From: Alteromonadaceae bacterium Bs31
GTDB taxonomy: Bacteria; Pseudomonadota; Gammaproteobacteria; Pseudomonadales; Cellvibrionaceae
NCBI GenBank assembly: GCA_900177435.1
Contig: FXAI01000011.1
Location: forward strand, 96,658 to 130,457
Reading direction: 5' to 3'
Length of the DNA: 33,800 nucleotides
Position numbers and translations under genes: made by a program. A model generated the notes under the pieces. The model had not been told where the DNA came from. It did not search any database and saw only the letters and a program-made list of their open reading frames with translations. Below, piece after piece: positions 1 to 33,800 of the stretch. Position 1 is the first letter of the stretch; the number at the start of each line of letters is the position of its first letter.

Positions 1-137
1 GAAGCCCAGGGATGGGGTGTATGCCGCAAAGCTTGTAGGGAACAAGCGCGGCGAAGCCCAGGGATGGGGTGTATGCCGCAAAGCTTGTAGGGAACGAGCG
101 CGGCGAAGCCCAGGGATGGGGTGTATGCCGCAAAACT
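1..137. repeat. 52-bp tandem direct repeat, about 2.6 copies
   Basis: Copies start at 1, 53 and 105. The third diverges after about 33 bases. The first two full copies differ by a single A-to-G change near position 96. Each full unit holds two short dyads: CCCA-GGGA-TGGG, and GCTTGT-AGGGA-ACAAGC. The A-to-G change in copy 2 turns a T-A pair into a G-T wobble, so the hairpin survives. The 52-bp period is not a multiple of three, so a coding repeat is unlikely. The array may extend upstream of the window. There are no spacers, so it is not CRISPR. Confidence 0.85.
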
Positions 138-427
138 TAAAGCCAGCTGGCGCTAGAAGACTCTATAAAGCAAAGGCATGAAGCTAAGGCTTAGAATAAA
201 TACAGGGCATTAATCAGTAAAAAACCAGCGGGCTTGTTTCGCGCTGCTAAATAGCTGGTTTACGCTTCCTATACGCTGGCGCGTGACGGTGTGGGCGCCC
301 CGTTAAGCCTATTGGCGTTGCTTGCTGCCAGGCCTTGCTTGCTGGTACATATTCCCTACATAAAATATTGTTATTATTGTTCATAGTTTTTCGCAAGTTT
401 ACTAAAAACAAGAGAAGGAGCTTTGTT
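138..427. other. Non-coding stretch before the beta-propeller lipoprotein gene
   Basis: I see no convincing gene here. An interrupted dyad, AAACCAGC at 222-229 with GCTGGTTT at 254-261, could end a transcript from the left, but it lacks a good T tract. A decamer, TTGCTTGCTG, occurs twice around 315-345. The stretch presumably also holds the promoter of the gene at 428, but I cannot point to a clear -35/-10 pair. Confidence 0.4.
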
Positions 428-2548
428 ATGACGCGCATTTTATTATCCCTAAGTGTTGTTTTCATACTCAGTGCTTGTGGCGGCTCAGGGGAGACCTCAG
501 ACACTGGTGGCCCGGTAAACCCTTCTATCTCCTATGACAAATTGAAGGCGCCTGCCCCTTCCGCATCTGTATTGCGTTTGGCCACAGAAGAAGAGTTACT
601 GCTCTTGCTGAAAAATGGTGTGCGCCGGGACGTGCACTACGCTGTCGGCCGCCCGATTGCTACTCAGCAAGAGATTGAAAATACGCCGGTAGCAAGCCCG
701 ACTGACCCCCAGTCGGGGACCTTTTTTAATCGTCCCGGCGACCAGTTTTCTGGAACCAACGTACAGGTAGGGGGCGTGGATGAGGCGGATCATGTCAAAT
801 ACGACGGTCAGCACCTCTACATTCACGCTTGGCCGCGCTGGAGGACGGGGGAAGACTTAATGTATTGGAGTGGAGAAAGCTTCACTCCGGACCGTATTCG
901 GATTTTACGTACCGACCCAGCCAGCGCCACAGCGACTCCGGTTTCGGAGATCGTTATGGCCCAAAGCTACTCCGATACTTTGGAAATGTACCTCCTAGAG
1001 GGTGCAAATGAGAGCCTTGGCGCAGAAGCCATTGTCACCCTTCAGGCTCCCGATATCTTTGACTGGTGTGGCCTTGGAGCCCCGGAGTGGGGGTGGTATG
1101 GAGGAGACAACTCTATTAAGTTGTCCCTGTATTCCATGGCCAAGCCGGAAAACCCGGAACTCAGTTGGCAGCTGGAGTTGGACGGTATGCTGCATGATTC
1201 TCGCAGAATTGGCGACATGCTCTATGTGGTTTCCAGCTATATACCCCCTTTTGCGCTGTTTGAAGGCACGCCCGACGAGCGCTCCCCAGCGGCTTTCGGG
1301 GGCGACCTTGACACTGCAACTTCTCTGGCCGAAAGCGCGATAGCGGATTTATCGCTCGAAGACCTGTTGCCGTCTTACCTTATAAATGGTGGCGAGCGTC
1401 AATTACTGCACGGCGGTGAGCAATGTCTTGTAAATGCCGATCTGGGCCCGTACGACGGTTATCGCAGCCTTCATTACATTACCGCGATTGATCTGCGTAA
1501 GCAGCAGGTGACCGACACGCTCTGTACTACTGCGCCCACACAAGCGATGTATAGCTCCACTGATGCTATTTATCTGGTGGCCAATGAAGCTGCCAATAAC
1601 TGGGATGACAGCTATTCCGTGCTGCACAAGATTGGCTTGTCGGGAGAGCAAGTGAATTACCTTGCTTCAGGCGCAGTGCCCGGTAATCTGGGTTGGTCGA
1701 CACCCTCCTTCCGCATGGATGAGCATGATGGTTATATGCGCGTTATTACCAGCGCTTTTGATAGCAGTGCTAATCCGGACCACCGTCTCTGGGTGCTTGA
1801 GGAGAACAGCATAAGCAAAACCTTGGATGTGGTTGGCATGCTGCCAGAAGAAGGTAGCAGTGAGTCAATCGGGAAGCCCGGTGAGGATATTTACGGCGTG
1901 CGCTTTTGGGGAGATAAAGCCTATGTGGTTACTTATAAGTCTATCGACCCCTTGTACCTGCTGGACCTTGCTGACCCCAGTGCACCTTCTATTGCAGGTG
2001 AGCTGGAGTTGCCAGGCTTTTCCACCTACTTGCACCCTTTGGATGAAGGCTATGTGTTTGGCTTCGGCGCCGATCCGGAGTCCGATGAAGGGGGCTTGAA
2101 GGCAAGTTTGTTTGACGTTCGCAATCCTTCTCTGCCGCTTGTTGTTGGCGAAATAAAAATGACGGGCTGGCCCTACAGCGATGCCCTCCAGGACCACAAG
2201 TCTTTCTCTTTTGTACCTACCAGCGAAGATCAGTTGCGTATTACTGTGCCTGTTAATATGGGCGAGGGGAGTGAGCTGATCGACAACGGCTCAAGTGAAC
2301 TTACTTTGCCCCTTGGTAGACATGCGCACCTGCTGTTGATGTTGGAAATCAACGGCCTTGCTGGTGAAAATGCCAGCCTCAGTTTACAGGGTGCGCTGAA
2401 CCCGGATTCACTGGGCTCTGCCGATTGGTTCAACCACTATGCTTTAACTCGCGGTGTTATGCATGGTGATGCGGTTTACTACGTGGACGAGCCTTCTGTT
2501 TGGAGTGCTCTTTGGTTAGAGCCTGGCAAGGTATTTGGGCCCTTTTAA
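428..2548 (+). CDS. Secreted lipoprotein with C-terminal beta-propeller domain
   Basis: The start is ATG 428, not the in-frame ATG at 335, because a GAAGGAG ribosome site lies at 414-420 and translation from 428 begins directly with a lipoprotein signal (lipobox LSAC, Cys17). The 706-residue product matches the secreted beta-propeller family (Pfam Beta_propel). It shows the hallmark GGVDEAD around residues 115-121, a segment of the type SRRIGDMLYVVSSY, and the VRFWGDKAYVVTY / DPLYLLDLADPSAPSIAGEL block typical of the C-terminal blades. Family members are exported and of unknown biochemical function; binding or scaffold roles are usually assumed. The gene stands alone and converges on the minus-strand lipoprotein at 2751. 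The family call is firm; the function is unknown. Confidence 0.85.
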   Translation: MTRILLSLSVVFILSACGGSGETSDTGGPVNPSISYDKLKAPAPSASVLRLATEEELLLLLKNGVRRDVHYAVGRPIATQQEIENTPVASPTDPQSGTFFNRPGDQFSGTNVQVGGVDEADHVKYDGQHLYIHAWPRWRTGEDLMYWSGESFTPDRIRILRTDPASATATPVSEIVMAQSYSDTLEMYLLEGANESLGAEAIVTLQAPDIFDWCGLGAPEWGWYGGDNSIKLSLYSMAKPENPELSWQLELDGMLHDSRRIGDMLYVVSSYIPPFALFEGTPDERSPAAFGGDLDTATSLAESAIADLSLEDLLPSYLINGGERQLLHGGEQCLVNADLGPYDGYRSLHYITAIDLRKQQVTDTLCTTAPTQAMYSSTDAIYLVANEAANNWDDSYSVLHKIGLSGEQVNYLASGAVPGNLGWSTPSFRMDEHDGYMRVITSAFDSSANPDHRLWVLEENSISKTLDVVGMLPEEGSSESIGKPGEDIYGVRFWGDKAYVVTYKSIDPLYLLDLADPSAPSIAGELELPGFSTYLHPLDEGYVFGFGADPESDEGGLKASLFDVRNPSLPLVVGEIKMTGWPYSDALQDHKSFSFVPTSEDQLRITVPVNMGEGSELIDNGSSELTLPLGRHAHLLLMLEINGLAGENASLSLQGALNPDSLGSADWFNHYALTRGVMHGDAVYYVDEPSVWSALWLEPGKVFGPF

Positions 2549-2682
2549 AACGGTTCTCGCTAAACGTGAAAACAATAATGTGTGGGTAAAAGATTTAACG
2601 GGGGAGAGTAAAGCGAAACGCATGGAATGAGAAAGCGTGATCGAGCTTACCAAGCCTGCAGAGCTGTTAGACATAAAATGAA

Positions 2683-2735
2683 AACCGGCGCCCTTGCTGC
2701 GCCGGTTGTAGACAGGAAAAAAATACTTCCTGTCG
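2683..2735 (-). terminator. Hairpin pair between convergent genes
   Basis: The stem AACCGGCGC (2683-2691) pairs with GCGCCGGTT (2699-2707) across a 7-nt loop. Read on the minus strand it is followed by TTTTCATTTT, so it looks like a factor-independent terminator for the gene at 2751-3740. A second dyad, GACAGGAA (2711-2718) with TTCCTGTC (2728-2735), lies next to it. Together they separate two convergent genes. Confidence 0.65.
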
Positions 2736-2750
2736 ATCTTAATCGCGGTA

Positions 2751-3740
2751 CTAATTATTAATAGTCACATTAACTTCCAGCAAATCTAAACCCACCATAG
2801 TGAGTTCCTCTGTCTCATATTCCTCGTCCAGCAGCGAGCTTGAGTCGAGGCCAATGGCCAGGCCGCTGTCTGGGTAGTTGTCTCTATAGATTCCCGTATC
2901 ACCCGATAGCCTCACATAGGTTTTTAGCGTGCTTGCATTGGAAATATTCTGTAATTGAGGGTGCTGGGTATTGGGCATGGTAACGGTAATGGAATTTCCG
3001 TCAATTTCTATCGTGCCATCACCAAAATAGCCACGGCTACCGTCTGTGGTGTAAACGAAAAGACGTGGGAGTAAAAGAGAAATAAATTCAGTCGATGAAG
3101 CGCTGGTTGGAATAAAGTCGGCGCGAATGGAGATATCTCCAGAGTCCATATCGTCGTTGCCATTCACATCAAAAACAGTTTCCGCAGTGAAACGCGCAGT
3201 GCTGATGTCGTCGAACAAATCCAAAGCACTTAAGCTGTTAGCAAGGTCATTGAAAGTGAAGGTGACGCTCACGCTACCCGTTCTGTTGTTATCTACACAG
3301 CTTCCGTAGGGGAGGTTAACTGAAGGGCTATAGATAAACTCCCGTGTATTTTGAGAGCCCTCAACCGTGCGATTAATAAGCAAATTTGGCCCATCTAAAC
3401 CGAAGGCGAATGTTGCCTTGGTGTTAGAGGCATTTGTAGCGGTGAATGATGAATCGGTATAAGACGTGATCTCAGCAATGGAGGCTACGCCTGCCATGCA
3501 CTGATTGGCGCGGTCTGCACGCACCTCGGTATGGAGGTTTTGATCGATAGTGACATAGTGAAAAGCATCGTATAACCAGTCACCCAAAATTGGACTGTCG
3601 AGTGGCACAATGCCTGTATTTTCTGGTGCTTGAGGCCCCAGATTATCACCACCATTACTGCTTTCTCCGCTACCACCGCCCCCGCAAGCGAGTAATGAAA
3701 GGCAGCATAGGCAAGTTCCCAGTTGTTTGTTCAGCGTCAT
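2751..3740 (-). CDS. Hypothetical lipoprotein with a calcium-loop-like Asp-rich motif
   Basis: I do not recognise this 329-residue protein. It opens with a lipoprotein signal (hydrophobic stretch, then LLAC with Cys19), followed by a Gly/Ser/Asn-rich linker to about residue 45, so it should be a lipid-anchored envelope protein. The body is beta-rich in appearance, with no membrane segments. One segment near residue 195, DVNGNDDMDSGD, resembles the calcium-binding loop of dockerin or EF-hand-like repeats (D-x-N-x-N-D ... D-x-G-D). A single copy is not enough to call a dockerin. The gene is monocistronic, with a terminator downstream and the patatin gene ending 130 bp upstream on the same strand. 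Confidence 0.7.
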   Translation of the reverse strand: MTLNKQLGTCLCCLSLLACGGGGSGESSNGGDNLGPQAPENTGIVPLDSPILGDWLYDAFHYVTIDQNLHTEVRADRANQCMAGVASIAEITSYTDSSFTATNASNTKATFAFGLDGPNLLINRTVEGSQNTREFIYSPSVNLPYGSCVDNNRTGSVSVTFTFNDLANSLSALDLFDDISTARFTAETVFDVNGNDDMDSGDISIRADFIPTSASSTEFISLLLPRLFVYTTDGSRGYFGDGTIEIDGNSITVTMPNTQHPQLQNISNASTLKTYVRLSGDTGIYRDNYPDSGLAIGLDSSSLLDEEYETEELTMVGLDLLEVNVTINN

Positions 3741-3870
3741 AGTTCTTGTCCGGTTTATAATTGTTTTTTGGCACGTAAGTATACGTGTTGCACGGTACTA
3801 GTTAAAGAAAAGGAAGGGGCTACACGAAAAATTGGAGGGGCATCTACTTAAAACAGTCTGGTGAAACACG

Positions 3871-4704
3871 CTATTTTTCTAGTAGCTGTTGTATTTGTAA
3901 TCTAAACGTTTCAGATGCCGCTTCACCCCGTTTTAATACATCGCCAATCTTATGAAAATCAAAGGCATCAATGCCAGCGGTATCGGGTTTGAAGGTGAGT
4001 TGGGGAGGGTAGTGCTTAAGTTGTTGTTGGTTGTTGTGGTGCAAAATTATATTGAGCGCACCCGCAACCACCTGTGTGGTGTTTGGATTGTTTCTACGGC
4101 TGAGGCTCATAACATCACTGGCAATGCGGAAGTCACAGCTGTGAATATGGTCACAGGGCATGTTGTTAACCGTGCCGCCATCTATAAGCAGTTTGTCTCC
4201 CCGCTGAACGGGAGCGAACACCCCAGGTACTGCCATGCTGGCTTTAACCGCGCTGAGCAAGTCACCGTCGTTCAGTACCAGCTCCTGGCCTGTGTCGAAA
4301 TCGCAGGCAAGAGCCTTGAAGGGAGTGTGCAGCTGGGAAAACTGTTTGTGATTCAGCTCGTAAAAGAGATGCTCGAACAAGCCTTCGGCATCGACAAAAC
4401 CACCCCTTGAAGTGTCGAAGCGAAATACCTTTAGCCATTTCATCAGTTTTTTACGCTTTGCAAACCAGACCTTGGGTTTTTCTCCTGCTGGAAAGAGGTG
4501 GTCCTGCACGCGTGATTCAATATCGTTGCCACTCAGGCCCGCAGCGTAGAGTGAGCCAATAATGGCTCCCATACTGGTGCCAACAATGAGCGTGGGTCTT
4601 ATGCTCAATTCATCCAACACTTTAAGCAGTGCAATATGGGCTAAGCCCTTAACCCCACCGCCACTTAACGCGAGACCAATACTGCGGTTTTTAAGGTTCG
4701 ACAT
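3871..4704 (-). CDS. Patatin-like phospholipase (RssA type)
   Basis: This is a serine lipid hydrolase of the patatin fold, expected to act on phospholipid or acyl-ester substrates. From ATG 4704 (277 aa) it shows the oxyanion loop GGGVKG (residues 15-20), the nucleophile elbow GTSMG with Ser44, and the catalytic Asp in DGG (175-177), so the Ser-Asp dyad is complete. No signal peptide or transmembrane segment is visible, so it is probably cytoplasmic, as in the RssA/YlbK subgroup. The frame stays open to a TTG at 4824, with another ATG at 4743. I prefer 4704 because related proteins start a few residues before the glycine-rich loop, although no start has a strong ribosome site. The family is certain; the exact start is not. 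Confidence 0.85.
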   Translation of the reverse strand: MSNLKNRSIGLALSGGGVKGLAHIALLKVLDELSIRPTLIVGTSMGAIIGSLYAAGLSGNDIESRVQDHLFPAGEKPKVWFAKRKKLMKWLKVFRFDTSRGGFVDAEGLFEHLFYELNHKQFSQLHTPFKALACDFDTGQELVLNDGDLLSAVKASMAVPGVFAPVQRGDKLLIDGGTVNNMPCDHIHSCDFRIASDVMSLSRRNNPNTTQVVAGALNIILHHNNQQQLKHYPPQLTFKPDTAGIDAFDFHKIGDVLKRGEAASETFRLQIQQLLEK

Positions 4705-4841
4705 GGTGCAAAGCTCTAAAAAAGACCCATTTTTGGTGCTCATAGATTGAGCTATTTTGGTGAGTGGTGTCGGATAGTTTGACAAAGTGTAAAGCCTAGA
4801 TTCTAACGCAATCAGGCCAGGCAAGGTTAAATATTAAAATC

Positions 4842-4870
4842 TGCGCCAAGCTGGCGCATTTTGGCTTTTT
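4842..4870. terminator. Hairpin with T-rich flank upstream of the patatin gene
   Basis: A perfect stem, TGCGCCA (4842-4848) and TGGCGCA (4852-4858), has a 3-nt loop. The plus strand continues TTTTGGCTTTTT, a terminator-like tail. On the minus strand the tail is GATTTTAAT, so the same hairpin could also stop read-through from the PKS operon into the patatin gene. Direction is uncertain. Confidence 0.5.
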
Positions 4871-4933
4871 AATACCAATTTCCATGCCTTTTAATGGAAG
4901 TTTAGCAATCTGGCGTGAATTTTGGATGATAAT

Positions 4934-5043
4934 ACTCGTGAATTAGTACTAAGTGTGAACGACCTTTAGCTATTCTCATCCCTTGGTGATGCCGATGTGT
5001 CGGCTCCAAGTCAGTTTAGGCGGCCCTTTTGGGCCGCTTTTTT
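4934..5043 (+). ncRNA. Candidate small structured RNA ending in a strong terminator
   Basis: No reading frame explains this plus-strand stretch, yet it ends in a textbook factor-independent terminator (5020-5043) pointing away from both neighbouring minus-strand genes. Just before it is a nested hairpin: CTTGG (4982-4986) with CCAAG (5006-5010), enclosing GCCGA (4991-4995) and TCGGC (5000-5004). A GATAAT -10-like hexamer sits at 4928-4933, but no convincing -35 was found. The 5' end is therefore a guess. I recognise no known RNA family. The alternative is simply an intergenic double hairpin ending leftover plus-strand transcription. Confidence 0.3.
5020..5043 (+). terminator. Factor-independent terminator, plus strand
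   Basis: The stem GCGGCCC (5020-5026) pairs with GGGCCGC (5031-5037) over a TTTT loop, followed by six T residues (5038-5043). On the minus strand the hairpin is preceded by A residues and not followed by T residues, so it is not a good terminator for the PKS operon that ends at 5066. Confidence 0.8.
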
Positions 5044-5065
5044 ATTGCCTGTAAAAATATTGCGT

Positions 5066-8000
5066 TCAGTGTTCTGCTACGAGACGATTTATCAGTTGCC
5101 CCAGCTCTTTGCCATGGGTGGTAAGGCGGGTTTTATGGTCGCCCGGTACCGCTTTTATATCGATATCTATACCCTGCAACTGGTGCCAGCCCAGTGAGGG
5201 GTGCTCTTTACTCCATTCTTCGTTGATCAAGAGGTGAAGTTTTTTGCTAATTGGGCGAGGTTTGTAGCGCAGCAGCAAGTTCAGGTAGATCTGGCTGCCG
5301 TATAAAGCATTTCTTAGATAGAACAATTTTTTATTTATGGGAAAACAGAAAATGAATACTCTGTTAATGGTGGTGCGCAACTCAGATACAAAGCTCTTCA
5401 CTTTACCCGATGCTAATGTTTTAAGAAGATTGACCAGTCGCTTTTTGAGGCGGCGGAGTTTTACTTTACCGGTTTCTAATAGGCGAAATTTATTATTGGG
5501 GTAAGGCGTGTCCATGAGGATGATACACTGTACTTCCTCCCCCGCTTCCAAAAGCTGCCGAGCCAGTTCATAAGTTACTATACCGCCCACGCACTCTCCC
5601 GCCAGAATATAGGGGCCGTGGGGCTGAATTTTTTTAAGATGTTCGATATATTCACGAGCCATATCTTCAACAGATGCGTGAAAATCTTCACCAAGAAAAA
5701 TGCCCCTGGGCCGGAAACCCATTACCGGACGTTGCCCGCCAAGGTTTTGTACCAAGGTACTAAAATAACGATAGGCGTCCTCTTCATAGTTAGACTTGCC
5801 TTCGTGAAAGTATCTGTCTTGGTGTGCACCTGCCACGAGAAAAATAGGCGAGCCTTCACCCCTGGAGTCTATTTCGAACAGTAAGTCGAAGTGGCTCTGT
5901 TCCGACCCGTTTTTTTGATAGCGCGCGCACATTAACGCTATGCTTGGATAGCGAAAAATATCGGCAAGGCCAATAGGTAATTCAAGTACATTCGAAAGTC
6001 TGTTTGCCAGCTGAACGCCTATCAGGGAGTCGCCGCCAAGGTTTAGAAAGCTGTCTTCTGCCGAAATATTTTTACCGAATGTCTCATGCCAGCAAGTGGT
6101 TATTTTTTCTGAAGTACTTTTTCCCTGAGTGCCTGTAGGCGCTGCAGTATTGTCAATAGTGTTACCGGGGCCCACCTTGCGGCTCAAATCAGGCAGCCAA
6201 TATTTTTCCCGTGCGAAGGGGTAGCTTGGTGCCAGTGCCAATGTGTCTTTTGCAATGACCTTATCTTTTACTAAGTCGATAGGAAGGCCTGCACTCCACA
6301 GATTTAGTAGTAGCGTTTGCATGCTTGAGCTTTCCATCTCCATGGTATCGATGGAGGGAATACAATGAATGCCCTGGTGAAATGCCTTTTGTGCTGAGCT
6401 TAGAGAGCAGAGCGCTTTTCCTGGACCAATTTCCAATAATACATTTGCACCGCTGTTGAGAAGCTGAGCAGCGCCATGGTTAAAATCCACTGGCTCCCTT
6501 AAATGTTTTAACCAGTAATCTGATAGCCAGACAGGTGCGTCGCTGCCGCGGTAAGTGCTCGTCATGCTAAGCACTGCAATGTTTGGTTTTTTTAGCTCAA
6601 GGGTATTCAATACCTTTGCAAATTCACTGCTTATGGGCTCAATAAATTTAGAATGGAAAGCCCGGCTGACTTTTAGTTTTACGCAGCGAATTTTATTGTC
6701 TTGCAGGTTAAGCAGTAGCTGGTCTATGTGCTCATGAGTACCCGACAGCACAGTGCTGGCCGGGGCATTTTTAAGTGAAATTTCGAATTTATCTTCGAGA
6801 TAGGGCTCAAGGTCTTCTGCAGAGGCAAGTACACTGAGCATGGCGCTTTCTGCAACCGTTGCCATGAGTTGGCCGCGAAGCGTTACCAGACGTATGGCAT
6901 CGTGCAGTTCAAATACCCCTGCGATTGTTGCTGCTACATATTCTCCCAGGCTGTGGCCAATCATTATAGTTGGCAATACACCGCGATCCATGAGTGTCTT
7001 AGCTAAACAATACTCGGTAATAAACAGCGCGGGTTGTGCGTTTTGCGTTTCTTTAAGTAGTTCTTCAGCGTGTTTACTTGGTTCACCTAAAAGCAGAGCG
7101 CGTATGTCGACGTTGCTGTGCTTGGCCAATTCTCTAAGGCAGGAGTCCAAGTAGCTGCGAAAGGCTGTATCGCTATCATAAAGCGCGCGGGCCATGCCAA
7201 CGCGTTGCATACCTTGCCCGGCGAATAAAAAAGCGACCTTTGGATCTTGCAGTGTCTTTCGCGCTGGGCTAACGACCACAGTACTGTTGTGCTTTGAAAT
7301 AAATCCGCACCAGGGAAAGCGTTTTCTAGCGCTGGCGAGGGTGTAGGATACCGGGCCAAGCTGTTGCGAGTGCTGGATAAACTCCTCAACAGTTTGCTGA
7401 TAGTTTGCAAGCGCCTCGGCTGTTTTTGCGGATACGGGAAAATAGTAATTGTCTGAACTCACAAGGTTATTTTTACGAGCAGCGGGAGGACTGGTCAGCA
7501 CCACATGAGCATTGGTACCACCCACGCCAAAAGCACTAACGCCAACAACCGTTGGTGTATTTTTGTTGCGAAGGTTTATGGTACTGGAATTAAGGTAAAA
7601 GCCGCTATCGTTTAACAGTGTTGTATCTGCTTGTTCTGCATATAAGCAGGGGGGGATGAGTTGGTGTTGTGCAACAAGTACCGATTTAATAAAAGAGGCA
7701 ATTCCCGCTGCTGCGTCTAAATGGCCAACGTTTGCTTTGAGCGTTCCAAGCGGGCGGCTCTTTTCTGTGGATGGAGCAAAAACGGCTTTTAAGCCTTCGA
7801 TTTCTATGGGGTCTCCGAGCTTGGTTCCGGTGCCGTGTGTTTCTATATAGTCGACATCTTCCGGCTTTAAGCCGGAAAGCTCCAAAGCTAAAGAGATAGC
7901 TTGCGCCTGACCGGAAACAGAGGGTGCGGTATAACCTACTTTATCCGCCCCGTCGTTATTCACCGCTGCACCGCGAACAACAGCGAGAATTATATCGCCG

Positions 8001-8776
8001 TCCTCTACGGCTTCTGCATAGCGTTTGAGTGCAACCACGCCAACACCTTCTCCGAATAAAGTGCCGTTGGCTGCTGTGGTGAAGGGACGACAGTGCCCGT
8101 CGGTAGAAAAAATTAAGCCATCTGTGGATTTATATCCGGCGCCGTGGGGTACATTTACACTGGCACCACCGCACAAGGCAATATCACATTGATAGGTTTG
8201 CAATGCTGTGCAGCCCATTTGCACGGCCACTAAGGATGTGGAACAGGCGCTTTGCAGTGTGATGCTAGGCCCTGTTAAATTGAGTTTATAGCTGGTGCGA
8301 CTTGCTAAAAAATCCTTGTCGCTCGCGATCATTTTTTGAAAATCATCGACAGAAAAATCATGGGTGTCGATATGTAATTTATTTAGTAGATAGCGGTTAA
8401 GCCCGCAACCGGCAAATACGCCCACGCTCCCGGGTACTTGATCGGGTATGTAGCAGGCTTTCTCAAGAGCTGTCCAGGCGTGTTGCAGAAATAAGCGTTG
8501 TTGAGGATCTATAAGTTCCGCTTCTGAGGCGGTGTAGCCGAAAAACGCAGCGTCGAAGCGATCGGCATTTGCTAGAATTGCGGCTCGGCGAACATAGCTT
8601 GGGTGGTCTACTATGCTTGCGTCAACACCTGCCTGCACACATTGTTCCCGGCTGATATCAACAATACCGCATTTGCCCGCTACAATTTGAGACCAAAACT
8701 CTTCAATATTGTCTGCCCCAGGAAAAGCACCAGACATCCCGATAACAGCTATATCATTCGCGCGGTAGTTATTCAC
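5066..8776 (-). CDS. Type I polyketide synthase module KS-AT-ACP-TE
   Basis: This 1236-residue single-module PKS should perform one Claisen extension and release the chain. The KS (about 1-430) has Cys178 in SACST, His314 in THGTGT and His352 in NVGHLD, so it is complete. The AT (about 515-830) has Ser609 in GHSLGE and the AFHS motif at 706-709, pointing to malonyl-CoA. No KR, DH or ER lies between AT and ACP, so the beta-keto group should stay unreduced. The ACP carries Ser917 in GGDSL. The C-terminal thioesterase (about 975-1236) has GECVG, putting Cys1062 at the nucleophile site, with Asp1089 and His1214 (GDH) as partners. Translation starts at GTG 8776, overlapping the TAG of the hydrolase by one base. 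It probably takes the chain from the NRPS two genes upstream. Confidence 0.93.
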   Translation of the reverse strand: MNNYRANDIAVIGMSGAFPGADNIEEFWSQIVAGKCGIVDISREQCVQAGVDASIVDHPSYVRRAAILANADRFDAAFFGYTASEAELIDPQQRLFLQHAWTALEKACYIPDQVPGSVGVFAGCGLNRYLLNKLHIDTHDFSVDDFQKMIASDKDFLASRTSYKLNLTGPSITLQSACSTSLVAVQMGCTALQTYQCDIALCGGASVNVPHGAGYKSTDGLIFSTDGHCRPFTTAANGTLFGEGVGVVALKRYAEAVEDGDIILAVVRGAAVNNDGADKVGYTAPSVSGQAQAISLALELSGLKPEDVDYIETHGTGTKLGDPIEIEGLKAVFAPSTEKSRPLGTLKANVGHLDAAAGIASFIKSVLVAQHQLIPPCLYAEQADTTLLNDSGFYLNSSTINLRNKNTPTVVGVSAFGVGGTNAHVVLTSPPAARKNNLVSSDNYYFPVSAKTAEALANYQQTVEEFIQHSQQLGPVSYTLASARKRFPWCGFISKHNSTVVVSPARKTLQDPKVAFLFAGQGMQRVGMARALYDSDTAFRSYLDSCLRELAKHSNVDIRALLLGEPSKHAEELLKETQNAQPALFITEYCLAKTLMDRGVLPTIMIGHSLGEYVAATIAGVFELHDAIRLVTLRGQLMATVAESAMLSVLASAEDLEPYLEDKFEISLKNAPASTVLSGTHEHIDQLLLNLQDNKIRCVKLKVSRAFHSKFIEPISSEFAKVLNTLELKKPNIAVLSMTSTYRGSDAPVWLSDYWLKHLREPVDFNHGAAQLLNSGANVLLEIGPGKALCSLSSAQKAFHQGIHCIPSIDTMEMESSSMQTLLLNLWSAGLPIDLVKDKVIAKDTLALAPSYPFAREKYWLPDLSRKVGPGNTIDNTAAPTGTQGKSTSEKITTCWHETFGKNISAEDSFLNLGGDSLIGVQLANRLSNVLELPIGLADIFRYPSIALMCARYQKNGSEQSHFDLLFEIDSRGEGSPIFLVAGAHQDRYFHEGKSNYEEDAYRYFSTLVQNLGGQRPVMGFRPRGIFLGEDFHASVEDMAREYIEHLKKIQPHGPYILAGECVGGIVTYELARQLLEAGEEVQCIILMDTPYPNNKFRLLETGKVKLRRLKKRLVNLLKTLASGKVKSFVSELRTTINRVFIFCFPINKKLFYLRNALYGSQIYLNLLLRYKPRPISKKLHLLINEEWSKEHPSLGWHQLQGIDIDIKAVPGDHKTRLTTHGKELGQLINRLVAEH

Positions 8777-9627
8777 TAGTTGGCCACCGAGGCTACTTGC
8801 CGAAATAGCCAGTCAAGAGAGTGTTTGTTGACGGCAGCCTTGGAGATATTATGGCCGGCGTCTTCCAGGATTGTGAGTTTGACAGCCTTGTTTCCCGCTT
8901 GATTTAAAGCCTGGGACATTTCCACAGAATTTGAGACGGGTGCGATGCTGTCTTTCGCGCCGTGGAAAACCCAGAGAGGTGTATTTATTACGCTGGCGAT
9001 ACTGGGGTCGCTGCGGCCATTCATAATAAGCCCAGCAGCGAACAAATCGGGAAACCTGTAGAGCATGCTCCAGGCGCCAGTTGCACCCATTGAGCCGCCG
9101 ACAATGTAGATGCGTTGTTCGTCTATGGGGTAGCTATCGAGCAACTCTTTAAGTAGTGCCCTTAGGGCCTGTTCTCGCCAGCCTATTGTGAAATCCTCAA
9201 AATGAATATTTGTGAAAGGTGGTTTGATTGCCGGACTGTCGATCCACTCCAAGTGTTTAGGGCACTGTGGTGCGAGAATAAACGATGAAAGTTCCATATG
9301 AGATTCAGCCATAGCTACTAATTTACGTACGCTTGCATCCAATTGGCTTAAGTTATTATCGCCGCGCCCATAGGCGGTTTGCAGTACCAGAATTAATGGT
9401 TTTTTTGTTTTTTCTGAGATGTCCTTTGGTACGAAAAAACGATAGGGAAGGGTGTGAGCTGGCTTGTCGAAGGTAAAGGTGTGAGCCTGCATTTTTACCG
9501 CTAGCGCTAGGGCGCTGTTCGGTATTTGCTGTGCGCGGGTGTAGCGGCTAAGCGCCAGTAAGGCAAGCACGCATGCCAGGCAAATAAAAGCAAAAATTAA
9601 GACCATGTGCAGTTTACCTATTTTCAT
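8776..9627 (-). CDS. Membrane-anchored alpha/beta hydrolase (esterase/PHB depolymerase-like)
   Basis: The 283-residue protein starts at ATG 9627, where a GAGGA ribosome site sits at the right distance; an upstream in-frame start at 9663 would overlap the NRPS end. Residues about 8-28 form one membrane segment, so the catalytic domain probably faces the periplasm. The hydrolase domain has GGSMG with Ser179, Asp226 (HGAKDS) and His259 (DAGH), a complete triad in the layout of the LpqC/feruloyl-esterase/poly-hydroxybutyrate-depolymerase group. It lies between the NRPS and PKS genes, 10 nt after one and overlapping the other by one base, so it belongs to the pathway. It could trim, release or activate the product outside the cytoplasm. 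Its substrate cannot be read from sequence. Confidence 0.85.
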   Translation of the reverse strand: MKIGKLHMVLIFAFICLACVLALLALSRYTRAQQIPNSALALAVKMQAHTFTFDKPAHTLPYRFFVPKDISEKTKKPLILVLQTAYGRGDNNLSQLDASVRKLVAMAESHMELSSFILAPQCPKHLEWIDSPAIKPPFTNIHFEDFTIGWREQALRALLKELLDSYPIDEQRIYIVGGSMGATGAWSMLYRFPDLFAAGLIMNGRSDPSIASVINTPLWVFHGAKDSIAPVSNSVEMSQALNQAGNKAVKLTILEDAGHNISKAAVNKHSLDWLFRQVASVAN

Positions 9628-9637
9628 TTTTTCCTCA

Positions 9638-12600
9638 TTAGCGCATTTTCCTGCGCTTTGCACTGGGTGCTGAGAAGCCCGTATCTAATGCCGCACGCAT
9701 GCGTGAAGAACGGTCGTCGTCAAGGGGGATTTTAGTCACGGGTTTTCCTTCCAGGTAGGAAGAAAGTGCAGAGACAGTGTTATAACGAAATAGGTCGACG
9801 CTCTTTAAATGTGGAAAGTTTGCATGCAAGCGATTGAACAGTGTCATCAGCATGAAGGAATCTCCGCCGAGATCGAAAAAAGATTTGTCCGGGTCCAGCG
9901 TTTCGCAGTGAAGCAATTCCCGCCATTCATTCATTAGTAAGTTGTAACTGTCCCCTTTAGGTAATGCCGTTTTATCGGGCTTTATGGTACTTAAATCTAT
10001 TTTCGGCAAGGCGGAACGTTGAATTTTTCCGCTGGACCCCAAAGGCATTGTGTCAAGGTTTCGAAAATAACGTGGAACCATGTAGGTGGGCAGGCACTTG
10101 CTTAGTTGCTCTCTAAGCTGACTTACTTCGACCTCTTGCTCACCGCTTGGAGTGAAATAAGCCACCAGGTGTTTTAGTTCCCCCTCTTGCTGAATTACCA
10201 CCGCCGCATTTGAAATTGCCTCTTGGGCTATCAAGGCGGATTCAATGTCGCCAAGCTCAATACGAAGGCCATTTATCTTAATTTGAAAATCTTTTCTACC
10301 GATGTACTCCAGCACGCCTTCGTCGGTCCAGCGAGCGTAGTCGCCGGTGCGATAGACTTTTCCTGCGTCGAAGGGGTTTTCTATAAAACGCTCGGTAGTG
10401 CGTGCCTGGTCGTTAATATAGCCCTGCGCGACTTGCACGCCGCCAATCCAGAGTTCGCCGATTATGCCGATGGGGGCGAGTTTTGCGTTTTCGTCAACCA
10501 CATAAAGAGGCGTATTGGCCACGGGAGCGCCGATGGGTAAATGCTTGCGTTGATCGTTTTTACATTGCCAATAAGTGACGTCTACTGCGGCCTCTGTTGG
10601 GCCGTAAAGATTGTGTAGCGCTACTCCTGGGTAGCAGGAAAAAAACTGCTCCTCTTGCGGCTGGCTGAGTTCTTCTCCGCTACACACTACCGCTCTGAGT
10701 TTACTGCCTGCATCTTGATTCGCTTCAAGAAACAGAGACAGCATGGAAGGCACGAAATGCGTTATGGCGATAGAGTAGCGCCGCATCTGTTCCGCGATTT
10801 TATAGGGGTCTTTATGGGAATCGGCTTGCGCAATGACCAGAGTAGCACCCACTTGCAGTGGCCAAAAAAGCTCCCAAACGGACACGTCAAAGCTGTAGGG
10901 GGTTTTTTGCAGTACCCGCTCGCCTTCTGATAAATGAAGATAAGTTTGCATCCAGAGCAGGCGATTGACGATACCAGCGTGACGATTAACTACGCCCTTT
11001 GGCTCTCCGGTTGAGCCAGAGGTAAATATCACATAGGCCGGGTCATCGGGGTCTATTTTTAGCGGATCTAAGGTGCTTGGGTAGCAGCGCAGGGTATCGA
11101 GAGAAAATTGTATTGCTTTGGAATTGGCCGTATCTTCTGGTTCTTTTACTTTCGTATAAATGCAATGGGAGGCTTCGGCACGTAGCAGAATTGTTTTAAC
11201 GCGTTCGCCAGGAAGATCTGTATCAATGGGCAGGTAAGCACAACCGGCTTTGATTACACCGTAAATGGCAACCAGCATTTCCACACTTCGGGTGCAGTAA
11301 ACGGCTATTACTGCTCGCCTCTTTGCCCCTTGGCTAAGTAGCATGTTTGCGCATTGATTAGTGAGTTGGTCGAACTGCTTATAAGTGAGCGTCGTATCGC
11401 CAAAAATGACTGCTTCGGTATCGGGGCTGCGTTGTAACTGCTGAGCAAACAAGCCTGGTAGGGTAAGGCTGCTTAGGTCCTCTCTGTCAAAGTTGGTGGA
11501 GCTATCGTTAAACTGTTGAAGTTTTTGTTGGTCATCTAAGGGGCAAATGTCCAGGTGGCTTAGCGTATCCATCCGTTTCGTGGCAATTTGCTCTAGTAAA
11601 GAAATATAGGACTTTACAAAGCGCTGAGCCATTGCCTTCGGCCAGAAATGTCCGTCACATTCTAACTGCCCCGTAATGGTGTGTTCTGTTTTCCAGAGCC
11701 TTAAAAATCCATCCAATTGCGCTTGTACGCCGCCTAAATGCAAAGCTTTGCATTGTACGCCCAGTAGATTTAATTGCATGGGTGCTTCGAAGGTATAGCC
11801 AATATTGTAAAGTTGTCTTTCTAGGCCAGATGAAGATACGGATTTAGTAATGAGGGTGGCGGGCAGTTCCTGGTGCCTGTGAGCGCCCAGTAATGCTTTA
11901 CGCGTTGCGCGAAGAATGTCGGAAAAACAAAGTGCGTCAGCAAGTGAAACAGTTAAAGGTAGAGTGTTAACAAAACAGCTAAGGCTATTCTTGAATTCTG
12001 CTTGCTTTCGGTTTGAAAGCGGCACTGCCAATGCGAATTGTTTTTGTCCGCTATACTTGGCAAGCAAGTAGTAATAGGCGGCTAATAAAACAATAAATTC
12101 ATCACTTTTGTGTTCTTTGCAGTAAACCCTGATGTCGGCAGTAAGAGAGGCAGAAAGCCTTAGATCTTGTTCGAAATACTCACCACTCCCTGTTTCCGCC
12201 AGCTCAATTTTTCTATCGATATTGGCCAGCTTCGATTTCCAGTATTCTACGGCCTTTAGTGAGCTTGCGCCTTGTAACCAATGCTTTTGCCAATTGGAGT
12301 AACTTAAGGCTTTATCTGAGCCAAGAGCTTGAGCAACTTCCGGCATACCGTTATACGCCTCGGAAATCAGGTCAGCCAATAAGTTCTTGCTGTGCAGATC
12401 GATAATAATGTGGTGAACAACGATTGAGATATAGCTGAGTGTAGTGCCTTTCAGCGCCACGTGCACCAGCCGCACAAGCGGGCCCATGGCGAGAGACATT
12501 TCCTGATAGGAGTGCTTTTGCAAGTAGCTCAGAGCTTCTGTTTCGTCGCTACAAATTTCTGTAATTTTTTGGATACAATGTGAGTCAGGCATTTGATAAA

Positions 12601-12805
12601 CGCCTGTATCATCAGCTTCAAAACGTACATTAAAGGCGGGTATTTCCCTGGTGATACCTTCCAGGCAGGAAATGAACCGGTCTATATCGAGCTCATTGCA
12701 GCGAAAGGCAGATACCACTAGATAAGCCGGGCCTTTTCCCTGCTGATCGAGTAACCAGAATTGTTTTTGTATCTCGCTAATGGCGTAGCGTTTATTTAGC
12801 GGCAT
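9638..12805 (-). CDS. Nonribosomal peptide synthetase, C-A-PCP, predicted serine-activating
   Basis: A single NRPS module of 1055 residues. The condensation domain (about 1-430) has HHIIIDL at 131-137, with both His and the Asp of HHxxxDG but Leu instead of Gly. The adenylation domain (about 440-930) has TSGSTGEPKG, YGPTEAA, YRTGD and Lys927 in GSSGK. Placing the pocket residues by hand on the standard scheme gives D640 V641 W644 H683 V707 S709 L733 V741 D742 K927, i.e. DVWHVSLVDK. This differs by one residue from the EntF serine code as I recall it. The PCP has Ser983 in GGDSF. There is no thioesterase, so the aminoacyl chain must pass to another protein, most likely the PKS. An N-terminal C domain implies an acyl donor, perhaps the free ACP of the operon. 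It overlaps the PP-loop gene by 14 bp. Confidence 0.93.
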   Translation of the reverse strand: MPLNKRYAISEIQKQFWLLDQQGKGPAYLVVSAFRCNELDIDRFISCLEGITREIPAFNVRFEADDTGVYQMPDSHCIQKITEICSDETEALSYLQKHSYQEMSLAMGPLVRLVHVALKGTTLSYISIVVHHIIIDLHSKNLLADLISEAYNGMPEVAQALGSDKALSYSNWQKHWLQGASSLKAVEYWKSKLANIDRKIELAETGSGEYFEQDLRLSASLTADIRVYCKEHKSDEFIVLLAAYYYLLAKYSGQKQFALAVPLSNRKQAEFKNSLSCFVNTLPLTVSLADALCFSDILRATRKALLGAHRHQELPATLITKSVSSSGLERQLYNIGYTFEAPMQLNLLGVQCKALHLGGVQAQLDGFLRLWKTEHTITGQLECDGHFWPKAMAQRFVKSYISLLEQIATKRMDTLSHLDICPLDDQQKLQQFNDSSTNFDREDLSSLTLPGLFAQQLQRSPDTEAVIFGDTTLTYKQFDQLTNQCANMLLSQGAKRRAVIAVYCTRSVEMLVAIYGVIKAGCAYLPIDTDLPGERVKTILLRAEASHCIYTKVKEPEDTANSKAIQFSLDTLRCYPSTLDPLKIDPDDPAYVIFTSGSTGEPKGVVNRHAGIVNRLLWMQTYLHLSEGERVLQKTPYSFDVSVWELFWPLQVGATLVIAQADSHKDPYKIAEQMRRYSIAITHFVPSMLSLFLEANQDAGSKLRAVVCSGEELSQPQEEQFFSCYPGVALHNLYGPTEAAVDVTYWQCKNDQRKHLPIGAPVANTPLYVVDENAKLAPIGIIGELWIGGVQVAQGYINDQARTTERFIENPFDAGKVYRTGDYARWTDEGVLEYIGRKDFQIKINGLRIELGDIESALIAQEAISNAAVVIQQEGELKHLVAYFTPSGEQEVEVSQLREQLSKCLPTYMVPRYFRNLDTMPLGSSGKIQRSALPKIDLSTIKPDKTALPKGDSYNLLMNEWRELLHCETLDPDKSFFDLGGDSFMLMTLFNRLHANFPHLKSVDLFRYNTVSALSSYLEGKPVTKIPLDDDRSSRMRAALDTGFSAPSAKRRKMR

Positions 12806-13841
12806 AGTCCAACTTAACTCTTTCTATGGCATCATCATCGATGCTTAGCCTTTCTTTAATTACAGGTATTAGGTTTTCTGGCCTTTGGTTTAGCTTATCC
12901 ATGGCTTCGCTCCTGCTTAACAGGTTTTCGCGAATAAGGTGGCTTAGCTCCAATTCGTAGGGGTTGTAGTCAAATATTTTTTCATGCACGTGGTTGCTGA
13001 ATGTGTTTAGCATGCAATTGCTGGAACAGCCATCCACATCTCCAGGGCTAGTCCAGCCGAGCTTTCGAACCTGCTCAAGAATCGCCTGTTCGCTTATATT
13101 TTCAATACAAAGAATGTTGACGGTATGGGGGTAGTTTAAAGTATCTTCCAGCGATGCCGAGTTGATGCTCAGATAGTTATCTACACTGGGGCCCACCAGC
13201 TCGCGTAGTTTTTGCAAAGAGGCCTGCCGCGACTCGGCGAGAAATTTCTGATTGTTTTTATAAATAATGGAATTTAGCGGTATTTGGCCTAGCGTGAATC
13301 CCGCCAGAATAAATGGAATGTGTTTTTCCAGCGCCATTTTTAATGCGGTAGTGTTCACCATGGAAATACAAGAGTTACACACCGCAGATATACGGCTCAG
13401 CGTATTCTTGTTATAAATTGCATTTTCCACGCTGGCCTTTGTAATAGCGTTAAAGTGCTTGACGTTAGGCTTAAACACTACGTGGTCTACACCTAGGTTG
13501 TTTGTTACTGTTCGAATATTGCCCCAGGCTGCAGGTGAAATAAAATCGTTATCCAGAGTAAAGGCTAGAACCCGTAGTTTGTACTTTTCTATGGCAAGTT
13601 GCAGGGTATAAGTGCTGTCTTTCCCTCCGCTGTAACAGACAATAGCATCGTAATCACCTTTACATTGATTGCCGTCGAATAGTTCATCTATCTTCTTTTT
13701 CGCGTCCTTTATCATTTGATCAGTATCCACGTACTGATTACTTTTGTTGCAATAACTGCAGACGCCGTTCGCGTCAAATTTTATGCGAGGGAAGCTCTCG
13801 GACAATACGCACTTAGTACAACGTTTTCTTGTAAGGCTCAT
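12792..13841 (-). CDS. PP-loop ATPase, N-acetyl sugar amidotransferase-like
   Basis: The 349-residue protein starts with a probable zinc knuckle (Cys8, Cys11, Cys28, Cys31) and then the PP-loop SGGKDST (71-77), which binds ATP and adenylates a carbonyl oxygen. More Cys pairs follow (CNSC near 160 and GCSSNC near 280). This layout matches the WbpG/N-acetyl sugar amidotransferase family, which makes acetamidino sugars using ammonia from a partner glutaminase. No sugar pathway surrounds it; the partners here are an AsnB-type amidotransferase, an ACP and an NRPS. I infer that it may amidate or amidinate a pathway intermediate. Sulfur transfer is an alternative given the Cys pairs. The start ATG overlaps the ACP stop as ATGA, showing translational coupling. 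Confidence 0.8.
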   Translation of the reverse strand: MSLTRKRCTKCVLSESFPRIKFDANGVCSYCNKSNQYVDTDQMIKDAKKKIDELFDGNQCKGDYDAIVCYSGGKDSTYTLQLAIEKYKLRVLAFTLDNDFISPAAWGNIRTVTNNLGVDHVVFKPNVKHFNAITKASVENAIYNKNTLSRISAVCNSCISMVNTTALKMALEKHIPFILAGFTLGQIPLNSIIYKNNQKFLAESRQASLQKLRELVGPSVDNYLSINSASLEDTLNYPHTVNILCIENISEQAILEQVRKLGWTSPGDVDGCSSNCMLNTFSNHVHEKIFDYNPYELELSHLIRENLLSRSEAMDKLNQRPENLIPVIKERLSIDDDAIERVKLDYAAK

Positions 13842-14089
13842 GTGGCTCGTTTCCTCTCAGCAAAATCAATCATTTTGTTGACTGATCCGAAGTTGTCTCG
13901 AATTAAATCTGCCTCTTCGATAGTTATCTCAAAAGATTTTTCCAGGAAGCTGCTTATTTCGACCAGGCCAAAGGAATCAATGATGCCCTCGTCAATTAAT
14001 GATTGGTCTACAGGGATTTCCTCAATATCTACCATGTAGTTATCTGAAATAAAGTGAAGTAGTGATTTTTTTGCTTCGCTTTTATTCAT
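13838..14089 (-). CDS. Free-standing acyl carrier protein
   Basis: An 83-residue acidic helical protein of normal ACP length. Ser39 in the DSF motif (GIIDSFGLVEI) is the phosphopantetheine site. Such discrete carriers hold an acyl or aminoacyl group for tailoring or loading. In this operon it lies between the amidotransferase and the PP-loop gene and could present the substrate those enzymes act on, or feed the acyl donor to the NRPS condensation domain. It begins 27 nt after the asnB-like stop and overlaps the next gene by 4 bp. No phosphopantetheinyl transferase is present in the window, so activation must come from elsewhere. Confidence 0.88.
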   Translation of the reverse strand: MNKSEAKKSLLHFISDNYMVDIEEIPVDQSLIDEGIIDSFGLVEISSFLEKSFEITIEEADLIRDNFGSVNKMIDFAERKRAT

Positions 14090-14116
14090 GCTCAGTTCTC
14101 TGTTTGCTTGATTATG

Positions 14117-16090
14117 CTATTCGGAAATATCGACAGTGCATCGGCTGTGGTCGATATTTAGGATTCGTGGTGTGTTTATCCAGTGCTGGCAGGCTTGTGT
14201 GGAAAGCATGTAAATAAATAGCATGTTGTCCCGGTAGCCGACCTGCTGCGGTACACCCTTGCTAAACTTTTTCAGAAAACGCGCAACCTGTTTTTGATCA
14301 AACAGCCCGTAGGATGCAATTTTTTCTGGAGATAATAATTCTTCGGCACTGTCTACCAGTGAGTTGCCTTTAAAAAAAGCAGCTATATCCGGAGCCATGT
14401 AGGGGCGTTTGGGGCGATTGATGACGCTGTCTGGAATGCAAGCTTTGAACGCTTCTTTTAGTATGTGTTTTTGTGAAAACCCATTTAATTTATGTTCGTC
14501 CTGCAGTGAGAATACGAAATCTATAAGTTCGTGGTCGAGAAAGGGGTAGCGCCCTTCGATACTATTGCCAAGCGCCATGCGATCCCCTTGAGAGGAGAGT
14601 AAATAGCCTTGTAGAAGCGTTTTAATCTCCAGGAAGGAATTCTTTTGCAGTAAGCTCCAATCAGAATAGTTACTTGGCAGCATGTCTGAAAGCTTATGAT
14701 TGAGTGCTTCCTGGTCGCTGCTTATTGCGAGGTCCTTGTTAAGAAAGTTTTTTATGGCTCTGTTGTTACTCATGCGAATATTTAAACCCGCAAAATTGTT
14801 GTCAAAACTTTCTAAAAAACCTTCGTAGTACATCTTGATAAGACCAAACTTCCTGGGGTCGGCGTAGTGGTCAAGGTGTGGGTAGAGCGCTTTAATGGCC
14901 TGGTCTATTGCAGGGTTGTTGCCCGAGTCTTTCCAGTTTTGAAGTATTTTTAACTCTTTAAAGGTGTCGTAGCCAAATAATATTTCATCGGCACCTTCAC
15001 CCGTGAGTACCACTACGATGTCGGTTTCCCGAACTTTTTGAGACAGTTTGTACAGTGGAATGGGCGCTGTGCGAAACAGCGGTCGTTCACAGTGGTAGAC
15101 GGCCTCGAGGAAGTTGTCGCTAATTGCCTGGTGGTTGATGGAAACCGATTCGTGCTGAGAGTTTATGGCTTCACTCACCAGTCGTTGGTATTCGCCTTCG
15201 TCGAATTGGGCATCGTCAAACTCAACAGAAAAGGTGCGAAATTGTTCCTGTTTTTGCTGTTTAGTCAGGTACGCGATTACCGAAGAATCAATGCCGCCGC
15301 TTAAATAGGCGCCCACAGGTACATCGGCGCGCAAGCGCAGCTCTACACTGCGTGCCAGATGTTCTTTAAACGCTTCTTTAGCCTCGGAGAAATTGAGTTT
15401 TGAGGCATTGTGTTGAGCTTGACCGATTTCGTAATAACGATGGCTTTCAGTTCGGCGGCTGTCTTTGTAGATTTCCACGCTGCCAGAGCAAAGGCTGCGA
15501 ATATTTTTATATACAGTATCGCTGCCCAGTGTGTTCCACAGTAACGCATGCTCGAAAAGGTGTTGAGGGTTAAACTGTCTTTCGCCAGGGAAAAGGGCAT
15601 CGAAGGCCTTCATCTCCGAGCTGAAATATACCGCACCCTGGTGTTCCCATATATAGAGTGGGCGCATGCCCAGGCGATCTCGCGCCACTATCAGCTCTTT
15701 TTTCTGTTTATCCCAAAGTAGGAAAGCAAATTGTCCATTGAGCTTGGAAAGGCAGTCGATTCCATCTCGTTCATAAAGTTTAAGCACGACTTCGGTATCA
15801 CAGTGGCTGCGAAATACCGCACCGCCCGCTTCCAGCTCGCGACGTAATTCATAGTGGTTGTAAATCTCGCCGTTATACACCAGTACACAGCGTTCGGAGT
15901 TAAGCGGTTGGTCTCCCCCTGTAACATCGAAAATGGAGAGGCGAGAGTGGCCAAGCGCTATACCTGGAGCGCTATAAATTCCCCAGCCATCGGGGCCGCG
16001 GTGCGATAGCTGTGCGACGCCCTTACAAGCTTGCTCTTTTAGTTCGGCCGGTGGGCCGTCTGCTTGAATTATTCCGAATATTCCACACAC
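14117..16090 (-). CDS. Asparagine synthase (glutamine-hydrolysing) family amidotransferase
   Basis: The first gene of the biosynthetic operon encodes 657 residues. Translation starts at GTG 16090 with an AGAGG site upstream, placing Cys2 (MCGIFGI) as the N-terminal glutaminase nucleophile after Met removal. The glutaminase half runs to about 210. The synthetase half has the ATP-binding SGGIDSS (264-270) and LTGEGADE. Retention of Cys2 argues against a beta-lactam synthetase, the AsnB relatives that lose glutaminase function. It should make an amide from a carboxylate, glutamine and ATP. AsnB-like proteins are also standard members of exosortase-type EPS loci (exosortase A system-associated amidotransferases), and such a locus lies 3.7 kb away on the other strand. 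The true acceptor is unknown; housekeeping asparagine synthesis is unlikely in this setting. Confidence 0.88.
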   Translation of the reverse strand: MCGIFGIIQADGPPAELKEQACKGVAQLSHRGPDGWGIYSAPGIALGHSRLSIFDVTGGDQPLNSERCVLVYNGEIYNHYELRRELEAGGAVFRSHCDTEVVLKLYERDGIDCLSKLNGQFAFLLWDKQKKELIVARDRLGMRPLYIWEHQGAVYFSSEMKAFDALFPGERQFNPQHLFEHALLWNTLGSDTVYKNIRSLCSGSVEIYKDSRRTESHRYYEIGQAQHNASKLNFSEAKEAFKEHLARSVELRLRADVPVGAYLSGGIDSSVIAYLTKQQKQEQFRTFSVEFDDAQFDEGEYQRLVSEAINSQHESVSINHQAISDNFLEAVYHCERPLFRTAPIPLYKLSQKVRETDIVVVLTGEGADEILFGYDTFKELKILQNWKDSGNNPAIDQAIKALYPHLDHYADPRKFGLIKMYYEGFLESFDNNFAGLNIRMSNNRAIKNFLNKDLAISSDQEALNHKLSDMLPSNYSDWSLLQKNSFLEIKTLLQGYLLSSQGDRMALGNSIEGRYPFLDHELIDFVFSLQDEHKLNGFSQKHILKEAFKACIPDSVINRPKRPYMAPDIAAFFKGNSLVDSAEELLSPEKIASYGLFDQKQVARFLKKFSKGVPQQVGYRDNMLFIYMLSTQACQHWINTPRILNIDHSRCTVDISE

Positions 16091-16556
16091 AGCTATTGCC
16101 TCTTGGATGGCTGATAGCTGCCTATGCCCTTATGTGCCAAAAGGACTAAATGTGTCGACGGTCATGCAAATTTTTGATGGCTGGAATTAAGACCTGCATT
16201 GCAATTTGCATGCGCTCCGAAGACCAGGAGTATGGCTGGATTCGAATATTCAGCGGAGCGTAATGTGGCTTTGAGCATAGCTAGCTATTTCATTGTTTTT
16301 ATAGCAAATTCTCGCCGGGAGCACACACATACTTGGGGGTGAAAACAGCTCTGGTTGACTTGAATTAAACTAACAGCAAGTTGCTAAATAAACGTATGAA
16401 ATTTAATGTGAGCCAGCCATAACTACAATGGTTTTTAGACGAAGTTGGTGACAGAAAACAGCGTTTTTTTGTTTGTAATTAGTTCTTATTCGTGTGGCGG
16501 TGCGCCGTGATTGGATTGAAGTGACGGGCTTGGGGGCCGGGATTTGTGAGATAAAC
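16091..16556. other. Non-coding leader region upstream of the NRPS/PKS operon
   Basis: No reading frame of useful length is present. The stretch should hold the minus-strand operon promoter. I found no persuasive sigma-70 or sigma-54 pair; a TGGCACA at 16133-16139 (minus strand) has the -12 GC at 9 rather than 10 bases. A wide inverted repeat, CGCTCCG (16213-16219) and CGGAGCG (16254-16260), brackets a partly symmetrical AT-rich core and could be a regulator site. Confidence 0.45.
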
Positions 16557-16594
16557 AAATAAAGGCCACCCCGTCGAGAGGTGGCCGTTTATTT
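16557..16594. terminator. Bidirectional terminator
   Basis: AAATAAAGGCCACC (16557-16570) pairs with GGTGGCC (16580-16586) and, after one bulged G, TTTATTT (16588-16594). Both strands end in T-rich runs. On the minus strand it lies about 165 nt beyond the gene ending at 16761. It separates the surface-protein/GH43 unit from the NRPS/PKS operon. Confidence 0.8.
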
Positions 16595-16760
16595 TCCTTT
16601 ACCTGCGAGTAAAATTCTTGATTAAGATTTAGCTAATATTGCACTTTAAGCGGTGTGTTGCAAGTATTGCTTTAGAGGTTTTGCTTATACACCTCATTAA
16701 TTTCATTTCGATCAAATTTTGGCGTCTGCTACACGTAACATAAGCAAGGTGTGAGGCACT

Positions 16761-17399
16761 TCAGGAGGCCTCTTCGCTGCATCCCTTTTCGCCTTCAGGG
16801 AGTCGTTCGAGGCGAACGCCGCCAATGCTTATATCCAGTTTTCCTTCGCTACTAAGCATGAAGCCATTGACTTTGCTTAAATCAAAATCGTCGCTTTGAA
16901 AGCAGTTGAGTGGGATTGGAAAGAGAAACCATTCGCCGGTTTTCTTTTTGCGTAGTTGTCTGCCAATGCTGATCTCTGCGCGGCAAGGCCAGTGACAATC
17001 TATAGCGGCTTTTACATCTTTATTGGGTTTTTTATTGAGCTTTAAATCGAAGGTTAGTGCAGCCACATCTTTTGCGACTTTCAGGTCCACATCGCTGCCA
17101 ACCAACTTTACTTCCCCTCGTTCTTTCTTGCGTGACCAGACTACGCGCAGTGCATCACCGGAGCCATTGAAATTGTCTGAACTGAGTTCCACTTTTCCGT
17201 TTTTAGATTTACCACTTTTATTTTCCACGTTAACGCCCCATTGGCCGGGGTCACCCAACTGTATAAACCAGTTGCCCTGGGTTTCGCCATTGTGGAAATA
17301 GAAAAAGCGAGGGTCTAAGGGCTCGTCTGCGTGAGTGCTGTAAACATTTAGGCTGATAAGTAGTGTAAGTAGCCATTTTGTGTGTGAGCGTATGTGCAT
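16761..17399 (-). CDS. Secreted protein resembling the ExoP C-terminal galactose-binding-like domain
   Basis: The 212-residue product has a signal peptide (MHIRSHTKWLLTLLISLNVYSTHA, cleavage near THA-D) and a good AGGAG ribosome site before ATG 17399. The remainder looks like one beta-sandwich with the pattern I associate with the galactose-binding-like C-terminal domain of ExoP-type GH3 glucosidases: a conserved Trp-x-V start, GDALRVVW, an LTFDLK strand, a Cys pair in CHWPC, then WFLFPIPLNCF and a final GGVRLE strand. Here it stands alone, without a catalytic domain. It follows a GH43 lipoprotein by 102 bp on the same strand and may help bind the same glycan. No enzyme activity is predicted. 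The family call is from memory of the pattern. Confidence 0.65.
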   Translation of the reverse strand: MHIRSHTKWLLTLLISLNVYSTHADEPLDPRFFYFHNGETQGNWFIQLGDPGQWGVNVENKSGKSKNGKVELSSDNFNGSGDALRVVWSRKKERGEVKLVGSDVDLKVAKDVAALTFDLKLNKKPNKDVKAAIDCHWPCRAEISIGRQLRKKKTGEWFLFPIPLNCFQSDDFDLSKVNGFMLSSEGKLDISIGGVRLERLPEGEKGCSEEAS

Positions 17400-17501
17400 G
17401 AAAGTCTCCTGTTGTTTTTATATCTGTTCGCTGGAGCGTAATCCCTGCCGAGTTTGGTTGTCCCAAGTATTCGTTGTAGCAAAATATTCTTAGATTTAGT
17501 T

Positions 17502-18614
17502 CTAGTCAGCGAGATAGGCATCAATGGTTTCAATGCTGCCATCTTGTTTGTGCTGTAGCTCTGTCATTTTGATATTGCGAAGGTGGTCAATGCCACCTGA
17601 AAGCTGAGTATCATGGTAAAGCAGAAACCATTTTTCCTGAAATTTTACAATTGAGTGGTGTGTTGTCCACCCTAGTACCGGCTCTAAAATCGTACCACGC
17701 CATGTGAATGGGCCATAAGGTTTATCGGCGGTAGCGTATTGAATAGTGTGTCCTTCTCCCGTTGACCAGCTTAGATAATAGCGCCCTTGAAACTTGTGTA
17801 GCCAGGGAGCTTCGAAGAACATCCGCGCCTTATCGCCAAAGTTAATCAGGTTGCCGTTCTCGTCTAAAATGGGGATGGTTGTCAGCGGGTGGGCAAGGCT
17901 CACCATATCTTCAGCGAGTTGTGCCATTCTGGGCAGTAATGTGGGTGACTTGTCTTTTGGGTAAGAGTTTTCTGCTGAATATTGACCTGTTTGCCAGTGT
18001 TGTAGTTGTCCGCCGCGAATACCCCCTAAGTAGAGGTAATAGCTGCCATCGTCGTCTTTAAAAACTGCCGGGTCAATACTGTAGGAGCCTGCTATGGGCT
18101 CATTTAGTGGCTTGAATGGGCCTTGAGGTTTGCTGGCAGTGGCGACACCAATGCGGAATAGCCCATGTTGATCTTTTGCAGGAAAATACAGGTAGTAAGT
18201 ACCGTCTTTTTCTGCCGCATCCGGTGCCCACATCTGTTTGCTTGCCCAGGGAACTTCACCGAGGTGCAGCGCTGGGCCGTGATCTGTGACTGCGCCACCG
18301 ACAGTTTCGAGAGAGAAAACATGGTAGTCCTCCATGTTGTAATGTTGCCCTTCCGCTCCCGGTGCACTTTGGGTGTCGATGTCATGAGATGGGTAGATAA
18401 ATAATTTGCCTTCGAAAACATGGGCCGATGGGTCTGCTGTGTAAATATGACTGACAAGAGCCTGGTCTTTGAAGTGCCTGGCGGGGAGTGGAGCAGGGGT
18501 TTCTCTGCTTTCTTCCCTTGCTATGCTGCTGGCGCTAGGCAAGTCCGTGTTATCGCAACTGCTAATTGCTAAGGTGCACAGGAATAAAATAGAGTATTTC
18601 AAGTGGTTCGCCAT
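17502..18614 (-). CDS. Glycoside hydrolase family 43 lipoprotein
   Basis: The frame is open to 18668, but ATG 18614 gives a 370-residue protein that starts with a lipoprotein signal (lipobox ISSC, Cys20), so I use that. The five-bladed propeller of GH43 is indicated by three acidic residues in the expected order: Asp61 in YTADPSAHVFEGK (base), Asp181 in YSIDPAVF (pKa modulator) and Glu268 in FFEAPWLHK (acid). Blade motifs such as YYLYFPA, YYLYLGG and YYLSWSTG recur. GH43 enzymes cleave arabinose, xylose or galactose linkages; the specificity here is not readable. The lipid anchor suggests action at the cell surface or in the periplasm. A terminator separates it from the upstream PEP-CTERM gene, so it needs its own promoter within about 75 bp. 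Confidence 0.88.
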   Translation of the reverse strand: MANHLKYSILFLCTLAISSCDNTDLPSASSIAREESRETPAPLPARHFKDQALVSHIYTADPSAHVFEGKLFIYPSHDIDTQSAPGAEGQHYNMEDYHVFSLETVGGAVTDHGPALHLGEVPWASKQMWAPDAAEKDGTYYLYFPAKDQHGLFRIGVATASKPQGPFKPLNEPIAGSYSIDPAVFKDDDGSYYLYLGGIRGGQLQHWQTGQYSAENSYPKDKSPTLLPRMAQLAEDMVSLAHPLTTIPILDENGNLINFGDKARMFFEAPWLHKFQGRYYLSWSTGEGHTIQYATADKPYGPFTWRGTILEPVLGWTTHHSIVKFQEKWFLLYHDTQLSGGIDHLRNIKMTELQHKQDGSIETIDAYLAD

Positions 18615-18687
18615 AGTGTTATCCGCTGCATTATTATTGTTTAAGTTGCCTGGGGTTATTGTAACCACGGAGTCAAATTTTGGGCAA

Positions 18688-18718
18688 AAAAAAGCCGCGA
18701 TTCTATCGCGGCTTTTTT
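18688..18718. terminator. Bidirectional terminator after the PEP-CTERM gene
   Basis: AAAAAAGCCGCGA (18688-18700) pairs with TCGCGGCTTTTTT (18706-18718) over a 5-nt loop. With A and T runs on both flanks it can work in either direction. It lies 14 nt after the stop of the minus-strand PEP-CTERM gene. Confidence 0.9.
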
Positions 18719-18731
18719 ACTTGAGTAGTGT

Positions 18732-19565
18732 TTATTTCTTGGTTTTTTTTCTGATGGAGCCAGCAGCTAGCAGGGCGGTACCAAACAGAACCAGAGTGCC
18801 AGGAAGAGGAACCGGGTTAACGCTTACGGAAATACCATCGAGTTTCCAGAAATCGTTGCCGTCAGTAAACGAAACACCTTGCTCGTCAGTAATCCCGGTA
18901 AGGGTGCTGTTGTAGGCGCCCACTAACCAGTATTGTGAAAGCAGGCCGCCTTCGTTAACGGCTTCCGGACTATTCAGGTTGTCGATTTGATAATTACCGA
19001 TACCTGTCCAGCTACTACCTAAGGTATTCCAGGAGCCGCCTACAAAACTGTCTGGTGTGGCTGAGCCGGTGTAGGCCAGGATAGAGGATTCGCTGTTAGA
19101 AGCGTCAACCGTGCTGTCGCCTCGGTCTGCTCCGCGCCAGCCTGATGAAATAGCGTCCAGGCTTACGGCTTCGGTGAAGCTCAGAAGAAGCATGTCATAG
19201 GCGTTACCGGACCAGCGTTGTTCGTTGTTGTCTATGGCGTGCTCTCCTCCGCCTAGCGCAAACTCGGCTCCCAAGCCGCCGCCCCATTGGCCAACATCTA
19301 CTGGTGTAATGGAGTTGCTATAGCTGGTAAAGCCCACTACGCTAAGGCCAAGGTCTGCACTGCCACTGCTGGCGTAAGAGTAGACATACTCGCTGCCGTA
19401 CACGTCGCCCAGGAAAATTTTATCTATCAACTCAACCATTCCGCCCCAGCCATCGGCATCGGATACACTTGTGGGTTGTGTTAAGTCGAAATCGGCGGTG
19501 AGCGCATTGGCCAAGCATGGAGCAAAGAAAGCCAGTGCTGCTATTTTAAGTGATTTGCGTAACAT
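18732..19565 (-). CDS. PEP-CTERM-type (VPLPG) exosortase substrate, surface protein
   Basis: This 277-residue exported protein has an N-terminal signal (MLRKSLKIAALAFFAPCLANA) and a C-terminal tripartite sorting signal: VPLPG, a hydrophobic stretch (TLVLFGTALLAAG), then RKKTKK. That is the layout processed by exosortases. The central part has the segments YDMLLLSF, VSLDAISSGW and SSILAYTG, which recall the exosortase-dependent surface protein family XDP1, a link I hold with moderate confidence. Two ATGs lie in tandem (19568 and 19565); the second is better spaced from AGGAG. It is divergent from rfbA and has a sigma-54-like promoter 90-105 bp upstream of the start. It is probably released into or attached to the extracellular polysaccharide made by the neighbouring locus. 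Confidence 0.85.
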   Translation of the reverse strand: MLRKSLKIAALAFFAPCLANALTADFDLTQPTSVSDADGWGGMVELIDKIFLGDVYGSEYVYSYASSGSADLGLSVVGFTSYSNSITPVDVGQWGGGLGAEFALGGGEHAIDNNEQRWSGNAYDMLLLSFTEAVSLDAISSGWRGADRGDSTVDASNSESSILAYTGSATPDSFVGGSWNTLGSSWTGIGNYQIDNLNSPEAVNEGGLLSQYWLVGAYNSTLTGITDEQGVSFTDGNDFWKLDGISVSVNPVPLPGTLVLFGTALLAAGSIRKKTKK

Positions 19566-19654
19566 CATTAATCTCCTGAATCTTAACGCTAAATTTTGTT
19601 CACACTCATGTGTGGTAAAACTGATGCACTAATGAATACATTTGCGATCGTTGA

Positions 19655-19670
19655 AGCATATTGTGTGCCA
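19655..19670 (-). promoter_or_regulatory. Sigma-54-type (-24/-12) promoter for the PEP-CTERM gene
   Basis: The minus strand reads TGGCACACAATATGCT. The GG and GC are separated by exactly 10 bases, as sigma-54 requires; it differs from TGGCACG-N4-TTGCW at two positions. The predicted start is near 19644, giving a leader of about 77 nt before the AGGAG-ATG. It is the only good promoter I could place in front of this gene. Confidence 0.6.
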
Positions 19671-19727
19671 AGCTTGCAAAGCGCCTGTTTTATGGGGCTT
19701 GCGGGGAATTTAGGCTGCGGCGCGCGA

Positions 19728-19747
19728 ATCATCTCTGTAAAAATTTC
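19728..19747 (-). promoter_or_regulatory. Candidate upstream activator element shared by the two PEP-CTERM genes
   Basis: On the minus strand this reads GAAATTTTTA, 5 nt, ATGAT. The same 15 defined bases with the same spacing occur at 30559-30578 upstream of the mini PEP-CTERM gene, in the same orientation relative to its promoter. Here the element begins 77 bp upstream of the -24 motif. It is not a clear dyad. Confidence 0.4.
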
Positions 19748-19842
19748 TGACATCAAAAAAGCCTGGGGCACAGCTATTAAGTGATATCAAATCGGGTATC
19801 ATTGCAGGCCTTCAAGCCACGTTCATTAATCTGAGAGAGCGA

Positions 19843-20718
19843 ATGAGAAAAGGTATTGTTCTTGCGGGGGGCAGCGGAACCCGGCTTTACCCACTCACCC
19901 AGGTGGTCAGTAAACAACTGATGCCTGTGTATGATAAGCCAATGATTTACTATCCCATCGCCACGCTGATGCAGGCGGGTATTCGGGAGGTTCTGATTAT
20001 CAGCACTCCGGAGGAAATTCCTCGCTTCAAGCAGTTACTCGGCAGCGGCGAGGGGTGGGGTATATCCATAGAGTACGCTGTTCAGCCTTCCCCCGACGGC
20101 CTGGCGCAGGCTTTTATCATTGGCGAAGAATTTCTAGCGGGGCAGGCAGCTGCGCTCGTGCTTGGTGATAACCTCTTCTACGGTAATCAATTGGTTGAAG
20201 CGCTGCAGAGAGCCAATCAGCGCGAAGAAGGCACCGTATTCGGTTATCACGTTGCTAACCCCTGCGCCTATGGCGTGGTTGAGTTCGATCAAAACGGCAA
20301 GGCGCTTTCCATTGAGGAAAAACCGCAGACTCCGAAGTCGAACTACGCGGTACCCGGCCTCTATTTTTTCGACGAGAATGTTGTTGAGATAGCTCGACAG
20401 GTACAGCCTTCTCCGCGCGGCGAGCTGGAAATCACCGATGTCATTGAAAGCTATCTTCGTGATGGCAAGCTTAAGGTGGAAATCATGAGCCGTGGAACGG
20501 CCTGGCTTGATACGGGCACCCACGATTCCTTACTTGATGCTGCCACATTTATTTCTACTCTTGAAAAGCGTCAGGGTTTGAAAGTTAACTGCCCTGAGGA
20601 AGTGGCTTTCCGTAGTGGCTTTATCGATGCTGATCAGCTGCGCGCGCTCGCTGAGCCCCTGCGTAAAAGCGGTTACGGTGAATACTTGCTCGGACTACTA
20701 AATACGCAGGTGTTTTAA
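19843..20718 (+). CDS. rfbA: Glucose-1-phosphate thymidylyltransferase
   Basis: RmlA/RfbA joins dTTP and glucose 1-phosphate to give dTDP-glucose, the first step to dTDP-L-rhamnose. The 291 residues are the normal length. The nucleotide-binding loop [11 protein letters not shown] (9-19) is intact, followed by [15 protein letters not shown], the [11 protein letters not shown] substrate segment, LVLGDN and VPGLYFFD, all diagnostic. The GAGAGAG ribosome site at about 19832-19838 fixes ATG 19843. It opens the long plus-strand EPS operon, and the next gene overlaps its stop by one base. The divergent intergenic region holds no clear sigma-70 box that I can defend. Confidence 0.97.
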
Positions 20719-21266
20719 TGGAATTTGTTAAAACGAGAATCCCTGATGTTGTTCTCCTAAAGCCAAAGGTGTATGGGGACGAGCGAGGGTTCTTTCTAGA
20801 AACGTTTCGCGCAAGCGAGTTTGCCGAGCACTGTTCCGAGCGCCCGTTTGTGCAGGATAATCACAGTTCATCAGGTCAAGGGGTGTTGCGCGGGCTGCAC
20901 TACCAGATGGAACAGACGCAGGGAAAGCTGGTACGCGTAGTGCGCGGTGAGGTTTTTGATGTGGCTGTGGATATGCGTAAAAGCTCTCCAACTTTTGGTC
21001 AATGGGTAGGTGCAGTGCTGTCTGAAAGCAACAAGCATCAGTTGTGGGTGCCCGAGGGCTTTGCCCACGGTTTTTACGTGATGAGCGAAATGGCCGAGTT
21101 TGTTTACAAATGTACCGACTATTACCTGCCGTCATCAGAGCAGTCCTTGCGTTGGGACGACCCAACTGTGGGTATTCAGTGGCCCTTGGTAAATGGTGAG
21201 CCGCCAGAAGTTTCCATTAAAGATGGCGAGGGTGCGAATTGGTCAGGGGCCAAATATTTTGAATAA
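20718..21266 (+). CDS. rfbC: dTDP-4-dehydrorhamnose 3,5-epimerase
   Basis: RmlC/RfbC epimerises dTDP-4-keto-6-deoxyglucose at C3 and C5. The 182-residue cupin has RGFFLETFR, the catalytic His61 in LRGLHYQ, the Asp in FDVAVDMR, WVPEGFAHGFYV and the FVYKCTDYY tyrosine region, so the active site is complete. The start ATG shares its A with the rfbA stop (TAATG), so the two are translationally coupled. The stop is followed four bases later by rfbD. Confidence 0.97.
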   Translation: MEFVKTRIPDVVLLKPKVYGDERGFFLETFRASEFAEHCSERPFVQDNHSSSGQGVLRGLHYQMEQTQGKLVRVVRGEVFDVAVDMRKSSPTFGQWVGAVLSESNKHQLWVPEGFAHGFYVMSEMAEFVYKCTDYYLPSSEQSLRWDDPTVGIQWPLVNGEPPEVSIKDGEGANWSGAKYFE

Positions 21267-21270
21267 AGCA

Positions 21271-22134
21271 ATGAAAGTATTGGTGGCAGGAAAGGGGCAG
21301 TTAGCCTGGGAGCTTGGTCGCACAGCACCGCAAAACGTTGAGCTGCATATTCATGACCGCGATGAGCTCGATATTACCGATGCTGAAGCGGTTAGGCAGC
21401 TCGTTGGGCAGCTGCGACCAGATGTCATTATCAATGCCGCTGCCTACACTAATGTGGATGGTGCTGAAGCGGATAAAGCTGCTGCATGGGCGGTGAACTG
21501 TACAGGGGTCGAAAACCTGTGCTTGGCGGCAAAAGAGTTTGACTGCTACCTGCTGCATATTTCTACGGATTTCGTGTTTGGTGGCAGGGCTGCAGTGCCC
21601 TATTTACCTGATGCTGCGACAGCACCGCTGGGTGTCTATGGGGCTAGCAAGTTCGCTGGAGAGCAGGCCGTCAGTCGGGTTTTGGCGGGAAACTGGGCTA
21701 TTATTCGAACAGCGTGGGTCTACTCATCCTTCGGTAATAATTTTGTAAAGACCATGATACGCTTGATGCAGCAGAAGCCCCAGCTCAGTATTATAAGTGA
21801 TCAAATTGGCAGCCCCACTTGGGCAAACACCCTGGCACTTACCTGCTGGCAGGCGGTGGCTGAGCGTCTGCAGGGCATCCATCACTGCACCAACGAAGGC
21901 GTCGCCAGCTGGTATGATTTCGCTGTTGCCATTCAGGAGCTGGCTTTGCAAAAGAAATTGCTGGAAAAGCCTATTCCGGTGTTGCCAATACCCACTGAAG
22001 CTTATCCCACTCCCGCTGAGCGGCCACGCTATAGTGTGATGAACAAGCAGTCCTTGCTTGAGGCCCTGCCTTCGGCGCCAAAACTGCATTGGCGAGCCGC
22101 ATTGTCAGAAATGCTGGACGAGCCTTTTTGTTAA
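21271..22134 (+). CDS. rfbD: dTDP-4-dehydrorhamnose reductase
   Basis: RmlD/RfbD reduces the 4-keto group with NAD(P)H to give dTDP-L-rhamnose. The frame is open from within rfbC (GTG-type starts near 21193), but ATG 21271 places the dinucleotide loop at the very N-terminus (MKVLVAGKGQLAWEL), giving 287 residues, normal for the family. The glycine motif is AGKGQL rather than the common GxxGQL. The SDR catalytic YGASK (Tyr/Lys) is present, as are STDFVFGG and TAWVYSSFGNNFVKTM. It lies between rfbC and rfbB in the operon. Confidence 0.95.
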   Translation: MKVLVAGKGQLAWELGRTAPQNVELHIHDRDELDITDAEAVRQLVGQLRPDVIINAAAYTNVDGAEADKAAAWAVNCTGVENLCLAAKEFDCYLLHISTDFVFGGRAAVPYLPDAATAPLGVYGASKFAGEQAVSRVLAGNWAIIRTAWVYSSFGNNFVKTMIRLMQQKPQLSIISDQIGSPTWANTLALTCWQAVAERLQGIHHCTNEGVASWYDFAVAIQELALQKKLLEKPIPVLPIPTEAYPTPAERPRYSVMNKQSLLEALPSAPKLHWRAALSEMLDEPFC

Positions 22135-22155
22135 CCTGTTAATTAGACTTTTATT

Positions 22156-23220
22156 ATGAGTGAATCATTACTTGTCACCGGCGGTGCTGGCTTTATTGGC
22201 GTCAACTTCGTCTACTATTGGTTGAATAAATACCCTAACGACAAAGTTGTAGTGCTGGATGCCCTTACCTATGCGGGAAACTTAAGTAGCCTGGATGGTG
22301 TGCAGTCCAATCCAAACTTTACCTTTGTGCAGGGAAATATTCTCGATCAGGCCTTGGTTGAATCCATTCTTAAAGAGCAGGGCATTACCAAGCTTGTGCA
22401 CTTTGCTGCTGAATCCCACGTGGACCGCTCAATTTCCGGACCGGATGCTTTTATTGAAACCAACGTGCTGGGCACGCATAGCCTTTTAAAAGCGGCGAAG
22501 AATGTCTGGTTGACAGGCGATGGCCTTGAGCATCGCTTCCATCATGTATCAACCGACGAGGTATACGGCACATTGGAGCCGAGCGACCCTCCTTTTAGCG
22601 AAACCACGTCTTATGCGCCAAACTCGCCTTACTCAGCAAGTAAAGCGGCCTCGGATCACTTGGTACGCTCTTATCTGCACACCTATGGCTTGCAGGTGAG
22701 TACCTCAAACTGCTCGAATAATTACGGCCCTTATCACTTTCCTGAAAAGTTGATCCCTCTGGTAATTACCAATATTTTGCGCGAAAAACCACTACCAGTG
22801 TACGGCGATGGCCAGCAAATTCGGGATTGGTTGTATGTTGACGACCACGCGCGCGGTATCGATCTGGTATTACAGCGGGGCCTTGTGGGAGAGTCATACA
22901 ACATTGGCGGTATCAATGAGTGGGCAAATATTGATATCGTAAAGCTTGTTTGTCAGATAATGACTAAAAAGTTTGCTGATAATCTAAAATTGCATGAGCA
23001 GTTCCCAGAAGCAAGATCTGTGATTGCCGGTAACCCAGAAGCTCTAATCGAATTTGTAACAGACCGGCCTGGCCATGACAGGCGCTACGCTATTGATCCA
23101 GCCAAGGCCAATGCTGAGCTGGGTTACCAACCGCTGGAAACCTTCGATAGCGGTATTGAGAAAACCATAGACTGGTATTTATCCCAAGAGAACTGGTGGA
23201 AAGCTTTATTAAAGGTTTAG
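22156..23220 (+). CDS. rfbB: dTDP-glucose 4,6-dehydratase
   Basis: RmlB/RfbB converts dTDP-glucose to the 4-keto-6-deoxy sugar. The 354-residue SDR protein has the NAD loop GGAGFIGVNFV (8-18), HFAAESHVDRS, the catalytic STDEVYG with the Asp-Glu pair, and YSASKAASDHLV (Tyr/Lys). Downstream SNCSNNYGPYHFPEKLIP and RDWLYVDDHARG confirm the substrate class. The gene order is A-C-D-B, so the complete dTDP-rhamnose set is present and the polymer is expected to contain rhamnose or a related deoxysugar. The next gene starts 12 bp downstream. Confidence 0.97.
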   Translation: MSESLLVTGGAGFIGVNFVYYWLNKYPNDKVVVLDALTYAGNLSSLDGVQSNPNFTFVQGNILDQALVESILKEQGITKLVHFAAESHVDRSISGPDAFIETNVLGTHSLLKAAKNVWLTGDGLEHRFHHVSTDEVYGTLEPSDPPFSETTSYAPNSPYSASKAASDHLVRSYLHTYGLQVSTSNCSNNYGPYHFPEKLIPLVITNILREKPLPVYGDGQQIRDWLYVDDHARGIDLVLQRGLVGESYNIGGINEWANIDIVKLVCQIMTKKFADNLKLHEQFPEARSVIAGNPEALIEFVTDRPGHDRRYAIDPAKANAELGYQPLETFDSGIEKTIDWYLSQENWWKALLKV

Positions 23221-23232
23221 GAAAACGCCAAT

Positions 23233-24699
23233 ATGTCAGAAGCCCCTGCAACTTCGGTACGCCCCAGCGGAGCAGCCTCCCTGAGTAAGTACAGCACAGT
23301 AGAAGTACGTCAACGGCGCTTGCTGCAAAACCACGATACTTTTATTCAGTGGGTGCAGCATATTCTGAACATTGCCTGTGTGTGTGCCTGCCTGGTATTG
23401 CTTACATTTACCGAGGTCGGGGAATTCAGCGTACCCTATCGTTCACTAATAGCCTTCACTGTATTGCTGATGATTCTGGTGTATAAATCCCAAGGTGTTT
23501 ATCGCCGTTTCGAAAATCTCGAAGGGGGTATACGTCAGTTGTGCAGGGCCTGGGGCATGGTGGTTATTCTTCTTGGGGTTTTATCCGCCCTTACGGGTGT
23601 GAATGATATTTTTTCCAAGCCGGTTATTCTTGAGTGGGGTGTATTCTCCATTGTGCTGCAAATTATCATTTTTGTAGCAACCTATAAAATCCATGCTTGG
23701 TATTCTCAACGTGTCCAGAAGCGCGTTCCAACTCTAGTTGTTGGCGCTGGAGATATGGCACGACACCTGGCGGAGCGTCTGACGTCGAATATCTGGTTAC
23801 CGGAAGTGGTCAAAGGCGTGATGACCCGAGGTGCTGTGCCGATTGAGTGGGAAGACAGCAATTACCCTTTTCTCGGCGATGTTGACAATATTGCGCAAGT
23901 AGTTAAAGAAAAAGGCATCAAGCGCATATACGTCGCGCTGGCCTTCAGTAATATCGACAAATTGAAAGATATTCAGGACCGGCTTAAGGACGTTAATGTT
24001 GATTTAATCTGGGCGCCCGACATTTTTTCTCTGAATTTGTTAAATCACAGTGTGCGAGAGATGGCTGGCGTACCGCTTATTAATCTCAATGAAACGCCAC
24101 TATTGGCAGGCGGGCCAGCTTTTCTGAAGTACAGCTTCGATAAGGTCTTTTCAGTTATTGCTTTGATTATCTTCAGCCCTTTGTTGCTCGCTATCGCTAC
24201 TATTATTAAAGCCACCTCCGAAGGCCCAATAATCTTTAAGCAGATTCGCGATGGTTGGGACGGTAGTCAGTTTTACGTCTATAAGTTCAGGAGTATGTAT
24301 GTGCATATGCCTGAAAAAGTGGTGAAGCAGGCCACCAAAGACGACCCTCGTATTACACCCATCGGTCGCTTTATCCGTCGTACCAGTATCGATGAATTAC
24401 CTCAACTTTTTAATGTGCTGGAAGGGAGTATGTCCCTGGTGGGGCCTCGACCGCATGCAATCTCTCACAATAAATATTATTCGGGCCAGGTAAAGCAGTA
24501 TCTCGCGCTACACAGAATTAAACCTGGCATGACGGGCCTCGCCCAAGTCAACGGTTATAGGGGAGAAACAGAAACCATCGAGTCGATGGAAAAGCGTGTG
24601 CATTTCGACTTGGAGTACATAAAAAACTGGTCGCTTTCTCTGGATATTAAAATCATTGTTAAAACACCCTTTGTACTGTTTTCTAAAAATGCCTACTAA
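23233..24699 (+). CDS. Undecaprenyl-phosphate glucose phosphotransferase (WcaJ-type)
   Basis: This membrane enzyme transfers a sugar phosphate, usually glucose 1-phosphate, from a UDP-sugar to undecaprenyl phosphate and so starts the repeat unit. The 488 residues show a cluster of N-terminal membrane helices (about 35-150), a nucleotide-binding-like middle domain beginning PTLVVGAGDMARHLA, another membrane helix near 310-330, and the catalytic C-terminal domain. That domain has GPIIFKQIRDGWDGSQF, YKFRSMYVH, RTSIDELPQLFNVLEGSMSLVGPRPHA and KPGMTGLAQVNGYRGET. This is the PF02397 sugar transferase layout of WcaJ/EpsE/GumD. Glucose is the most likely substrate but galactose cannot be excluded. 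It follows rfbB by 12 bp. Confidence 0.93.
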   Translation: MSEAPATSVRPSGAASLSKYSTVEVRQRRLLQNHDTFIQWVQHILNIACVCACLVLLTFTEVGEFSVPYRSLIAFTVLLMILVYKSQGVYRRFENLEGGIRQLCRAWGMVVILLGVLSALTGVNDIFSKPVILEWGVFSIVLQIIIFVATYKIHAWYSQRVQKRVPTLVVGAGDMARHLAERLTSNIWLPEVVKGVMTRGAVPIEWEDSNYPFLGDVDNIAQVVKEKGIKRIYVALAFSNIDKLKDIQDRLKDVNVDLIWAPDIFSLNLLNHSVREMAGVPLINLNETPLLAGGPAFLKYSFDKVFSVIALIIFSPLLLAIATIIKATSEGPIIFKQIRDGWDGSQFYVYKFRSMYVHMPEKVVKQATKDDPRITPIGRFIRRTSIDELPQLFNVLEGSMSLVGPRPHAISHNKYYSGQVKQYLALHRIKPGMTGLAQVNGYRGETETIESMEKRVHFDLEYIKNWSLSLDIKIIVKTPFVLFSKNAY

Positions 24700-24729
24700 A
24701 TTTAGAAGGTTGGTAAAGGGTTTGTTTAT

Positions 24730-25563
24730 ATGACCAGTGTTGTAATTCCCGCTCACAACGAGGAAACCGTAATAGCGCGCTGCCTTCAGGCTTTGGAGCC
24801 GGGCAGCTCCGAGATGGAAATAGTCGTGGTGTGTAATGGTTGCAAGGACCGCACGGCAGAAATAGCTCGAACCTTTGCTGGCGTTAAAGTTGTGGAAACA
24901 GATGTGCCCTCAAAGGCTAATGCGCTGAACCTAGGAGATAACAATGCCAGCTCTTTTCCGAGGGTCTATCTTGACGCAGACATTATGCTTTCACTGCAGG
25001 ACCTTACAACTACTGTTAACGTTGTTAGAGAAAGTACCGAAGTTCTCGCTGCCGCACCAACAATACAGTTCGACTTAAGCAAATCCAGCCTATTTGTTAA
25101 GGCTTTTTATTCTGTGTGGCAAAAGCTGCCATACTTCAGCACTAAGCACATGATTGGCTCTGGAATCTATATTCTCAGTGAGCAAGGGCGAAAGCGTTTC
25201 ACTGCTTTTCCCAATATTATTTCAGACGATGGGTATGTTAGATCTCTCTTTACGCCAGATGAGCGTAGAACAATCGATGGGGCAGTATTTAAAGTGTTTG
25301 CTCCATCTAACTTGAACAGCCTTATTAAGATTAAAACACGCGCAAGGTTTGGCAATATGGAAGTCGTGCATAAATATCCCGGCAGCAAACTCGGGGGTGA
25401 AAATAGCCCTTACTCCCTCTTGTCTCTGGTATTGAAGAAGCCGTGGCTGCTACCTGCAGCCTTTATATACGCCTACGTGCAGTGGCAGACCAAGCGCCTG
25501 AGTATGCAGCGGTTTAAATCTGAAGATTACACAACCTGGGAAAGAGATGAGTCCGCTCGCTAG
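24730..25563 (+). CDS. Glycosyltransferase family 2
   Basis: A 277-residue GT-A fold enzyme. It starts with TSVVIPAHNEETVI and EIVVVCNGCKDRTAE, followed by a YLDADIML segment whose DAD is the metal-binding DxD, and ISDDGYVRSLF with the Asp pair common near the catalytic base. A short hydrophobic segment near the C-terminus (LLPAAFIYAYV) may contact the membrane. It should add one sugar of the EPS repeat unit on the cytoplasmic face; donor and acceptor cannot be assigned. It lies 30 bp after the initiating transferase. Confidence 0.9.
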   Translation: MTSVVIPAHNEETVIARCLQALEPGSSEMEIVVVCNGCKDRTAEIARTFAGVKVVETDVPSKANALNLGDNNASSFPRVYLDADIMLSLQDLTTTVNVVRESTEVLAAAPTIQFDLSKSSLFVKAFYSVWQKLPYFSTKHMIGSGIYILSEQGRKRFTAFPNIISDDGYVRSLFTPDERRTIDGAVFKVFAPSNLNSLIKIKTRARFGNMEVVHKYPGSKLGGENSPYSLLSLVLKKPWLLPAAFIYAYVQWQTKRLSMQRFKSEDYTTWERDESAR

Positions 25564-25582
25564 GGGCGTTCTTTATTAAGGT

Positions 25583-26047
25583 ATGCAAATGATCAATCAG
25601 CAAAAAAAAATCTTGATGATTTCCTCTTCCGGGGGACATTGGGTGCAGATGAACCGGCTGATGCCTGCAATGGAGAATTACGAAGTGCATATGGCATGCA
25701 CGGAAAAAAGCTATCGCGAGGTTGCTAAGGGGCAGCACTTTTATCATGTACTGGATGCATCGCAAACCAGTAAGCTCCGTTTAATTGTTCAGGCCTTGAT
25801 GGTGCTCATGGTGTTGATACGGGTAAAGCCAGATGTGGTGCTCACTACTGGGGCTGCTCCTGGCTTTTTTGCACTCTTGTTTGCAAAAAAAATGGGCGCG
25901 AAAACTATTTGGCTGGACAGTATTGCTAATGTGCATGAATTGTCGCTTGCGGGAAAAAAAGCAAGGAAGTACGCCGATGTTTTTCTAACGCAGTGGCCGC
26001 ACTTGGCTAGCGACTCTGGCCCGGAATACTGCGGTACAGTGATATGA
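25583..26047 (+). CDS. Alg14-like membrane subunit of a split glycosyltransferase (PssD/CpsF type)
   Basis: A 154-residue protein with KILMISSSGGHWVQM at the N-terminus, DVVLTTGAAPGFFALLFAKKMGAKTIWLDSIAN in the middle and a C-terminal TQWPHLA segment. This is the Alg14/PssD family, which anchors and activates a catalytic Alg13-like partner to transfer GlcNAc, glucuronic acid or galactose to a lipid-linked sugar. The partner is the next gene, whose ATG overlaps this stop (ATGA). An ATG at 25589 is better spaced from the AAGG ribosome site and may be the true start. Confidence 0.88.
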   Translation: MQMINQQKKILMISSSGGHWVQMNRLMPAMENYEVHMACTEKSYREVAKGQHFYHVLDASQTSKLRLIVQALMVLMVLIRVKPDVVLTTGAAPGFFALLFAKKMGAKTIWLDSIANVHELSLAGKKARKYADVFLTQWPHLASDSGPEYCGTVI

Positions 26048-26532
26048 TTTTTTTGACAACGGGTACACAGCTTCCCTTTGATCGTCTTGTAGAGGCTCTT
26101 GATCGTTGGGCTGAGGTAAACAAAGAGTGTCCGGTGTTTGGGCAAATTGGCCCAGGTAGTTACAAGCCTAGGCACTTTACGTTTACGCAGTGGTTAAGTC
26201 CAAGTGAATACGCAGAGCATTTTTCTAAAGCGCGCATTGTGGTTAGCCATGTGGGTATGGGCACCATTATTTCCGGGTTGGAAGCGGGAAAACCCTTGGT
26301 ATTAATGCCCAGGTTGGCGAGTTTGGGGGAGCACAGGAATGACCATCAGTTGGGTTCTGCGGAAAAGTTTTCCCATCACGCCAGTATCGATATCGTACAG
26401 GACCATGCTGCGCTTTGTGAAAAGCTAAGTATTCGCAGGCAGCAGCTAGAGTCCTCGGGGGTTGAAAGTGTTTCTTTGGAGACCTCCCCGCAACTGATCG
26501 AGAAAATTCAACAATTTATTGAAGGGTCTTGA
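26044..26532 (+). CDS. Alg13-like catalytic subunit of a split glycosyltransferase (PssE type)
   Basis: The 162-residue product begins MIFLTTGTQLPFDRLVEALD and carries the UDP-sugar-binding segment SHVGMGTIISGLEAGKPLVLMPR followed by GEHRNDHQL, typical of the C-terminal half of GT-B family 28 enzymes and of Alg13/PssE. It is expected to form a heterodimer with the Alg14-like protein encoded immediately upstream, and the 4-bp overlap would help equal production. Together they add one sugar to the growing EPS unit; the sugar is unknown. Confidence 0.9.
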   Translation: MIFLTTGTQLPFDRLVEALDRWAEVNKECPVFGQIGPGSYKPRHFTFTQWLSPSEYAEHFSKARIVVSHVGMGTIISGLEAGKPLVLMPRLASLGEHRNDHQLGSAEKFSHHASIDIVQDHAALCEKLSIRRQQLESSGVESVSLETSPQLIEKIQQFIEGS

Positions 26533-28094
26533 TTTTGACTGTTGCGTGGCGGGATAGAGTGTTACAACGAAGGCAAACTCCTTTTTCCTTGCTGGCCATA
26601 TTTTTTGTTTTTCTTACCTTTGTATTTAGTCCGGCGCTTTTTAAGCTATTGCTTTTCTGGCTAGATTCTGAAGAGTATGGGCATGGCTTGCTCATTATGG
26701 GTTTGGCTGTTTTTACCTTTATTCAGCGCCGGGACTTTATTTCCCGTATAGATTCCAAGCCCTCCGTGCTTGGCTCTGGTTTGTTAATTTTTGCCATGCT
26801 GTTATATGCCGCCAGTATCTTTGCCGATATACAGATGGGGAAATACTATGCGTTTATAGTTGCGCTTTTTGGCTGGGTACTTGTCGTGGGTGGTTTCGTG
26901 TTACTCAGGCCTATGCTGTTCCCTCTTAGTCTTGTTTTTCTTTCTATTCCCCTTCCCTACCTAGTTACCCGAATCCTTACGCAAAAACTACAGTTACTCT
27001 CTTCCGATTTGGGTGTGTACTTGATTCGCTTGATGGGTCTGCCGGTGCTACAAAATGGCAATGTAATTGATATGGGCAGCTTTGTTATGCTGGTGGAAGA
27101 AGCTTGCTCTGGACTGAGGTACTTGTTGCCATTGATGGGTATTGGCTGGATTGCTGCCTATTCCTATCGTGGTAACTATGCAACCCGTGCAATCATCTTT
27201 GCCTCTACCATCCCCATTACGGTGTTGATGAACAGTGCGCGTATTGCTGTTACCGGTTTGTTAATCAAGTACGTGGGCTCAGATGCAGCTGAAGGATTTA
27301 TTCATGACTTTGAAGGCTGGATAGTTTTTCTATGCGCTTGCATTTTCTTTTACCTGTTTATTGAATTGATTACCTGGATAACAAAAGGCAAGCCCGGCGC
27401 GAGCAAGCATTTCATTTTACACCACACGCGCCATTCCAATAATCCGGTAAAGCATGTTTTGTGGGCGGGGCGGCACTTCGCGCACATGGTCGTTGTGACT
27501 ATATTGGCGGCCATAATTTATTCCGCCTCCTACTTGCGGCCATCGGAACCAATTGAGCGCTTAAGCTTTAACGATTTTCCCTTGCGTATCGATGATATGG
27601 AGTTTTTTCCCGATGTGCTATCTCCGGAAGTTCTTAATGTTTTGAAGGCGGATGACTATTTCATAGGAGATTTTATTCGCCGCTCCAAGGCGCCCATAAA
27701 TTTGTATATGGCTTACTACGCCAAGCAGAAGGAGGGTAGCGTAATACACTCTCCCAAAGACTGCCTGCCCTCAGCCGGCTGGGTAATTGAGACGCAAAGT
27801 ATTGTTGATCTTGAACCACTTGGTATGGAAGGCAGTGCAGTTCGCTCCGTTATTGAGCGAGGAGGTGAACGATTAATGGTGTTCTATTGGGTAAATCAGC
27901 AGAGCAGTAATTATTCGAACGAGTTAGCGGCAAGGTCTGCTCTATTGTGGCGAGCCTTGGTGTACAGCAGAACGGATGGGACTCTGGTTAGGGTCTACAC
28001 TGAAATTGAACAAGGTGAATACGAGGCTGAGCAGCGTTTGAGGAAGTTTATTCAAGCGCTTAACGGCGAGTTTCCTCACTATTTACCACAATAA
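26529..28094 (+). CDS. Exosortase fused to an EpsI domain
   Basis: Exosortases are polytopic inner-membrane transpeptidase-like cysteine proteases that act on PEP-CTERM proteins. About eight hydrophobic segments fill residues 18-285. The catalytic trio is present: Cys193 in EEACSGLRYL, Arg238 in NSARI and His259 in FIHDFEGW. Residues about 315-521 form the EpsI domain with the family signature IHSPKDCLPSAGW. A fused length of 521 fits both XrtA and XrtD types. The EPS context and PrsT neighbour favour XrtA, while the VPLP form of the two local substrates recalls VPLPA-CTERM/XrtD systems. The start is uncertain: TTG 26529 overlaps the previous stop, and TTG 26535 is better spaced from GAAGG. 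Confidence 0.92.
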   Translation: MILTVAWRDRVLQRRQTPFSLLAIFFVFLTFVFSPALFKLLLFWLDSEEYGHGLLIMGLAVFTFIQRRDFISRIDSKPSVLGSGLLIFAMLLYAASIFADIQMGKYYAFIVALFGWVLVVGGFVLLRPMLFPLSLVFLSIPLPYLVTRILTQKLQLLSSDLGVYLIRLMGLPVLQNGNVIDMGSFVMLVEEACSGLRYLLPLMGIGWIAAYSYRGNYATRAIIFASTIPITVLMNSARIAVTGLLIKYVGSDAAEGFIHDFEGWIVFLCACIFFYLFIELITWITKGKPGASKHFILHHTRHSNNPVKHVLWAGRHFAHMVVVTILAAIIYSASYLRPSEPIERLSFNDFPLRIDDMEFFPDVLSPEVLNVLKADDYFIGDFIRRSKAPINLYMAYYAKQKEGSVIHSPKDCLPSAGWVIETQSIVDLEPLGMEGSAVRSVIERGGERLMVFYWVNQQSSNYSNELAARSALLWRALVYSRTDGTLVRVYTEIEQGEYEAEQRLRKFIQALNGEFPHYLPQ

Positions 28095-28112
28095 TTTACA
28101 ACAGGCTTAATC

Positions 28113-30518
28113 ATGCGTTTTAAAAAAAATGTGGTCGCAATTTTCCTTATTACTAGCCTAATAAGCATCTTGTCCGCCTGCTCGAGAGACAGCGGAAACG
28201 CACAAGATTTTGTGGCCAGTGGCGATCGCTATTACGCTGCGGGAGATATTGAGGCAGCAGCACTTGAATATAATAATGCGCTTCGGGTTGATGAGAAAAG
28301 CGTCGATGCACTTATGGGGCTGGTTAATGTACTTGAGCGTAAAAAACGCTGGGGCCGCTTGGAGAGATACCTGAAGAGAGCCCTGGAAATTGCTCCAGAC
28401 TACACGCCAGCAAAAATAAGGTTGGCCTATCTTCATATCGCTACCGGACGTTTGGATTCGGCTATGGAGATCAGTCAGCAGCTAAGTGCATCCTCCCCTG
28501 ATGAGCTGGGTGTAAAACTGGTTAATGCCGCTGTTTTTCTGCAAATTGGTGAGCGAGAAAAAGCCATTGAAATTTTGCGGGATGTTAAATCCACTAATCC
28601 CGAGAACATCGACGCAACAGTGCTACTGGCCAGCGACGCAATTCAGAATGAACGCTTCAGCGAAGCTCTGGAAATTCTCGACCAGGGTTTACAGCAGAAC
28701 CCTGAAAGTCAGTTATTAAGTTTGATTCAGGTGGATGTGCTTAGCAAAGCGGGGAAAGTTGAAGAGGTTGTATCTGTTATTGAGAGGCTAATCAAACTAT
28801 ACCCCGAGAGCGAGAGCTACCCAGAGGCGTTGGCACAGCATTATCTCCATCGAGGCGAAGCGCAGCGAGCTTTGGCAACCTTGGAGCAGGCTGTTACGCG
28901 TATTGAGTCGGAGGTGCTGCTATTTTCGATTATCGATATTCTTTATTCCCAGGAGGGAGGCGATGTCGCGGAGGCTCGATTACGAGCTTATATTCAACAA
29001 TATCCCGGCCTGCCTGAATTACAGTTTGCATTGGTGGATATTTTATTAAATTCCGACCGTCAGGCTGAGGCGCAAAAAGAGCTTGATAGTATTATCGCGG
29101 CAGGGAAAGACAATAATGCGTTGAGAATAAAGGGCTTAAATAAAAAGGCCCGCATACATGTGAGCCTGGGTGAAGCCACCGTTGCTGAGAGAATTGTTGA
29201 TCAAGTGCTTGCTTTGGACGGCTCGGACGCTTCGTCGCTGGCAACCAAGGCATCTCTCCTGCTCGCTCGCGGGGAAACTGCAGATGCTGTTAAAGCCCTT
29301 CGCTTGGGGCTCAGGCGACAACCCGATTCAGCGGAGCTCTTGCTTGGCCTTGCAAAGGCTCACGAAATGGAGGAACAACTACAGCTTGCGCGTGAATACT
29401 ATCAGCGAGCTTTGGACGCGGTGCCAATGGAAGCCGGGTCAAATAGAAATAAAGTGCTATTGTCCTATGCACTTTTTATGGAAAAGCAGGGTAACTATAC
29501 GAGGGCAAGAGACTTAATAAAACCTGCAGTGGCTCAAGGTACGGCTTCTGAACAGATGTTGAAAATCTACGCACGTATCAACTTGCGCCTGGGAGATTGG
29601 AAGGAAGCAGAGCGATCGGCAGATATCCTTGCCGACAGTGGTAGTAAGGCCGATGTTGTTGCGCATATACGCAGTCTAAGCAATATCGGAAAAAAAGATG
29701 CAGATGCTGCCATCAGCTCTTTACATGAGTTTTATTCTGCAGCGCCTGATGCTTTTCGGCCTATGGCTATGCTGGTCAATACTTATTTAAGTATTGGCAA
29801 GGTGCTTGAGGCGAAACTGTTTGTTAATAATATCCTTACAGCAAACCCAAATAACATTTATGCCTATATGCTCAAGGGCTCGATATCCTCGTACGAGCGA
29901 GATTGGAGTGGCGCTGAAAGCGCTTATCGCAGAGTACTTGCGCTTGAGCCTGGCAATAAAAAAGGGCATGAAGCGCTTATTAGCACGCTGCTTCGGGCTG
30001 GGAAACTGGAAAAGGCTAAACTGGCATCGTTGACCGCCAGAAAGGCGTTTCCCGAAGACGTTGTAGTTGCAGTGCTTCACGCCACGGTCGAAGAAAGAGT
30101 GGGTGATTCAGATGCGGCAATCGCAATATATGAGCTCTTATACGAGCAAGACCCGGAGCTTGATGTGGTGGTTAACAATCTCGCTGCATTGTTGCATCGA
30201 AAAGGCGGTGCGCAGAACATCGATCGTGCTGGGAAACTGGCTGAACGCTTTAGCGACACCAATGTCCCCCATTTCGCTGATACCTTGGGTTGGATTTACG
30301 TCTCTCAAGAGAAGTTCGACAAAGCTATAGCACTGTTGACCAAAGCAGACAAAGGCTTGCCAGGCAATGTTGAAATTAGGTACCACCTTGCCAAGGCCTT
30401 GCACGGTGCTGGTTGGGGTCAGAGAGCGAAGGACACGCTCGATACCGTAGCTGATCAGTTAGATGGTTTGAGCGCCTCGTGGGCTGAAGATGCGCGAAAA
30501 CTGCACAGTAGCTTATAG
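28113..30518 (+). CDS. prsT: PEP-CTERM system TPR-repeat lipoprotein PrsT
   Basis: The 801-residue lipoprotein has lipobox LSAC with Cys23, then an almost continuous run of TPR-like helical pairs across residues 30-790 (for example YYAAGDIEAAALEYNNALRV, KAIEILRDVKSTNPENIDA, YYQRALDAVPMEAGSN, GAESAYRRVLALEPGNKKG). Its length, lipid anchor and position behind an exosortase/EpsI gene match the PrsT family (TIGR02917). PrsT is thought to support export or surface delivery of the polysaccharide or of PEP-CTERM proteins; its exact role is not settled. The gene follows xrt by 18 bp and probably closes the rfbA-led operon, since a separate promoter and terminator surround the next small gene. Confidence 0.92.
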   Translation: MRFKKNVVAIFLITSLISILSACSRDSGNAQDFVASGDRYYAAGDIEAAALEYNNALRVDEKSVDALMGLVNVLERKKRWGRLERYLKRALEIAPDYTPAKIRLAYLHIATGRLDSAMEISQQLSASSPDELGVKLVNAAVFLQIGEREKAIEILRDVKSTNPENIDATVLLASDAIQNERFSEALEILDQGLQQNPESQLLSLIQVDVLSKAGKVEEVVSVIERLIKLYPESESYPEALAQHYLHRGEAQRALATLEQAVTRIESEVLLFSIIDILYSQEGGDVAEARLRAYIQQYPGLPELQFALVDILLNSDRQAEAQKELDSIIAAGKDNNALRIKGLNKKARIHVSLGEATVAERIVDQVLALDGSDASSLATKASLLLARGETADAVKALRLGLRRQPDSAELLLGLAKAHEMEEQLQLAREYYQRALDAVPMEAGSNRNKVLLSYALFMEKQGNYTRARDLIKPAVAQGTASEQMLKIYARINLRLGDWKEAERSADILADSGSKADVVAHIRSLSNIGKKDADAAISSLHEFYSAAPDAFRPMAMLVNTYLSIGKVLEAKLFVNNILTANPNNIYAYMLKGSISSYERDWSGAESAYRRVLALEPGNKKGHEALISTLLRAGKLEKAKLASLTARKAFPEDVVVAVLHATVEERVGDSDAAIAIYELLYEQDPELDVVVNNLAALLHRKGGAQNIDRAGKLAERFSDTNVPHFADTLGWIYVSQEKFDKAIALLTKADKGLPGNVEIRYHLAKALHGAGWGQRAKDTLDTVADQLDGLSASWAEDARKLHSSL

Positions 30519-30558
30519 GCAGGGCGCATGGATCTTTTGCGGTGCAGTAATAACCGTC

Positions 30559-30578
30559 GAAATTTTTAACGCCATGAT
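30559..30578 (+). promoter_or_regulatory. Second copy of the candidate upstream activator element
   Basis: It reads GAAATTTTTA, 5 nt, ATGAT, identical at the 15 defined bases to the element at 19728-19747 and in the same orientation relative to its gene. Here it begins 159 bp upstream of the -24 motif, versus 77 bp in the other copy. The 82-bp difference is close to a whole number of helical turns. Both distances suit sigma-54 enhancer sites. Confidence 0.4.
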
Positions 30579-30717
30579 GCTCCTAAATCGTGCGAATTGA
30601 TAAAATCGTAAGAATAGGCGTCATATGTCGCTTGATTTAATCTTCCAGAGCGCATCCTTATCGCTAGAATCACCAAGGAGACGCTAAATTCAACGTGCTG
30701 CAACGCGGAAACTTTGT

Positions 30718-30733
30718 TGGCCCGACAATTGCT
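30718..30733 (+). promoter_or_regulatory. Sigma-54-type (-24/-12) promoter for the mini PEP-CTERM gene
   Basis: TGGCCCGACAATTGCT differs from TGGCACG-N4-TTGCW at one base and keeps GG-N10-GC exactly. The predicted start near 30744 leaves a leader of about 81 nt to the GTG at 30825, similar to the 77 nt in front of the other PEP-CTERM gene. Confidence 0.7.
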
Positions 30734-30824
30734 TATCTTCTTTGCCCTTCCTGCTTGCTCATGATGAGCGTGATGTTGGGGGCATCGTTTCCAGGAATTA
30801 GTGAATACCTCTAGGGGGTTCTTT

Positions 30825-31019
30825 GTGAAGTTAGTTAAGCAGTTAATTTTAATGGTCGTAGTTATAGCCTTGTCTGCCGGGGCATACGCATTGATGTTTG
30901 TTGAGGAAGCTGAAGCAGCTTCACAAGCAAATAGCATGTCTGTGCCGCTTCCAGTTGCAGCCTTTGCGCTTGGCTTTGTGTTGCTTTTGTTGGGTAGTGC
31001 CAAGAAAGGGGCAAAGTAA
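30825..31019 (+). CDS. Mini PEP-CTERM-like protein (64 aa)
   Basis: I chose GTG 30825 because an AGGGGG ribosome site (about 30813-30818) precedes it at 6 nt; the frame is also open from GTG 30801, which would give 72 aa. The protein has a basic N-terminus and a hydrophobic stretch (residues 7-25), a possible signal peptidase site at AEA-A (residue 31), eight or so residues, then VPLP (40-43), a second hydrophobic stretch (44-57) and a basic tail SAKKGAK. It is thus little more than a signal peptide joined to an exosortase sorting signal. It has its own sigma-54-like promoter and terminator, between prsT and the chain-length gene. I know of no characterised function. It might be a small lipoprotein-like cofactor or a sorting decoy, but this is inference. 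Confidence 0.75.
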   Translation: MKLVKQLILMVVVIALSAGAYALMFVEEAEAASQANSMSVPLPVAAFALGFVLLLLGSAKKGAK

Positions 31020-31056
31020 GGGTCGAAAATATTAACAATAATAAAGAATCCATTAT

Positions 31057-31083
31057 AAAAAGGGGGCGGTAAGCCCCCTTTTT
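31057..31083 (+). terminator. Terminator after the mini PEP-CTERM gene
   Basis: AAAAAGGGGGC (31057-31067) pairs with GCCCCCTTTTT (31073-31083) over a GGTAA loop, 38 nt after the stop of the small gene. It makes the small gene a likely one-gene transcript and implies that the downstream wzz-type gene has a separate promoter or relies on read-through. Confidence 0.9.
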
Positions 31084-31134
31084 GATGTAACCTACGCTGC
31101 GACAAATCATGCTGGAAACCGAAGGAAAGTAACT

Positions 31135-32736
31135 GTGTACGGCGAAGAAGAGAATGAACAACCGTCCATTACCCCAAATTTTATCCCTGCGCTTCTGCGC
31201 TATAAGTGGTACATCGTTTTAACCGCCATTCCTCTGGCGATTATCTCTGCCGTTATCGTAATCTCTTTACCCCCTGTCTATCGTTCAGAAGGCATGGTAA
31301 TGGTTGAGACACAGAAGATTCCAAAGGAGCTTGTGCAAACAACGGTAACCACCGCTGCAAAAGAACGAATCGATATTATCAAGCAGCGTGTAATGACACG
31401 TGACAAGCTTATAAGTGTGATAAAGAAATTTGACTACTTTGAGCTAGACGAAAACTCCCCCATCAAAGCTGGTCAAGTTGTTGGCAGCGTGCGCCGTGCG
31501 ATCAATGTCAATGTCATAACCTCCCGCTCTTCTCGACGTGGTCCACAAAATGCCATCGCCTTTCAGGTGTCATTTGATTCGCGCAGCCCTGCTATTGCTC
31601 ATGCTATGGCGAATGAATTGGTTACTATGTTTTTGAGTGAAAACATTAAGGTGCGTACCCAGTTTGCGAGTGAAACTACTGAGTTTTTACGAAATGAAGC
31701 CGCAAAAATCAAGCAAGAACTAGATACTATTGAGGCGGCTGTTGCGGAGTTCAAATTAAAAAATAAGGACTCCCTGCCTGAGCATCTATCGTTGATGAAC
31801 GAGATGCGAACCAATTCAATTTACCGCCTGGATACACTTAATCGGGATATCCGTCTTACAGAGGATCAGCTTGAAGTTCTTAGGGCTCAGTTGTCTATCT
31901 ATGGCGATAATAACTCGAAGGGTGGGGATGAAGCACTGGCAAAGGCGCCTCCTTCAGAAAAACTCTCACGCTTGCGCGCACGATATCGAGAGCTGTCTCT
32001 AACCTACCGGCCCGAGTATCCGGACCTGGTTGCTTTGCGTGAGCAGATTGACCTGCTGGAAACCGCTGCAGCTGCAGAGGTGAGCGAGCCGGCGTTGTCC
32101 TCTGGCAGTGGAGAGAACCAGCCGGCTCAGAAAAGGGTGAAAGGCTTAGCAGTTGAATTGTCAAATCTAAGGCTAGATAAAAAAGAGTTAGAGGCGGAGA
32201 TTGCAAAGTTAGAGGAGCGGATTATTAAGGTGCCTCTTGTGGAGAGGGGCTTGATTGATCTCAACCGTGGTTATCGCACCAGGCTGAACCAATATAATGC
32301 GATTACCTCCAAAATTATGGATGCATCTATGGCTGAGAGCCTTGAATTGAGTTTGCAGGCTGAAAAGTTCTCGATTCTCGAGCCGCCAATGTTGCCTCGC
32401 GTGCCGGTAGCACCTGATCGCGTAATATTGCTTGCTGCGGGTTTGGCGTTTTCTCTTGGCTTTCCAATTATGATCGCGTTGGGTTTGGGTTTTCTCGATA
32501 AAACGATTCGCAACCCGAAAGATTTACAAAAAATTGTAGGTGAATTACCCGTTGTTTCGATTGCCTTTATTCAGGATGAATATAAAAATGAACGCGAAAG
32601 GGGGCGGATTCGCCTCTGGTTTGTAGTGGCCGCAATCGCCTTTCTGATTGTATCTCTAATGGTGCATTTTCTTGTGATGCCAATCGATCAAATCGCTGAA
32701 AGAGCTTTGGCGAGATTCGGGATTTTTATTTACTAA
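31135..32736 (+). CDS. Polysaccharide chain-length determinant of the exosortase-type EPS system (Wzz/PCP)
   Basis: The 533-residue inner-membrane protein starts at GTG 31135 with AAGGA upstream. TM1 lies at about 25-45 and is followed by the Wzz-type periplasmic start SLPPVYRSEGMVMVE. The middle (about 175-390) is a long predicted coiled coil with RARYRELSLTYRPEYPDLVALREQI. A proline-rich segment, LEPPMLPRVPVAPDR, precedes TM2 at about 428-450, and another helix follows near 495-515. Length and layout match the PEP-CTERM/exosortase chain-length family (TIGR03007). No tyrosine-kinase domain is fused, so a separate kinase would be expected nearby but is not seen in the window. It controls the length of the exported polymer. 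Confidence 0.9.
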   Translation: MYGEEENEQPSITPNFIPALLRYKWYIVLTAIPLAIISAVIVISLPPVYRSEGMVMVETQKIPKELVQTTVTTAAKERIDIIKQRVMTRDKLISVIKKFDYFELDENSPIKAGQVVGSVRRAINVNVITSRSSRRGPQNAIAFQVSFDSRSPAIAHAMANELVTMFLSENIKVRTQFASETTEFLRNEAAKIKQELDTIEAAVAEFKLKNKDSLPEHLSLMNEMRTNSIYRLDTLNRDIRLTEDQLEVLRAQLSIYGDNNSKGGDEALAKAPPSEKLSRLRARYRELSLTYRPEYPDLVALREQIDLLETAAAAEVSEPALSSGSGENQPAQKRVKGLAVELSNLRLDKKELEAEIAKLEERIIKVPLVERGLIDLNRGYRTRLNQYNAITSKIMDASMAESLELSLQAEKFSILEPPMLPRVPVAPDRVILLAAGLAFSLGFPIMIALGLGFLDKTIRNPKDLQKIVGELPVVSIAFIQDEYKNERERGRIRLWFVVAAIAFLIVSLMVHFLVMPIDQIAERALARFGIFIY

Positions 32737-32754
32737 GCCAAGGGCGCAAAAAAA

Positions 32755-33800
32755 ATGAGTGATATGCAGGTAGTTGTCGCTGGTGCGGCTCCTGATACTG
32801 GTAACTTGGGGGTGTCTGCACTTTGTTATTCGGCAGTGTCAAAACTCAACTCGCTACTACCAAATTTGGGTATCAATATTCTTGATCACGGTAGTGGAAT
32901 TCGAAGGGGTGCTTATTCTCTAAATGATGGAACCCAGCTAAATTTGATGGGCGCAAAGGGCTCGCGACGCTTTTTTGAAGGGTCTAATTTCGCCAATATT
33001 CGTTTCTGCACCAAATACCTGCCCGTCACCCAGGAGGCCCGTCTTATGCGAAGAGCCTCCGCAATAATGGATATTAGTGGCGGCGACAGTTTTACTGATC
33101 TGTACGGAAAAAAACGATTTACCACCATTACCTACCCTAAGCTGATAGCTTTGGAAAATAATATTCCGCTGGTGCTATTACCGCAGACATACGGCCCCTT
33201 TGAAAGCGAAGAGCACCGTCGCTTGGCAGAGCATATTGTTCGTGGTGCTAGTATGGCGTTTGCCCGCGACTGCTACTCGTTTGAAGTGCTCAAACAAATG
33301 TTGGGCGATAGCTTCGACCCAGTGCGTCACCAGCAGGCGGTGGATGTAGCTTTTATCCTGCCGAAATCCTCTGACGAGATACTGCAACAGAAAAACATGT
33401 TGCCTGTGGTTGAAAGCGGTAGGGAGATATTTGGCTTTAATATTAGTGGATTGGTGTTAAACGATCCGGAGGGCGCTAAGCGGCAATTCAATATCAGCTT
33501 GGACTACCATCAAGTTGTGCTGAAAACGCTTGAGCATATTCTGGAAAATTCTGACGGCTTGGTATATTTAGTCCCGCATGTATTGGCGCCCCTGGGTCAC
33601 TTTGAATCCGATAACCAAGCATGTGAAACAATAAAGTCAGCCCTGAAACCAGAATATAAAGAGCGTGTGTTCACTGTGACAGGCGACTACGATCAATGCG
33701 ACATTAAAGGTGTTATTGCTCACTGCGACTGGTTCTGCGGTACGCGTATGCATTCCACTATTGCCTCCTTGTCTAGCCAGGTGCCTACAGCGGCAATAGC
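32755..33800 (+). CDS. Polysaccharide pyruvyl transferase family protein (cut by window end)
   Basis: The gene starts at ATG 32755 (or ATG 32764) 18 bp after the chain-length gene and is still open at 33800, giving at least 348 residues. The N-terminus VVVAGAAPDTGNLGVSALCYSAV is the typical start of the CsaB/WcaK/GumL-type pyruvyl transferase fold. Later segments agree: DISGGDSFTDLYG, LPQTYGPFES, MAFARDCYSFEVL, YLVPHVL, and DWFCGTRMHSTIASLSSQVP near the C-terminal end. Members use phosphoenolpyruvate to place a pyruvate ketal on a sugar, giving the polymer negative charge. The position in the EPS locus fits that role; the acceptor sugar is unknown. Confidence 0.88.
   Translation, partial: MSDMQVVVAGAAPDTGNLGVSALCYSAVSKLNSLLPNLGINILDHGSGIRRGAYSLNDGTQLNLMGAKGSRRFFEGSNFANIRFCTKYLPVTQEARLMRRASAIMDISGGDSFTDLYGKKRFTTITYPKLIALENNIPLVLLPQTYGPFESEEHRRLAEHIVRGASMAFARDCYSFEVLKQMLGDSFDPVRHQQAVDVAFILPKSSDEILQQKNMLPVVESGREIFGFNISGLVLNDPEGAKRQFNISLDYHQVVLKTLEHILENSDGLVYLVPHVLAPLGHFESDNQACETIKSALKPEYKERVFTVTGDYDQCDIKGVIAHCDWFCGTRMHSTIASLSSQVPTAAI

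Follow-up and report, generated by a model that had tools for sequence, protein, structure and literature searches.

What is made by an operon that joins a nonribosomal peptide synthetase (NRPS) and a polyketide synthase (PKS) to an amidotransferase, a free acyl carrier protein (ACP), and a PP-loop enzyme? The question arises from the window, the whole 33,800-nucleotide stretch of Alteromonadaceae bacterium Bs31 DNA analysed here. Six open reading frames at 5066-16090, all on the minus strand, form a real operon. The spacings given in the sequence-only reading hold for four junctions (+27, -4, -14, and -1 bp); the fifth, +10 bp, holds only with the hydrolase gene starting at an internal ATG (9627), since a start at GTG 9663 results in a 26-bp overlap with the NRPS gene. 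The base composition of the window showed no clear sign of recent transfer. A defence system was considered and rejected, as the PP-loop enzyme (P0004), the ACP (P0005), and the amidotransferase (P0006) have no PADLOC match.

The NRPS P0003 (9638..12805) is a C-A-T module by Pfam with the C-domain motif HHIIIDL. The code extracted from its A domain, DVWHVSLVDK, is a serine code and upholds the earlier claim of serine. The PKS P0001 (5066..8776; Pfam and motifs) has a KS-AT-T-TE architecture with the KS motifs ACSTS, HGTGT, and NVGH and the AT motifs GHSLG and RAFH, presumably of the malonyl type. Both T domains carry the motif GGDS, and the C, A, T, KS, AT, T, and TE domains of the hybrid line are all present with active-site motifs. 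Pfam and NCBIfam domains bear out the predicted single NRPS module and single unreduced PKS module, with no reductive domain reported. The TE nucleophile motif, GECVG, has Cys in place of Ser. This is not a family trait: Cys is found in the window and in two related loci (L036 and L038) versus Ser in three others (L033, L035, and L039), and no nucleophile motif was found in the PKS of L034. The alpha/beta hydrolase P0002 (8776..9663, likely start ATG 9627; Pfam Peptidase_S9/Abhydrolase) has an N-terminal membrane anchor, as judged by eye. Its nearest solved sequence is the esterase 3doh (5e-32), relatives occur in L034, L035, and L039 and weakly in L038, and its structure model was unusable (pLDDT 41.9).

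The amidotransferase P0006 (14117..16090) is AsnB-type and glutamine-dependent (Pfam GATase_7, 1.6e-43; Asn_synthase, 6.5e-84), its glutaminase Cys immediately follows the start codon, and its PP-loop reads SGGIDSS. It exceeds the cut-off of TIGR01536 (460.1 bits versus 267.1) and falls outside TIGR03108, the XrtA amidotransferase (381.1 bits, cut-off 816.9). The free ACP P0005 (13838..14089; PF00550, 4.2e-6; carrier Ser in GIIDSFGL), whose gene overlaps that of the PP-loop enzyme, supports the proposal that the upstream part works on a separate carrier. A scan of one genome per species, with the PP-loop motif as part of the search pattern, found at least seven close relatives of P0004, 49-59% identical and from five phyla. 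The trio AsnB, free ACP, and PP-loop enzyme is adjacent and keeps this order in all seven listed close relatives, with the P0005 relatives (70-95 bits) directly between the other two. Of these loci, 6/7 further contain a serine NRPS module together with a KS-AT PKS, in an order that varies across the five phyla. The gene set thus recurs by more than chance, and it is a conserved family, not an isolated oddity. We recognised no characterised cluster with AsnB, ACP, PP-loop enzyme, serine NRPS, and PKS in open-licence PMC papers (the CtaC-homologue clusters drawn in PMC6772006 lie outside this scope), and the earlier statement that no such cluster is known was not contradicted within that literature.

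The PP-loop enzyme P0004 (12792..13841) is a predicted Fe-S, carrier-dependent thioamide synthetase, based on TIGR03573, a cysteine triad, its PP-loop, and its fold; the sequence-only reading assigned no reaction to this step. It matches no Pfam family, and TIGR03573 (WbuX), by far its best family, scores 141.2 bits, under the cut-off of 203.2. Our initial idea was that the enzyme keeps WbuX-type NASAT chemistry and converts a carrier-bound amide to an amidine with ammonia from the AsnB glutaminase, which would yield an amidine-capped acyl-serine ketide. The family match favours this, as do the closest solved protein in both fold and sequence, the NASAT 8wex, sugar amidotransferase chemistry being amidine formation, and the glutaminase-bearing AsnB that adjoins the PP-loop gene in 7/7 listed close loci. 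The cysteine triad and the residues reported for the thioamide synthetase CtaC demoted the idea to a rival. Two features are shared with NASATs and kept in 85/85 rows of the P0004 set: the N-terminal tetracysteine C8, C11, C28, and C31 (13749..13820), which is a zinc site in LpNASAT (PMC10607449), and the PP-loop SGGKDS at residues 71-76 with D75 and S76 (13614..13631), a motif that was included in the search pattern. Further on, the CxxC formed by C155 and C158 (13368..13379; 85/85 rows) and C276 in SSNC (13014..13016; 83/83 complete rows, two further rows cut by contig ends being left out) provide three predicted Fe-S ligands. Their invariance argues against amidine formation, and just 2/22 sugar-amidotransferase-like proteins of a first sample have a CxxC downstream of the PP-loop, which is also missing from 5/9 further sugar-type proteins in Bacillota. 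In addition, the NASAT score stays below the family cut-off, a weak alignment (5.7 bits) suggests that 8wex has no counterpart of C276, and neither the window genes scanned nor, by eye, the L033-L039 layouts include HisH/HisF. We consider the amidine product unlikely.

The AlphaFold model of P0004 (pLDDT 92.9) has 8wex as its nearest fold, followed in rank by YcfA, a sulfurtransferase (5ztb), NcsA, and TtuA; LarE ranks shortly after these. hhalign places the P0004 CxxC on that of the host TtcA, which favours thiolation. On the other side, no solved protein is closer than a sugar amidotransferase, the fold list includes the amide-forming carbapenam synthetase and AsnB, and every match except 8wex has a low query TM (about 0.3-0.4). 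Similar cysteines also occur beyond the P0004 branch, in L133 with its HisH/HisF neighbours, in L142 and L143, and in L184 and L186 from the Bacillota sample, so the triad alone is no proof of thiolation. Since some of these enzymes are sugar-type, the amidine is the main rival. L184 and L186 group with L133, and tree support for the P0004 group drops from 97/99 to 55/66 once rows such as these join. L185, from the Bacillota side and with an NRPS-like frame adjoining by eye, is placed on the P0004 side with support of 92/82, although its branch is long. A search for CtaC in the phylum of genome G106 gave matches in 11 of 398 genomes, none identifiable as CtaC.

Of 533 listed relatives, we kept the 80 most similar to P0004, a selection that favours shared residues, and counted genes within 4 kb for the 45 flanked by 5 kb or more on each side. 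Among these, 23 have AsnB alone, 14 a NadE-like ammonia ligase alone, none both, and eight neither (Fisher p=1.9e-6), which we count in favour of a thioamide. In two remote NRPSs, a P0004-like domain is embedded in A domains whose code specifies Asn, which again suggests a carboxamide substrate and is consistent with thiolation; another related domain belongs to a protein whose annotation includes a condensation domain. P0004 could also drive some other ATP-dependent change of the carrier-bound acyl group, for example to a nitrile (QueC-like) or a thiocarboxylate, reaction types that PP-loop enzymes do perform, and the plasmid relative L134 is annotated as 7-cyano-7-deazaguanine synthase. That relative has no CxxC, however, and the cysteine layout of P0004 fits a thioamide synthetase, which makes such a change very improbable.

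The operon adjoins an exosortase exopolysaccharide locus. This encodes the exosortase-dependent surface protein XDP1 on the minus strand (18732..19568; NF041927, 139.6 bits, above the cut-off of 125) and, on the plus strand, a dTDP-rhamnose-type nucleotidyl transferase, epimerase, reductase, and dehydratase (19843..23220; Pfam), the exopolysaccharide initiating transferase WcaJ with GT2, PssD-like, and PssE-like proteins (23233..26532; Pfam and NCBIfam, PssD and PssE below cut-off), the exosortase XrtD (26529..28094; TIGR04152, 475.9 bits, above the cut-off of 400), a PrsT-like TPR protein (28113-30518; TIGR02917, 258.5 bits, below cut-off), and a Wzz-type chain-length protein (31135-32736; TIGR03007, 232 bits, below cut-off). 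Polysaccharide genes also lie near 5/7 listed close relatives when wider stretches are covered with Pfam on two proteins per locus; a single-sequence count on shorter stretches found a polysaccharide family in 2/7. For the relatives embedded in A domains, polysaccharide neighbours are annotated at L025, and there are none among the ten L029/L030 genes scanned. An exosortase as required partner was rejected: 5/8 genomes match TIGR02602, two of the eight above its cut-off, whereas no match occurs in those carrying L033, L034, and L038. This neighbourhood favours a role in which P0004, AsnB, and the ACP act on a building block of the polysaccharide, with the NRPS/PKS as a separate line that happens to share the operon, as does a related AsnB-ACP-ligase-PP-loop cassette in exosortase loci that lack NRPS/PKS genes. 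The recurrence of the serine NRPS and KS-AT PKS with the trio in varying order, and the related domains within NRPSs and the condensation-domain-annotated protein, speak against such a division, which we regard as improbable. Decoration of the sugar coat by the operon product is possible.

On balance, the best explanation is a hybrid assembly line whose starter carries a thioamide cap, and we hold it to be somewhat more probable than its negation. The free ACP would carry the acyl group of a dicarboxylic acid, malonyl being the simplest candidate and the one we suspect, and AsnB, judging by its family and the gene order, would amidate the free carboxylate with glutamine and ATP. P0004 would then bind a 4Fe-4S cluster, adenylate the amide oxygen, and swap in sulfur to form the thioamide, a role suggested by its CtaC/TtcA/TtuA-type cysteine triad. 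The C domain would hand the thioamide acyl group to the serine specified by the NRPS code, the KS-AT-ACP module would add one unreduced malonate, and the Cys-nucleophile TE may free the chain as an acid or in cyclic form, for example as a serine lactone. The weakest step is a use at the cell surface, perhaps in polysaccharide decoration, which is suggested by the membrane anchor of the hydrolase and by the exopolysaccharide genes nearby. A 253-aa PPTase frame in the host genome is in line with this pathway; against it, no gene in the operon was seen to fill the role of ACP loader. Oxygen is a second objection: Pseudoalteromonas, which has a relative, presumably grows in air, as the host probably does. 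For CtaC, complete loss of activity on exposure to air is reported, and most of its homologues are from anaerobes (PMC6772006).

If correct, the proposal gives a compact route to a primary thioamide on a serine-ketide, with a relative in Pseudoalteromonas, makes AsnB the amide supplier of a thioamide synthetase, and offers a testable function for the AsnB, ACP, and ligase genes of exosortase loci. Bacterial chemistry of this kind, a thioamide-making line beside sugar-coat genes, would be rare. A broader generalisation is speculative and, in our view, doubtful: cassettes of AsnB or a NadE-like ligase, an ACP, and an Fe-S PP-loop enzyme may all make carrier-bound primary thioamides in polysaccharide loci, together with a simple AMP ligase in many exosortase systems and with a complete NRPS/PKS line in the family to which this operon belongs, for a product on or with exopolysaccharide. 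This would explain part of the amidotransferase, ligase, and ACP genes of exosortase loci.

Several known systems share parts of this design. Glutarimide polyketide and oxytetracycline malonamoyl starters likewise pair an AsnB-type amidotransferase with a free ACP, and no thiolase-like PP-loop enzyme is known from them. The tRNA thiolases TtcA, TtuA, and NcsA and LarE resemble P0004 in PP-loop, CxxC plus third Cys, and fold, whereas their substrates are tRNAs or cofactors and no carrier protein is involved. The exosortase-associated cassette (among loci L040-L112) also unites an amide-forming AsnB or NadE-like ligase, an ACP, and a triad PP-loop enzyme, but has a stand-alone TIGR03098-like AMP ligase in place of the NRPS/PKS. 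The NASATs WbuX, WbpG, and LpNASAT (8wex) share overall fold, tetracysteine, SGGxDS PP-loop, and polysaccharide neighbourhood with P0004; they differ in acting on N-acetyl sugars (PMC10607449), in mostly lacking the later CxxC, and in their HisH/HisF partners, present in the sugar-type loci L132, L133, L135, and L136. CtaC, the thioamide synthetase of closthioamide, is presented as the first proven enzyme of its kind, nonribosomal thioamides being exceedingly rare (PMC6772006). According to that account, activity is lost without D77/S78, impaired without C154/C157/C284, and confined to carrier-bound substrates. P0004 retains the Asp-Ser pair (D75/S76) and the CxxC...C triad (C155/C158/C276), with spacings of 80 and 118 residues versus 77 and 127 in CtaC by published residue positions, and its gene adjoins that of a free ACP, with which it may work as CtaC does with a free carrier protein. 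CtaC targets the amides along the backbone of a poly-beta-alanine chain, and its pathway is NRPS-independent, whereas the AsnB that precedes P0004 suggests that a terminal primary amide is passed on to an NRPS/PKS line. Homologues of CtaC in the vicinity of NRPSs have been described before (PMC6772006).

The six-gene operon at window 5066-16090 stands as observed in the sequence-only reading. Pfam and NCBIfam place AsnB, an ACP, a PP-loop protein (12792-13841), an NRPS, a hydrolase, and a PKS on the minus strand, with the claimed spacings (27, -4, -14, 10, and -1 bp), although that of 10 bp holds only if the hydrolase starts at an internal ATG. Domain searches gave the order C-A-T for the NRPS and KS-AT-T-TE for the PKS, and active-site motifs were found, the TE motif (GECVG) having Cys in place of Ser. 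The A domain had been claimed to select serine, and its code, DVWHVSLVDK, is a serine code. In the host genome (5.0 Mb, 46 contigs), the operon's Condensation domain is the single full-length one, with one partial match elsewhere; a PPTase frame of 253 aa is also present.

The operon is rare near the host and conserved in distant taxa. Matches at E 0.001 or better occur in 13 of the 97 genomes searched, the host's own included, and none outside the host is close to the PP-loop protein (the best of these by E-value shares 30% identity). The named genome collection holds at least 533 confirmed relatives, of which the best 80 were used, and further close relatives may exist beyond these. The seven closest among the matches listed are 51-59% identical in the best segment and 49-59% over the alignment; the remaining 73 of the best 80 of 533 reach 45% or less. 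The seven come from Pseudoalteromonas, Marinilabiliaceae, two Spirochaetota, Desulfobacterales, Ca. Thiomargarita, and Chitinispirillaceae; wrong binning is possible for any single contig, as five of these records are titled MAG. AsnB, ACP, and PP-loop genes are adjacent and in the same order in all seven, and six have an NRPS with the code DVWH[FI]SL[VI]DK and a KS-AT PKS; neither was found in the 14.8 kb examined of the 27-kb Ca. Thiomargarita contig (L037). Extra modules vary, with glycine-type codes in L035, L038, and L039 and unassigned codes in L033 and L034. Relatives of the hydrolase were found in L034, L035, and L039, with a weak match in L038. A search of open-licence papers recognised no published cluster with AsnB, ACP, PP-loop protein, Ser-NRPS, and PKS.

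The PP-loop protein matches no Pfam family, and its NCBIfam match is WbuX (NASAT) at 141 bits, below the cut-off of 203. According to PMC10607449, NASAT changes the acetamido group of a sugar to acetamidino. Alignment revealed three additional cysteines in the protein and its relatives, C155-x-x-C158 and C276, which are predicted Fe-S ligands. C155 and C158 are kept in 85/85 rows (the protein itself, 80 kept loci that are the best 80 of 533, and four NRPS-fused domains), and C276 in the 83/83 rows uncut by contig ends. A tree of 46 sequences placed 25 that have the triad, the NRPS-embedded ones among them, on one branch (support 97/99), outside which L133, L142, and L143 have similar cysteines. 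A later CxxC was found in 2 of 22 sugar-amidotransferase-like proteins sampled (L009, L133) and in 4 of 9 from the Bacillota side (L183-L186). A second tree grouped L184 and L186 with L133 and supported the operon protein's group without L185 at 55/66. Because L133, L142, L143, L184, and L186 carry similar cysteines outside this group, the triad may be ancestral. L133, which has HisH and HisF neighbours, L184, and L186 form a sugar-type PP-loop branch with CWHC, the chemistry of which would tell if the triad means sulfur. By eye, L183 lies between radical-SAM-like and ThiF-like frames, a possible sulfur-carrier link.

AsnB adjoins the ACP in 7/7 close relatives. Of the 45 loci (from the best 80 of 533) that extend at least 5 kb to each side, 23 have AsnB but no NadE-like ammonia ligase within 4 kb, 14 the ligase but no AsnB, 0 both, and 8 neither (p 1.9e-6). 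With wider limits, the two co-occur in 2 or 3 loci (p 1.2e-5 to 1.2e-4). These p-values are too small, as the loci are related and not independent. This fits a predicted amide made ahead of the PP-loop step, with two ammonia-using ligases replacing each other. In the more distant ligase-type loci (L040-L112, best 80 of 533), an ACP, an AMP ligase, and a triad PP-loop enzyme form a cassette with AsnB or with a NadE-like ligase, two genes that almost exclude each other; part of these loci have exosortase genes. One Spirochaetes contig (L035/L129) bears NRPS/PKS-type and ligase-type cassettes ~14 kb apart, the second seen by eye in the flank.

In Streptomyces NBC_01216 (L026), asnB is likewise followed by an NRPS and by a PP-loop protein whose annotation includes a condensation domain. 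Triad PP-loop domains also lie inside the C-terminal part of A domains (L025:11424-19472, L029:11187-15329, and L030:2-1555). The two readable codes, from Roseovarius (L025) and L029, are DLTK[VI]GE[VI]G, asparagine-type, and an AsnB query had no match in the stretches examined around them; here, the amino acid itself would already supply the carboxamide. The embedded-domain locus occurs on plasmids of two genera (L025, L027) and probably moved recently, because the neighbouring genes' protein accessions are identical.

The window continues with an exopolysaccharide locus of rhamnose/WcaJ type, which encodes exosortase XrtD and PrsT-like and Wzz-like proteins, along with XDP1, a surface protein that depends on exosortase. 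Between the operon and XDP1 are genes for Exop_C galactose-binding-like and GH43 proteins (16761-18668), and a patatin-like phospholipase (3871-4824, minus strand, as the operon) lies just downstream of the operon; a beta-propeller protein (PF09826, 335-2548) and a 329-aa protein without family (2751-3740) are also present. For L033, L034, L036, L038, and L039, Pfam confirmed two nearby polysaccharide proteins per locus, and no polysaccharide gene was seen by eye around L037. In 4 of 8 genomes (the window, L033, L036, and L038; chance 3.5e-5), the PP-loop gene has a Bac_transf gene no more than 25 kb away, a limit chosen after the places were known. Among 46 loci of at least 15 kb (best 80 of 533), a single-sequence search found a polysaccharide family in 22 and exosortase in 11, compared with 0 of 20 control stretches, all from the host genome (p 4.8e-5). 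PMC11340318 describes an exopolysaccharide locus of Sphingomonas in which WbuX accompanies HisH/HisF. The neighbouring genes link the cassette to cell-surface sugars; attachment of the product to polysaccharide is the bolder and more speculative reading.

The simplest chain would be thiomalonamoyl-serine plus one malonate, with release of an acid or a lactone; malonyl as the starter is a guess by analogy with malonamoyl systems. An acyl group would be placed on the free ACP, AsnB would amidate the bound acid, and the PP-loop enzyme would turn the amide into a thioamide. Serine addition and malonate extension, as read from the domains, would follow, then release by the Cys-type TE and, perhaps, use at the cell surface.

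PMC6772006 describes CtaC, the thioamide synthetase of closthioamide, as an Fe-S PP-loop enzyme that thioamidates carrier-bound substrate only, in which D77A and S78A abolish activity and C154A, C157A, and C284A reduce it. The PP-loop protein has D75, S76, C155, C158, and C276, with spacings of 80 and 118 versus 77 and 127 in CtaC. HHalign placed the CxxC on that of the host TtcA (probability 79, E 1.6e-5), the third Cys falling outside the match. The AlphaFold model (pLDDT 92.9) is nearest in fold to NASAT 8wex (TM 0.68-0.70), which, in a weak second alignment, seemingly lacks the C276 position; next are YcfA, 5ztb, NcsA, TtuA, and LarE (TM 0.3-0.4), and carbapenam synthetase and AsnB are among the first 50 matches. 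The chemistry first proposed was partly right, and the operon's key step is likely CtaC-like thioamide formation. CtaC homologues near NRPSs were already reported in 2019 (PMC6772006), and the operon described here would be a variant on that arrangement.
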